From contig JBAIAA010001116.1 of assembly GCA_037893245.1 (NCBI GenBank), positions 124,001 through 188,000 of the forward strand: DNA of 64,000 bases. The letters are read 5' to 3'. Shown piece after piece: positions 1-64,000 of this stretch. The notes below the pieces were generated by a model. That model made no database searches. It saw nothing but the letters and a program-made list of their open reading frames with translations, and was not told the DNA's origin. Numbering within the stretch: position 1 is the first letter of the stretch; each line of letters begins with the position of its first letter. This DNA comes from Crossaster papposus (lineage: Eukaryota; Echinodermata; Asteroidea; Velatida; Solasteridae). Position numbers and translations under genes: made by a program.

Positions 1-2456
1 AGTGTGCTGTTTGAACACATGATTCTGAAAAAAACTGTTTCGGAGGTTACATGTTAACGTTTACAACACATAATGTAATTTGTAGGAACAGTGCACTGTT
101 TTCTTTCAATTTTTTTGTTTTGTTGCTTTTCTACCCACTTAGAACTATTTGCAAAATGACAAAAAAAGTCTAGTTTACCTGTGATTTTTTTCTTAGGCTG
201 CGATCTTAAGTAATTTGTGTAACATTTCCAAAACAAAACACAGATTGTAAAGATTTTTGACGACAACATTTTCAAAAAATTTACTTTTTTTGTAACTGCA
301 GTTGGTCAAACCATTCCTGCTTTTAATGTTAACTACTTAACACTGCATTTTTTGTTCAAATTCTTCCATAGCTTAGTTTGCACACAACATAAAGAAGTCA
401 TGTTGTGGATTACAATGTTGTTTCAGAGGTTACATTAGCTTGTTTACAACTCACTCAACCTGCATTAAAAATGCAGAGTGAACAAATTATACACTTCTCA
501 TTGCACAATGTAGCAGTAACTAATTGATTAGTTTGAGTCAAACATCTCTGCTGATGTTGATGTATCACAGCCTTCAAGATCTACCATTTTGCAAAATAAA
601 ATTAAGAACACAAATCCACAGAAGTATGAAGATCTGAAATAGAAAGATAGAATAAGGGTCAAGACGCAATACTACCAAGTGAAAAAGGACCAGACGGTAC
701 ACATACATTTATCATGCAGAAGAGCTTCATGAGAGCTCACTAAACCTGCAAATCAGAAAATCCAACATCAAAGCAAGGGTTTACTACTAAGTTCTATGAA
801 CTAAAACTTAAGAACGTCAAGTCACTGTCACATTCAAGACACATACATGTAGCATGTCTGTGTGTTTACTGTGTTAACATAAAGGAAAAGCTCTGCTGAA
901 TGGGAGAAGGTTCAATGATGAGACGGACTGATGCTGATGTGTGAAAAGTCACTAACAGATTTCAAGAAGCCAAATGCATCCAAGGCAGCTGCTCAGCATG
1001 TGGAAATCTCAAAGGCACAATCCGAGACTTCTATGATGATTTTGTTGAAGCTTCATGAGCCACGGACATACATGTAACCTGGTTGAACTTGAAATGGGAA
1101 CTCTAAAAGGTTACGATGAAAACAGTTCTAGGACGTGTAAGCTAGCGGGGTACAAAGTTTGATATCTGATCAGAGCTTAACCCTAACTCCCTCACCATTG
1201 TTATTGAACAATACAATTCCTTCAAAATCCTCCAACTTCCTTTGTTGTGTAAGGAGTTAGGGTTAATGAACGGCTCCCTGTTTCCACTTTTGCAGTTTAA
1301 TTTCAGAGGGTTAATAATTTGATGAAATTAGTTCTTCGGAAGAACGATGCTAGAATGTACCGGCATATTACATGTACCGGTACATGTACATGTACTTAAG
1401 CTAGCGAGGTACATGTATAGTGCACTGTTCTGAGATTGTTTGCAACAAAATATCAACTTGTTATTGTTAATTAAAACTTTATTGTTATTGTTCAATACCA
1501 GGAATATTATTATCAACTAACGTTAAATTTTGTGTTATCATGCGTTACACATTTGGCACGCACATGTTCAGCAAATACGGCTGTTTAAATTATACATGCC
1601 TTTGTGATTTGGGACATTTCAATGTTTCCCTAATATCACAGTCTAGTCCCTATTTACAAGAGGCAAAATGTTACCATCGCAAATTGGGTAGACATGTAGA
1701 TCAATCGCTCATGGTCCAATAAGTAAATACATACACAAATTCATGGGGGTAGGATAAGAGAAAATTGGGTTTAGGGGGTTATTAAAGTTTGAAAGTTGTT
1801 GTGCACAAGTGTAAGGCTGTGTCTCCAAAAGGTATACCATTTCTCGTAATTTGATGTTTGATATTATTATTGATATTATTATTGTTATTATTATTATTGA
1901 GCCCATGAAGTTACAATAAAATTCATGTACTCTGCTAACTTTTTGATGAACAAAACACTGCACATTGTTGTACATCCTACATACCGGTACATGTACACGT
2001 ATACATGTACATGTACTGTAGGTGTTGGACCCTTCCAAACAAAATAAAAAATAAGAAATAACTGAATACATTGTAAAAACTTCTTGTGCTAAACTGTATG
2101 TGAAATCTCTGAAACAAAATGTGTGTATGAAACAGGATAGTAAAATAAGATTATGATTACAAAAACTAGCTAAAATGTATGTTGTATGAGGGTTACCCTC
2201 ACAGTTCTAGCTGAATCCTCCAATTTTAATATGAGTTTGCACACACCATCTATAGGGAGTTAGGGTTTTTAAGTACAAATTTATCAGCAATTACTCAAGC
2301 AGAGGGAAAAATATAAATTTAAGACGATTATCTTCAAATATACCAAGTGTCTCTATTACGAGGCTTCTTCAGAACTGAATAAAACTACATATAAACAGTC
2401 CACTTCATTTGTTAACTCTACATGTACGGTACATGTACCGGTAAGTGGTTTATTAA
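1..2456. other. Noncoding stretch with dispersed short motifs
   Basis: I see no convincing gene here; reading frames are short and lack domain signatures. The stretch holds several ACATGTAC/ACCGGT palindromic clusters (about 1369-1396, 1981-2018, 2421-2442). Short hairpin-like pieces end in AGGGAGTTAGGGTT (about 1180-1270 and 2180-2270). A segment at about 2313-2403 recurs in diverged form at 3950-4045. Confidence 0.6.
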
Positions 2457-2798
2457 AGATGGACTACAACGGAATAATGATAAAGGCTTTGTTGCCTTTT
2501 TTTGTTCGAGAAATGTATAATGATTACTAATATATCATTAGTATTCAATAAAACTTGTTCCTTCATGCAAAAAAACAACAAAATTGATCGGCGTTCTACG
2601 ACCCAGAAAAACTCAGTTTCAGCAAAAGCCCTTAACTCATGAATAATTCATACTTTGTGTGTGACGTACTACCCATGACGATTTACTCGGGTCGATCGTG
2701 TGCGTGCATTTTTACCGTACAATATGCAATGCGGAATAACAGCTGACAAGCTAGGCTATATTTTGGTACAACTATTTTCGACCGAAAAACAGCGAAAA

Positions 2799-3221
2799 AT
2801 GTCCGATAGCAGCGAGTATTGGGAAGACCACAGTATAGATGAGGAAGAGGCATTTCGTGGAGGTACTTCTGAGGACAGTGATGGCAGCTCTAGCGATGAG
2901 GGGAGCTCACCAGACGAGAGAGAAGGCGATGACTCTGCGGCCACGGCAGACCCGGCGGTTGCCGATGACTCGGCCGACGTAGAAGCAGTAGGCCTGGTGG
3001 TAGTAGTACGAATTCTCTCGATGTTTGGCGCTTTCAATGTGGGGATCGATCCAGGCTTCAAACGAAACTTTGTTGTCAATCCCAGTGAATTTTTCAAAGC
3101 ACTTGAAGGTTCAACACAGTCTGAAAATGTGCTGAACAAATCAAAGGCCTACTTCTTGCCGAGAAGGTCAGAAGGTGAAATCCTTTCGTGTAATATTTAC
3201 GAACTTCACCCATTCCTTTGA
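2799..3221 (+). CDS. Acidic Ser/Asp/Glu-rich ORF in the Kolobok-like element
   Basis: An open frame of 140 codons starts at ATG 2799. The first 70 residues are rich in Ser, Asp and Glu, followed by a short hydrophobic stretch and a basic region. Transposase-type domain motifs are absent. It lies wholly inside the TTAA-flanked element and overlaps the antisense THAP remnant at its 3' end, so at most one of the two is likely coding there. Acidic linkers occur in transposase first exons, so it may be an exon fragment, or it may be fortuitous. An upstream GTG extends the frame but is not a credible animal start. Confidence 0.3.
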   Translation: MSDSSEYWEDHSIDEEEAFRGGTSEDSDGSSSDEGSSPDEREGDDSAATADPAVADDSADVEAVGLVVVVRILSMFGAFNVGIDPGFKRNFVVNPSEFFKALEGSTQSENVLNKSKAYFLPRRSEGEILSCNIYELHPFL

Positions 3222-3314
3222 TAACGCAGGATCCCGCGGAAATTGCACAAAATGAATCTCTGGATTCTTCGAACAATTTCTCGTGCATCCACCAACAACA
3301 CATGAAGTTGGCAT
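3094..3314 (-). pseudogene. THAP zinc-finger exon, frameshifted (transposase N-terminus remnant)
   Basis: Starting at ATG 3314 (minus strand), the frame opens with MPTSCVVGGC, the typical beginning of a C2CH THAP finger, followed by the FPRDP and W-V-x-F-V pattern of the domain. The closing C-x2-H pair (CSAHF, about 3121-3135) is present but in another frame, so a frameshift breaks the domain near 3165-3175. THAP fingers bind DNA at the N-terminus of P and Kolobok transposases and of domesticated host factors. Its position inside a TTAA-flanked element favours a Kolobok remnant over a host gene. Confidence 0.65.
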
Positions 3315-3711
3315 TATTGTAGCTGATAGTGATACACTATAAAAAAAAAGATTCGTAAAAACTTCATGCCTCTGCATGAAAACGCATACATAATACACAC
3401 GGAATAACATGGCGTTTTTTGTTTACTCTCGGTTGCTCATGGGTAGTACGTCATCACTTTTCGCTGGTTTACAAGTCCGCTGGTACTATATCGTGGATTT
3501 CATTGTGGTTTTCAGTGGATCTTTGCCGGGAACCAGTACAGGGCAGGAAATTTCAAAATCGAAGAATCGAGGTCTAATTTTTTCGGTCAAATTGCAACAA
3601 AATTATTTAGAGAAAAACATGACCGTAACAATAAAGTGTTACCTGAACACAACATAAACAAGGTCCGATAATAAATTTAATGTGTGAGTTTTCGTTGTAG
3701 TCCATCTTTAA

Positions 3712-4305
3712 TATTGCAAACATTTGTTTGATGCTGAAGTCTGATGCAAGAACACCAAAGCTGAAAATACAAATGTTTTCTTGCCTCTTTGATGGATTAA
3801 TAACATGTTAAATTTATGAAAATACTTTGTTCTGTGTAGTGATTCCTTAACTCTTGTCAGAAGGTATGTTAACACTAAATGTAACCTCCGAAACATATAG
3901 CAGTTGTTAACAATAACCTCTGAAACACTGCTTTAGAAACCAGAAATATATATATTTAAGACGATTTTCTTCAAATATACTGAGTGTCTCAATTACAAGG
4001 CTTCTTCAGAACTGAATAAAACTACATGTAAACAGTCCACTTAATTTGTTAACTCAAATAAAGTGGTTTATTAATATTGCCAACATTTGTTCGATGCTAA
4101 AGTATGATGCAAGAACACCAGAGTTAAAACAATACAAATGTTTTCTTGCCCCTTTGATGGATTAATAACTTGTTTAGCTCATGAAAATACTTTGTTCCGT
4201 GTAGTGATTCTTTAACTCTTGTCAGAAGGTATGTTAACACTTATGTAACCTCCGAAACATATAGCAGTTGTTAACAGTAACCTCCGAAACACTGAATTAG
4301 AAAAA
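3712..4305. repeat. Diverged direct duplication, about 365-bp spacing
   Basis: A segment beginning TATTGCAAACATTTGTTTGA at about 3711 recurs at about 4075 with substitutions and small indels. Both copies contain the GTTCYGTGTAGTGATTC and GTAACCTCCGAAACATATAG blocks. The intervening piece repeats sequence found at 2313-2403. It looks like an old tandem duplication into which the Kolobok-like element inserted. Confidence 0.65.
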
Positions 4306-6199
4306 TTCCAACTTCAGCTTGGGGATTTCTGGTTTTTAGTTTGGAGCTTTTACTAATACTTTACAAGAAAACATGCCTTAACTAAGTATGCAGATATTTG
4401 GGGTAATATTAAATCTGCACACAAAAAATGCTGTTTTTGTCAAATTTCAGGCCTCAAATCATGTTTACCATCAATTTTGGTGACAATAATGAATAAATCA
4501 AGCTCCAAAATCATTGATTTCATAAAATATATGTCTCAACTAAGATTTTTTTAATGGAAACAATTAAATATAATAGGTTTGAAATTTTGGACTCTTGGAA
4601 ACAAAGTTACACCACTGATTGTGAAAATAGCCACTATGCTATATCATGGTATCACACTTCAGTGATTAGGCCTATTCAACACCCTAGTTCCATTGTCTCC
4701 ATTGAATTTATACAGCCAAGGATTATCAGCTGCATCCAGTAATTTATTGACATTCAAATTTTCCCGCTATTGTTCCTTAGTACCTTTGCAGGGCTTGCAA
4801 ATATTTGTATATGTACTTGTACATTACCGCGTACAATTGTCCTCAGCCCCGTGTGTAGTTCCACTGATGACGTAAAAACATGCGTCAAATTTTATGGCGG
4901 GTAGCGGTTGACGTAATATGACGCCCCGACTGCAGCAAGAAAAAATGCTGTAGGTGACAGAATGTCTGCAAAAACATGTAAATAACGGTGCTAATTAACT
5001 AAGTGTTGGCATCTTTATTAGTTGCATTATCAAAACAGGAATATTTTACTAAATAAAAAGTGGTCTCAGACCAGCAACTTAAAAATAAACCTGGCGCGAA
5101 CTGGTTCAATGTACTTACAATGTAGCACCAATTATATTTTTCTTAAATATACAAATTCTAATCAGTACACGATAAACTTTTGATCCATGAAGAAATTAGG
5201 TTTGCACTCAAGATTAAATCGTATTTTGGGAGTCTGTCAGGTGCTCCCCCTCCCAACGTACTGTACCACTCGCTAAACTTAAGAAAACCCATTTTGCAGT
5301 TGTCCCAGTCACCCCTGCATATCCCACGCTTCAAACCTTTTGCACTCAAAATTATGATTAAACCTGGCTGGGCTCCTGGACTAATAAGCAATTTCATTAG
5401 GATTATAAATTAAATTAAATTCCCCTATAATACTTGTAATAGTATCCATATTAGTATCCATTTATTATTAGTATTCATAGTAATCCAGTGGGTTGCGGCG
5501 AAAGAAAAAACATTCTGAGAAAGCCCCTTAGGCCTCACAAGTGACACCCCTCCCCCCCCCCTCTTTTTTGTCTCCTTTTGATGGATGTACCATACCATAG
5601 ATGGGATGATACAGTACCAGTAGATGACCACAGGCATGTTTACCAAGTGGCGGGGACAATATAAAACATAACAAATTGGAGTAGCCTTGATTCCAGGCTG
5701 GTGTGACCAGTTGGAGTTTGGCAGGTTTAGTATTGTTAGGTTCAGTACCAATAATTACTGAACCTGTGTGCAGTTGTTGAAGTTTGCTAGGTTTGGTATA
5801 CTTTATAGTGAAATAGCCTAGGGTTAGGGTTAAACATTGTGTTTAAAGCTTGTACAATACTTGTACTGTCTTTTCTGCAATTAAAGGAAACATGTGTAAT
5901 AAGTTGTTTTTTGCTTCAATCAATAAAGTATATTATTGACAACAACATGGTTGTGTTTATTTTCTGTGATAAATGGGGGAAAATAATTTGTAAAAATTTT
6001 GGTCAAACCATTCCGCCCCTCGGAGGAAAGCCAATAAACTTAAAACTTTCCGAGGGCTATGACACAAATTGAGGCAAAAAATTGCCGGGCTGCTACCCGG
6101 CCTATCGTGCATTATACTGACTGCGCGCATTGCAACAAGTGTCCGTCTTTACATGGTTTTTCATTCTGAATCAGGGTAAAAATACAACAGTTTCTGATA
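4306..6199. other. Noncoding stretch
   Basis: No supported gene. At 5090-5110 there is an isolated GGCGCGAACTGGTT sequence matching the end of the TTAA-flanked MITE at 25680-25913, so a MITE fragment is likely. Around 5700-5800 lies a GTTTGCTAGGTTTGGTAT motif that recurs at about 9350-9375. Confidence 0.5.
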
Positions 6200-6307
6200 A
6201 TGCCGACAAGGTGTGTAGCTGCTGGGTGTAGCAAAACTACTAAGGATGGAGTGAGCCTTCATTTGTTTCCAGCTAGTCCTAAATATCGAAGGATTTGGAC
6301 AGCCAAA
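6200..6307 (+). CDS. THAP zinc-finger first exon (partial gene)
   Basis: ATG 6200 opens MPTRCVAAGCSKTTKDGVS followed by L-H-x-F-P and R-x-I-W-T-A-K, the N-terminal half of a C2CH THAP DNA-binding finger. A good donor (AAA|GTAAAG) follows at 6308, just past the conserved tryptophan, where an exon boundary is plausible. Reading past it gives no THAP pattern and soon stops, which supports the splice. The closing C-x2-H half is not found nearby. It could be the first exon of a host THAP gene or a transposase remnant. There is no evidence that it belongs to the integrase-like exons downstream. Confidence 0.5.
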
Positions 6308-6309
6308 GT

Positions 6310-6801
6310 AAAGCTTTATCCTCGCTCAAGTCCGTGTCTAAATAAGAAATACATGTACTGTGATTCTAATCGACGAATTAGTACTGTTTTTGTCGGATTC
6401 ACCAAAAACCGAGGAAGAACTTTCAAGTTCGTCCAGGTGAAATTTGATTACTGTGCACAAAGCGTACGCGATTTGTACACTGTGGGTACATCAACATTTC
6501 ACCTACATATACCGGTACCGTACATGTGTAGTTAAATAGTAAAATTGCAATTTTTATTAATTTGGCTTTACCTACGAAAATCATGAAGGGAGGGGTGTTC
6601 GAAGGCCTACCCCTAAGTCAATAAGTGGGGGTGTACATGTATTTCTCCCCATTTCTGAAGCCACATCGACAATGTTGTTTTGGAATTCCTTATAAACTCT
6701 GTATAACTGGACAGACAAATGGATGTTTGAATTGAAAGACAGTGGTCCAGCTTGGCATATTTAGTTGTAAATAAAACCTATATTAATTGTTCTTTATCCA
6801 G
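6310..6801. other. Noncoding interval between THAP exon and integrase exon
   Basis: No gene seen. It holds one palindromic ACCGGTACCGT/ACATGT cluster at about 6505-6530 and otherwise unremarkable AT-rich sequence. Confidence 0.5.
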
Positions 6802-6949
6802 ACCTTTGGTATTGCGCGAAGGTGTTTGGACCCAAGTCCGTGTTGACCAGGGAAGTGAATTTGTCCTTACAACATTTCTTCAGGACTGCCTAGCAAGGAA
6901 CAGGCCGGAGCAGAACTGTCCTGCGTGGGTTGCTACATCATCTGTACAT
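6802..6949 (+). CDS. DDE integrase-core gene, exon carrying the second catalytic Asp
   Basis: The exon is bounded by an acceptor (TTTATCCAG at 6793-6801) and a strong donor (CAT|GTATGT at 6950). It encodes the V-R-V-D-Q-G-S-E-F-V stretch that in retroviral-type integrase cores carries the second catalytic aspartate. It ends in Ser-Val-His just before the third catalytic block. Joined in phase to 9469-9673 and 16004-16341 it rebuilds a domain seen in many uncharacterised animal proteins: D-Q-G-E, then S-V-H-N-x-R-I-E-R-x-W, then a helical tail. The exon with the first catalytic Asp was not found upstream. It may be a host gene derived from a transposon integrase, or a decayed copy. Confidence 0.65.
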
Positions 6950-7789
6950 GTATGTTCTTAAATTTGCCTAAATTGCAGAGGGAATAATTTGTTATACCAC
7001 ATTCATTATAACTCCTCTGTTATCCCTGCATCATTCCTTCATTGGCTTTTTCGCATAGACTTTGTACCTGTTTCATTCCACTGGTCACTTTTGTCATTAA
7101 ACAGACATCAATGTCATTGAAACTTTGCACATACTCAGAACTCATACAGAGCTCGTGCCTAAAACTCGGATGTCATGATGACGTTAGCACGTGACATGTG
7201 ATGTTATCTTAAAGGTGCAATTACATGTACCGGTACTTAATCTTTGAAAATCGATACAAAATCAACCGCAAAAGACCGGAACTTGAAGTTTGTGGGAATT
7301 GATAAAGGATAATAAAGGATTTTCAATTTATCTTGTGTGCGTGAAATCCCGTGACCCTTCCTTCCGGTCTAAACCGGAAGTGCATTATAATTTAAAAGTG
7401 GAAAACGATGTGAACTTACTTTCAACGATGTTAGCCGCTGGCTAGGTTGTAAGTAACAACAAAGTTAACGGTGACTTCATAAAATGTTATAGCGCCCTCT
7501 AGCGGTATGTTGACAGGTGTTACATCATATTACGATTATATTTGAATTATTACGTTTTTAGACCTTTAAGCCACGTCTCAGCAACGGAATGTGCTAACAT
7601 AACACATCTTTTTGTATTGTTAGGTGATAGACTTTGCACAAAAAGTTCACAAATGTGCGACATCGTTTTAATCAGTTTGAATTCATTTTAATCTGTTTAA
7701 ATTAACTTAAATTATTTTTTAATGATTTTAAATTGTTTTGATTGTATACATTTTTGAAATATTTAATCAAAAAAAATTGCGAATGCGAA

Positions 7790-8015
7790 AAAGCCCTATG
7801 TTCTGTTCCTCGAACAGACGTAGATCTAGTTATTTCTGTTCCTCTGCTATCACACTCCATTGTTCCCTTGCCCCCATCTTTACCCACACTGGCCTTTATG
7901 TTTCTCCTTCCAACCCTGCATACTTGTGTATCCCCTTTCATGTTTGTTTTTTGTTCCTCTGTCATTTGCCTCTAAAGAAGTCGTTGCTGAGGATGAAATA
8001 TTAGGCCACTCTACT
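7790..8015 (+). repeat. Possible Penelope-like element 3' end fragment
   Basis: A pyrimidine-rich tract ends in a block with AAGAAG and GATGAAATATTAGGCC at about 7974-8008. The 3' end of the Penelope-like copy at 41105-42709 has the same organisation: a pyrimidine-rich UTR, then GAAGAAG, then GAAATATTAGGCC. No coding part is attached. The match is by eye and short. Confidence 0.4.
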
Positions 8016-8354
8016 TTTTTGTATAATTAACCCTAACTACATGTACCCCCAGCCAACCAAACTCCAACTGTAGGTTTTGCTAGGTTTTGGCAGGTTTGGT
8101 ACTAATCATTAGCAACTTGATGTTGGACTTTTACTCGGTACAAGCAAAAGGCCCAGGGAGACCCTGTTGAATTCTGTGAGGTTCAGGGCAGAAAGGCATG
8201 AGACTTGTAAAAATGTTGGAGCTTGGGAGAATGCACAGGCATTTATTCGTGGGTGAGCTGACCTACCGGTATGGTCACAACACAGTTCCTGGTTAACTAA
8301 TGTGTACACTCTGTAAGTGGGTCTTTCCATAAATAAGGGGGCCAAAGCGTGACA

Positions 8355-9243
8355 TGGTGTTATTTCTCAAAATGTAATTTACTTTCTATATTCTTTGCAT
8401 GTTCGTATGGTGGGGATAGCTCATACGTTTAATGTATAACTTCAATTTCTCGAATCAGATTTTTTGTTTTCATATACGATCCAAAACTATCCATCACACT
8501 GTAATGGAGACACCGGTGTCTCAGTTACAGTGTGAAGTGTGAAACTTGTGACTTGTTTTGCCATAAATTAGTAGGTTTTCATTGAAAATTTCAAAGGGTA
8601 ATATGTAAACATCATTGGTATACTGTAATTCAGCTATTTTCAATGAAAACCTTCAAACGTTGGCCAAGCAGTAAAGGCCGACAGTTTTACGCGTAACCGT
8701 GACACTGGCGTCTTTGTTACACCGTGACTCAAAAAGTCCTGTCTCTCTTATTATACATCATAAATGTCTGAATCTATCATACATGTACATGTAGCATGTA
8801 TTACTATGCACTTTGCTCGATTCAGACATTTATGATGCATAATAAGAGAGACAGGACTTTTTGAGTCACGGTGTAACAAAGACACCAGTGTCACGGTTAC
8901 GCGTAAAACTGTCAGCCTTTACTGCTTGGCCAACGTTTGAAGGTTTTCATTGAAAATAGCTGAATTACAGTATACCAATGATGTTTACATATTACCCTTT
9001 GAAATTTAAATTTTCAATGAAAACCTACTAATTTATGGCAAAACAAGTCACAAGTTTCACACTTCACACTGTAACTGAGACACCGGTGTCTCCATACAGT
9101 GTGATGGATAGTTTTGGATCGTATATGAAAACAAAAAATCTGATTCGAGAAATTGAAGTTATACATTAAACGTATGAGCTATCCCCACCATACGAACATG
9201 CAAAGAATATAGAAAGTAAATTACATTTTGAGAAATAACACCA
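8355..9243. repeat. 889-bp foldback (near-perfect long inverted repeat)
   Basis: The left arm (about 8355-8780) is almost exactly the reverse complement of the right arm (about 8816-9243), with a loop of roughly 35-45 bp rich in ACATGTACATG. Arms differ by a few substitutions and short indels. Smaller self-complementary blocks such as GAGACACCGGTGTCTC sit inside each arm. No coding potential is seen. This is a foldback or large-hairpin MITE; I see no clear target duplication. It lies in the first intron of the integrase-like gene, so a transcript through it could form long double-stranded RNA. Confidence 0.85.
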
Positions 9244-9468
9244 CTTAAACACACTTCAACACATACAACCAATGTCCAGTCATCACAGCCCTGATGCTGA
9301 ACACTGAACAATACATAGACCCATCTGTACCAACTCAATCAAACTTCAACAGTTTGCTAAGTTTGGTATGCTTTCTAGTGCGAAAGTCTAGGGGGTTAGG
9401 GTTAGAGTAACTGAAAATCCGTAGAAGCTTATGAGATTAATCATATGTGTCACATTGTTAAATTGCAG

Positions 9469-9673
9469 AATCTGCGCATAGAACGTGTGTGGCCAGAAGT
9501 CAATCAGAGAGTTAACTACCCCCTGAAGCGTATAGTGGTTGCTATGCAGGAGCAAGGAATGTTTCACATGCAAGACGATGTAGAAAAGTTCTGCGTGTCA
9601 ATGGTTCTCATTCAAGTTGCCAGTATCGGAACCCAACGGTTTGTACAGAGTTGGAATCACCATAATATGAGAG
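9469..9673 (+). CDS. DDE integrase-core gene, exon carrying the catalytic Glu
   Basis: The exon lies between an acceptor (AAATTGCAG, ending 9468) and a donor (GAG|GTATTG at 9674). It opens N-L-R-I-E-R-V-W, the signature around the third catalytic residue (Glu) of the integrase core. It goes on through a helical stretch to Q-S-W-N-H-H-N. Phase matches the exon at 6802-6949 (a whole codon ends at CAT) and the exon at 16004 (one base carried over). Coding character is conserved over 68 codons without a stop. The preceding intron is about 2.5 kb and contains the 889-bp foldback. Confidence 0.7.
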
Positions 9674-10463
9674 GTATTGTATTTAAAATGTTTAATACTA
9701 ATTCTATAACACCCAAGTATGTCCTTGTCATTTGATTGGAAGGTTGTAGGTCACGCGGCATTCATTAGTCAAACCATTGCATAGCCTACATCATGACCGT
9801 GCATTTATGGTTCCATTCACCGGGCATTTTCGTCCCATCCCTTTGGATCTATTACACGCACGATCTACAGTATAGACCGGACTTGCATGCGTTTTATCAC
9901 AGCAGTACAGAACGCCCTCCATAGTACAATTTTTTTAATTTGGTTTATTTTTATAGTTTTATCCTTCAATCATATGACAAAGATCTACTTAACAAATAAA
10001 GAAGTTTTGCATTCGTGCAATGGTGAAAATATTTTCATTCATTGAAAGATAAAATTATCCATTCAACTCGGCTTCACCTCATTGAATGGAACATTTCATC
10101 TTTCAACTCGTAACAATATTCTCATCATTCATTGCACTTATAAACATCCATTATTCAGTCCTTCTGATTTGAGGTGTGCAATCGCACCCCCATGCCATCG
10201 CAGGCCTAAAAGCTACCCTAGAAGTGTGAATAATCAAACACGCCTAAATCCCACACGCCTAAATCCCACTGGGCCGCACACCTCGGCATCATTATACGGC
10301 ATTTACAACATTATTATACTTCATAATTTGTGTATGTCGGTGAAGAAAAAATGGCTTTACTGTAAATCCAGATGCATATATAAAAAAGCTACATGTATAT
10401 TGTTCAGTCCCAGCTTGAACCACAGACACATACAGAATCACATGGAAAAATAACGCGCCTACA
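9674..10463. other. Intronic/noncoding stretch
   Basis: No gene recognised. Around 10020-10130 several short pieces of CATTGAATGRA-like sequence repeat loosely. Nothing else is supported. Confidence 0.4.
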
Positions 10464-10571
10464 AAAATCCAGGTGTGCCTTTTTCCCACACGCCTGTGGA
10501 AAAATCCAGGTGTGCTTTTTTCCACACGCCTGTGAACAAATCCAGGTGTGCTTTTTTCCACACGCCTGTGA
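10464..10571. repeat. 36-37-bp tandem repeat, three copies
   Basis: Three successive units share AAATCCAGGTGTGC, a T-rich run, and CACACGCCTGTG (starts about 10464, 10501, 10537). Each unit is partly self-complementary (AGGTGTG against CACACGCCT), so each could fold into a short hairpin. Confidence 0.8.
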
Positions 10572-11119
10572 TTTTCAAATCAGAAAGACTGATTATTTGT
10601 ATAATAATGCATGTATTTTTGAAGGTACCGGTAGGTGATGTAATTCATCATTTTTATAATACTATAATTAACCACCAGCACTTAAAATCGAGTGTGTACC
10701 ACTTAAACGAATGCTTCTAAGGCCTACTGGTAGGTCACACCCAGGGTTGTAGCTACGCTGGCCGGCGCTGGCCGACGGTAGCCGGCATTCAACATCACCG
10801 GCCGGCACAAATTTTGCTGAATTACATCGCGATTTTGTATTTTTTGCTGCATCGCATCGCAATTTTGTACGTGTCCATTTGTATATGCTGCATGCCGCAA
10901 TCGCTGATGCACGCTTACAGGTTTTCCGGTTCTCAGACCAAAATATTCTGACAAATATATCTGGTTCATTAGTTCAGGGGACCAGACTATCCGACGTCAC
11001 GTCGTTTTGTTTTTTTCAATCATAGGGAACGTGCTATCATCCAACTGGCCAGCCGGCGATGTACGTACATACATGTACATTGTACGTGTGTACATGTACA
11101 TGCCAGTGTTGTAGTCGAG

Positions 11120-11757
11120 TCACCTATGTCGAGTCCGAGTCCCGAGTCCCGAGTCACTTGATCCGAGTCCGAGTCCCGAGTCACTTGGTCCGAGTCCGAG
11201 TCCCGAGTCACTTGGTCCGAGTCCGAGTCCCGAGTCACTTGGTTCGAGTCCGAGTCCCGAGTCACTTGATCCGAGTCCGAGTCCCGAGTCACTTGGTCCG
11301 AGTCCGAGTCCCGAGTCACTTGATCCGAGTCCGAGTCCCGAGTCACTTGATCCGAGTCCGAGTCCCGAGTCACTTGATCCGAGTCCGAGTCCCGAGTCAC
11401 TTGGTCCGAGTCCGAGTCCCGAGTCACTTGGTCCGAGTCCGAGTCCCGAGTCACTTGGTCCGAGTCCGAGTCCCGAGTCACTTGGTTCGAGTCCGAGTCC
11501 CGAGTCACTTGGTTCGAGTCCGAGTCACGAGTCACTTGGTTCGAGTCCGAGTCCCGAGTCACTTGGTTCGAGTCCGAGTCCCGAGTCACTTGGTCCGAGT
11601 CCGAGTCCCGAGTCACTTGGTTCGAGTCCGAGTCACGAGTCACTTGGTTCGAGTCCGAGTCACGAGTCACTTGGTTCGAGTCCGAGTCACGAGTCACTTG
11701 GTTCGAGTCCGAGTCACGAGTCACTTGGTTCGAGTCCGAGTCACGAGTCACTTAAAT
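11120..11757. repeat. 27-bp minisatellite, about 22-23 units
   Basis: Units read close to GAGTCCCGAGTCACTTGG followed by TCCGAGTCC. Position-specific variants (TTCGAG or TCCGAG, GATCC or GGTCC, CCC or CAC) cluster along the array, with CAC variants grouped at the right end. Because 27 is a multiple of three and the unit lacks stops, both strands are open over more than 230 codons; those frames are artefacts of the repeat. The unit is an expansion of the GAGTC motifs in the hAT end that contains it. Confidence 0.92.
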
Positions 11758-11807
11758 TTAAATAATTAAATAGTTAAAACACTTAAGCTATGGTCATTTT
11801 ACCCAAA

Positions 11808-12612
11808 AGTAGCCTGCTCGGCGGCCGAGCGGCGAGTTTTTAACCAATTCTGCCCGGCCACCGAGCGGCGGCCGCCCAGGCACCGCTCGTTTTTAGGGCA
11901 TCGCTCGGTCGCCGCTGAAGTTTTAGCGCGTAGTTAAAATTTGGGCGGCGCCTGCTCACTTTTCACTTGCCGCCCAAAATACGCTCGGTGCTTGGGCGGT
12001 CGCTGCCCAGGCACCGACCTAATCGAGCGTTCGCCGCTGAGCGATTTAATTCAAAAATCGAAGCCGCTAGGTCAGAAGCTCCCGAGCGGTCGCCGCCCGG
12101 TCGCCGCTGGGAGATCAATCGGTCACTGGGAGGCGAGTTCAAAATCGGTCGGCGTCCAGCAGCGCCAGCTCCATTCACCGCGACGTCTAGCCGATAATGG
12201 CTGACAATTACAATGACAATGACAAAGCAAAAGCGGTTTTGATGATGACCAGTGTGGGGAAGTCGCATCCCAGGTTGCCCGTGAGAAATTTTCGGCAGAG
12301 CCTGGTTGGCCGCCGCCAGTACGCCTACGAGACACCCGCCGATGCCCCGGCGATTACCAGCCGGCCGCCGAGCAATTTATTTAAAATCATCCGGTGGCTG
12401 GTGGGAGACCGCCCGGCAATCGAAGAGTCACCGGTCGGTCACTGCCGAGACACCGCGCGAAAAAGCTCCGCGATTTCACCAAGTTTTGACCTAAAATCGA
12501 CCGGCGACCGACGGGAAATCGACAGGTCAATCGCTGGGGCTCTACAGCCTGCTGACTTCTCCAAAAATTGCTGGGCGATGCCTAAATTCCAGCAACGACC
12601 GAGCAGGCTACT
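11808..12612. mobile_element. GC-rich insert with AGTAGCCTGCTCGG inverted ends
   Basis: A block much richer in G and C than its surroundings starts AGTAGCCTGCTCGG and ends with its exact 14-bp complement. The interior is a mosaic of diverged, partly self-complementary GAGCGGTCGCCG / CCGGCGACCG pieces. No flanking duplication is clear. Several frames are open only because of composition. A nonautonomous nested transposon is the likeliest reading; the superfamily is not recognised. Confidence 0.5.
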
Positions 12613-13760
12613 GATCGGTCTGTTGCTGCTCTGATTTGTGAATATAGCTTTAGATGACTGGATCACTATTGATCGCAAACAACACACAGTCATCTCAGTC
12701 ATGCGGTGTTTTTACAGGTACCAGACATGCCAGACTATGGTCAGCTTCGGTTGCGTCTATGGCTAGATCAGCACGTAAGCCGCCTATGTTTTAACATTAA
12801 AAAGAGGTAGCGATATAGCCGCAGCCATCTAAAGCCGTCATTCGGACTCCAGAGACGAATTCCTATTTCCCTGGTAATATGCATCAAGCAGTGGCTATGG
12901 TGTTAAGGTTGACAGAATACCAGCGTTAATATTGGTGTTGTGCACAATAATGCTTTTACAAAAATATATCCCAGTGTTATTATGCGTATTGAACATACAC
13001 ATGTACATGTACGTGCGCTGTACACTACATGGCCATAGCAACACAGTAATCACAAACACTATTACTTGCAACATCAGTGTAACTGCTTATTTCAAGTGCT
13101 AAACGTTAATATTCCCCAATGTGCATGACGATCGGATCATTAGAATTGTTTTTAATATTTACAAAAAAATAAAAAAGGTATTGTTGGTGAAAATACGTGA
13201 CTCGAGTAACGAGTCCTCGGGTAGTCGAGTCCGAGTCCGAGTCTTTTGCCGACGTGACTCATGTCAAGTCCGAGTCACCAAAAATGTAACTCGAGACGGA
13301 CTCGAGTCCGAGTCCTGGACTCGAGTCATACAACTCTGGTACATGCACATGTACGTATAAATTAATCAGTTGACCCGCGAGAGGGCGCGCTCCTCATTCT
13401 CGCAGCTAAATGAGCTGATACGACCGCGCGGCTCTCAGCCCGAAAACAGCCGGCACTCAAATTTTTTTAGCTACAACCCTGCCAGGTTTTACCGGGTTCT
13501 ACGACGGTTGCCTCGACGGTCCCTGTCACCCTGGTAGTAATATGTAAACCCCGGCACCAAAACCGGTAGACGCCGGCAGACCCTGGCAGCAGCACGGTAG
13601 CAGCACGGTAGGAACAGTGGTCAACCGTGTTGCTGCCGGGGTGTACCGGGTTGCTGCCGGGGTGTACCTGGTCTCTGGTGTGACCTAGGCTTTAGTGCCA
13701 AACAAGACCAGCATTCTATACATGGGTGATTATTACCTGAACCTATTGAATCTCAAGATG

Positions 13761-14145
13761 AATAAGCCATTTGCGCGTGACCCCGAGTTAAATTTGAATA
13801 ACATTTGGTACACTGACTTGCTCACACAGCTTGGCACTGTTGAACTTTAAAATCTCCAGACCAAAGACACTGTTGCTATATCACGTGATTTTGGGCAAGC
13901 CTTACGCTATCAACCCCCAGCTCCGGAATGGTCTGGTGTCTTTGTGCCATTCCCACCCATTGTGAACAATGTATTGGTGCTGAACGTCTGTTTCGTAACT
14001 ATGCAAGAGCTTGCCCCGAATCATGTGATATGGCAAAAGTGTCTTTGGCCTGGAGAATTTGAAGTTCAACAGTGCCAAGTTGTGTGAGCAAGTCAGTGTA
14101 CCAGATATTATTCAAATTTAGCTTGGGGTCACAAATGGCTTATTG
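13761..14145. repeat. Foldback element, about 140-bp arms
   Basis: AATAAGCCATTTGCGCGTG at 13761 onward is answered by the complement ending at 14145. The arms (about 13761-13912 and 14005-14145) keep a recognisable match along their length, around a central loop of roughly 95 bp. No gene is present. It is the second of four foldbacks in the first 18 kb. Confidence 0.75.
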
Positions 14146-14149
14146 AGTA

Positions 14150-14520
14150 CTGTATTTTACAATATCAATTGAGATATACTTTTCACACTTTTCTGATCTC
14201 TTTTAAAGTCCAAGCATAAAGATGTGTTTTTTCTTGAGATTAGACCTAATAATCGAATTTAAAAGTGGCACAACATAATTATGGGTATCTACAGTACTAG
14301 CTTTAGTTAATTAGGTATACACTGTATCACTGGACTGACAAAATAGTTTTTATTATTCACATCACGCCATGATCACGCCATACCGATGTAACATGCGTCT
14401 ATCTCCATATAATGGCATGTGTGTAAGGCACATACATGTACAGTACATGTACCATTAAAATTGTAAATTGTTGAACAAAAACGTTTGTACTTTTTGACAA
14501 AGGTATTTATTAACCCTAAC
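14150..14520. other. Noncoding stretch
   Basis: AT-rich sequence with one ACATGTACAGTACATGTAC palindromic cluster at about 14431-14452. No gene or element boundary recognised. Confidence 0.4.
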
Positions 14521-15740
14521 TCCCTACCCATTTTTACTTACACATAACCTGAATCCTGCAAAATCCTCCAATTCCTAAATTGTTAAAACTCCAAGTAACC
14601 TGAATCCTGCAAAATCCTCCAATATTGGTCACTGGTGACCATACAGCCTGTATCCTGCAAAATCCTGCAGTCTTGCCCTGGCTGCAGTCAGTAAAAACCC
14701 AAGTAACCTCAATCCTGCAAAATCCTGCGATGCATCAAACTTAAAGTCTGAAGTTTTCTGCTTTATAAATGCTAAATTCTGCTTTCTTCTGCTTTATAAT
14801 TCACAAAATCCGTTTTCTTCTGCTTTCTTGAATTAGGCTTCCTCCAGATTTCATAATTCATAAAAAACAAGGTAAAATATCGTCTAAATACGTTGCAATT
14901 TTGTAAAATCTTGAACTTTTTTTCGTCGTACAAACCGAAGCACGAACGAGCGGCCATGTTTATGACAGTGTTTTTGTCTACCGCGCATGCGCTGTGATGC
15001 GCTTTCGTTTGACTGGCAATTAGTAACCACAAGAGGGCGCTAAATTAGATTTCCCCCATTGTACAGCCGTGACATATGTAGTCAGTGGCCGCACACTACT
15101 GCTACACAGCTACAAGCGGTCGACATGGTAACGGTGAACGAATGCACATAGTCCACACACAGCAGTGGAATAATACCGCGAATGGGCTACACGTACACGT
15201 GACAAACACTGACTACGATGTGTTGTGCAAACACTACATGCAGTGTGGTAGTTAGTACAACAACAAGCCTTGCTCGATCGATCGTGAACGTATAAACAAC
15301 AATCAGTTGTCACTGTTTCAACTTTCGACATGGCTTTTACGCGATAATTTTCACATATTGGATGATATTGTAGAGGGTAAATATGATTTATTACGATGTA
15401 TTTTGAAGGATTTCATTCTTCTTATTTATCAAAATCACTCGGATTGCTCATTATCAGTCATTTTGATAGTTTTTCCTGGTTCATTTTTCAAACTTTCTTC
15501 AAAACCGCGTTTTCCGCTTTCTTGGGCCGATTTTGCCGATTCCGCGATTTTCGCGGAAAATCCGCATCGCGGTAAACTTCGGACTTTAATCAAACTCCAA
15601 GTGACCTCAATCCTGCAAAATCCTTGTGTGTCACATTCAGCCTGATAACCTGAATCCTCCATATTCCTGCAGGGGTAAAACCCCAAGTAACCTCAATCCT
15701 GCAAAATCCTGCATTTTGCAATGAGGAATTTGGAGGATTT
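14520..15740. repeat. Cluster of AATCCTGCAAAATCCT motifs split by a hAT insertion
   Basis: The phrase ACCTGAATCCTGCAAAATCC (or ACCTCAATCC) occurs at about 14549, 14594, 14649 and 14705, and again at about 15602, 15648 and 15687, in each case spaced 45-55 bp apart. The two groups are separated by the hAT at 14742-15588. Removing that element makes one continuous diverged tandem array. Confidence 0.65.
14742..15588. mobile_element. hAT-type nonautonomous element, perfect 8-bp target duplication
   Basis: The element begins TAAAGTCTGAAGTTT and ends with the near-complement of TAAAGTCCGAAGTTT. It is flanked by identical ATCAAACT duplications (14734-14741 and 15589-15596). Subterminal sequence holds repeated TTCTGCTTT motifs on the left and CCGCGATTTTCGCGG-type palindromes on the right. 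Two short minus-strand frames inside show no domain. At 847 bp it is nonautonomous. The 8-bp duplication places it with hAT-like elements even though the TIR lacks CAGGG. Confidence 0.75.
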
Positions 15741-16003
15741 GGGAGGGTTAGGGTTAATGTAAATACAAATGTGGTTGGCTGGTATTAAACGTACATGTAC
15801 TTGTTTAAAACCGGCCAACCGCATGTGTATTCCCATATTATTACATGAATATAAATGGTCTGTGCAAAGTTTAACGCTTTTATGACAAAGTGCATAAATC
15901 ATTTTTATTTTAGCACATATCCACTGGACTTTAGTGTTTGTATTTTTTTGTAATGAGAGTCGACAATAAATATTTGGCTTTTGTTTCTGTTTGCATCACA
16001 CAG
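15741..16003. other. Intronic sequence before the last integrase exon
   Basis: No gene seen. A GGAGGATTTGGGAGGGTTAGGGTTA block at about 15730-15757 belongs to the short TTAGGGTTA hairpin family noted elsewhere in the window. Confidence 0.4.
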
Positions 16004-16341
16004 CATCTGTGGGAAGACCTGGTGCAACTGGTACACCCGAAGAATGTTTTCAGAGGGAAAATCGAGCTGCAACTGTCTCTCATCTTCACATCCCTACCAC
16101 TGACGAATTAGTGAATATGTATCAACAGAGTGGGGGCCAGATTGCAAGCTTTGGTAAATTTGGATGGGACCCACTCAGTGATGATGAACAACTAGTACGA
16201 GAGCGTCAGCACAGAATGGAACAACATTTTCCATCATATGAAGACTGTTTCAATGCTGCAGTGCATGGATACCATGTTCCTCTCCAGAATGCCATCCTTG
16301 GTTGCATTAGGATAACATTACAAATAGTCAGTACCTTGTAA
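16004..16341 (+). CDS. DDE integrase-core gene, C-terminal exon
   Basis: After the acceptor (CATCACACAG, ending 16003) an open frame of 112 codons runs to TAA 16341. Its leading two bases complete the codon left by the exon ending at 9673. It encodes L-x-I-P-T-T-D-E-L-V-N-M-Y-Q-Q-S-G-G, then F-G-W-D-P-L, then a predicted helical tail. This is the pattern I know downstream of the integrase core in related uncharacterised animal proteins. The intron before it is about 6.3 kb and filled with hAT and foldback elements. There is no internal lesion, which argues for a gene still under selection, though the 5' exons are missing. Confidence 0.65.
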
Positions 16342-16439
16342 CTCAATATACGAGGCATTATCAAAACATTGTTGGATACTGCACACAGATGCGATTATTA
16401 TTGGCAATAAGTGTTTAATTTGTTTAAAAGACTCGCTTT

Positions 16440-16850
16440 TATTCAGGGGCGGAGGACTGGGAGTGGGGGGGAATTTGCCCAGATTTTTCCAGGCCAATGA
16501 AAGTGCCCCTCTCGAGGTTAAAAAATGTGTCTCTCAAGATAAAAACAAAACCAGGGTTACCATATGATCGCGCTACATATAAAATAGTCTCCTCTCTTGC
16601 AATGCAAACAGGTCCCTCTAAAAAATCAAGTACCCCTCGCACATTAATAACATTGTGCCCCTCTCGAGATGGGAAATTGGCCATCAAAACAATAGTGTGC
16701 TCCTTTCGCGACAATTTCTCAAGATGGAGTGCCACTCTAAACAAAAACAATTAGTGCCCTGTTTGCAACATTAAAATTGTGCCCTCTCTCAAGATGGAAA
16801 ATTGCTTTAAAAAAAATAGTGCCTTTCATGCGAATAAAATGGTCACGATA
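16440..16850. repeat. Diverged repeats of GTGCCCCTCTCGAG type
   Basis: Short related phrases recur at irregular spacing (GTGCCCCTCTCGAG, GTGCTCCTTTCGCG, GTGCCCTCTCTCAAGATGG). They look like an old tandem array. The last phrase continues on the far side of the foldback at 16851-17470 (CTCTCAAGATATATAC at about 17473), so the foldback probably inserted into it. Confidence 0.5.
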
Positions 16851-17470
16851 GCCTTGTGCAAGGCATTCATCGTTATTTGTCATGAACAGCGATCTCAAGC
16901 AGCCACTATTTATGCAAATCAACTAAAGACGATTGAGCACCTTGTTTTAACCATCCGGTTGAGGTTTTGGGGGTGGTGCTCATTATGCTAACAGCTTAAG
17001 CTGACCTTTAAAGTCGTTTTCTTATTGGTCAGTCGTTGCGTAGAAAATGTATATTTATTATGTATATGTTTTCCTTATTTTGCGCTAGATTTGTAGCGCA
17101 AAGCCTTCGTTAAAATCACTCTACGAATCAACTACCAGTCTGATAGTCTCCAATTTTTTTAGCATGACCGTGTTATGACTTACATGTACGTATCACCGCT
17201 GACTCTAAATATACAATATCTACGCAACAACCAACCAATAAGAAAACGACTTTAAAGGTCAGCCTAGGCTATTGGCATAATGCGCACCACCTCCAAAACC
17301 TCACCGGATGGTTGAAACAAGGCGTTCGGTCGTTTTTAGTTGATTTGCATAAATAGTGGCCGCGTGAGGTTGCTGTTATCGCTGTTTTTTTGCACTGCTA
17401 ACTGCAGCGTGCAGCGTGCAGCGTGCAGCGTGGATTTCAAACGGATAACGACGAATGCCTTGCACAAGGC
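16851..17470. repeat. Foldback element, about 210-260-bp arms
   Basis: Outer ends are GCCTTGTGCAAGGC and its complement (itself a palindrome) at 16851 and 17470. Arms run about 16851-17060 and 17205-17470 and match imperfectly throughout, sharing GACCTTTAAAGTCGTTTTC and its complement. A small CAGCGTG tandem (four units, about 17404-17431) lies in the right arm only. Confidence 0.75.
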
Positions 17471-17530
17471 TCCTCTCAAGATATATACGGTATGGACATT
17501 AGTCTTTGACCTCTGAACTGCAGTTCATAT

Positions 17531-18250
17531 AAACACCTCACCGAAAGTAAGTCCCCCTCTCAACAATTCGTCATAACATCGCCAGATAAAACATTTTACC
17601 AATCAAACTTAGTTAGAAATAATCCTATGACTGTTTCCTAAGTGTTGTTTAAGAAAAATAAAAGATGTCCATGGCTGAATGAGCTCAAATTAATGACAAA
17701 AACTGCCCTTCTCAAAAGTCACAAAAGTTGATCTGCCACCTGCTTCACAGGGGTATTAGTCTGTAAAAGACCAATGGCAATGGCCCTGTCTTTATCAGAC
17801 AGTCTGGGCATAATGCTTAATTTAAGAACACCCAAACAAAATCAGTAGGCCTATGCTTGTCAACTGCAAGGTGTATTGGGACAAGGAATGGGACTGATCA
17901 CCTAACATCTCACTGTGCTAAGCTCTGAGCCAAGAAAGGGATTTGCATGGTTGAATGATCCTAAATTGATTACAGATTAGAGTAATGTACACTTGGTGGG
18001 TATTTTAAACTGCATTCAACCACAGGTGTTTTTTTCCATTAGTAAGAAGCCATTCATAAACTTTTGTGACTTTTGAGAAGGGCAGTTTTTTCATTCATTT
18101 GAGCTCATTCAGCCCTAAAGTTATGAACATCTTTTATTTTCAAACATTTAGAAAACAGTCATAGGATTATTTTTAACTAAGTTTGATTCAATGTTTTACC
18201 TGACGATGTTATGACGAACTGTTGAGAGGGGGACTTTTGGTGAGGTGTTT
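17531..18250. repeat. Foldback element, about 195-bp arms and 320-bp loop
   Basis: AAACACCTCACCGAAAG at 17531 is matched in reverse by CTTTTGGTGAGGTGTTT ending at 18250. Inner arm ends lie at about 17735 and 18058 (CTTCTCAAAAGTCACAAAAG and its complement). No coding sequence. It begins only about 60 bp after the previous foldback. Confidence 0.75.
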
Positions 18251-20329
18251 AGTATGCCTCAAGGTTTACATACATGTACTGTACTTGTATCTCTCTTTAT
18301 AATTGTTTTAACACAGTATATTTTTAAAAAGAGATACATGTTACATTTTATTTGTTTGCATTTGATTCCACTTTTGGGGAAGGGATTGTTTGCGATCAGG
18401 TTTTTTCCTCTCCACCCGTTGTAAATGGTCTGTAGATCTAAAGTATTAATCTTTGATATACAGTATGTGGTATGTGAAATTAAGTGTTACTGTAATTAAG
18501 TGTTACTGTAATGACAGTGTCCGAAAAAGGGAATATTGAGAAAGGAATAAAACACAACAATATGGAATGGAGTTAAAGAAATCTAGGAAATTAGCCCTGT
18601 GTTCATGTCTGTGGGTATTGTCGAACAATGCTATGTTGATTCCCCTGCATAAAATCCACTGAATCAACATATTTCTCAACCAGTCCTGTGGTCCTCGTTT
18701 AAAAAGAATATTGTACTTGGCAAATTGGTACTCTAACTCAGATATGAACATATCACAAACAATGTCACTTTTGGGGATGATTCTTGATAAAATAAACGAA
18801 ACGCCCCAAAGTCATTATTTTTGCATCGTCCCTACATGTACATGTAGCCCTTTGGCTTTATGGAAATATTTTGGCATGAGGTTTTTTCCACCTAAACATC
18901 CAACTTTTTCACCAAATTTCTGAATGCAACTGTTTCCCTCTGGTAAAATTTGTCTCTTTACTTGCCATCCAGTGGAAGGAATGTACTTTAATTAGGAGAC
19001 CAATTTCACCGGAAGAAACCATTGAGAAGTTTTGGTAAAATAAAACAAAATACCGAATTATCATATAATGCCTTGCTTGAATAACAGTCTCAAGCATCCA
19101 GAGAAACCAGTCACGGCACCTGGTGAGCTGTTGTTTTTAAGAAAAGTTGAATTTTGTATACATTTCCAATGATTGCCAGACGACAATCGTTGGGAAAACC
19201 AAACTATTTTCAAACATAGCATCCAATTGATCAAATTTAGTTATTTCACATTTTATTTGCAATTAGTTTACGTAAGCCAACTATTCTGGCTTCCAAAACC
19301 TGACAATTCCCAAACATCCTAAAATTGTTGTTTTGTCTGAAAGAAGTCGAGGAACCATCCATTTTTCGAAAATTACAGCAAAAGCAAATGTGGTCATTTT
19401 CTTACTTTTAGAGTGAACACATGCGCGCAGGTTTTTCTATTTTTTTGCTTCCATAATTTTAGCATTTGTTTACCAATTGTAGTTTTTGTTGAGTATACAT
19501 CTTCTCCAAGGTAAATTTATTTGAGTTTCTGAATATTCATCGTTTTGGACTTGACAAATATTTTTCTTTGAAGTGTTTCAGTTTGAGAAAACAATTTGTA
19601 TGAGAGAGAAATTGTGAAAGACTGTTTTATTAATTAAATCTATGAGAAGTCTACCGGTCTTTTGTTTCCTTTGGAATCAATAGTTTCATAAAGTAAATCC
19701 AAAGCTTATTATTTAAACCAGGATTTTTTCTAAGGAGCTTTTTATTTTCCTGTTACACATGGCTAAAGAATGTGGCTAGCACTAGTTGCCTGAAAGTATC
19801 GATGGACAAGCAGGGGTACCAATATATATTGCAAGGGGCAATGAAGGCAACTAATCGGTAGTGTACAATGCAATATTTTCAATAGGAGGGGTAGGGGTTG
19901 GTTGGGTTACGCCCTCCCCAATAGTTATGCCACTACTTTATAGGCCATACAGTATTTGAACAGGGAACCAGTCTACACGCTGGGTGCGCCGCCACTGAGA
20001 TACCTTAAAAAAGAATTGACTCTGGGCAACTTGAAAATACAACAAATACAATCTTTTGTTTACTCGCTGGAACGATATCTTTTTAATTAAAAAAACACTG
20101 AATGCCAAATGCAAACTTAACGGTAGTCCACAACAAGAAATAGGTCGGTTCACTTCTATTTTAAAAATAAACAATAACACTTTTACATAATTAAAAGAGA
20201 AACAATATCCCTAGTTTGTGTTCTAAAATGTTTGCTACGTTAACATCATTTCTTTTGTTACAAAGTGGTATTTCTGTGTCTTTCTTTTTTCGCAGCACAT
20301 CTAAATCAATTTTTATCTGATACTGTATT
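18251..20329. other. Noncoding stretch
   Basis: No gene or clear element seen. Reading frames are short, AT-rich and without motifs. Confidence 0.5.
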
Positions 20330-20442
20330 TTCTAACACATCGGTAAAACAGAGCCTATGGGGACACCAAATTGTACGAAAATGATTGATCCACTGCGAAT
20401 AACAAAGCTAGTATGGTAATTAATTTACAGTGGAATATCATC

Positions 20443-20483
<41 letters not shown>

Positions 20484-21355
20484 ACAATTGTTTTTAGAGG
20501 TTCGTCAAGTACGTAACGCAAAATGTGCACAACTGCATTTTCCCATTTTCGGCCAGGTTTTGTTTTTTGAAAAACTAAACTAGCACAAATATGCCCACCC
20601 CAACAACACCCTTGTTAAATATACATGAAATAAACAGTAATATGATTCACCCTACTGATTGACACCCCTTTTCCCCTTTGCCCCAATCATCATTTATGGC
20701 TAATAAGAATTAGAGATTTTTAGTTGTTCACTTTTGAGTAGTGGTGGGCGATTCCACACTGGAATTGATTTTAATCAATTAAATTCCAAATCTGGAATTA
20801 GAAAACCACAAACAACACTGTGCCCCGATGTCCACGATAGCCTTGGAATTGAAATTAATTCCGAAAATGCCTGAGTCGCCCAACACTACTTTTGAGGTGC
20901 CTAGATAGTTCTGCAGGCAGAAAAATGATTGTTATAAAAATGTGTTATTTAAAACAAATGTAAATTATTCTACTAGAAAATGGGAAAATGCAGTGACCTA
21001 GTGAATTATTTTCTTCTTCAAAAAACATCTAAAGATTTAAATCTCCTTTAAACACATAGCAATAAAGGGAATTTTAAACAAGCAAACATCCGTAGGTTTT
21101 TATAAAATTAACTTAACTCTGCAAATACCTTAAAAATTTCAGTTAGGATTGCAAATGCCTGCCAGTATTTCTGAATAAAGCCCATCTGCATAAATCTTTA
21201 CAGAAGATCGACACAGAATGGTGTATTTTTGTTAGCAGTTGTTGATACAAGTCTTGCAACCCGCCAAGTTTTGGCATCATTTTGTTACAATCTGTGGTTC
21301 TTTTGAAGTTTCAAAAGAAATCTTACACTGAAACACTGATGCGATCTCTGCTCTT
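20330..21355. repeat. Segmental tandem duplication, left copy
   Basis: This segment matches 21755-22768 in the same orientation with substitutions and small indels. The match starts at AAAACAGAGCCTATGGGG and ends inside the RING exon. The copy carries a 40-base poly-C tract (20444-20483). It contains a decayed copy of the last exon of the RING gene, so the duplicated unit is that exon plus about 800 bp downstream of it. Confidence 0.85.
21141..21355 (-). pseudogene. Decayed duplicate of the RING-gene terminal exon
   Basis: On the minus strand this segment resembles the 3' part of the exon at 22525-23006 (E-I-A-S-V-F-Q-C-K then F-E-T-S-K). The second zinc cysteine of the first pair has become serine (C-K-I-S-F). 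A stop follows soon after, and later ligand positions are scrambled. It lies within the left copy of the segmental duplication, downstream of the intact exon in the sense of the gene. It cannot form the finger. Confidence 0.75.
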
Positions 21356-21754
21356 TTTGTATTATAAATGGCAATATGAGGGGAACCATGAAGGCTTGTA
21401 TTTTTTTTTTTTAATGAACACACCCAAAATGAGACAATAAAATTAAGTCCGGATTTCCTTACTCCCCTCCCCCCCCCCCCCAAACAAAAATGGTCATAAG
21501 TATTTTTATACCTAGCACAATATGAGACCGAGGAACTTCTTTCCCTCCCCCTTTAGTCCCCCATACCTATATCTCTAGACTATTGTTACATAACGCCCCC
21601 GCCCCCCCCCCCCTAAAAACCTGAGAAGAATTACTGAGAAACCACAACATTCAGCAAGCACAATGACATCACAAAGGAGCCCCCTCGGTCTCATATCTTG
21701 CTTTATGAGTATTCATATGAATGTGTCTAATTTGCATAACAAAAGACGATAACT

Positions 21755-22768
21755 GGATTTTCTAACTTATCAGTAAAACAGAGCCTATGGGGTCCCCAAA
21801 TTGTATGAAAATGATTGATCCACTGCGAATAGCAAAGCTAGTATGGTAATTAAATTATAGAGGAATATTACTCCCCCCCCCCCCCCTACAATTGTTTTTA
21901 GAGGTTTGTCAAGTATGTATTAACGCACAACTGCATTTTCCCATTTTCGGCCAGGTTTTGTTTTTTGAAAAACCAAACTAGCACAAATATGCCCACCCCA
22001 ACAACACCCTTGTTAAATATACATGAAATAAACAGTAATATGATTCACCCTACTGATTGACACCCCTTTTCCCCAATCATCATTTATGGCTAATAAGAAT
22101 TAGAGATTTTTAGTTGTTCACTTTTGAGTAGTGGTGGGCGATTCCACACTGGAATTGATTTTAATCAATTAAATTCCAAATCTGGAATTAGAAAACCATA
22201 AACGACACTGTGCCGCGATGTCCACGATAGCCTTGGAATTGAAATTGATTCCGAAAATGCCCAACACTACTTTTGAGGTGCCTAGATAGTTCTGCAGGCA
22301 GAAAAATGATTGTTATAAAAATGTGTTATTTAAAACAAATGTAAATTATTCTACTAGAAAATGGGAAAATGCAGTGACCTATAGTGAATTCTTTTCTTCT
22401 TCAAAAAACCATCTATAGATTTAAATCTCCTTTAAACACATAACAATAAAGGGAATTTTAAACAAGCAAACATCCGTAGATTTTTATAAAATTAACTTAA
22501 CTCTGCAAATACCTTGAAAACCTTTCAGTTAGGATTGCAAATGCCTGCCAGTTCATAAATACCACGAATGGGCAGCATTTCTGAATAAAGGCCATCTGCA
22601 TAGCTCTCTACAGAAGATCGACACAGAAAGCATCTTTCTTGCTCACAGTTGTTAATACAAGTCTTGCAACCTGCCACGTTTTGGCAGCATTTTGTTACAA
22701 TGACTGGGGGTTTGGAAGTTTCAAAACAAATCTTACACTGAAACACTGATGCGATCTCTGCTCTTACG
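21755..22768. repeat. Segmental tandem duplication, right copy
   Basis: Partner of 20330-21355, with a shorter poly-C tract at about 21865-21886. This copy holds the intact 3' part of the RING exon. The unit-to-unit distance is about 1.42 kb. Confidence 0.85.
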
Positions 22769-23006
22769 TTAGCAGTGTTGGCTATTTTCTTATGGATACT
22801 CTCCAACGTATTTTCGATTCGAGTGAGGCGATCCTTCTGTGAAGGTTTTGATTTAGTTTCAACATCAGCTGTACCAGTTTCAATGTCTGTTTCTGAGGAA
22901 GACGATGCCGAAAGTGGAGGAAGCTGAAGCCTTGTCCTCTTGAGCTGGACCCATTGCGAAGTCTTGACAGCCTTGACCTTCCTGTTGGTTCCAAAAAAGG
23001 CCTTTC
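22525..23006 (-). CDS. RING-type zinc-finger gene, terminal exon
   Basis: The exon starts after an acceptor (GTTTCTTTGCAG|G on the minus strand, 23007) and ends at the stop at 22525. It encodes a Ser/Thr-rich linker with a short helical region (R-L-T-R-I-E-N-T-L-E-S-I). A RING-like finger follows: C-K-I-C, then V-T-K-C-C, G-C-K-T-C, C-E-Q-E-R-C-F-L-C-R. RING fingers commonly act as E3 ubiquitin ligase modules; that role is inferred from family. Splice phase (one base carried) agrees with exons at 26295-26543 and 27463-27928, giving a protein of about 398 residues. The exon is partly duplicated and decayed downstream. Confidence 0.75.
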
Positions 23007-23334
23007 CTGCAAAGAAACCGCAGTATACAAAATAAGCAAGATATAATACAACCTGAAAGTAAAATGGTCGCATGGCTTAGATTTCGGAACCCTCGCACAG
23101 CCCACTTTTTTTTTACACTGGGTTGCCATTTTTCTTGCTATAATTTTTGGCACAGTGTTTTCTAACCATAACCATATCAATAAGCATTGATGTTTAGATT
23201 TCTCTTCAAAAGAAGTTAAAGAAAAAATACTTTTAAAGTAAGAATTTGTAAATTTGTGCATGGAGATTGAGGAGAAAAATAAAAATGTCATCGATGATTA
23301 AGTTTTTAGAATCTGGAAATTTAAAGGTAGGATA

Positions 23335-23583
23335 TACCATTTTCAGATTTCTAAAAAACAATTAGTGCCGAATTATTAAGAAATATCATCAAGAACACCA
23401 GAATCACTCTGCCCGACGCCGGTTGAAAACGAACGCCGTTTTTCTTCCTTTTCTTGGCATTCATGATTGTAAAACTGCAGACAGGTTCGTTAAACGATAA
23501 TTTACTATAAAATACAATCCCCCTCCCAAAAGAATCCACTCATTTGTGATCATTCAAGCAATTACTAATGGTATATTCTACCT
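23335..23583. mobile_element. Short MITE, AGGTAGRATATACCATT ends, TTAA flanks
   Basis: Ends are inverted repeats (AGGTAGGATATACCATT and its near complement) flanked by TTAA at 23331-23334 and 23584-23587. The same family, with a larger interior, is at 24715-25675, and partial copies sit inside the TA elements at about 32463 and 40906. Noncoding. Confidence 0.7.
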
Positions 23584-23587
23584 TTAA

Positions 23588-24710
23588 GTCAATTCTATTT
23601 TGCGCGAAATGCTGCTAAAAATGGTAATTAATTTTCATTTTAAGACTAGTCAAAAGTAATTGTTTCATTCGAATCAAAAAACCATTCAACAAAACTGCAT
23701 TCAAATTCACACAAGATATTTTGAGACGTATATTTGGTAATTCAAATCCATTTTTAGGCAGGCATTTCTGCCATTCGTGCAATCTAAAAAACTCTGTTAA
23801 AAGGTCGTTTCCTTTAGAATGTTATAGCAATATAATACGGTTTACTCATTGGCACAGCAATCAACATAAATAAACAATACGAAACCAAGAGAACAAAAAC
23901 ATAAAGAAATGCCCAAACAATAACAAATAAAAACACACACAAAACAGTTTAGTCTTGGTCTGATAACCCCCCCCCCCCCCCCCCCCCCCCCCCTCCCTAA
24001 AAAATAATTAAAAAATATAGGCTCCATATGAAAGCTACAGGAAACATAAATAAATAAAACAAAAAAAGTTTGACGGACTTAGTAAAGTAAAGAAAAAGTT
24101 GCATAGCAAAATGTATTTGTTCGCATTTATTTGTCATACTTATTTTAATTCTTATTTAGCGAAATTGTTTGCCTTTTTACAAAATTAAAAAAAAAAAATC
24201 AGCAAATATCTCCAGTAATCGTGTGTCATGAAAGAGAACGACGATATGCTAAATTGAACACATTGCTAAAGGAATTTGAATATCTCAAAACTAAATTGAG
24301 TGCCAAATTCTGAATTTAAAACGGGCAAAAACTGAAGAGGGTAAATCGCTTTAATTTAAATTGGCTGCTCATTTGGTGAAATTGACCAGGAAAACCTACA
24401 TGTATACTCATATAAAATAGTTTGTCACCTAACACATAAATGGTGATGAGTGATAATCAGATGGTTGATCATATTGTGCATGGTTGGATGATAATGAAAT
24501 ACACTAAGTCCACTACCAAAGTTAAACAGTTCAACACAAGAAATACAGTTTTGTAAGAGCATTTGTAAAAGTGTATTTTGAATTATAACTTTCACACTAA
24601 CTTGAGAAAAGTCACTTTTTGGGTCATGACATTTAACTCCTAAAATGTACACGCTTGGGAGTTAATTGTAACTAAAGTGTTGAATCAACAATATAAGTGC
24701 GTGGTCATTA
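23588..24710. other. Intronic AT-rich stretch
   Basis: No gene seen; it lies in the intron between RING-gene exons. It contains a 27-base poly-C run (about 23967-23993). Confidence 0.45.
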
Positions 24711-24714
24711 TTAA

Positions 24715-25675
24715 AGGTAGAGTACACCATTTGCAGAAATCGAAAAAAATTTACTACCGAATTATTAAGAAATATTTTACTCATCCGGAAGTAAATAATG
24801 ATTCTAGGCATCCAGCAAAATTATTGCGCTAGATATCCTGTAATTATTCTAAAAAATATAATTTTCTAAAGAAAATTTTGCGATCGCCAGGCGGCGATCG
24901 CGAAAAAACACAAATAACATAAGAATAACTGCTCGACGCCGGTTGAAAACAAATGCTGTTTTTCATGTTTTTGTCGGCATTCGTGATTGTAAAACTTCAG
25001 ACAGGTTAGTTAAACAATATTTACTAAGGGAATAAATGTGTGTTCGGTCGGTATTAATCACTCTGTTTAATACCGCTTGGAGTCTGGGTGCTGATAATTA
25101 CCCTCGTCTTCGGCTCGGGTAATTATCAGAACCCAGACTCCAAGCGGTATTAAACAGAGTGATTAAAACCTCTCGAACACACATTTATTCCCATTCATAA
25201 ATACCTTTTTTGTAAAATTCAGCCAAAAAAGCCCCGAAAATCAGGGAAAATTGTCGCAAGTAAATCTCGGTGTTTCCCTATTCTGTGTGTGCCAAATGAC
25301 ATGTTTCCGCCTCTGTCGCCCTACACAATACATGCATTATAGTGTTTTTCATGCTAAGCAAAAAAACACCAGCTGATTATCAATCCAGAACAATAAATAA
25401 AGATCAGGTGAAAATTTGGTCTGTAACCTTGTTTTTGCCAAGGACAAATTGTCATGCTAAGCAAATTTTTGTGCTTAGCAGCTCTATGAAATTGGCCCTT
25501 GGTTTTAAACACTTCCAGCCATGTCTTTATCGTCCGTTTAATACCGGCCACGTGACGGGCTCTCGACCAATAGGAATGCCTAAACTGTCCCGTGTATTTA
25601 TGAATATAAAATACAACCCCCCCAAATCCACCCATTCATGATAATTCGAGCAATTACCAATGGTGTATACTACTT
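24715..25675. mobile_element. MITE of the AGGTAGAGTACACCATT family with internal palindrome
   Basis: AGGTAGAGTACACCATT at 24715 pairs with AATGGTGTATACTACTT ending at 25675, with TTAA at 24711-24714 and 25676-25679. It is larger than the sister copy at 23335-23583 because it contains extra sequence, including the 165-bp hairpin at 25028-25192. Noncoding. Confidence 0.65.
25028..25192. repeat. 165-bp near-perfect hairpin
   Basis: GGGAATAAATGTGTGTTCG at 25028 is mirrored by the complement ending at 25192. The arms are about 75 bp with only a few mismatches, around a loop centred on TCGTCTTCGGCTC (about 25104-25116). It would form a very stable hairpin in RNA or single-stranded DNA. Confidence 0.9.
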
Positions 25676-25679
25676 TTAA

Positions 25680-25913
25680 CCAGTTCGCGCCGGGATTATT
25701 TTAACATCGCCGAGCCGACGGGCGGGATTATTTTTAACGAAACTCGATCCGAAGCGTGTTCAGGCCTATAGTGCTGGGTAGCACACCCACGCATTTCCGG
25801 CCTTGCGCGCTGCTGACATACATTTCCGAACTTGAACTTGGCGTATATATTCGTCATCCGTTTTGAATTTGGGGAAATTTTTGCGTTTATATTCGTCATC
25901 CGGCGCGAACTGG
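25680..25913. mobile_element. piggyBac-like MITE, CCAGTTCGCGCCGG ends, TTAA duplication
   Basis: Perfect 14-bp inverted ends (CCAGTTCGCGCCGG) are flanked by TTAA at 25676-25679 and 25914-25917. It uses the same TTAA that bounds the previous MITE, so it inserted at that junction. The repeated phrase ATATTCGTCATCCG occurs twice near the right end. TTAA with C-starting ends suits piggyBac-like MITEs; the superfamily call is inference. Confidence 0.75.
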
Positions 25914-26294
25914 TTAAGTGTGTGGTCATTTAACTGATGAATTCAACACCTTGAGTGTTAAATTTAGCAGTTTAATGTATGTAATCCCAACTTTAAAAGA
26001 GTAATCATAAATACCTGAGACAGTTTAGCCATTCCTATTGGTCCAGAGCCCGTCATGTGGTTGTTATAAACCAGTATTAAACAGACGATAAAGACATGGC
26101 TGGCTGGTCTTAAACACTTTTAATCCTCTATAGTCACTTACCACAAACTCATAATGTTGATTCAATACTTTTATTAAGCGTGTATGCATACAATGCATGT
26201 TACATTAAAGGGAAACTCGATGGAAAGTGCATTTTTTTAAAATTCTGTTTCATCCAGTTATATTTCATTACTTATTTATCTTTAATAGTATTAC

Positions 26295-26543
26295 CTTTAG
26301 TTGCTGATGTATTTTCTATTTCAAGGTCCTTGCTGTCTAGCAGGGTAATAGCGCACTCTGTCTTGCATCCTCTGAAGTGGACGCTCTCTAGTATCAACAG
26401 ACGTTTTACTTCCTTTGTGGTGGCAGTTTTGGTGAGGTTGATTGTTGTGGACTTCACCTCCTGTAGGGCTCCTTTTATCACATCGCAGATTGTTACATTT
26501 TTGGTGAATGTACCTGTTTCCACTGTTGGCTCCACTTGTGTTG
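26295..26543 (-). CDS. RING-type zinc-finger gene, middle exon
   Basis: The exon is 249 bp with acceptor TTTTTTTCAG|CAAC (26544 on the minus strand) and donor AAAG|GTAATA (26294). Both ends are phase 1, matching the flanking exons, so the frame is open throughout. The product is a Thr/Val-rich stretch with many Thr and Lys; no named domain is recognised. Reading through either splice site meets a stop shortly afterwards, which supports the splicing. Confidence 0.65.
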
Positions 26544-26784
26544 CTGAAAAAAAGGAATCAAACTTATAGGTGACTTTCTGAAACAGTGTTAATAACACTG
26601 TTATGGGTACTGTCACTTGACCGACCAATTTTCCATTGAATTTGACTCCAGCTGGAAAATTATGCAAGTTAGTAGGTTTTAGAATAGTCAAATTATAATT
26701 TTTTATTTATAAATTGTTATCCTCATTTACAAAGTACATGCATTTAATATTGTATTTTTCAAATTTGGGGCAGATCTAGCTTTT

Positions 26785-26819
<35 letters not shown>

Positions 26820-27462
26820 GAGGGTACCATTTACCTCTCAAACTTGACTCCAGCAATCGCAAAGCCATTTATGGCATAGGGTCCGGATTCTATCAGGATT
26901 TTTCTTTTGTTAATAAAAAAAAAATTTGCTCAGCAGCATCCCCACCCTACCCCTTCTTTCTATCCTCCACTTGATATGTTTTTTTATTTAACTGCACAAA
27001 CAATACACACGTTTCTCAAGACCATTAATATAAATCGTACTACATTGGCTTCTTGGGGGAGTTTCTATAATTATGATGGCATTACACAGGAGGGCGTGTT
27101 GGCAGGGGGGGCTGTAAGTGTGAGAGATGGGACTGGGAGTGGGAGTGTTTAGGTAAATTATGTTTGCGCTGGGGAAGTCATAAATTAAATTTGGTGGAAA
27201 AGTGCGATGCTTGGGTAAAAGAAACCCCATGCCGAGTATTACTACTTACTTCAAAAGGATTAGGTCGAACTATTTCCATTTAAAAATGCAATTTAATTTT
27301 ACCAACTTTTGTGCAGAGTTTACTCCAGTGTGTAGCCATATAGGGCTAATGTGAACATAAAAATAACATCATTGTTTTCATGAGGATATTGTTGTTATTA
27401 GCCCCATTCTGTGGCCGTATTTATATTACTAGTACTGGACAGTCCCGTATATAGTTATATAC
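26544..27462. other. Intron of the RING gene
   Basis: This is the intron between the first and second coding exons on the minus strand. It contains a 30-base poly-G tract (26789-26818) and no other recognised feature. Confidence 0.5.
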
Positions 27463-27928
27463 CTGTTATGCGCGACTTTTTCTGTCCTCTGAATCGTTTT
27501 CCAGGCCCGGCCGGCTGCTGCTGCCCGCTCCAGGTTGAAAATGGTGTTTTCTCCCCAGCCCCCAGACCGTGCGAACCAACTTGGGATTGCCAGCTTGTGC
27601 CTGGCAGAGCTGTGGGCACACCCGTTGACGAGTCCCCCGAAACAGTCCAGTTCAGAGTGTCACTGATACCAGGGAACCTCCCTACACTGTTCGGTACGAC
27701 AACTGTGTCGTCCGACCCGTATAGTATAATCGACAGGGGTTCTAATTTAAAAATCTTTCCCAGTGTTTCACTATTCAGTTGCATCCGTTTGAGTTTAAGT
27801 GTGCGGTCTGTATCCGCCGGCCCTTTAATGCTAATGGTGAAATCGTGGGCCGGTAAGCCAAGAGGGACATCAAACTCATCCTCGCTACAAACATCTCGAA
27901 ACGCGAAGGCATCCATCATGCTTCTCAA
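27463..27928 (-). CDS. RING-type zinc-finger gene, first coding exon
   Basis: The frame opens at ATG 27928 (alternative ATGs at 27919 and 27916) and runs 155 codons to a donor CAG|GTATAT at 27462. It begins M-R-S-M-M-D-A-F-A-F-R-D-V, contains alternating hydrophobic strands, and ends in a Gly/Ser/Pro-rich linker. No domain is recognised in it. Codon use is GC-richer than the surroundings, and a GC-rich block with GCGCGC lies immediately upstream at 28060-28100, as expected for a promoter-proximal exon. The C-terminal RING finger, about 4.5 kb away, is the only functional clue. Confidence 0.65.
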
Positions 27929-28165
27929 ACAGGGCGCGAAATGGTACCAAGCACCTTCCCCCTACGTACGTACAGGTCGACTGTTTTTCTTCCACCGTAT
28001 ATCGTTAAGACTATACTACCGTGGGAACTTTCTAATAAGAAATCAGTGCCAAACTTTTTTCCTTTGAGTGACCGCAGCGCGCGCGCGGCGGCCTTTGTAT
28101 TTTTTGTACCATTTTTATTGGCGCTTCCCGCTCCAAGAATAAATTCCGCAACAGAAAAAAGGCGG
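27929..28165 (-). promoter_or_regulatory. GC-rich region upstream of the RING gene
   Basis: This is the 5' flank of the first coding exon. It is rich in CpG (for example GCAGCGCGCGCGCGGCGGCC at about 28073) and has no TATA box that I can see. The promoter role is inferred from position and composition only. Confidence 0.35.
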
Positions 28166-29337
28166 TAAATTGTATTAGATCTTTTTTACTTGGGTTTCAT
28201 TTGGGTCTGGATCCTTATACTCTGACAAAACAAATACCCGCACCGCATCAGCGTTTATAACATATGACTTTTAATTAACAACTGGACCTAAGCAACAAAT
28301 GTACTTGAGGTGGTTCTTCACTGCAGATTTGATTGCATAGTAACAGGTACTAGTTAAACCATAGAGAAAGCTGGAATCGCCCAATTGGGCTACAAACACG
28401 TTTTGAACTAAAATGATGTTCATCGAAAAGATAATTTAAAATAATAGTAGAATTAACATTCACACGACCATCCTTTAAAAACTGCGCGTTTTGTGTTATT
28501 CTTGTGTACAACGAGTTTCTGGGGTCAGAAAAGTGACCCCGAAATTCGAGCTGTTTGGGTGTAGTCATGATTCCAGCGGGAAAGTGTTCGCCTTTTGCGG
28601 ACGTGTAACAAACTACACGTGTGCATTTGTGCCGTGTGCAAATCATGGGAAGCACACGGCGTGTATTGTACATTGAACGAAAACGACAGGAAACATGACT
28701 TGTATGCGTACAACCGGGTGTTTTTCGTCTTTTCTCCGGAACGGTATAATGCATCAGGTTGGTTTAATTTCAACCAGATGTTTGAAAAAGGAAACAATCA
28801 AAAATATGATATTTGCGTGGATTTCAGATCATAGTACCCCTTTAACTAGAACTCAAGACATTTTGGTAAACTGTTAGGCCTATTTGTAACCATGTCTCGA
28901 ACCATGGAGGAAGGTCCTCCATGCTCAAACTAAGCAACCAGATTCAGAAGGTCGCGCGCCAGTATTCGAGAACTCGTGCGCACAGGCAAAGGGAGGCAAA
29001 TTGAGAAAAATCACCCACCCATACTCACACCCTAGTTAAATATACTCTATAATAGTCTATTTCAAACAAAAGGCTCAGGTGTTTTGGGACAATAAATTAC
29101 AGGCCAGATAAACAAAAGAGTTGTTGATCTTTCTTGCCCGACCCTACGAAACACGCCCGACATTATACTTTTTTGATTATTTATTTTGAAAAAAAACCAA
29201 CAAAAAACGATCTTAACAAATTTTGTGACAAACTTAAGTACAATCAAAAACCTGTTAAACGACCAGTTAATAAATTCAATCCATTAATCAGAGCTCATTC
29301 ACTCTGACCTTTTATTCACATGACAACTAAACGAAAG
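28166..29337. other. Noncoding stretch
   Basis: Several overlapping frames around 28350-28870 are open on both strands but show no motifs. Pieces such as TTAAAGGGGTACTATGATC (complement, near 28829-28850) look like MITE ends, but I found no convincing partner. Confidence 0.4.
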
Positions 29338-29550
29338 TCAAAGGCTAAATATGCCAAAGTGGAAAAATACACACTTGTACTTAAATTGTTGCATTATCAA
29401 GTTTGATAACGTTTTGTCCCCAAGTCGTGCACAGTGGGGGCGCATGATGATGCCGCCATTACTGAAGACGCGCTCTACAGATGAACTCGAAGCCGGTACC
29501 CCTAATAAACTATTGGTACCACTTTGGCACAAGGTACATGCCAAAACCAT
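29338..29550 (-). pseudogene. hAT transposase C-terminal dimerisation fragment
   Basis: On the minus strand this encodes V-P-A-S-S-S-S-V-E-R-V-F-S-N-G-G, then I-M-R-P-H-x-A-R-L and L-S-N-L-I. This is the hallmark C-terminal dimerisation region of hAT transposases. Only this last piece is present; the catalytic core is absent nearby. It is probably the final exon of a decayed autonomous hAT element and a possible relative of the source for the nonautonomous hATs at 11-15 kb, though nothing in the sequence links them directly. Confidence 0.8.
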
Positions 29551-30640
29551 CTGTTAATTTATCTATGCAAGCCCAAGCCATGTGTAAACATTTATCCCCT
29601 GTGAGTTAGAGTGAAGAAATACAATCATTTTGTGAAGAAAGTAGTCTTTATTTTAAATTTTTACATGTCAACAAAACTCAATAAAAATTTAAAGAAAAAG
29701 ACAAAAAACTCCCTCCCTACCTGAACTTTAAAAATTAAAGGACGCTCAACAACTTGTTTTTTTACGACTAAAAAGACAACAAACAGATAACAAAAATAAA
29801 ACTGTGGCAAACAACTGTTCCGTATCTTCACTTATAAGTCGGCAAAACCTGTTGTTTTTCTTTATTCGTTTAGGGCCTATGTTTCCCTACTGTTGTTTTG
29901 TTTTTTTGCGGGGGGGGGGGGGGGGACCAAGACGCAATTAGTTTTTGTGTTTTCGATTTTGAAACATTAACGGGGTTTGGGGGTTTGTTCATTCTAAAGG
30001 AAACAACACTTGAACAGGGCGTTTTTTAGATTGCATGCCCAAATGGAAAAAAATGTATTTGTATTACCGAATATACAGGTACGTCTCGAAAAAGCTCACG
30101 TGAATTTGAATGCTGTTTTGTTGAATTGTTAAATTGAACGGTTATTTTGTAAAATCGAATGACGCAACGGTACTTTTGACAAGTCATAAAACAAAATCAA
30201 ATTATCATTTTTAGCAGCATTCGATTTTGCGCGAAAGAATAGCGCTGTGGTTAAATTGGCTACTCCTTTGCCGAAAATTGACTGGAAAACCTCAACGACA
30301 TACAGTAATGGATAATCCAATAGGAATGTCCATAGCAGATGTAGGCGGGGACGCGTGACGGAAGCAACGTAAAGCACATTTACAAAGGGCCGGCCGTCAG
30401 ATTAGCCACTACTGGACCAGCCTTCTCAGATCGGAATCGTCCACTCTTTGAAGGGGTTAGGTAAACCCATCATGAGAACGTGACGACGTGATCTATGAAC
30501 ATCCCGCATACTGATCTATTTCGAACAGAAGGGTTCGTTTGGTCACGACCAATTTTTTGCTAGCAAAAACTAAGAGATTTTGGTTTTCTACAATAAGTTC
30601 AACCCGAATATTTACTAACAGAATTTACCGATTTTCAGTT
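29551..30640. other. Noncoding stretch
   Basis: AT-rich sequence with one poly-G run (about 29910-29925). No gene seen. Confidence 0.45.
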
Positions 30641-30829
30641 GTCCACTTTTGAGGCGTCAAGAAAAGTCGTCAAAGTAAAACCCAAATTTCTGCTAGCAGA
30701 AAATTGACATTTTTAACAACGTGTATTGCTACTTCTAAAATCTAAATTTCCGCTAGTAGAAAATCGGAAAATGCGGTTGTCCACTTTTGGACCATCATAT
30801 TATGTGCTAGTAAGAATCAGAGATTTGTA

Positions 30830-33800
30830 CACTGAAAAATCACCTGGGTTAAATTGTAACCCAAATGGGTTAAATTTTAACCCATTAACAGGGTGAAAAC
30901 TGCAACTACCCTTTATTGGGCTGTTTCAACCCAATTGATTGGGTTATAATTTCTGGGTAAATATAACCACAAACTGGGTTAATACCATAAACCAATTTAG
31001 TTATATCGACTGTAAAATTGGGTTATATTAACCAATAAGCTTGGGCTATCGAGTGTTTTGGGGTTATATTTACTCCACACTTGAGGTAAATATAACCACA
31101 CGATTAAGTTACACTGTTGTGTTTGGGTTGCATCTACCCAAAATGTTGGGTCAATCTAACCCTTATCTTGGGCTATGAATATATGCTTGGGTTGTAATAA
31201 CTTAAAACTGGAGGTCAATTTAACCCAATCTTTGTGATAAATCAATTTCTGTAGGAGTGAATTTAACCCAAATATTTAGGTAAAGCAACTTTCATGTGGA
31301 GTTAATTTAACCCAACCATTGCGGTAAAACAACTTTCCTTTGTAGTCAATTTAACCCTACAGCAACTTTTCTTCCGAGTACATTTAACCCAAATTTCACG
31401 ATAAACTTTCTTTGTATATAATAAATTTAACTCAAACAATGAGATAAAGCAACTTTGTTAAGGTTGTGATCACTTCAATCTAATATTGGTTATAACCTAA
31501 CCAATATTTAATCTTATTCAATATTTAGGATACTTTGTTACCTAGAACTTGGAAAGATATTTTTGTGTATTAACAAATTTGCATAATCAACATGTTTGCA
31601 TAAATCGGTTACATTTCATCTAACATTTGAAGATTTTTAGTAATTGCACGTTACATTTCAGTTGAGGCAACCAAATTTTGTAAAACAAAGACAACATTTA
31701 GCATTACTTGAGCAGCACCAGTGTCATCCACATGAATATTTGCATTTTAATTAACTGAAACAAATGTACTTGTATGCGTTACTTCTTCAAAAAGGCGTTA
31801 AACAGAATCAGTTTTGAAATTCTATATTAAAACAAAAAAATGCAGTTCCCATATAAACTCGACTATGGTTAATTGTAAAATACAAAGCTTGCTTTGGGCT
31901 AAATCCCTATTCCGTTGTTTTGTTTTATCTATTTCTGATTCTGTTCATTTTAAAAGGACTGGCAGAGGTCATGTTAACATCAGTTTAGGCACAATGTATT
32001 AAGGTTGGAGTGTAATTTTTTTAACTTCCTTACTGTACTATATAGCCAAGTGAAATCAAATTTTCGTAAAGAAAATGGCAAGTAAAACTCCTTCAATTTA
32101 CATGTACATGTACTAGCAATGCCACATTGAACTATCATAAAAATGATCCCTAACCCTCCCAAATCCTCCAAAATCAATGTGATTTTGCACACACCCTAGG
32201 GATCGAGTTAAGGTTACGGACAATGTGTAAGTGAAACCTCTCCACTGTGCTCATCAAGTCACATCAAACTATACTGTAAAGCTAATTGTATTGTGAAACT
32301 TTGTTAACTGTACTAGCCAAGTCAAATCAAACTATAGTACTAGCCAAGTCAAATCAAACTATAGCTTTTTAAGTGAAACTTCTTCACTTTAATTATACTA
32401 GCGAAGTAACATCAAACTATTTTGTTAGTAAAACTTCTTCACTGTACTAGCTTTTGAACTGAAACTTCTTCATTTAGGATACACCATTTGCAGATATCGA
32501 GAAAAATTGTACTACCGAGTTATTGAGAAACTTATTTGAAAGTAAATAATTTGTGTTGGCATCCAACAACATGATACAAATAACAATTTCTTACAGATTA
32601 CACCTATCATGGAATATACCTATGGTTATCAGGGAAATGTTGTGTGAAGATTGGAGGTATCCATGGCTTTCTGGTTGAGTGAGCACAAGTTGAAGGCAAA
32701 ATCCAAAGTCAAAGTTCACAAGAGTGATTTCATGACTTTATTTTGATTGTGAAACAACAACACAACTGTTCAGTATTGTGTGTATCCACCACGCTTTTCA
32801 ATGACCTCCAGGCATCGTCTCCTCATGGTATTGATGAGTCTGCTCACGTCCTGCTGAGGAATAGCCATCCATTCCATCATAGATCCTAAACACAGACAGT
32901 AATAAGTTAGATGGTCAGGCCCTAGTCTAGTCTGTGTACGCGTCATGATCGTACTCGTAGGCGCCTACGAGTACGATCATGGCTAGGCCTATTAAACGCG
33001 TAGACCGGGCAGTTTGTTTGGACTGTCTATAAAAGAATACACCATAACATCACAGTATTTGAACCTATAGTATTTCTTAAAATAATCATCATTCGCTGCG
33101 TACTAAAAACATACCTTCAAATACTGGAAAAAAACTCTCCCATGCCCCATTCTTCAAGGAGCTTCTGGATTCCTTTTCCATGTCCATCCGCCATTGCCCC
33201 ACGTACGATATAAAACATTACACGGATATTATGCCGTGGGCGATGTACGTACACACCAGCGTGCGCACGCATAAGCACGGTGTACATAATGTATACATTA
33301 TTCCGACGGTGTTTTTCCCGCTTAAACGCGGTTGTCACCATCACATGACCTTGCGCGCGCGAAAATGTGGTAAACTTAACTCAAAAAGGGTGTAGTATTT
33401 ACTAAAAGTTTGTAAATTATGTTACAGTAACCCAGCAAGGAAGTTAGTAGACAGTAGTAGTTTTTTTTTAATGCAAACCTGCCGCCATCCTCTAGGCCCT
33501 ATAAACTTATAGGCCTACATGTAGTATAAAACAAATCTGGGTTATTCGCGATCATTTTTAATTCATTGCAATTATTTCAATCATGCATGCAGAAAATAGC
33601 CAAATAACAAGTGCAAGTCTTAACAAAGTGTTATTCACGATCATTTTAACCCCCAAAAACAACCCGTGTTTGGTTACATAGAATATTAACTAAGTAAATA
33701 TTAACCCACTAATTTAACCCAGGGAAATTTACTTATATAACCCAATTTGGGTTATTAAAAATCAATTTTACCCAAATATATAACTCAAGTTCCATTACTC

Positions 33801-33960
33801 AGAATTTTAACCAAGTATGTTTTAACCCAGATATTTAACCCAGAAATAAATGCTGATTTAACCCACAATGGGTTTTTCGTGATTGATTTAACCCAAAATA
33901 TAACCCAAAATGGGCAACCCAAATTTTGGGTTATGATTTAACCCAGGCAAATTTTCAGTG
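30830..33960. mobile_element. TA-flanked DNA transposon, copy 1 (Tc1/mariner-type, nonautonomous)
   Basis: The element begins CACTGAAAAATCACCTGGG and ends CCAGGCAAATTTTCAGTG, with TA on both sides (30828-30829 and 33961-33962). The first and last several hundred bases are filled with GGGTTAAAT/ATTTAACCC motifs that make both ends palindromic. The only transposase sequence is a Tc1-type C-terminal exon on the minus strand. A short minus-strand frame at 33117-33194 (MADGHGKGI...) ends in an in-frame stop just before a good donor. A second copy at 39278-52845 matches along its length apart from an insertion. Confidence 0.85.
32770..32885 (-). pseudogene. Tc1-like transposase C-terminal exon (copy 1)
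   Basis: After an acceptor (TCTGTGTTTAG|G, 32886 on the minus strand) the exon encodes M-A-I-P-Q-Q-D-V, L-I-N-T-M-R-R-R-C, then E-V-I-E-K-R-G-G-Y-T-Q-Y and stop. This matches the last about 36 residues of Tc1-family transposases (IPQ...LI.SM.RR...VI...GG.T.Y). DNA-binding and DDE regions are missing. The frame is kept in both copies, differing by one residue near the acceptor. It agrees with the TA target duplication. Confidence 0.8.
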
Positions 33961-34110
33961 TAGTTGTCCACTTTTGAGGCGTCAAAATAGTAGTCAAAGT
34001 AAAATCCTAATTTCTGTTAGCAAAAAATTGAGTTTTTTAAAAACAGGTGTCGCAATTCCTGAAAACCTAAAATTCTACTAGCAGAAAACCAGAAAATACG
34101 GTTGTCCACT

Positions 34111-34770
34111 TTTGGCGCTCCATAATTTAGGCACAAGGGTGGCTTCGTGCCCCTGATTTTTAGAAAAAGAGTCAAATTTATGGTGTTTATTACACACAAA
34201 ATGTTGCTCTACAGCCGAGAACCGGTCACAAACAAATGCACACCATGGGATATTTTGGCTGGTAATTACATTATGTACAAATTAAGGGCACATTTGGGCC
34301 TGTCGCCAAAGATTATCAAAAAACGAAAGACGAAAAGCTGCAACCGACCTTTTAACACAACCGTCTGTTCGTTTTGATAGATGGTTGTTGCCGCGGTGAC
34401 AGCAGCTGACATACACATGCTGATCAAAAATGACAGAAATAAACAAAAAAAGGAAGATGAGTCAGTGACAAGGCAATTGCTGATTACAGTTAGTTTCCCG
34501 GAACAAGACTGAGTAATTTTTTTAAAGTGTATCATACAGTGGCAGCACCACACTCGTAAAAAAAAAGAAATTTGCATTATTTTCAAGCAAAGGTTTAGGT
34601 TATTTTTCGAGTGTTTCTACTATTAAATAACACCATACACACAACATTAAAACAGTGGCTTTCCTTCTTTTCTTTTCTTTGGTACTTTTTGTATTTCTTT
34701 TTTTTCTTTCCTCTTTTAGTTGATTTTCTTGGATTCTAGGATTTTTTATGTTCAGAGGCGGCCTAGTTAC
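34111..34770. other. Noncoding stretch
   Basis: No gene supported. The sequence is mixed AT-rich with a long pyrimidine run near 34660-34700 that precedes (on the minus strand, follows) a candidate exon. Confidence 0.4.
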
Positions 34771-34849
34771 CTGATGTTCTGCATCCATTTTGTAGCATCC
34801 AAGTTCGAGTACCAGTCTTTGTCGGTGCCCCATAATTCTTTTAGATTTT
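34771..34849 (-). CDS. Candidate internal exon, unknown gene
   Basis: The segment is flanked on the minus strand by acceptor ATGTTACAG|A (34850) and donor ATCAG|GTAACT (34770). One frame is open and reads L-K-E-L-W-G-T-D-K-D-W-Y-S-N-L-D, with protein-like composition (Trp, Tyr, Asp). No family recognised. Its phase does not join directly to the candidate exon at 35109-35218, so a further exon would be needed or the two are unrelated. Confidence 0.3.
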
Positions 34850-35108
34850 CTGTAACATAAACAAAAATAAAAAATTGATTATTGCAAAGTTCAGATGAAG
34901 AAAAGTATGATTTTCCTTAGAGAAATTGTTTTTGTTATCTCGAGAACCAAAGGGTGTTTACATGCCTAGGGGGCTAAGACTAAAGTTTGAAGTCCTCGGT
35001 GATACGAAAGCACGAAAATTTTTGACTACACGAAATTCCATATTAACTGCCAAAAAATAAGGAACCTAACAAACAGTTTACGTAGTGTCGTCTTCATTTC
35101 TTTCTTAC

Positions 35109-35218
35109 CAAATATGCACATCGTAACAGTCTGAAGCGATTGCTGGCCAAATGAACGCATGCACGCGTGTTGCGACATCATTGTTAAGACGGCAGTACTG
35201 CAGGAATTCATATGTCAT
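35109..35218 (-). CDS. Candidate first exon, unknown gene
   Basis: From ATG 35218 the minus-strand frame reads M-T-Y-E-F-L-Q-Y-C-R-L-N-N-D-V, then V-H-A-F-I-W-P-A-I, and ends at a donor TTTG|GTAAGA (35108). The composition looks like real protein and the splice donor is strong, but no family is recognised. It lies just outside the LINE insertion (35406), which may have landed in or near its promoter. Confidence 0.3.
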
Positions 35219-35369
35219 TGGAAACCAGCTTAGTTCGTGTCAAAATGAAAATTGAAGTATTGGTTCAAAGACGCTTTTTGCAGTGCGATTCAACATGCAA
35301 CAAGCACGCTGCATGCAGCGCGTGGTATAAAGCCGGTGAATACGCCACACTAGAAATGACCACAAGAAT

Positions 35370-35405
35370 GTCTTAAAACCTAGCCCGCGATTCAACACGC
35401 GATTC
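35370..35405. repeat. 12-bp CGCGATTC minisatellite, left part
   Basis: GCCCGCGATTCA and ACACGCGATTC units lie just left of the LINE. The array resumes at 54911-54973. CAACACGCGATTC (35393-35405) is the left copy of the LINE target-site duplication. Confidence 0.7.
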
Positions 35406-35608
35406 GAGGCTTGGTCACGCGAGCAGAGTGGACGGACGTGTTTTTTTGTCAGTGGCGGGAAATTCAAAAACCGCGCCCTTCTTGGGGTGTTTGGCTTTCT
35501 GAACATCCTCGGTTCTTCTGGTTTTTTGGGTAAGCAATATCAGTTTATTCGAGAGGTACTTTATACTTGCTTTCCTTTCTCTGTCCTGTAATCGGAAAAT
35601 CGTCCAAT

Positions 35609-37210
35609 ATGGACGATGATCCGGATGAATCTAGCAATGAAACATCTTGGGATCAAATGTCTCAACATACTCCCATGGAGGCCAATGATCAGGAAGTACT
35701 TGACCAACCACGCTCAACTCTTGACATACTAATAAGTCAAGCTCAAAATGACACACCTCAGACACAAAATAGGAAAAGGTCTAAATCCAGCTGGCACTAT
35801 AATGATGTATATTCAGAATCAGAAAATGACTCCCCTGATGAACAACCCACAAAACGCCGCTATGTTCCAAACATCAAACAACCCACAATTATTATCATAA
35901 ACTCCCCGGATGTTAAATTAGCCAGAATAAACCCTATCAAAATCGCTAACGCCCTCAGTAAAATAGGGAAGGACCTCATCAAGAGTGTGTCCAAAAACAA
36001 CCAAGGAGGAATCACCGCAAGATGCTACACCCCAGCACAAGCCACAAAACTCAAGGCTATCACCCAATTAGGTCAATGGACCGTCCAAACCTCATACGCA
36101 AAATCAGAAACCCAAAGCAAAGGAGTCATTTATGGCATAACAACAGACATCACAGATGATGAGATCCTATCATCATGCAAAAAACAAGGAGTGATTGAAG
36201 CCAAACGTCTAATGCGAAAACGAAATGGTATCCTAGAAGCGACTCAATCCATCTGCCTCACCTTCAACACCACAAATCTACCTGAAGAAATACAAATGGG
36301 ATACGAAATATTCGTTGTCAAACCTTTCATCCCCCCTGTAATCAGATGCTTTAATTGCCAGCGCCTAGGTCATACAGCTAGCAACTGTCGCAGCTCGACA
36401 CGATGTGTGCGATGTGGGGGCCCACATTCCTTTGACCAATGCGAACAAAAAGATAATGTTAAATGCTGTAGGTGTGGAGAAAGCCACTCATCTGCATATG
36501 GAGGTTGTAAAACCATAAAGCAAGAAAAGAAAATTCAAGGGTTTAGAGTAACCTACAATATTTCCTATGCCGATGCCGCAAAGGTAATCAAGACTGACAT
36601 CAGCGTTCGCCAGGATGACTCGCCCACCCAGCAAACCCCGATGCAGCAACCCTCCCAGCAATACCCTATCAGTACCGGTACCCAGCAAACACCTATAATT
36701 CAACCAACAAATAATTACGCAGAACCTCAACACAGAACTAATAACAAACCCACCAAGACTACCACTGAAGCGAGACGCCCAACCATCGAAGCGAGACGCC
36801 AAACCACAAAGCAACCAGTAAAAACCACTAAAGACGCCACCACTCAAACAGAAAAAACAGCACAAACACAAACTGAACACACTCAATGTATTTGCAGTGA
36901 ACAACGCCTGACCGAACTCCTCACTGGTACAATGCAGATTTGGGAAACAATCAAAAATAAAGAAGAAAGAATTCTGGCAGTGAAGACTCTCGTCAATCAC
37001 ATCACCCACCTAACTTATTCTCAGCCAACACCAAATACTAAACAAGGAAAATCAAGAACGTCTTCTCAACCGCCATCAAATACAAAGCAAGGAAACACCG
37101 ACCATAAATCATCCCAAAAGAAGGACAAAACACCCTCTACCCAAGAAAACACAGACTCACTAGCAAATAGCCAAAAATCGTCAAGAAAACCCAAAAACAC
37201 ATCAACATGA
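35609..37210 (+). CDS. LINE ORF1 (Gag-like nucleic-acid binding protein)
   Basis: ORF1 is 533 residues from ATG 35609; an upstream TTG extends the frame but is not a credible start. The N-terminal third is acidic and low-complexity. The middle has an RRM-like or esterase-free Gag-type region. Three CCHC-type zinc knuckles follow at about residues 248-305: C-F-N-C-x4-H-x4-C, C-V-R-C-x4-H-x4-C and C-C-R-C-x4-H. The C-terminal third is Gln/Thr/Lys-rich and probably disordered. It is expected to coat the element RNA. Its stop overlaps the start of ORF2 by four bases (ATGA), which suggests reinitiation-coupled translation. No frame lesion is seen. Confidence 0.9.
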   Translation: MDDDPDESSNETSWDQMSQHTPMEANDQEVLDQPRSTLDILISQAQNDTPQTQNRKRSKSSWHYNDVYSESENDSPDEQPTKRRYVPNIKQPTIIIINSPDVKLARINPIKIANALSKIGKDLIKSVSKNNQGGITARCYTPAQATKLKAITQLGQWTVQTSYAKSETQSKGVIYGITTDITDDEILSSCKKQGVIEAKRLMRKRNGILEATQSICLTFNTTNLPEEIQMGYEIFVVKPFIPPVIRCFNCQRLGHTASNCRSSTRCVRCGGPHSFDQCEQKDNVKCCRCGESHSSAYGGCKTIKQEKKIQGFRVTYNISYADAAKVIKTDISVRQDDSPTQQTPMQQPSQQYPISTGTQQTPIIQPTNNYAEPQHRTNNKPTKTTTEARRPTIEARRQTTKQPVKTTKDATTQTEKTAQTQTEHTQCICSEQRLTELLTGTMQIWETIKNKEERILAVKTLVNHITHLTYSQPTPNTKQGKSRTSSQPPSNTKQGNTDHKSSQKKDKTPSTQENTDSLANSQKSSRKPKNTST

Positions 37211-39277
37211 CTCTTATTTTCACAATGATTCTTATCTTACAATGGAACGCCCAGTCTTTGTTAGCTCATGGAAAAGAATTTAAAAACTGCATTAACACTT
37301 GGAAAAAAAAACCAGATGTTATTTGTATACAGGAAACATGGCTCAAAGAAAACAAACATTTTACTTTTCCTGGCTATAACATATATAGACATGACAGAAA
37401 TAAAAACGATCCTAAAAGTAAGGGTGGAGGATGCGCTTTCTTGGCCAAACGAGACATTGCTTTCAAATATACCCTAGGTGATAATAACTCTGTTGAATAT
37501 CAAATTGGGGAACTCTATGATACACAGAAAAATAAAATTACTATTATTAATATTTACAACCCATGTAATATTCTAGACACCAAAACTCTTAAAGATATCC
37601 TTGATAAAACTGATCATTCTTGTATAGTGTGTGGTGACCTCAATGGTCATAACCCCTTGTGGGGTAGTTCAAAACTCGACCATAATGGCAAGATCATCGA
37701 AGATGTGATTATTGATACTGACATGGTCTGTGTAAACTCTGGTGAGGGCACAAGAGTTGACACGGCACATGGTACACTCTCCTGTATTGATATCACCTTC
37801 GTTACACCTAACATAGCTGCCAAATGTAACTGGAAAGTTCTTAATGATACATGGGGAAGCGACCACTGTCCTGTAATTATTGATGTCAACCACCCTATTC
37901 AGAAAAACTCTTACAGAAATAGCCCAAAATGGTCCTATAAAAAAGCCGACTGGAACAAATTCGAGGATGCCTGTAACCAATATATTACTAAACCTAATGA
38001 GTCGGATACTGTCGACAAAATGTATGACAACTTCCTTTGCCAAATTGATACTGCTATGACTTATTCTATCCCTAAAACCAACCCCAACCACCCTAAACCT
38101 CCTTCCTCTTGGTGGAACGACGAATGTCAACAAGCTATTCTCAACAAAAAAGAAGCCCTTAAAACTCTCAGAAAAACTTTCCTTCCATCTGATCTTATTA
38201 GTTACAAGAGAGCTTGTGCCATAGCAAGAAAAACTATCAATAACGCTAAACGAAAAGATTGGCAAATCTTCTGTAATGACATCAACCCCAAAACAAACAC
38301 TAAAATTATTTGGAATAAAATCAAACGTATCCAGAAAACCCGCATTGTCAACAGTATCCCTGTCCTCCATCACAACAACACAGACGCCATCACCGATGGA
38401 GAAAAGGTTGAAGCACTTGCTGACAATTTCACTAGAATTAGCAGTACTAATAATTACCGCCCATCCTTTATTCCTATTAAAGACAAAGCTGAAAAAGACT
38501 TCACTATTGATAATAATAATGACAGTGTCATCAATGAACCCTTTAACATACAGGAATTAAATCATGCCATCCATTCTTCTAAATGTACCTCTCCTGGAAA
38601 AGATGATATCAGTAATATAGTTTTGAAACACCTTCCTATTAAAATTCGTCACTTCTTACTTATTATTATCAACTTCATCTGGCACACTTCTACTTGTCCT
38701 AAGCAATGGAAGGATGCAATCCTCATTCCCATCTTGAAACCTGGAAAAGACCCGGCTAACCCATCTTCTTACAGACCCATTGCATTAACCTCCACTTTCT
38801 GTAAAATCATGGAACGTATGGTGAACTCCCGCCTTCTTTGGTATATGGAAACCCATAACTTTCTTTCCAAATCTCAGAGTGGTTTCAGGAAGGGAAGAAG
38901 CACCAAAGATCATTTACTCAACCTTGAAACTTCTATTAATAAAGCCCGCTCTAACAAAGAGAGCACTTTAGCTGTTTTTCTTGATTTAGAAAAGGCATAT
39001 GATATGTTATGGCGGAAAGGTATTATTATTAAATTGCAATCTTTGGGTATATATGGACGTATCACCAAATGGATTAATAACTTCCTTGGCGACAGAAAAA
39101 TCCAGGTCCGTATCAACAATCTCTTCTCTGAAGAAAGAACCTTAGAAAACGGAGTCCCCCAGGGAAGTGTCATTAGTCCACTTCTGTTCAACATTGCTGT
39201 TAACGATCTCGTCAAAGAAGTCACCGATGTCAATGTCTCGCAATACGCTGATGATATTGCCATCTGGAAATCAAATA
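37207..39277 (+). CDS. LINE ORF2, N-terminal part: endonuclease and reverse transcriptase
   Basis: This part has 690 codons before the insertion. Residues 1-230 form an apurinic-type endonuclease with Q-W-N-A-Q-S-L, Q-E-T-W, G-D-L-N-G-H-N-P and G-S-D-H-C-P blocks that carry the catalytic residues. Reverse transcriptase follows at about 470-690, with S-Y-R-P-I-A-L, F-L-D-L-E-K-A-Y-D and Y-A-D-D catalytic blocks. Thirteen or so codons past Y-A-D-D the frame runs into the TA element (39278) and soon stops. The remainder resumes at 52848. The total with the 3' part and one TA copy is 3747 bases, exactly divisible by three. The protein cannot be made from this copy unless the insert is removed. 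Confidence 0.92.
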
Positions 39278-41108
39278 CACTGAAAAATCACCTGGGTTAA
39301 AATTTAACCCAAATGGGTTAAATTTTAACCCATTAACAGGGTGAAAACTGCAACTACCCGTTATTGGGCTGTTTCAACCCAATTGATTGGGTTAGAATTT
39401 CTGGGTAAATATAACCACAAACTGGGTTAATACCATGAACCAATTTAGTTATATCGACTGTAAAATTGGGTTATATTAACCCATAAGCTTGGGCTATCGA
39501 GTGTTTTTGGGTTATATTTACTCCACACTTGAGGTAAATATAACCACACGATTAAGTTACACTGCTGTGTTTGGGTTGCATCTACCCAAAATGTTGGGTC
39601 AATTTAACCCTAAGCTTGGGCTATGAATATGCTTGGGTTGTAATAACTTAAAACTGGGGGTCAATTTAACCCAATCTTTGTGATAAATCAATTTCTGTAG
39701 GAGTTAATTTAACCTAAATATTTAGGTAAAGCAACTTTCATGTGGAGTTAATTTAACCCAACCATTGCGGTAAAACAACTTTCCTTTGTAGTCAATTTAA
39801 CCCAACTATTGAGGTACAGCAACTTTTCTTCCGAGTACATTTAACCCAAATTTCATGATAAACATTATTTGTATATAATCAATTTAACTCAAACAATGAG
39901 ATAAAGCAACTTTTTAAGGTTGTGATCACTTCAATCTAATGGTTATAACCTAACCAGTTTTTAATCTTATTCAATATTTAGGATACTTTGTTACCTAGAA
40001 CTTGGAAAGATATTTTTTGTATTAACAAATTTGCATAATCAACATGTTTGCATAAATCGGTTACATTTAATCTAATATTTGAAGAATTTTAGTAATTGCA
40101 CGTTACATTTCAGTTGAGGCAACGAAATTTTGTGAAGCATGCAGTTGTACAAATGTGAAACAAAGACACAATTTAGCATTACTTGAGCAGCACCAGTGTC
40201 ATCCACATTAAGTTTTGCATTTTAATTAAATGAAACAAATTTACTTGTATGCGTTAGTTCTTTAAAAAGGGGTTAAACAGAATCAGTTTTGAAATTCCAT
40301 ATTAAAAAAAAAATGCAGTTCCCATATAAAATCGACTATGGTTAATTGTAAAATACAAAGCTTGCTTTGGGCCAAATCCCTATTCCATTGTTTTTGTTTT
40401 ATCTATTTCTGATTCTGTTCATTTTAAAAGGACTGGCAGAGGTCATGTTAACATCAGTTTAGGCACAATGTATTAAGGTTGGAGTGCAATTTTAAAACTT
40501 CTTTACTGTACTATATAGCCAAGTGAAATCACATTTTCGTAAATAAAATGGCAAGTAAAACTCCTTCAATGTACATGTACTAGCAATGCCACATTGAACT
40601 ATCATAAAAATGATCCCTAACCCTCCCAAATCCTCAAAAATCAATGTGATTTTGCATACACCCTAGGGAGTTAAGGTTACGAACAATGTGTAAGTGAAAC
40701 TTTTCCACTGTACTCATCAAGTCACATCAAACTATACTGTAAAGCTAATTGTATTGTGAAACTTTTTTAACTGCCAAGTCAAATCAAACTATAGCTTTTT
40801 AATTGAAACTTCTTCACTTTAATTATACTAGCCAAGTAACATCAAACTATTTTGTTAGTAAAACGTCTTAACTGTACTAGCTTTTAAAGTGAAACCTCTT
40901 CATTTAGGATACACCATTTGCAGATATCAAAAAAAAATGTACTACCGAGTTATTAAGAAACTTATTTGAAAGTAAATAATTTGTGTTGGCATCCAGCAAA
41001 ATGATACAAATAACAATTTCTTACAGATTACACATATCATGGAATATATACCTATAGACCAGGAGCCAGGGGGGTCAGGGTAGCTGGAAAGCTAACCAAT
41101 TTGTCTTT

Positions 41109-42257
41109 TTGGGTGACCTCGAGGAACGCATGCTTGCCTTAGCACCGTGCCGTCCCTGGATCTGGTGGAGATACATTGATGATGTATTTTTCATATGGAC
41201 CAGTGATGAGGACAGTCTGCTGACTTTCACTAATCACATGAATTCCTTCCACAGGACCATCAAGTTCACATCAGAGTACTCACATCATCAGGCCCACTTC
41301 CTGGATGTCACCATCCGCAAGGAGGACAACTTAATAACCACTGATCTGTATTCTAAACCCACAGACACACACCAGTATCTCCACTCCTCCAGCTGTCACC
41401 CTAGGCATTGTAAGACTGGTATAGCATTTAGTCAAGCCCTCAGACTCAAAAGGATTTGTTCTAACGACTATGATTTCTCCCGCCATTCACAGATACTGAA
41501 GAACAACTTGGTTGCCAGGGGTCACAGTTCCCGCCAAGTTCAACGTGCCATTGCCAGAGCCAAAGCCGTACCCAGAAATTTGGCTCTAAAGGTAAAGGCC
41601 CCCCAGGCTAATGCCAAACCCATGATCCCCCTGGTGACTACCTTTCACCCCAGTCTCCCTTCCCTTCGCAAAATCACCAACGACAGCCATCACATTCTCC
41701 ACACTTCAGATCGCCTTGTCCGGGCCATCCCCGACAGCCCTGTATTGGCCTATAGACGCCCTCAAAATTTACGAGACCTCATTGTTCGAGCCGAAGTTCC
41801 CAGCTTGGATGCATCTCCCCCCATCCAGCACGGAACTTTCAAGTGCAGCTCTAGATGTGTGGTCTGCCAGATCCACATTCAGGAGTCTGACTCCTTTTCT
41901 GGCCACTCTTCTGGTACTACTCATAGAATTATTGGTAACATCACTTGCAGTACATCTAATGTCATATATCTCATCTCTTGCAGGTTTTGTGGAGTTCAGT
42001 ATGTCGGAGAGACTAAAAATGCCCTAAAAAAGCGTTTCTACGGTCATCGATCGACTGTCAACACCAAGAAACTGGATACCCCTGTAGGACATCACTTTAA
42101 CCAGCCTAACCATTGCATTTCTGATATGATTCTTCAGGGCATAGAATCACTTGGCCATCGGAAAGACTCAGTCCGCCTCAGCCGGGAGAAAGTCTGGATG
42201 AATCGTCTTCGGACTATTCAACCACATGGGCTTAACATCCAACTAGGAAATGATTAA
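41109..42257 (+). CDS. Penelope-like polyprotein fragment: RT end plus GIY-YIG endonuclease
   Basis: A frame of 382 codons opens inside the reverse transcriptase; its first codons are simply where the truncation falls. R-Y-I-D-D-V-F (about residues 21-27) is the Penelope catalytic block, followed by H-F-L-D-V and D-L-Y-S-K-P motifs. A linker with paired cysteines (C-S-S-R-C-V-V-C) leads to N-V-I-Y-L-I-S-C then V-Q-Y-V-G-E-T and K-R-F-Y-G-H, a GIY-YIG nuclease. Together they identify a Penelope/Neptune-type element. About half of the RT is missing, so it cannot be active. No internal stop. Confidence 0.9.
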   Translation: MGDLEERMLALAPCRPWIWWRYIDDVFFIWTSDEDSLLTFTNHMNSFHRTIKFTSEYSHHQAHFLDVTIRKEDNLITTDLYSKPTDTHQYLHSSSCHPRHCKTGIAFSQALRLKRICSNDYDFSRHSQILKNNLVARGHSSRQVQRAIARAKAVPRNLALKVKAPQANAKPMIPLVTTFHPSLPSLRKITNDSHHILHTSDRLVRAIPDSPVLAYRRPQNLRDLIVRAEVPSLDASPPIQHGTFKCSSRCVVCQIHIQESDSFSGHSSGTTHRIIGNITCSTSNVIYLISCRFCGVQYVGETKNALKKRFYGHRSTVNTKKLDTPVGHHFNQPNHCISDMILQGIESLGHRKDSVRLSREKVWMNRLRTIQPHGLNIQLGND

Positions 42258-42656
42258 CTTCTATTTGTTCTCCATTTGTCATCTGTTTCAGATTCATTCC
42301 TTGCCAGAATTTTGTTTTTGTTTTTGTTTGTTCTCACTTCTCTGGTTTTCCTCAAACCCCCCCCCCCCCCCCCCCCCTCCTCATTACTCCTATTCACACT
42401 TATTTGTTAGTTCTTCCCTTTGATCTCCACCCTGGACCCCTTTCCTTGTGGCTTTACCCCTTCTGTTTTTGTTCCTACCCCACCTTTGATCCTACCCACA
42501 CTGACCTCACCCTTTAATCCCTCAGCCTAATCCTCCTTTTGTTGTTTGTTCCATTGAACTCTGTGCTTTGTTTCTTTTGTGTTTTTTCAGCGTCCATGAT
42601 GTGCATCATGCTGTATATTGCCCTATATATGTTTGTTTCTTGTACACAGTCATTTA

Positions 42657-42697
42657 GTCTCTGAAGAAGATCTTGTTAAGATCGAAATATTAGGCCC
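42657..42697 (+). ncRNA. Hammerhead-ribozyme-like core at the Penelope 3' end
   Basis: CTGAAGA, then a stem pair (AGATCTT/AAGATC) and GAAA fit the CUGAUGA-stem II-GAAA layout of a hammerhead, with U to A at one conserved position. Penelope-like elements are known to carry hammerheads in their terminal repeats. The substitution may abolish cleavage, and the flanking stems I and III are not obvious. A diverged version appears at about 7970-8000. Confidence 0.35.
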
Positions 42698-42717
42698 TCT
42701 TAACTTATTCAATTTGT

Positions 42718-43631
42718 ATTTACATCACTATGCTCCATATGCACCTACATTCATGAAATTTGACGTCTGCCGGGCACACTGTGGTGGGTGTGGTCAAGAG
42801 GGTCAGGAGAATGGCACCCAAACATTGAGCTAGATCAGCTCATCACCTAACCGCTTGAAACTCATGACAAAATGTTCAGCATAACTCCATGTACCATAAA
42901 TGACCACTGCCAGACATTTTCAACGGTGGGGTGTGTCCGCCAGACTTAATTAACTGGTACCCCAAAATTGAGCTAGATCAGCTCATGAGCTAACCAAATG
43001 AAACCAAGTGCAAAATGTTCAGTATGACCCTATGTATCATGAATCAGCACTGCCAGACATTTTTAGTGGTGGGGTACCCCCGCCAGACGTCCCCAAATGA
43101 CCACACCCCAAAATTGACCCAGGTCAGCTCATGAGCTAACCAAATGAAACCAAGTACAAAATGTTCAGTATGACCCTATGTATCATGAATCAGCACTGCC
43201 AGACATTTTTAGTGGTGGGGTACCCCCGCCAGACGTCCTCAAATGACCACACCCCAAAATTGACCCAGGTCAGCTCATGAGCTAACCAAATGAAACCAAG
43301 TGCAAAATGTTCAGTGTTACCCTATGTATCATGAATCAGCACTGCCAGACATTTTTAGTGGTGGGGTACCCCCGCCAGACGTCCCCAAATGACCACACCC
43401 CCAAAATTTACCCAGGTCAGCTCATGAGCGAACCAAATGAAACCAAGTGCAAATTGTTCAGTATGACCCTATGTATCATGAATCAGCACTGCCAGATATT
43501 TTTAGTGGTGGGGTACCCCCGCCAGACGTCCCCAAATGACCACACCCCGAAATTGACCTAGATCAGCTCATGAGCTAACGATTTGAAACTAAGTGCAAAA
43601 TGTTGAATTAAATTTGAACTAAATCAGCTCC
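42718..43631. repeat. Academ left TIR with 147-bp subrepeats
   Basis: The inverted repeat continues after the Penelope insertion and holds about four near-identical 147-bp tandem units. Each unit includes CAGCTCATGAGCTAACC, GTATCATGAATCAGCACTGC and GTGGTGGGGTACCCCCGCC. Units start at about 42970, 43125, 43271 and 43418. AGCTCATGAGCT and GGGGTACCCC are palindromes. The mirror array is at 50563-51150. Confidence 0.85.
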
Positions 43632-43766
43632 ATAGCTGATCCACTGAAATAATGTTCGGCGCAACACATATGAATGTGAATTGTTATTACGAATAACCAC
43701 TTTCACTTATACATGTAATTCGTGAGCAGTTAAAAAACAGGCTTCACATCAGTCTTCAGTTCTCAT

Positions 43767-44174
43767 CTAATTATAATCCATCTCTTCCTCTTGATCTGAA
43801 TCCGAGTCTTCACTCCATGGTTCGTCATCAGAGTCACTCAGCTCATCAAGAGCTTCAAGGCCACACTCTACTTCGCGACCGACGATAATAGTCTCATCAC
43901 TGTCACTGTCCACCTCTGTTAAGTCTGCGGTTGTACTATTCGTGAACAAAGTGTCAGGTACTGCGGGCCCTTGGAACCAGATTGGCTGCAGGAGGTTTCC
44001 ATTTACCGACCAACCATATTCAGTTGGTGACAAACCATCCCCAGGAGATGCTGTCGCTGCGTTGGTCCACAATATTGTGACGTACTGAGCTCGGCGAACC
44101 TTCATCTCAAGGGTCCGACGACAAGGTGGCAGCAGCGCACAGTCTACCCGTTTGACATTTGCCAATGGATTCTC
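43767..44174 (-). pseudogene. Academ gene, terminal exon (acidic tail)
   Basis: The exon follows an acceptor (TTGTCTTTCAG|G, 44175 on the minus strand). It encodes C-A-L-L-P-P-C, then Y-V-T-I-L-W-T-N-A, and ends in an extended Asp/Glu/Ser tail with stop at 43767. The middle resembles the region downstream of the XPG-like nuclease in related uncharacterised proteins, ending G-W-S-V-N-G-N. It joins in phase to the exon at 44407-44617. The exon itself has no lesion, but the gene is frameshifted upstream. Confidence 0.6.
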
Positions 44175-44406
44175 CTGAAAGACAAATATATGTACATGTG
44201 CATGTATATCATAGTATAGACCTCTTCACATTAAATAATAATGAATATAACAATTCTAAGCACGCTTGCTTGAATAGAGGTCATCATTATTCTCAAATCA
44301 TCTCAATGTGTAGGCCCTTTACATGAATGATGTAGAGACATTACTCTGTGATGGGGAGCGGTGCTCTCTTTAATGGGAGTGGGATTCTGATAAAGGCTTG
44401 CCCTAC

Positions 44407-44617
44407 CTGATCAACTTTGCCAGAAACTTGCATCAGTCTGTTGTATCGAGCTTCATCGACATCTTTAGTCTGGCTTTGTGCATACATGTGGCAGACCAAC
44501 TCTGATACAACATCCAGGTCAACACTACCATGTACGTCTCCCAAGCTGATTAAGAGGTTGATGAAGCGTCCAGTTGTGTCCTTCTCAACTATTCCGAGGG
44601 CTTTAACTTTGCCTTTC
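44407..44617 (-). pseudogene. Academ gene, penultimate exon
   Basis: Bounded by acceptor TGTTTTTTCAG|G (44618) and donor GATCAG|GTAGGG (44406). Open in the frame that continues the nuclease exon (K-G-K-V-K-A-L, then F-I-N-L-L-I-S-L-G, then V-C-H-M-Y). This helical segment follows the G-C-D of the helix-turn-helix of XPG-like nucleases. Confidence 0.6.
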
Positions 44618-44790
44618 CTGAAAAAACAGAATCGGTATAAATTCTAATTGCAACTATGACAACCGCTACCCTATATTGATTAACGACTGTCATCTCTTTG
44701 CCAAAAAGAGATAGGCCTATATGGTGTTACTTCTAGCATCTGCTCATTGCCAATCTAAGACCTCTGGCTGGTTCAATGTATTGTGCCTAC

Positions 44791-45494
44791 CTGTAAAAGG
44801 CTGAAGTGAAATCACAACCAGTCAAGGCGTGGTAGCCAGGCAGAGCTCTGGCAAGTCCGGGCTTGCATTCTTCAAGGACGTCAGCGATGTTGGTGACATT
44901 GATATATCTTCTGCTATTTCCCATGCCACAGTCCATTATGATGTTTGTCATGGACCGTACTTCAGGACGTTGCTGTCCGAGTGTACCGATCAAAATGACC
45001 AACACATCAGTGTCTGATGCCCTGACAATGATGTTTCCGGCAGTAATGTTTATAACATGGAATGCTATCAGGGTATCCGCTTCTTCATGGTCACCTTGGA
45101 GATGTGGTGGCCTGGTCACATTGACATGTTCGAGTTCATCAGGCACGTACTGGAAGCACTCTCCACCGTAAGATGCAACCAAAGTCTTTCCTCTGAACAT
45201 GTTCCAGTAGTGGTCCTTTGCCCATTCTTTGAGGAGAAACTTAGCAAGTTCATTTTTGAAGACGCCATTGGTCAGCAGCTTTTGTCCACGCTGTCGTATT
45301 GTTTGCTCAGGCCCCGTTATGTTATAGGCAGAATCCACTGCACCTCGTAGCTTCCTCTCACTGTCCTTGATGGAGTTTTCGACATATTTGTCGAGACAAA
45401 CATGTACTTCCCTTGCCCTGCCTGAACACATCACTGACAACATGGTCCTAGCAATAGACGCATACGATGCTCCCATGTTGGTTTGTGAAATCAC
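44791..45494 (-). pseudogene. Academ gene, XPG/FEN1-like nuclease exon
   Basis: The minus-strand frame contains H-E-E-A-D-T, then R-A-S-D-T-D-V-L-V-I-L-I, then H-A-L-T-G-C-D-F-T-S-A-F-Y. I read these as the acidic metal-binding residues of a PIN/XPG nuclease and the G-C-D of its helix-turn-helix, comparable to the LLGCDY block of FEN1. The fold assignment is inference from spacing. The exon ends at donor TTACAG|GTAGGC (44790), which phases with 44407-44617. At its 5' side the upstream frame stops four bases into this frame, so a +1 shift separates nuclease and core. No ATG opens this frame. Confidence 0.65.
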
Positions 45495-47506
45495 TGAATG
45501 TAGGAGAAGCCGCCGTCATATATTTCTATAAAGCTTCTTGGCAAGTCGAACTCTGCGATCATTTCGGTCTGCAGCGACTCAAGCTTACTCAACAAAGCTG
45601 ATTTGACTGTTTTGACATGTGCCCCGTCACAGTGGGCAAGTGACAATGGGTATTGGGTGATTGGGTACGATAGAACATTCCGAAGGTCAAATCCTGTCTT
45701 CTGAGCGATGACCACAACCATACGTATGAACATGTCCCTGAGGCTTTCTGCGTTTGTTTTGGCTGTCTGCAAGGCGGGTGTCTTGGCTTTCTTCTTCTTG
45801 ACATTTTCTGCAGCAAAGTTATGTATCGGGGTCCGTTTTACTGTCTTGAGAAAACGACCGCTGTTGCTGTTCCATTCCGCTGTGAATTTCTCTCTTGCCT
45901 CTGGGCCCCGTTTGAGTGTATTCAGTAAATACGACTCAGTTGCCTTTGATGCTGTTTGGCCAGTTGCAATGTTCACCAAGGCTGATGGAGCATCATCAGT
46001 GAAGGGATTGCAAAATTCGTCGATTTTTGCACTGAGTGTTGCCATTTGATTGTTGTCCTTTTTTATTCTAGAAGGACGGCACTGAGCAGCTGCACTTTCC
46101 CCTTGTTCGAGTCCTGCAAATGACCTCAGCTCAGTGACAGCCATAGCTCTCTGTGTCATGGTCAACGACCATCTCCGCATGGCACTCTCTGAATTTCTGA
46201 AGGCAACAATCCCTTTCATTTGTGATGCCGCATCACGGTTCACAGATTGTTCCAGAGACAGATCTACAGCGGATCTGCTGTAATCTTTCCTTGTGCGTCT
46301 GATTGAAAACGCACCATCCTGCAGAATGTCACGTAATTTTGGATCGGAACTTTCCAACTTCTCCAGGAAGAGCGTTCCCCATCTGGCATAATTGGGGCGG
46401 TTGAGGGCGAAGAATACAGCCAGCATCGTTGGAAAGACATCAATGTAGCCAGTGACATCGTTGGTCTTGACACATCTCTGCAACTCTCTGTGAAGGCGAT
46501 TGATTAGAAAGATGTAAATCGCCCAGTACTGAGCCATTGATCCATGGATGCCTTCAAGGATTGAATGAAAGAAGTCCTCGTACTTCTGCATATGCCGAGT
46601 TACAACTGGATCAGAAAGATGTGCTTCTACTTGTCTTACATCAGAAGGAACTGTGCTCATCACCTGTTGCAATGACTCGTATTCCTCTTGAGGCAAGTCC
46701 AGAAGAAAACGGTCATACAGCTTCTGCTCCAATACATTAGCCAGCAATTCATGAATCCGGGTGCATCGGTTATAGAATTTGCCTTTGATGAATCCCATCA
46801 TCGATCCTTCCGCCAAAACATCTGCCTCTGTGAGTATGAATTGGATTCCGCTGTCGTTGATGAGTGTGCCAACTGCACCGTAGAAAGCTAACTCAATATG
46901 AAAATTTCCCAGCAGTATCAGTAGCTTGTCAAACAATGGACTTTCAATTGTCTGGATTGAGTACGCTTTCAATGCAACAGCCAGATCGTATGTGACAACT
47001 GCATAGTCCTGCTCGGTTTCCTTTTCCACATTCATTGTACGGATCATAGTCTCCCTGACCACATCATTGTTTGTTGGTGATCTCGATATAGGGTCCATGT
47101 ATGAAATTCGTTGCAGTGGCAAGGGGTCCTTGATGAACTGGCTGACAAACCCAGCATGCAGAGATGTGTTGCCCTCTCTCAACTTCCAAAACCAATACAG
47201 ATCCAATGGTTTCAGAGGAATGGCAGTTTCAGCAGTCTTTGGGGCTGTAGAACTCACAAACACAGCCTTGTTTAGGAGCTTCCTAAATGGAGGTATATCC
47301 CGTTCATTTCCTGTAAACTTCCGTCGGTTTTTTCCATCTCGAAATTCTGTTGGCTTAACAGTTGCTTGTCTGTCATCCTGGGGCACATTCTGGTAAGTAT
47401 GGCCGACAGTGGCATGTAGGGTTTGTTTCCCATCTAATGTTTCTACATTCGCATCATTATTATCCCAGACACTGGCAGTTTCCAGTCTCCAGTCCTTTCG
47501 ATTCAC
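45491..47506 (-). pseudogene. Academ gene, large core region
   Basis: This is a 671-codon minus-strand frame without internal stops, rich in Leu, Arg and Glu. It includes Y-W-F-W-K-L-R, W-A-I-Y-I-F-L-I-N-R-L-H-R and N-R-P-N-Y-A-R-W-G. The last motif is common to many uncharacterised animal and fish proteins that also end in the HEEADT/GCD nuclease. This region probably includes the Academ-type transposase core, but I cannot assign catalytic residues. Its 5' edge overlaps the preceding frame by about 47 bases and its 3' edge overlaps the nuclease frame by 4, consistent with single-base frameshifts rather than introns. Confidence 0.65.
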
Positions 47507-48248
47507 TGTAGCTGATACAATGTCCAGCTCTGTTTAGAATCTGCAGGGATAATTTAGATCCAGTGATGGATGATAAACCTAAACCCACAGCAGTGTGCTT
47601 CCATGGCTTGACGGTACCACGAGTAACATTATAAATGGCATCCGAGGCCATTGAAGTCACCTTACGGTCAACTGTGTCCTTGTTGTACGGGCCATGAAAA
47701 CTCGGTGTGAGACCACCCAGGAGACTCCTGAAAAACAGGTCCAACTGCGCTGGTATCTCTGGGGCGCATTCCTTCAAATTCTGCACTGTTGCTGGATTTG
47801 GAGTCTTGGATTTTGATAGCTGCATGATTTGAGAGCGGAGATGAAGAGCAGCCCATCTTAGTTTGTTGTCCTGTTCATGTTTTTCAGCATCATCGTGAAG
47901 GCGGTTCCTTGCATCTTCTTCTGTCAGGGCAGAACTGTAAACGAAGTTTCCTCTCCGATTGTCAGCTAATTTGACTGCGATCTGTTGTCCAAAACTGTCA
48001 TTGAGCTTCCTAAGGAGGTTCTGGGCCGTGTAGGAGATAACGTCTGCCTTATCTCCACCGTTACTGGTGTACTCTGCTTTATACATTTCAAGTAAAGTGG
48101 AGACTAACATTGATCTTTCATTCACAATAGCCTCGTTTTGGATAGGTCCAAAGTGAAGCAGTTGCTCTCTTGTGGTAGGACTGAAAGGTGCATGCCTGGC
48201 TTGAACCTTCTGTTCGCTGATCATCGGTCTCGATAAGAAACGTGGCAC
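47460..48248 (-). pseudogene. Academ gene, region between zinc motifs and core
   Basis: A 262-codon open frame with H-F-G-P-I-Q-N-E-A, L-F-F-R-S-L-L-G-G and L-N-R-A-G-H-C-I-S-Y. These are recognisable stretches of the same large protein family. Coding resemblance is lost just after G-H-C-I-S-Y, where the core frame takes over at about 47500-47520. The upstream join at about 48200-48248 also needs a frame change. No introns with GT-AG ends fit these two junctions. Confidence 0.6.
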
Positions 48249-48918
48249 GGCAGGATCTATGGTACTCCGCTTCTTTTGCGATCAGGTCGACACCACTCCG
48301 AATCAGACTTTTTATACGTTCATTCTTTGAGAACTTTGCCCGCTCATAAAGTGACTGACAACCAGATATTGTAGCTATCTTCACTCTTGATTCTTCCTTT
48401 CCATTTTTCTTCTTTCTACTTTTTCCACAGAAAATGCAAGTCCCTTTCAACATGCCCTGTTGGTCTGATTTGGGGAGTACACTGCATCGTCTAGTCTCTA
48501 TGCGAGCCTTTTTGGTAGGTTCATCACTGGCTGGCGGAGCTTGTTTCGGACGCTTTACTGCTGTATAACACTTCTGACAAGAAGGATGATACCGTAGAGA
48601 TGATTCATTAACACTGCTTGCCAAAATCTTTTGTGTTACATCGAAGTACTTGTCAGAGTTGAGATGTTTACGCAAGGCAGCAGCATTCTTGGTTGTTGTC
48701 CACGTCTTGTCGTGAAATGTTTTCAGTTTGCTGTCTTCTTCAGTTGCCTTCTCACATATATAGCAGCTTACTTTTAGAGTTTCAGAGCTTTCAGAGCTTT
48801 CAGAGCTTACCATTGGATTGACAGTAATAGGTGAAGAATCTGATTCATGATGGGGTGGCTCTCCCAAATTGTCATCGTCTTGAATCATATGTGTGTCTTC
48901 CGAACCATCGGCATCCAT
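48240..48918 (-). pseudogene. Academ gene, N-terminal zinc-binding region
   Basis: The exon begins three bases before ATG 48918, after an acceptor (TTTCCTTTTCAG|G). An acidic leader is followed by C-Y-I-C-E-K, then Y-H-P-S-C-Q-K-C, then C-I-F-C-G-K and Y-H-R-S-C. This makes two sets of paired Cys/His ligands, consistent with a Cys-rich finger of the Cys8 kind reported for Academ proteins. The frame is intact up to about 48240, where coding resemblance shifts to the next frame. A partial duplicate of the exon start is at 49305-49372. Confidence 0.6.
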
Positions 48919-48976
48919 TTCCTGAAAAGGAAATCCTGGATCTATGAAATGAGTGTTGATAACATAATGGTCCAAG

Positions 48977-49235
48977 GATCAATCAATCAATCAATCAATC
49001 AAGTCTTGTATAGCGCAAAATCCACCAATAAAGATGCTCTGTGCGCTTTGGCAGTTCTTGCAAAAAGTCAGAGATTCGCACCAAAAAGATATCCCTTCAG
49101 TAGCCGTTTGAATGTAAGAATGTCCGGTGCCTGATGGATATTGGAAGTCCGTTCCAAAGTTATGGCACAGCAACACCAAAGGCTTTATTGTCATATAGCT
49201 TAAGTCTCGATGATGGAACTACTAGGCATCGTTGT
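48977..49235 (-). mobile_element. LINE/SINE 3'-end fragment with TTGA-repeat tail
   Basis: On the minus strand the sequence ends GCGCTATACAAGAC followed by a (TTGA)n tail (about 48978-49003). That layout is shared by the 3' ends of many L2/CR1-type LINEs and their SINEs. No coding part. It inserted upstream of the Academ coding exon and separates it from the duplicated exon fragment. Confidence 0.5.
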
Positions 49236-49304
49236 CAGTGGCTGGACATCTTCACTTCTCACTAGTCTCAGAAGTTGAACAAACAATGTCAATGAGCTTA
49301 CCTT

Positions 49305-49372
49305 TTTATTGACAGTGATGGGTGAAGACTCTAATTCATGGGGTGGGTCTCCCAAATCTTCTGCATCCATTC
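49305..49372 (-). pseudogene. Partial duplicate of the Academ first coding exon
   Basis: The minus strand reads M-D-A-E-D-L-G-D-P-P-H-E-L-E-S-S-P-I-T-V-N, closely parallel to the beginning of the exon at 48240-48918 (M-D-A-D ... L-G-E-P-P-H ... S-S-P-I-T-V-N). It lacks everything beyond about 22 residues. Either an alternative first exon or a local duplication. Confidence 0.6.
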
Positions 49373-50562
49373 TACAGCGTTCTGATGTCTAACCCATTAG
49401 CAAGAAGCTGAACAAAAAGAGGATGGTATAGATATGCAAGTGGCGTATTTTTCTTTTTTTGGGGGGGGGGGGGGGGGGGGCAGCGGGCCAAATGCACCCA
49501 GACGTCCGCGAAAAACATGTTTTTCATATTGCAAGTTTTGGCCAAAAAATGTCAAAAAGTGGTGTTTTAAACCCCCCCCCCCCCCCCCCCCCCACCCCTG
49601 AACAAAATTCCTACAGTAGGCCTACCACGCCTCAGATAATGCAAAAACGCCTCCTTTTAAAGGACCAGTACCTATATATATCTTATGAAAATAAATTACC
49701 GGTACTTGGTTAATTATTGGCACTGGCAGCAAATTCACCCATTCAGAGCAATCAATCAAAATGATTATGTCATTTTTACATAGCCCTATCGGCTATTAAA
49801 GTGTATTACATCGTACATTTAGGCGGGAAAGTTTATAAGCATAATTTTTACAGTGGGCGGATCTCTAGAGGCATAAAAGGGCAAATATATTATTCACAAT
49901 AAAATAATGAATAATAATACATGTAATCATGAATAGCACCCCTACATTTGTTTACACATCACTAGTGTGTAAACAAGATTTGTCTTGGCCTACCAGCACA
50001 ACGTGCGGTGCTAAATATGGTTTAAAAATAAAACTTTACATGACATAGGCCTATACACTGGCCTTTTAAAATCAGATACAAGATGCATCAGGCCTGTACT
50101 ATGTGTAGGCCTTTTCATGTCATAAATTACTGTGAAAGCATGGCAGAACCTCAACTCTTCAGAACAGTAAACAGTGCATCATCATCATCATCATCAAGAA
50201 CACACTGTTGAGTGGCTACTGTGCTATAATTTCCGACTAGAACAGTTTCCTTTTATAAAGTTTGATTCATGAACATTTCTATGAGATAATAGGATTTTTA
50301 AGAAACTTACCTCTCAAACTGATACTGCTGTACATTTGTGACATCTACTTTTGGCCAGTTGTGTGTAAATTGAAGAGAGAACTTGACTCAATACTGGCAT
50401 GCCTGTATTACATGTAGCCTACACAGGATGTTGTGGTTATTACCACAGATCAGCTATATTGGTCAACATCTGTCTTACACTTGATTTATAACCGAGTTCC
50501 AAGTAAACCTTTCCGTCTCTTGCTATATACATTGGCAATTATGGGCCAAGTGCAATAATTAG
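49373..50562. other. Noncoding stretch inside the Academ element
   Basis: No gene seen. It contains a 20-base poly-G (49461-49480), a 22-base poly-C (49572-49593) and a short CATCAT run (about 50178-50195). Confidence 0.5.
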
Positions 50563-51455
50563 ACTTAGATTTAGGGTGTGGTCATTAATTGGGGACGTCT
50601 GGCGGGGGTACCCCACCACTAAAAATGTCTGGCAGTGCTGATTCATGATACATAGGATCATACTGAACATTTTGCACTTGGTTTCATTTGGTTAGCTCAT
50701 GAGCTGACCTGGGTCAATTTTGGGGTGTGGTCATTTAAGGACGTCTGGCGGGGGTACCCCACCACTAAAAATGTCTGGCAGTGCTGATTCATGATACATA
50801 GGGTCATACTGAACATTTTGCCCTTGGCTTCATTTGGTTAGCTCATGAGCTGACCTGGGTCAATTTTGGGGTGTGGTCATTTAAGGACGTCTGGCGGGGG
50901 TACCCCACCACTAAAAATGTCTGGCAGTGCTGATTCATGATACATAGGGTCATACTGAACATTTTGCACTTGGCTTCATTTGGTTAGCTCATGAGCTGAC
51001 CTGGGTCAATTTTGGGGTGTGGTCATTTGGGGACGTATGGCGGGGGTACCCCACCACTAAAAATGTCTGGCAGTGCTGATTCATGATACATAGGGTCATA
51101 CTGAACATTTTGCACTTGGTTTCATTTGGTTAGCTCATGAGCTGATCTAGCTCAATTTTGGGGTACCAGTTAATTAAGTCTGGCGGACACACCCCACCGT
51201 TGAAAATGTCTGGCAGTGGTCATTTATGGTACATGGAGTTATGCTGAACATTTTGTCATGAGTTTCAAGCGGTTAGGTGATGAGCTGATCTAGCTCAATT
51301 TTTGGGTGCCATTCTCCTGACCCTCTTGACCACACCCACCACAGTGTGCCCGGCAGACGTCAAATTTCATGAATGTAGGTGCATATGGAGCATAGTGATG
51401 TAAATACAAATTGGTTAGCTTTCCAGCTACCCTGACCCCCCCTGGCTCCTGCTCT
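50563..51455. repeat. Academ right TIR with 147-bp subrepeats
   Basis: Reverse complement of the left TIR, uninterrupted, with about four 147-bp units before a unique outer 300 bp. The units within an array are more alike than the outer parts, suggesting homogenisation. Confidence 0.85.
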
Positions 51456-51606
51456 ACTATGGTTATCAGGGAAATGTTGTGTGAAGATTGGAGGCATCCA
51501 TGACTTTCTGGTTGAGTGAGCACAAGTTGAAGGCAAAATCCAAAGTCAAAGTTCACAAGAGTGATTTCATGACTTCATTTTGATTGTGAAACAACAACAC
51601 AACTGT

Positions 51607-51722
51607 TCAGTATTGTGTGTATCCACCACGCTTTTCAATGACCTCCAGGCATCGTCTCCTCATGGTATTGATGAGTCTGCTCACGTCCTGCTGAGGAATA
51701 GCCATCCATTCCATCCTAGATC
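51607..51722 (-). pseudogene. Tc1-like transposase C-terminal exon (copy 2)
   Basis: Same exon as at 32770-32885: acceptor TTTAG|G at 51723 and an identical frame apart from one substitution next to the acceptor. It ends G-G-Y-T-Q-Y and stop. It is part of the TA element copy 2, right of the Academ insertion. Confidence 0.8.
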
Positions 51723-52847
51723 CTAAAGACAGACAGTAATTAGTTAGATGGTCAGGCACTAGTCTAGTTTGTGTATCGTCGTACTCGCAGGCTAGGCCTA
51801 ACGCGTAGACCGGGCAGTTTGTTTAGACTGTCTATAAAAGAATACACCATAACATCACAGTATTTGAACATATAGTATTTCTTAAAATAATCATCATCCG
51901 CTGCATACTGAAAACATACCTTCAAATACTGGAAAAAAACTCTCCCATTCCCCATTCTTCGAGGAGCTTCTGGATTCCTTTTCCATGTCCATCCGCCATT
52001 GCGCCACGTACGATATAAAATATATTCGGTCGCGTCACGCGTGCATCAGCATGTGCATGCTGTACATGTACTGTACATGTACACTCGCGTACGCGGTGTA
52101 CATAATGTATACATTATTCCGACGGTGTTTTCCCCGCTTAAACGCGGTTGTCACAATCACATGACCTTGCGAGCGCGAAAATGTGGTAAACTTAACTCAA
52201 AAAGGGTGTAGTATTTACTAAAGGTGTGTTAATTATGTTACAGTAACCCAGCATGGAAGTTAGTAGACAGTAGTAGTGGTTTATTTTTAATGCAAACTTG
52301 CCGCCATCCTCTATATTCCTTTAGGCCCTATAAACTTATACATGTAGTATAAAACGCCTTGCCTTGCCAGTGCCTTACCGAAACCCAGCCAGTCAGACTA
52401 AAATTTCACTTTAACAAAAATCTGGGTTATTCGCGATTATTTTTAATTCATTGCAATTCTTTCAACCATGCATGCACAAAATAACAAAATAACAAGTGCA
52501 AGTCTTAACAAAGTGTTATTCACGATCATTTTAACCCCCCAAAACAACCCGTGTTTGGTTACATAGAATCTTAACTAAGTAAATCTTAACCCACTAATTT
52601 AACCTTGGAAAATTTACTTATATAACCCAATTTGGGTTATTAAAAATCAATTTTACCCAAATATATAACTCAAGTTCCATTACTCAAAATTTTAACCAAG
52701 TAGGTTTTAACCCAGATATTTAACCCAGAAATAAATGCTGATTTAACCCACAATGGGTTTTTCGTGATTGATTTAACCCAAAATATAACCCAAAATGGGC
52801 AACCCAAATTTTGGGTTATGATTTAACCCAGGCGAATTTTCAGTGTA

Positions 52848-54523
52848 GAAACATTCCTTACTTACAAAAGAAAATTCAACAAAACCTTGATAATATTAAT
52901 ACATGGTGTGAAAGATGGGGATTTAAACTATCTATCCCCAAAACAAATGCTGTCCTTTTCACAAATAAACTGAAATACCCACCTATTTCTTTACACATTT
53001 ATAATTTAGCCATCAAAATGAGCTCCTCTGCGAAATTTTTAGGACTAATTTTCGACAATAAACTCACCTGGAAAAATCATATTGATAATATTATCACCAA
53101 ATGTAAAAAAAGACTCAATATCTTGCGTTGCATCTGTGGCAACTCCTGGGGAGCTGAATGCAAAACGCTCTATCGACTGTATACGGCACTTATAAAACCC
53201 ATCCTTGAATATGGATGTGAGGCTTTCGACTCGGCCTCCCCGACAATCAAACATAATCTGGACACTATCCAATATCAAGCTTTAAAGATTTGTACAGGGG
53301 CCATCCAAAGTACCCCACTTTACAGACTTCAAACCGAATGTGGAGATCCTCCCCTAGCATTACGTCGACAGTTTTTAAGCGATCTTTACGGAATTAAAAT
53401 TAACTCTATAAATAACCACCCTAATGATCACTTCAACCGTGATAACTGGCAAAAACACTATTTTGCCGACAAATGGAATTCCTCTACACGTTACATCCCC
53501 TTTGAAGCAAGAATTTCCCATTATCCTGGTCTAAACACCTTTCCTTTAAATGACCCCTTTCCTTTCTGGCACTATACTAATCCTCAAATCTCAACTGAAA
53601 TCCACTCTCTCGTGGCACATACTGACAGTATACATGAAAAAAGAAATATTAGTCTGGAACTAATCAACACTAAATGGAACAACAGTCTTCATATTTATAC
53701 AGACGGCTCACTTAATCCGACCCATGATACGGTAGGCTGCGGAGTACACATCCCACAACTGAAATATTCTAAAGCTTCCCGACTCAACAACGGAGTGTCT
53801 ATCTTTACCTCGGAACTCTTTGCCATTCTTCTATCTCTGGAATGGATTGAAGATGTTAAACCCCTTTATTCCTGCATCTTTAGTGACTGCCTCAGTGCCT
53901 TACAAGCTATTTCCAAACATTTTCCTGTTCATAAAATTGTCTGTGATATACGACATACTCTTATCAATATCCGTAATCAAGGTAACATTGTTAATTTCGT
54001 TTGGATACCTAGCCACTGCGGTATCCCTGGAAATGAACAAGCGGATCAGATCGCTAAATCAGCAACAGACAAAAACAATGTTGACTACTGTATCCCTCTC
54101 TTAGACTCGGAACTTAAACATACTCTTAAAACACATCTCAAGGAAAAGTGGGCTTCCACCGTTCCTAATTTAGATCCCAATAACAACTTCAGCTATGATG
54201 TTTCTCTATCTTTTACTAACTGGGGCCTGCAACGACCCAAAGAAATAATCTTACACAGACTCCGCCTAGGAACATGTAGAGGTTTGAAAACTTTCATGCA
54301 CAGAATTGGTCAACACCCTGATGGTCTATGTGAAAGCTGTGCATGTCCAGACAATGTTGCACACTTTATTCTCAAATGCTGCAAATACACGACTCAACGA
54401 CTATCACTCCAAAAATCACTGAATTTTTCAAATGACCAAATGAACCTTACACAAATTCTTGGACCAAAACGCAACTGCAATCACATCATTAATTATGTTA
54501 AAAACTGTAATATCAATATCTAA
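52848..54523 (+). CDS. LINE ORF2, C-terminal part: thumb, RNase H, zinc knuckle
   Basis: This part continues ORF2 after the TA element; the first bases (GAAACATTCC) pick up the frame left at 39277 when one TA is counted. It has the RT thumb (K-L-S-I-P-K-T-N-A, F-L-G-L-I-F-D) and then RNase H with catalytic residues in Y-T-D-G-S-L, T-S-E-L-F-A, F-S-D-C-L-S and W-I-P-S-H-C-G-I-P-G-N-E-x-A-D. A C-terminal C-x2-C-x7-H-x4-C knuckle follows. An ATG-like codon further left belongs to the inserted element. No lesion. Confidence 0.9.
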
Positions 54524-54907
54524 ACATTCTTCTTCTTTTTCCAGAGTACCTCTCGAATTGACTTGATATTGTTATGTAATGTTTGGGGGTGATGGGGAGG
54601 TGTGAGTGACTACCTGGACCGGCCTACTGGGTGTTTCTTTATCCCTTGTGGCGCTATGTCTGGGGGTGATGAGCGCCTCCCTGTCTCCCCTAAACATTAT
54701 CCCATTGGTTTTCTATATATTCGTTGTTTTCTTTCTATAATTTTCTAGTATCGATTCTTCTAGTTTTTCGTCACTGACAGATACCGTCTCAACCCACAAT
54801 GCAAGCGTCGATTAAGTCTCCAGCGATCGCCGCATAGCTAGTGGCGCAAAGGGCACATTTATATGTGACATACGTGCCAACAAAACCTACACCAACAACA
54901 ACAACAA
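54524..54907 (+). other. LINE 3'UTR and CAA-repeat tail
   Basis: Noncoding sequence between the ORF2 stop and the target duplication, ending in CAACAACAACAACAACAA. Two GGGGGTGATG segments repeat at about 54584 and 54662. Confidence 0.6.
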
Positions 54908-54910
54908 CAA

Positions 54911-54973
54911 CACGCGATTCAGCCCGCGATTCAGCCTTCGATTCAACCCGCGATTCAGCCCGCGATTCGGCTG
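54911..54973. repeat. 12-bp CGCGATTC minisatellite, right part
   Basis: Five units of CGCGATTCAGCC type with slight variants (TTCGATTCAACC). With the units at 35370-35405 this was one array before the LINE inserted. Confidence 0.8.
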
Positions 54974-55294
54974 GCCGCAGCCGTTCATAGAAATTTAGAA
55001 TCCATGCGACAAAAGGAGGTGCTGATTTGAAACTAGAGTAGTAGGGAACGTGCCGCTTGTAGACCAAATCTTAAAAACTCAATTTGACCCGATAACAAAA
55101 AGGTGTCACTTTTGAACCAAATCTTAAGTCTGATAACAAATAAAACTCACAAAAAAACTATCTTGTGAGAGCGCCCTCTATGGGTTAAATAAAAAACAAT
55201 AAATGACAAACTCTAAAATTAATTTAAAAAAAAGCACCCTCAACAGAGGGCGCTATTTTATTTTATTCTTATTTATTACAGTTTTAATAATAAC
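54974..55294. other. Noncoding stretch before the 55-bp array
   Basis: No gene seen. AGCGCCCTCTA at about 55168 and AGAGGGCGCT at about 55243 form a short inverted pair. Confidence 0.4.
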
Positions 55295-55755
55295 TCTAAA
55301 ATTAGATTTTTTATATAAATGATGTCATAAGGGTACTGCAGTACCCTTCTCTAAATATAGATTTTTTATATAAATGATGTCATAAGGGTACTGCAGTACC
55401 CTTCTCTAAATATAGATTTTTTATATAAATGATGTCATAAGGGTACTGCAGTACCCTTCTCTAAATATAGATTTTTTATATAAATGATGTCATAAGGGTA
55501 CTGCAGTACCCTTCTCTAAATATAGATTTTTTATATAAATGATGTCATAAGGGTACTGCAGTACCCTTCTCTAAATATAGATTTTTTATATAAATGATGT
55601 CATAAGGGTACTGCAGTACCCTTCTCTAAATATAGATTTTTTATATAAATGATGTCATAAGGGTACTGCAGTACCCTTCTCTAAATATAGATTTTTTGTA
55701 TAAATGATGTCATAAGGGTACTGCAGTACCCTTCTCTAAATATAGATTTTTTTGT
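55295..55755. repeat. 55-bp tandem repeat with a perfect 20-bp palindrome, 8 copies
   Basis: Eight copies of AAGGGTACTGCAGTACCCTT start at 55329, 55384, 55439, 55494, 55549, 55604, 55659 and 55714, exactly 55 bp apart. Between palindromes lies TCTCTAAATATAGATTTTTT then ATATAAATGATGTCAT. Copies are identical except for one or two bases in the last. There are no unique spacers, so it is not a CRISPR. It lies about 0.7 kb from the virus-like block, so it may be a protein-binding iteron, part of the element terminus, or a plain satellite. Confidence 0.93.
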
Positions 55756-55873
55756 ATATCTAAAATTACACTTGTTAAAATTGATAATTTACACAGGTCC
55801 ACAGTGATTACAAATACACTCTACATGGTGTTTCCATCTTTTACCTAATGCTGGGGTGATACTAAAATACGTC

Positions 55874-55969
55874 TTATTTTTTCTGAAATTGTTGCACCAC
55901 CCACTCGCCGCTTGAGTCGATGAGACGATTGGCTTCAGTCAGTTTGAGGACTTGCCTTGGAAACTCCAT
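55874..55969 (-). CDS. Small spliced ORF, unknown (31 codons)
   Basis: On the minus strand ATG 55969 opens M-E-F-P-R-Q-V-L-K-L-T-E-A-N-R-L-I-D and stops after 31 residues. Five bases upstream is an acceptor (TTTGCTTTAG|T); a strong donor (GGAAAG|GTAAGA) sits at 56070, defining a 97-bp intron in the 5' leader. The splice signals and protein-like composition suggest a transcript, but no family is recognised. It could be a microprotein or the first exon of something broken by the tandem array. Confidence 0.35.
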   Translation of the reverse strand: MEFPRQVLKLTEANRLIDSSGEWVVQQFQKK

Positions 55970-56071
55970 GATACTAAAGCAAATAAAATAAAATAATAGA
56001 TAGAGTTTTAATATCATAGCAATTATTCTTTTGAGCTACTCACGTAAACAAAACAATTATATTCTCTTACC

Positions 56072-56482
56072 TTTCCTAGTAGCGATTCTGTAGCTGAGTT
56101 CTGGGTTAAAAGTAGACTCGTGATTTTAAAACACACGGGAGTCTGGCTGCAAAACTGTGCGATACACGCTCACGCTGTACAAGTGCAGAAATGATGAAAC
56201 AGCTGCCGCTACTAGAACCAGTAATTTTCCATACAGCCGCCCACGCCAGATATATTTCTTTGTCTGTGACAGCCACCCACCGGCAGATATATTTCTTTAT
56301 CTGTGAAGGGCGGCTGATAGCCACGCTGACAAAACAACTGGCTGACAACGGAAGGCTCAAAGGTTGTTTTGTGTTAGCTCATAATTTGTGCTGGTACCTG
56401 GGTTCAAAGAGTCAAGTTTTTCCCTTTTTTTATAAAGGAGGCGCTGACGGGTAAGGAGGAGGTTGATCGAAATAAATTGTAT
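56072..56482. other. Region between small spliced ORF and virus-like block
   Basis: It contains a direct repeat of CAGATATATTTCTTTGTCTGTGA (about 56248 and 56284). Frames are open on both strands (plus 56191-56454, minus 56106-56360) with no recognisable motif. The left edge of the viral block should lie here or within the array, but I cannot place it. Confidence 0.35.
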
Positions 56483-56643
56483 TTATTGTGAAGCTGAAAG
56501 TTTTTCGATAATTCCTTTTTTTTCCTTCAAAACCAACTCTTCCACGCGTTTTTTAATCTCGGATTCCATATCGCTCTCACCTTTCTTTTCTGACAGCAAG
56601 CTGTCGGACCTGATAGCCTCTTTCATATCGTTAAATTGCCTCA
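56483..56643 (-). pseudogene. Glycine-rich membrane protein gene, C-terminal half (split)
   Basis: The minus strand reads Q-F-N-D-M-K-E-A-I-R and then a Lys/Glu-rich helical tail (K-K-R-V-E-E-L-V-L-K-E-K-K) to a stop at 56483. It continues, in frame, the gene whose N-terminal half is at 58473-58925. The 1.83 kb AACGTT-rich element lies between them. An AATAAA-like signal overlaps the stop region. I recognised the continuation because related proteins in animal virus-like elements end with such a charged helix. Confidence 0.7.
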
Positions 56644-58472
56644 CCCAGCAAACACAAAACGTTTAAAAAACGTTTTTTAAACGTTTAAGTAGGTCCGCTA
56701 GGTCTTCGTCCTAAATAAACGTTTAAAAAACGTTATTTAAACGTTTAATTAGGCCCGCTAGGTCTTCGTCCTAAATAAACGTTTAAAAAACGTTTTTTAA
56801 ACGTCCGCTACGTCTTGATTTTTAACAAACGTTTAAAAAACGTTTGGAGAACATCTAATTTTGACCTAATATTTGCCCCAAAGCAAAGGTTTTTTTTAAA
56901 CGTTTACAAAACGTTTACGAAACGTTTGAAAAAGACGATTTTATTTCTGGACGTTTAAAAAACGTTTTCTTTACGTCCAAGTCAAATAAAAACTAATTGT
57001 AATTAATTATTGTTTTTTAATATTATGATTTAATATGATTATTATTTTGATGATTAAATTGAGTAGCCTAATGATGGTGATTATGATGATGATTATGATT
57101 ATGATGATCGATGATGATTATGATTATGATGATGATCATGATCGTCATCCTCATCGTGTGGCCCATATGGTCGTCGTCGACGTCGTTGATGTACGTAATT
57201 GTTATATTTTGTGACATCGATATCATGCGGTGCGTTGGCGCGGCCTGGCTGGCCGCCTACGTACAGCGTGCATGCCATCGTTTATATTCAAACGCTATGT
57301 TGGATGTTCTTGAAAGGTTTTCTGAACGTTCTGAATAGGTTTTCTGAACGTTCTTAAAAGGTTTTCTAGACGTTCTTAAAAGGTTTTCTGAACGTTCTTA
57401 AAAGGTTTTTTGAACGTTTTTAAAAGTTTTTCTAGACGTTCTTAAAAGGTTTTTTAAACGTCTAAAGGTTTTCTAGACGTCCTAAAAAGGCACTGCAAAA
57501 ACTGTGGTGTTAAAATTTTAACACCAATGTTTTTTTAATCTTTTGGAATGAACATTGGTGTTAAAATGAAGTAAAATGATTCTTGAAGTATTAGTTTCAA
57601 ATCAAGTACTGGTGTTACGTACTTTTGGTGTTAAATTTGACCTAGTGCGCATGCGTGTGTGAAATAAAGCCCTCTGATTGGTCGATAAGGAATTATGGTA
57701 GGGGCCTATATGTTAACAATAGTCGATGTTAAATTGTTGTATTTAGTCCAAAAACCCATTTATTTTACCATAATATGTAATTATTTAAACGATTCCATGA
57801 TTGAATTTTGATTTTTGTGCAAACATAGTTAAAAATTCGCGTTACATTTTATTCGTTTTCAAATTTTGACATTATTCATAAAAACTAGCTGCGACTTCGT
57901 CGTGGACAAAAAAGCGTAGTATAAAAGTAACAACGGCAATGGCTATGTGTGTAGTACGTATTCAGTAGGAATAGATTATTATTGTATATGGATGTGTAAT
58001 GTGTAATAAGTCAGTTCTTTGTAATATTTCATTACGTAATTTGTCCATGCAGTTAATATGTACAAAATGATAGTGTTAAAACGGTATGATCCTCAAACTG
58101 GTGTTATTCAACACCCAATTTTTTTGTAGTGTAGACGTTCTTAAAGGGTTTTCTAAACGTTCTTAAAAGGTTTTCTAGACGTTCTTAAAGGTTTTCTAAA
58201 CGTTCTTAAAAGGTTTTCTAAACGTCTAAATGTTTTCTGGAGAGCTGGTCTGGAAAACGAATACGAGACAAGGTTTTAAATTGGTTTTTTAAACGTTTTA
58301 AATTGGTTTTTTAAACGTTTTAAATTGGTTTTTTAAACGTTCAATAAAAACGTTTTTTAAACGTCCAAAACCTACCACAAAAAAACGTTTACAAAACGTT
58401 TTTTTTGAACGTTTAAAAAACCAATTTAAAACGTTAAAAAAACGTTCAGAAAACGTCCGATTGTTAGCTGGG
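56644..58472. mobile_element. AACGTT-rich nonautonomous element splitting a viral gene
   Basis: The element begins CCCAGCAAACACAAAACG and ends with the near complement (CGTCCGATTGTTAGCTGGG), flanked by CA on both sides (56642-56643 and 58473-58474). Both sides are built of AAACGTTTAAAAAACGTT and TTCTAGACGTTCTTAAAAGG-type repeats that pair with each other. No coding sequence. It carries a second element at 57491-58131. The superfamily is not established; a 2-bp target duplication is what the flanks suggest. Confidence 0.75.
57491..58131. mobile_element. Small nested element, CACTGCAAAAA ends
   Basis: Ends CACTGCAAAAACTGTGGTG and its diverged complement (CCAATTTTTTTGTAGTG), with GGTGTTAAA/TTTAACACC motifs at both ends. 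TA follows the right end (58132-58133) but the left flank lacks TA. It interrupts the TAGACGTTCTTAAAAGG array, and its end structure echoes the CACTGAAAAATCACC elements. Confidence 0.6.
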
Positions 58473-58925
58473 CAGTTCCTTCAACACCAAAGCGTACTCT
58501 TCGTGGGATATATCGCCGTCCTCTATAGCTTGAGAAATAAGATCTCTTACGCTGTTGAGCTTAGCCTCGGCCAAGACTCTAATCTCGTCGTGTTTTTTAG
58601 CTTTACGTCTAAATCGCTTGCTAAAATATTTTAGCAAGAGCGCGGCGCAACCAAAACTCAAGGCTACTCCCTCTAACGCAAAACCAACGGGTGACGTAAT
58701 GACGCCGCTTATAGCTGCGATTCCCAAACCCCCACAAATTGCTCCACTCATCTCGGATAGGGTTTCTGTAGTAGACAATGTCGTAATTAACTTGCCATAT
58801 TTTTTACACAACGCGCTTCGCTGTTCTCGTTGCGCCAATATATCTTTTTGAACTTCTTCGATCTTTTGCAATCGAAACACCCTCGTTTCGTCGTTTTTTA
58901 GATCAGGATAAATACTAGTCGTCAT
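58473..58925 (-). pseudogene. Glycine-rich membrane protein gene, N-terminal half (split)
   Basis: From ATG 58925 the frame runs 151 codons to the insertion, then stops after two codons of foreign sequence. A coiled charged N-terminus is followed by a long Gly/Ala/Ile-rich hydrophobic stretch (G-G-L-G-I-A-A-I-S-G-V-I). Then comes R-K-A-K-K-H-D-E-I-R-V-L-A-E-A-K-L-N and D-I-S-H-E-E-Y. Proteins with this K-H-D-E-I-R/A-E-A-K-L-N pattern accompany capsid genes in virus-like elements of many invertebrates; their role is unknown, possibly virion membrane or internal. Start is preceded by TAAAATG, 13 bp from the next gene. Confidence 0.75.
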
Positions 58926-58938
58926 TTTACAAAAGTAA

Positions 58939-59631
58939 CTAAAATATTTCTACGTTAAAAATTATATCTTTACCTCTATTATCTAAGACCTCACCAAGAC
59001 CGTTTTTTAACGAAAACGTGAGGCTGTTTATTTTACCAGCTACCAACTCTTTCGAACACTTGTTATAGTTGATATAAATTGGATCTTGGGGATTGTTTGA
59101 ACGAGCAGCATCACCATGTACGGGTATACTCTCCAACAGGTTAGTTTGTTTTCCACCAACAAAATTTGAATGCGTAGACAGTTCTTCACAATGTAAAAAG
59201 ACCGCGTTGTAAAGATTTAAGCTAAATTTTCCATAATGACTACCACCATTGAGCCAACCCCTAGGTAAACCTAAAAGTTTACACAAATTACTCGATAGTT
59301 TTATGCGATTTTGGTCGGGAATGGATAGATAAAACAGTTCATCAGATAAATACTCTATAGATATATCGCGAAAATCTTTTAGATGATATTTCAAAGAATA
59401 AAGATTCCACCTATCTGGAAAAATTTCAATTTTTTCATGATCGACAATTATATTTAACAACAGATCAAAACTCTCCCAATGTATCGACGCTCTTTTTTCG
59501 AGGTTATAAAAACCCAAGTCTAACGCAAAGTTGTTTAACTTCATGCGACGGTCACCCCCGACGTTATCTATAGGTCGCGATAATTCAAAGGTCTGCTCGT
59601 TATCCGTCATGACAAACGTATGAGACTGCAT
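58939..59631 (-). CDS. Penton/minor-capsid-like protein, paralogue 2
   Basis: 230 codons, opening M-Q-S-H-T-F-V-M-T. The C-terminal half has L-H-C-E-E-L-S-T-H-S, G-K-Q-T-N-L-L-E-S-I-P and L-T-F-S-L-K-N-G-L-G-E-V-L-D. These are a hydrophobic-Cys strand, a G-x-x-x-x-L-L-x-x-I-P turn and a closing beta-strand, which in polinton-type penton proteins (single jelly roll) occur in this order. The assignment rests on pattern and genomic context. It shares most of both ends with the neighbour at 59645-60337; the middle has diverged. Compact gene order, 13 bp to the gene on each side. Confidence 0.65.
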   Translation of the reverse strand: MQSHTFVMTDNEQTFELSRPIDNVGGDRRMKLNNFALDLGFYNLEKRASIHWESFDLLLNIIVDHEKIEIFPDRWNLYSLKYHLKDFRDISIEYLSDELFYLSIPDQNRIKLSSNLCKLLGLPRGWLNGGSHYGKFSLNLYNAVFLHCEELSTHSNFVGGKQTNLLESIPVHGDAARSNNPQDPIYINYNKCSKELVAGKINSLTFSLKNGLGEVLDNRGKDIIFNVEIF

Positions 59632-59644
59632 TTTACAAAAGTAA

Positions 59645-60337
59645 CTAAAATATTTTTACGTTTAAAATTATATCTTTACCTCTATTATCTAAGACCTCGC
59701 CAAGACCGTTTTTTAACGAAAACGTGAGGCTGTTTATTTTATCGGCTACTAACTCTTTTGGAGAATTGTTGTATTTGACATAAATTGGATCTTGTGGGTT
59801 GTTTGAACGAGCTGCATCGCCCGATAAAGGTATACCCTCCAACAGGCTAGTTTGTTTTCCATTAACAAAATTTGAATGCGTAGACAGTTCTTCGCAATGT
59901 AAAAAAACCGCGCTGTATAGATTTATGTTAAATTTTCCAAAATGATGACCACCCCTAGCCAACAAGGGTAAACCTAAAAGTTTAGAAATATTTTTTGATT
60001 GTTTGAAATTCACAAAAGATTCAGAGGTCTCTAATGACAAATAAAATAGTTTATCGTTTATCGGAGTAATGGTCAAAGGTTTAATATCATCTTTAAACCG
60101 ATCTTTGAAAGAATAAAGATTCCATCGACCAGGTGTGATATCTATCGAACCGTCTTTAAGATCTCCTGGAGAAGAGAAAATATAATATAACCTCTCTATT
60201 TGTTTGACGTTATAAAAACCCACGTCTAAAATAACGCTGCTTAACTTAATGCGACGGTCGCCCCCGACGTTATCTATGGGCCGAGGTAGCTCAAAAGTCT
60301 GCTCTTTTTTGGTCATGACAAATGTATGCGACTGCAT
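59645..60337 (-). CDS. Penton/minor-capsid-like protein, paralogue 1
   Basis: 230 codons with the same N-terminus and C-terminal strands as paralogue 2 (H-C-E-E-L-S-T-H-S, L-L-E-G-I-P-L-S-G-D). It diverges at about residues 40-120, where it has a longer F-x-S-P-G-D-L-K-D loop and an additional Q-S-K-N-I-S-K-L-L-G motif. Likely product: a vertex or minor capsid jelly-roll protein. Start ATG 60337 lies 38 bp from the divergent capsid gene. Different middles on shared ends suggest duplication followed by specialisation, or recombination. Confidence 0.65.
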   Translation of the reverse strand: MQSHTFVMTKKEQTFELPRPIDNVGGDRRIKLSSVILDVGFYNVKQIERLYYIFSSPGDLKDGSIDITPGRWNLYSFKDRFKDDIKPLTITPINDKLFYLSLETSESFVNFKQSKNISKLLGLPLLARGGHHFGKFNINLYSAVFLHCEELSTHSNFVNGKQTSLLEGIPLSGDAARSNNPQDPIYVKYNNSPKELVADKINSLTFSLKNGLGEVLDNRGKDIILNVKIF

Positions 60338-60375
60338 TTAAAAAAAAAAAAAATAATAAAACGTTACTATAAAAA
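60338..60375. promoter_or_regulatory. 38-bp divergent promoter between penton-like and capsid genes
   Basis: Only 38 bases separate two divergent start codons. On the plus side CTATAAAAA abuts ATG; on the minus side an A/T run gives TTTAAATG. There is no room for a conventional animal promoter with a start site 30 bp downstream and a 5'UTR, so initiation is probably at or near the start codon as in several large DNA virus late promoters. That mechanism is inference. Confidence 0.6.
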
Positions 60376-61644
60376 ATGAACGCGACTTATGGAAACAAAC
60401 TAAATCCACACAGACGCCTTAAAAATCCTCGGGGTATAAAAGGCAACCGCCAGACTGTCGTCGTAACTCACAATCCTAGCACGATCGACGCGAACGACAA
60501 ATTAATAGTCAAGTTTCCGTCGTTGAGCTCTGACGACGTGATCGTCCCCGGTTCGGCAAAACTAGCTTTTAATATCGATCTAACCTCGGACGACGACGCC
60601 AATCGAAGTCTGTTTAAAAATCTAGGACGAAATCTCGTAAAACAAATAAGAATATGTATCGGCGGCCGGGAGATCGTAAACTTGACCGACGCCGACGTTT
60701 ATAACATTTTTAAAGATCTTTGGTTGCCCAAAGGTATCAGAGATCACTACACCGGAAACGAGATTGCCAACATATCGAGCCTGCGTGTGGGTACCGGTAA
60801 CGCGGTTGCCGGTGACAACAGTGGGAAAGACAAAGCGATAGCGGATGCCCTTGGAAACAGATTTTGTATACCGCTAGACTTTGAAATGCTCACAGATCAT
60901 CAACCGTTTTATCCATCCGCTCTGAACGACCAACTGTCTTACGAACTTACTTTTAACGATTATGCCAAAGTCGTAAATTCTACCGACGCCGCAGCGAGTT
61001 ATAGCATCTCTAACTTGGCGCTAGAATATGAGATCGTTGCCAACAAGCACTTGGCTCAAATCTTAGCTCAAAAATGTCTCGACAAGACGCAGTTTTTGTT
61101 TGAAAGGATTCAGAGACACGAAGTAAGATCTATCGATAAATCGGACACCGTTTGGAACTTTAATTTAAACGTGGCGGTTAAAAGCCTCAAGGGTATACTG
61201 TTTTTGTTTAAAGAAGCGACTACAAAAACCCCTGAACTATTTTATAACCCAAAGATAGACAAAGTTAGCGTGACGATAGAAGGAAAACCTAATCAACTCT
61301 ACAGTTCGGGTCTCAAGAGCTATCAACACTGGGAAGAAATCAACAAGTTCTTTGGAGACTCATCCACCGAGCTAGGGGCTGGTATATGTAAAGATTTAGG
61401 GTTAACGGGAATGGATATCGGTGATTATTTTTTAAGAAGATACGGACTTTGGTTGGATATGAGATCGACGGACGACAATAAAAATCACGGATCGGGTAAA
61501 CAAATCGGCGATATAAGCGGAGGAATCTCTATATTGATGGAACGCGAAGCTCAAACCGCGGGCGCTCTAAAGTGTTATGTCTTTTTGGTTATGGACGCGC
61601 AACTTAACATCCAAGGAGGTCGCTTGAGCAGCGTCAACTTTTAA
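60376..61644 (+). CDS. Major capsid protein-like (double jelly-roll candidate)
   Basis: 422 codons opening M-N-A-T-Y-G-N-K-L-N. Conserved-looking blocks include N-P-R-G-I-K-G-N-R-Q-T, D-D-V-I-V-P-G-S-A-K-L-A-F, F-C-I-P-L-D-F-E-M-L, and L-S-Y-E-L-T-F-N-D-Y near the middle. The pattern of a beta-rich half, I-P-L-D-F, then Y-E-L-T-F and a second beta-rich half matches proteins I know from uncharacterised animal-genome elements, which I read as virus capsids. It is shorter than polinton capsid proteins (usually about 600), closer to compact virophage or PLV types. Neighbouring ATPase and penton-like genes support the role. No lesion; TATAAA directly upstream. Confidence 0.75.
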   Translation: MNATYGNKLNPHRRLKNPRGIKGNRQTVVVTHNPSTIDANDKLIVKFPSLSSDDVIVPGSAKLAFNIDLTSDDDANRSLFKNLGRNLVKQIRICIGGREIVNLTDADVYNIFKDLWLPKGIRDHYTGNEIANISSLRVGTGNAVAGDNSGKDKAIADALGNRFCIPLDFEMLTDHQPFYPSALNDQLSYELTFNDYAKVVNSTDAAASYSISNLALEYEIVANKHLAQILAQKCLDKTQFLFERIQRHEVRSIDKSDTVWNFNLNVAVKSLKGILFLFKEATTKTPELFYNPKIDKVSVTIEGKPNQLYSSGLKSYQHWEEINKFFGDSSTELGAGICKDLGLTGMDIGDYFLRRYGLWLDMRSTDDNKNHGSGKQIGDISGGISILMEREAQTAGALKCYVFLVMDAQLNIQGGRLSSVNF

Positions 61645-61684
61645 AAAACTCGCCTATATAAAAAAACTAGTCTATATAAAAAAG
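61645..61684 (+). promoter_or_regulatory. Tandem TATATAAA motifs before the ATPase gene
   Basis: Two copies of CTATATAAAAAA (about 61652 and 61670) lie in the 40 bases between the capsid stop and the ATPase start. The second ends two bases before ATG. Confidence 0.55.
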
Positions 61685-62305
61685 ATGACGCCGCACTGCG
61701 CTTTAATATGTGGAAGAACAAACTCTGGCAAAACAAAGTTTGCGTTAGACTTGCTAGAAAACGAATATGCCAACAAATTTGAATACTTAGTGATCATATG
61801 CCCGACTCTGTCAAACAACAAAACGTATCACGAGAGACCTTGGTTTTTTAACGACCCCAACGTTTACGCGTGCGACCCCGACGTCGAAAATATGAACATG
61901 AACGAAGCCATAGACTTTTACAGAACGAAATTTAAAGGATTGCACACTTTGTTTTTAATCGACGACTGCAGCGCTTATCAAGCGATAAAATATCGAAAGG
62001 GTTCTAGAGGCGGTAGTAGTGTGTGTATGTTATCTAAATTAGCCTTTAGCGGTAGACACAATAACCACAGCTGTTGGTTATTGACTCAAAAATATAACAG
62101 CGTTTTAAAAGATTATCGCGAACAGACTCAATGGGTCGCTATTTTTTATTGCAAAGACAAAAAAAGTTTTGATAATTGCCTCGACGAAAATGATGTGGTG
62201 CCGGATAATAAAAGGCAAGGCATAAAACAATATCTCAAAGACACTCCCTATAGTAAATTGATTTTATATACGGATCCTCCGACTAAATGGTACTTGAGTA
62301 GCTAG
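61685..62305 (+). CDS. A32/FtsK-HerA-type DNA-packaging ATPase
   Basis: 206 codons. Walker A is at about residues 8-15 (G-R-T-N-S-G-K-T). Walker B is L-F-L-I-D-D at about 90-95, followed by S-G-R-H-N-N-H-S-C-W-L-L-T-Q (about 121-134), the sensor-like region with the L-T-Q motif typical of viral packaging ATPases. The length is normal for the compact versions in polinton-like viruses and virophages. It would pump the genome into preformed capsids. It is preceded by paired TATATAAA motifs and follows the capsid gene by 40 bp on the same strand. Frame intact; catalytic residues all present. Confidence 0.85.
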   Translation: MTPHCALICGRTNSGKTKFALDLLENEYANKFEYLVIICPTLSNNKTYHERPWFFNDPNVYACDPDVENMNMNEAIDFYRTKFKGLHTLFLIDDCSAYQAIKYRKGSRGGSSVCMLSKLAFSGRHNNHSCWLLTQKYNSVLKDYREQTQWVAIFYCKDKKSFDNCLDENDVVPDNKRQGIKQYLKDTPYSKLILYTDPPTKWYLSS

Positions 62306-62580
62306 TTGTAACCTAGTTGCGGTTTGTTGAGGTTTTGTTGAACAGCTAGTTGTGTTTTGTTGAGGTTTTGTTGAAGTTTTGTTGAACAGCTAGTTGTTAA
62401 GTACTTGCCAGCTAGTTGGGTTTTGTTGAGGTTTTGTTGAACAGCTAGTTGGGTTTTGTTGAACAGCTAGTTGGGTTTTGTTGAACAGCTAGTTGGGTTT
62501 TGTTGAACAGCTAGTTGGGTAGCTAGTTGAGTTTTGTTGAACAGCTAGTTGAACAGCTAGTTGCAACTAGTTTATCTCGC
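62306..62580. repeat. Minisatellite of GTTTTGTTGAACAGCTAGTT units
   Basis: Imperfect units of about 21-24 bp (GTTTTGTTGAACAGCTAGTTG with variants GTTTTGTTGAG and GGGTAGCTAGTT) fill the gap between the ATPase and the next gene. AGCTAGTT also occurs at the ATPase stop, so the array may have grown from the gene end. It is the only long spacer in the right part of the block. Confidence 0.85.
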
Positions 62581-62588
62581 TATATTAA

Positions 62589-63239
62589 ATGTTCGTGCTG
62601 ATCGATCTGTCGCTCAAATTTATTATAGCGTCGGCCTTGTGTATTTTATCTTACGAATATTTTTCTCTAAAAAATAAATTATATCGTCTTATAAAAATGG
62701 AGCTGTCTACTTTAGACTCTAGCACGCCGCAAACGGAAAAACATAAAACTAGACTGTTGGGCGTAGTATCAGCTGGTGATTCTAAAAAGTATTTGGGTAA
62801 AGAATTTAGCCAGGGAGATATAGAAAACCTAGACGCGAACAAACAAGAACAAATGTACAACCATTACGAGGCTCGACTAGGTAAAGAAATGATTACTAGT
62901 TTGGGTAACTGCATGCTGGGGATTTACTCGAGAGTTTTAGGCGCGAGTCTACCTATGATCAAACCCCTAGGTGTCAGTCTACGAGTAGACTCGGAAGACA
63001 CACTCACCAAAGATCTAGAGGAAGATCCCGTTATATCTAGCTCGATAGCCAGCCTACTTTGCGAAGTTTATTACAACTACGGAATGTTGTTGTCGCCGTT
63101 AGTAGGTGTCTTGATAACATCTAAACATTTAGTTATTAACAAAAATAATTATCTTATAATAAAAGATGAGTCAACAAGAGAGCCCGGTCCAAGAGACTCC
63201 AAAAGTCCTAAAAGTACAGACGGTGACGACCAAAACTAA
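62589..63239 (+). CDS. Hypothetical viral-block protein with N-terminal membrane segment
   Basis: 216 codons from ATG 62589 (preceded by TATATTAA), or 180 from ATG 62697 (preceded by TTATAAAA, a better match to the other genes). The longer form adds a hydrophobic segment (L-K-F-I-I-A-S-A-L-C-I-L-S) likely to be a membrane anchor. The body is mixed helical with E-A-R-L-G-K-E-M-I and a second hydrophobic patch (L-L-S-P-L-V-G-V-L-I). The tail is charged. No family recognised. Its 3' end overlaps the next gene by 74 bases in another frame. A structural or membrane role fits its place, but this is a guess. Confidence 0.6.
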   Translation: MFVLIDLSLKFIIASALCILSYEYFSLKNKLYRLIKMELSTLDSSTPQTEKHKTRLLGVVSAGDSKKYLGKEFSQGDIENLDANKQEQMYNHYEARLGKEMITSLGNCMLGIYSRVLGASLPMIKPLGVSLRVDSEDTLTKDLEEDPVISSSIASLLCEVYYNYGMLLSPLVGVLITSKHLVINKNNYLIIKDESTREPGPRDSKSPKSTDGDDQN

Positions 63240-63528
63240 AAATCCCGGTAGAGTAAAACAAGGCAAGGCATTAGCGGAACACAACAAAAAGAGAAAAGAA
63301 CAAATTGTCAAGATGCAAAATATAGACGTGAGTACTACTCCTCCTTCTTCTCTTCCCTCTTACGCGACAGTTGGGCCGTTGTCGCTGGTGGTTGTTGTAG
63401 TTTTAGGAGGACTCTATATATGGAGCCAAAAAGTACCCTCACCACCAAAACCTCAGCCAGCCCAAGAGAGCCCTCTTCAGCCAGAGACTCCTTCTTCTAC
63501 ACCTTCAAATTTTGTAGAAATGGAATAA
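63166..63528 (+). CDS. Small single-pass membrane protein of the viral block
   Basis: 120 codons, start preceded by TTATAATAAAAG. A basic N-terminal part contains K-N-P-G-R-V-K-Q-G-K-A-L-A-E-H-N-K-K, a motif I associate with small proteins in animal virus-like elements. One transmembrane segment follows (about residues 71-88, L-S-L-V-V-V-V-V-L-G-G-L-Y-I-W), then a Pro/Ser-rich tail. The layout resembles minor virion or membrane-penetration proteins, but function is unknown. It overlaps the preceding frame by 74 bases. Confidence 0.65.
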   Translation: MSQQESPVQETPKVLKVQTVTTKTKNPGRVKQGKALAEHNKKRKEQIVKMQNIDVSTTPPSSLPSYATVGPLSLVVVVVLGGLYIWSQKVPSPPKPQPAQESPLQPETPSSTPSNFVEME

Positions 63529-63553
63529 AAAATAAAAAGAAATATATATATAA

Positions 63554-63784
63554 ATGGATACTAATAGCATCGTCAACAATCTCTATCACGCCGCTATCAT
63601 CTCTATGTTAAGCGTGGGGTTTACCATGTTTAGTAAAAAACTGTTGAAGATCAAACCGGCCGATCTCGACAAGTTGAGCGTGGAAGATGTAGCGAAACTA
63701 ACGGCTATGATAAGCGGATCGATGTACGTAAAAACCTGGCTGGTATCGCAAAATATACTTCCACCAAATATTTTAAAACTTTAG
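63554..63784 (+). CDS. Small hypothetical protein of the viral block
   Basis: 76 codons; the start is directly preceded by ATATATATATAA. It has a hydrophobic N-terminal segment (A-A-I-I-S-M-L-S-V-G-F-T-M-F) and an amphipathic K-P-A-D-L-D-K-L-S-V-E-D-V-A-K-L stretch, ending V-S-Q-N-I-L-P-P. Proteins of this size and pattern accompany similar capsid genes elsewhere to my knowledge. No function assigned. Confidence 0.6.
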   Translation: MDTNSIVNNLYHAAIISMLSVGFTMFSKKLLKIKPADLDKLSVEDVAKLTAMISGSMYVKTWLVSQNILPPNILKL

Positions 63785-63798
63785 TTTGTTTTATATAA

Positions 63799-64000
63799 AT
63801 GGCTGAAGGTGGAGAATTTGAAGACGTAGAAGACTACGAAGAAGAAGACAACGAGGTAGAAGAGGACAATCTAGAATTTGACGACTATAACGATTACTCT
63901 CTCGACAACACAACGGCGATAGATCCAGCCGTTGTTCAAGCCCGTGGGGATACCTTAGAACAAGCGAGACGTTTGTTTATTAATAATCCAATAGTCGAAC
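63799..64000 (+). CDS. Acidic protein N-terminus, runs off the window
   Basis: ATG 63799, 11 bases after TTTTATATAA, opens an uninterrupted frame of 67 codons to the window edge. The first 45 residues are mostly Asp and Glu (M-A-E-G-G-E-F-E-D-V-E-D-Y-E-E-E-D). The rest becomes more balanced (D-P-A-V-V-Q-A-R-G-D-T-L-E-Q-A). Its strand, spacing and TATA motif make it the next gene of the block. The remainder is outside the window, so family is unknown. Confidence 0.65.
   Translation, partial: MAEGGEFEDVEDYEEEDNEVEEDNLEFDDYNDYSLDNTTAIDPAVVQARGDTLEQARRLFINNPIVE

Follow-up and report, generated by a model that had tools for sequence, protein, structure and literature searches.

A probable Polinton/Maverick-type virus-transposon, endogenous and recently amplified, in the genome of Crossaster papposus

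The right-hand part of the window, the 64,000-nucleotide stretch analysed here (C1115:124001-188000, in a host genome of 1.02 Gb and 1841 contigs), holds the left half of an element that is very probably an endogenous, recently amplified virus-transposon of the Polinton/Maverick type. The evidence comprises its inverted ends and 5-bp target duplications, three gene products (an rve integrase, a packaging ATPase of the A32 type and a capsid protein predicted to fold as a double jelly roll) and the dispersal of many near-identical copies. No account of this particular element was found among the papers listed by literature searches, which is not proof that none exists.

Extent and gene content of the element

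The preliminary description, made from the window alone, had placed a virus-like element at 56483..64000 and read it as an integrated DNA virus or virus-derived transposon. The element is real, and that reading is supported by the predicted capsid fold, the viral packaging-family ATPase, the integrase, the inverted ends and the target duplications. Its left limit is 55037 rather than 56483, and its right end lies outside the window at C1115:196113, giving a span of 17,077 bp. The 174-nt terminal inverted repeat starts AGTAGT, in keeping with the AG or AGT end motif of Polintons and Mavericks, and its right copy occupies C1115:195940-196113 on the minus strand. The features of the left half are:

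55032..55036, no strand: 5-bp target-site duplication ACTAG, left copy; its right-hand counterpart starts at C1115:196114, after the element
55037..55210, plus: left terminal inverted repeat, beginning AGTAGTAGGGA and matching the right end at 98% identity over 174 nt
55294..55752, no strand: subterminal array of 55-bp units, 8.3 copies, matched in other copies of the element
56483..56643, minus: probably what is left of the C-terminus of the gene on the left side of the penton-like genes, severed by the nested insert if, as it appears, both parts belong to one gene
56644..58472, no strand: nested 1829-bp insertion with AACGTTT-type repeats and a small dispersed element
58464..58925, minus: small-protein gene, 153 aa as read, with hydrophobic stretches (by eye); 3' end disrupted by the insert
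58939..59631, minus: penton-like gene B, 230 aa, variable between copies
59645..60337, minus: penton-like gene A, 230 aa, in tandem with its paralogue B (62-66% amino-acid identity, depending on method)
60376..61644, plus: major capsid protein gene, 422 aa, predicted double jelly roll nearest the nucleocytoviricot type
61685..62305, plus: A32-like genome-packaging ATPase, 206 aa, Walker-type
62313..62563, no strand: tandem repeats of 11/22-bp period between the ATPase and the next gene
62589..63239, plus: 216-aa gene (P0006), N-terminal hydrophobic segment (by eye); a relative also follows the ATPase in locus L001
63166..63528, plus: 120-aa gene, one hydrophobic segment (by eye)
63554..63784, plus: 76-aa gene
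63799..64000, open, plus: start of a gene running past the window to C1115:188689

The nine or more packed genes first described are thus present as open frames, and they are not chance frames, because the capsid candidate and the ATPase have many relatives. The accompanying statement that most genes are intact holds for most frames and fails for two in this copy: the gene at 58464-58925 is ended early by the 1829-bp insert, and a frame change separates the last gene of the window (63799 onward) from its continuation downstream (C1115:188638-189036). A single frame spans both parts of the latter in 7 of the 10 other copies examined. Positions 56643 and 58473 are adjacent in at least 6 of 7 other copies compared; since those copies are without it, 56644..58472 is a later insertion. 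The same comparison rules out the AACGTTT repeats at 56657-58456 as a possible viral terminus. Matches of the small hydrophobic proteins to PHROGs tail-tape (E 0.00099) and endolysin-type families are probably compositional, as is a match to Pfam AI-2E_transport (0.00052, under cut-off).

The right half was sought in the next 10 kb to the right of the window (locus L010), where a polymerase, an integrase and a protease had been anticipated. This locus contains: the rest of the last window gene; an overlapping 132-aa frame without ATG; a 441-aa frame (minus); a 143-aa frame (plus); a 332-aa integrase (plus); and a 1259-aa polymerase-like frame (minus). The integrase (C1115:190957-191955) matches PF00665 of the rve family at E 2.8e-10, and only rve and rve_3 are listed for it in Pfam at E<=0.1, so that the C-terminal chromodomain of adintovirus integrases does not figure among its matches. 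By eye, the 1259-aa frame carries motifs of B-family polymerases. It gave no hit to a polymerase family in either Pfam or PHROGs at E<=0.1, and a PDB sequence search with it returned nothing; an endonuclease-VII-like segment is found in it by both Pfam and PHROGs, with a weak zinc-finger match in Pfam. The expectation was borne out for the integrase, and the 1259-aa frame is a candidate for the polymerase. No protease family was recognised among the 15 frames scanned, which leaves room for a very divergent protease or a short unscanned frame.

Capsid protein and packaging ATPase

Structure prediction of the 60376-61644 product, proposed earlier as a check on its capsid-like character, gave a double jelly roll. 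Among solved structures, the model is most like capsid chains of nucleocytoviricots, those of PBCV-1 included. The same type comes first among the named entries of a further structural match list, in which one adintovirus protein stands at rank 27. As modelled, the protein is nearer the giant-virus type than the adenovirus hexon. Of 8000 candidates scored by sequence comparison, 2351 are related at E<=1e-3, and the top one is 58% identical over the full length. Support from capsid profiles was obtained for 26 of 32 relatives; the window protein alone reached E 0.08 against PF16903, under cut-off. A PDB sequence search with the protein returned nothing, and one with the capsid profile returned only two weak matches, both to LDL-receptor-related protein 2 (E 0.49 and 0.59).

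The product of 61685..62305, described from the outset as a Walker-type packaging ATPase, passes the Pfam cut-off for Pox_A32 (PF04665, 25.8 bits against 22.8), a viral packaging family. Relatives at E<=1e-3 were 465 of 494 candidates, including proteins of Mytilus coruscus and Mytilus edulis named RNF213 in their sources; a PDB sequence search with the ATPase returned nothing. In the capsid and ATPase lists (120 listed matches each), nine longest-contig sizes are equal, against 0.16 expected by jitter. These common values suggest that capsid and ATPase genes probably lie on the same contigs elsewhere.

IMG/VR contigs scanned with the capsid protein, the ATPase and alignments of both yielded no relative, nor did a genome-collection scan with the ATPase alignment. 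The corresponding scan with the capsid alignment found a single locus, L001, which is a contig of 4602 bp from the bin of an archaeal MAG. On one strand L001 has pieces like three window proteins in order, first the capsid protein (40-43%), then the ATPase (56% over a stretch of 41 aa) and then P0006 (31%); its other strand carries pieces like the polymerase (37-56%). L001 supports the assignment of P0006 and the polymerase to the same element family. The other window or L010 proteins searched against L001 gave no match at E<=1e-3.

Copies, ends and insertion sites

A search of the host genome with the terminal inverted repeat, in which 40 of 779 first-look candidates were scored, yielded 16 elements with both ends fetched. 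All 16 are flanked by target duplications, of 5 bp in 15 and 6 bp in one. Repeat-to-repeat length is 14.8-17.1 kb in 15 of the 16 and 33.0 kb in the C676 element. The same 14 flanking bases occur on each side of nine elements, some on the other strand. Owing to these common flanks, the nine are read as one insertion multiplied with its surroundings, and the 16 elements therefore represent 8 different sites.

The capsid gene has at least 40 full-length matches in the host genome, a lower bound because 40 of 384 first-look candidates were scored. Mean pairwise difference among the 39 copies of equal length is 1.56%. The frame is open in 27 of the 40. Among the remaining 13, codon 307 is a stop common to nine copies, and a tenth is interrupted at codon 43; a further two are without a normal stop, and one match, 1270 bases long, was left unread. 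At eight of the nine places with the codon-307 stop, a partial second copy of the capsid gene lies downstream. Of the eight ATPase copies, four are intact over the window length, three show no stop across the 612 of 621 bases that align, and one is frame-shifted.

These counts bear on whether the family is purely transposon-like, moving by integrase and polymerase alone and carrying its capsid genes along as relics. The 13 capsid copies not open as read, with their shared stop and adjoining partial duplicates, would be expected under such a reading. However, eight of the nine stop-bearing copies, the ends of which were examined, have one common flank and duplication, so that they look like host duplications rather than products of transposition. 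The common flanks likewise speak against reading the nine as an amplified lineage with a defective capsid gene. Further, pN/pS is 0.114 for the 27 open capsid copies (bootstrap 0.062-0.183) and 0.176 for the eight ATPase copies, as expected if the particle genes are used between jumps; these values are descriptive, because the copies are partly non-independent and no tree entered the computation. A purely transposon-like family is therefore improbable.

Two other origins would account for part of the data. Insertion of a nucleocytoviricot (giant-virus) genome fragment into the host would agree with the best structural matches of the capsid model and with the A32 family of the ATPase. Such a fragment would not, however, be expected as a unit bounded by inverted ends with target duplications, encoding its own integrase and repeated at several sites, and we consider this origin highly unlikely. 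Less probable still, to the point of being nearly negligible, is the possibility that a contig of an exogenous virus or symbiont was wrongly joined to the host genome in assembly. The one relative on a contig binned with an archaeal MAG might point in this direction, but the host contigs carrying capsid copies reach 4.1 Mb, and target duplications match in all 16 end-read elements at the 8 sites. An endogenous Polinton/Maverick-type element remains much the best reading.

Penton-like genes

The two penton-like paralogues of the preliminary description were confirmed as minus-strand frames, in tandem and adjoining the capsid gene. The penton query related 0 of 409 candidates at E<=1e-3. Within 1500 bases upstream of the capsid gene in eight copies, 13 penton-like frames of at least 200 aa were counted; six of the eight copies have one for gene A and seven have one for gene B. 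Stops are present in gene A in two copies, and in the C676 copy a B-like stretch lies farther out, in a neighbouring piece.

These genes differ far more between copies than the capsid gene does. Amino-acid difference averages 18.7% for gene A (0.9-24.5%, 15 pairs) and 11.1% for gene B (1.7-19.1%, 21 pairs), against 0.8% for the capsid protein in the same eight copies, and penton and capsid differences are uncorrelated (r 0.04 for the 15 pairs, 0.07 for the 21). The variation is concentrated in residues 41-140, where identity per 20-residue block is 42-68% across all 13 frames; other blocks are 79-99% identical. In the five copies where A and B were compared with each other, they are 57-69% identical. 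The penton pN/pS values of 0.48 and 0.42 are rough, since gapped rows were not codon-aligned and the B row of L003 is really gene A.

This pattern fits exchange among copies together with tolerance of, or favour for, change in one block. The simpler alternative would be that constraint has relaxed because the gene is duplicated. On the main reading, the duplicated, presumed vertex gene owes its variation between copies probably to recombination. A more elaborate possibility, which we raise tentatively and regard as somewhat doubtful, is that the element generates variety in its vertex protein: the tandem pair of penton-like genes, hypervariable in the middle and conserved at both ends, would be reshuffled among genomic copies, by gene conversion or by recombination during replication. 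Near-identical elements would then bear different vertices, and the host genome would store the variants like an archive. Should the variability hold up across independent insertions, these genes would offer a natural example of a virion surface protein that diversifies rapidly within a genome.

Relation to known elements

The element shares with Polintons and Mavericks an rve integrase, a packaging ATPase, a predicted double-jelly-roll capsid protein and the motif of its inverted ends. Krupovic et al. (2014, PMC4028283) list for Polintons pPolB, rve integrase, ATPase, capsid and penton, and an adenain-type cysteine protease identifiable in 74% of those surveyed; compared with these, the protease is unrecognised here and the penton gene is duplicated. 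For the Hydra magnipapillata Polinton capsid protein PY, the same paper gives PBCV-1 VP54 as the only significant HHpred match. The link to the PBCV-1 capsid is thus common to both elements, here by structural match, and the two are compared by description only.

According to Barreat and Katzourakis (2021, PMC8097293), vertebrate Mavericks make 6-bp target duplications, and (AGT)2...(ACT)2 is among their reported end motifs. With these Mavericks, and with the adintoviruses, now Eupolintoviridae (PMC12451622), the element has in common such inverted ends, integrase, ATPase and capsid genes, a putative polymerase gene, and signs of purifying selection. It differs in that a protease gene is present in those groups and none was recognised here, and in that its duplications are exactly 5 bp in 15 of 16 elements, with 6 bp in one. 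The Meldvirus Meld23486 of Buck et al. (2024, PMC11071296) was found in assembled sequencing contigs, whereas the present element occurs as dispersed genomic copies with ends and target duplications; this comparison, too, is by description only. In Bellas et al. (2023, PMC10120064), the main Maverick-Polinton cluster takes in all metazoan capsid genes except those of cnidarians.

With Nucleocytoviricota the element shares the type of capsid fold, as predicted; in place of a large genome without integrase-made ends, it has a length of 14.8-17.1 kb (33.0 kb at C676), target duplications, and an integrase in the window's copy. The virophages Sputnik and mavirus also have a double-jelly-roll capsid, as predicted here, and mavirus also integrates. 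Polinton-type elements with giant-virus-like capsids bear on the kinship of virophages, adenoviruses and giant viruses, an open question, because Polinton-type mobility genes and a nucleocytoviricot-type shell protein are combined on one element. As many recent near-identical copies with clear ends are available, mobility, selection on particle genes and gene exchange become directly measurable.

Proposed cycle and start signals

The gene families suggest, by analogy, how the element may replicate, form particles and pass from host to host. The polymerase would copy the element as a linear genome. The ATPase would package this DNA into an icosahedral particle built of the double-jelly-roll capsid protein, with penton-like proteins at the vertices and a number of small proteins in its membrane or core. 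The integrase would then place the DNA in a host chromosome via a 5-bp staggered cut.

Expression of the genes probably begins from short TATA-like signals that lie immediately before the gene starts. Start signals were counted in 13 genes, omitting the frame without ATG, with the 208 other ATGs of the element as control; the contrast is overstated, because the control ATGs lie mostly in less AT-rich coding DNA. TATAWW occurs within 30 nt upstream in 9 of the 13 genes, as compared to 6.7% of the control ATGs, and TAAATG is found at the start in 5 of the 13, as compared to 2.9%.

Apparent multiplication of a host segment

Nine Polinton/Maverick-type elements elsewhere in the genome, those on contigs C1613, C1372, C1273, C1067, C905, C610, C390, C287 and C557, have flanks and target duplication in common. 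This suggests that a host segment larger than the element was multiplied together with the single copy that it carried. Among the matches listed, a second, partial copy of the capsid gene lies 385 bp further on in eight of these contigs; the one without it is C557.

Repeats and other features

Features of the window and of L010, the 10 kb to its right, are as follows:
11020–11769, G+C-rich repeat region, several frames open on both strands
37171–39297, host retroelement frame, domain match
41058–42254, host retroelement frame, domain match
45494–47533, long frame, weak DUF6589 match below cut-off
52772–54520, host retroelement frame, domain match
57306–58364, tandem arrays of 11/22-bp periods, inside the nested insert
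57497–58130, small repeat, inside the nested insert
62313–62563, tandem arrays of 11/22-bp periods, inside the element
L010 8328–10000, 201-bp satellite array, beyond the element's right end

Part of the small repeat (57707–58011) has an 81% match in the sequence flanking a different copy of the element (locus L015), indicating that this repeat is dispersed. The matches of the host retroelement frames are to reverse transcriptase with endonuclease, RNase H and GIY-YIG, the last slightly below its cut-off. The sole tRNA call in the window (11486–11560) may be spurious, since it falls inside the G+C-rich repeat region and an Rfam scan gave no hit at gathering scores.

Relatives in public records

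Relatives of four element proteins occur on JAADDH010000017.1, which binning had placed in the MAG of a Diapherotrites archaeon; this contig is probably mis-binned eukaryotic or viral DNA. Two Mytilus members of the packaging-ATPase family, P0239 and P0242, carry the name RNF213 in public records, which is probably an annotation error.
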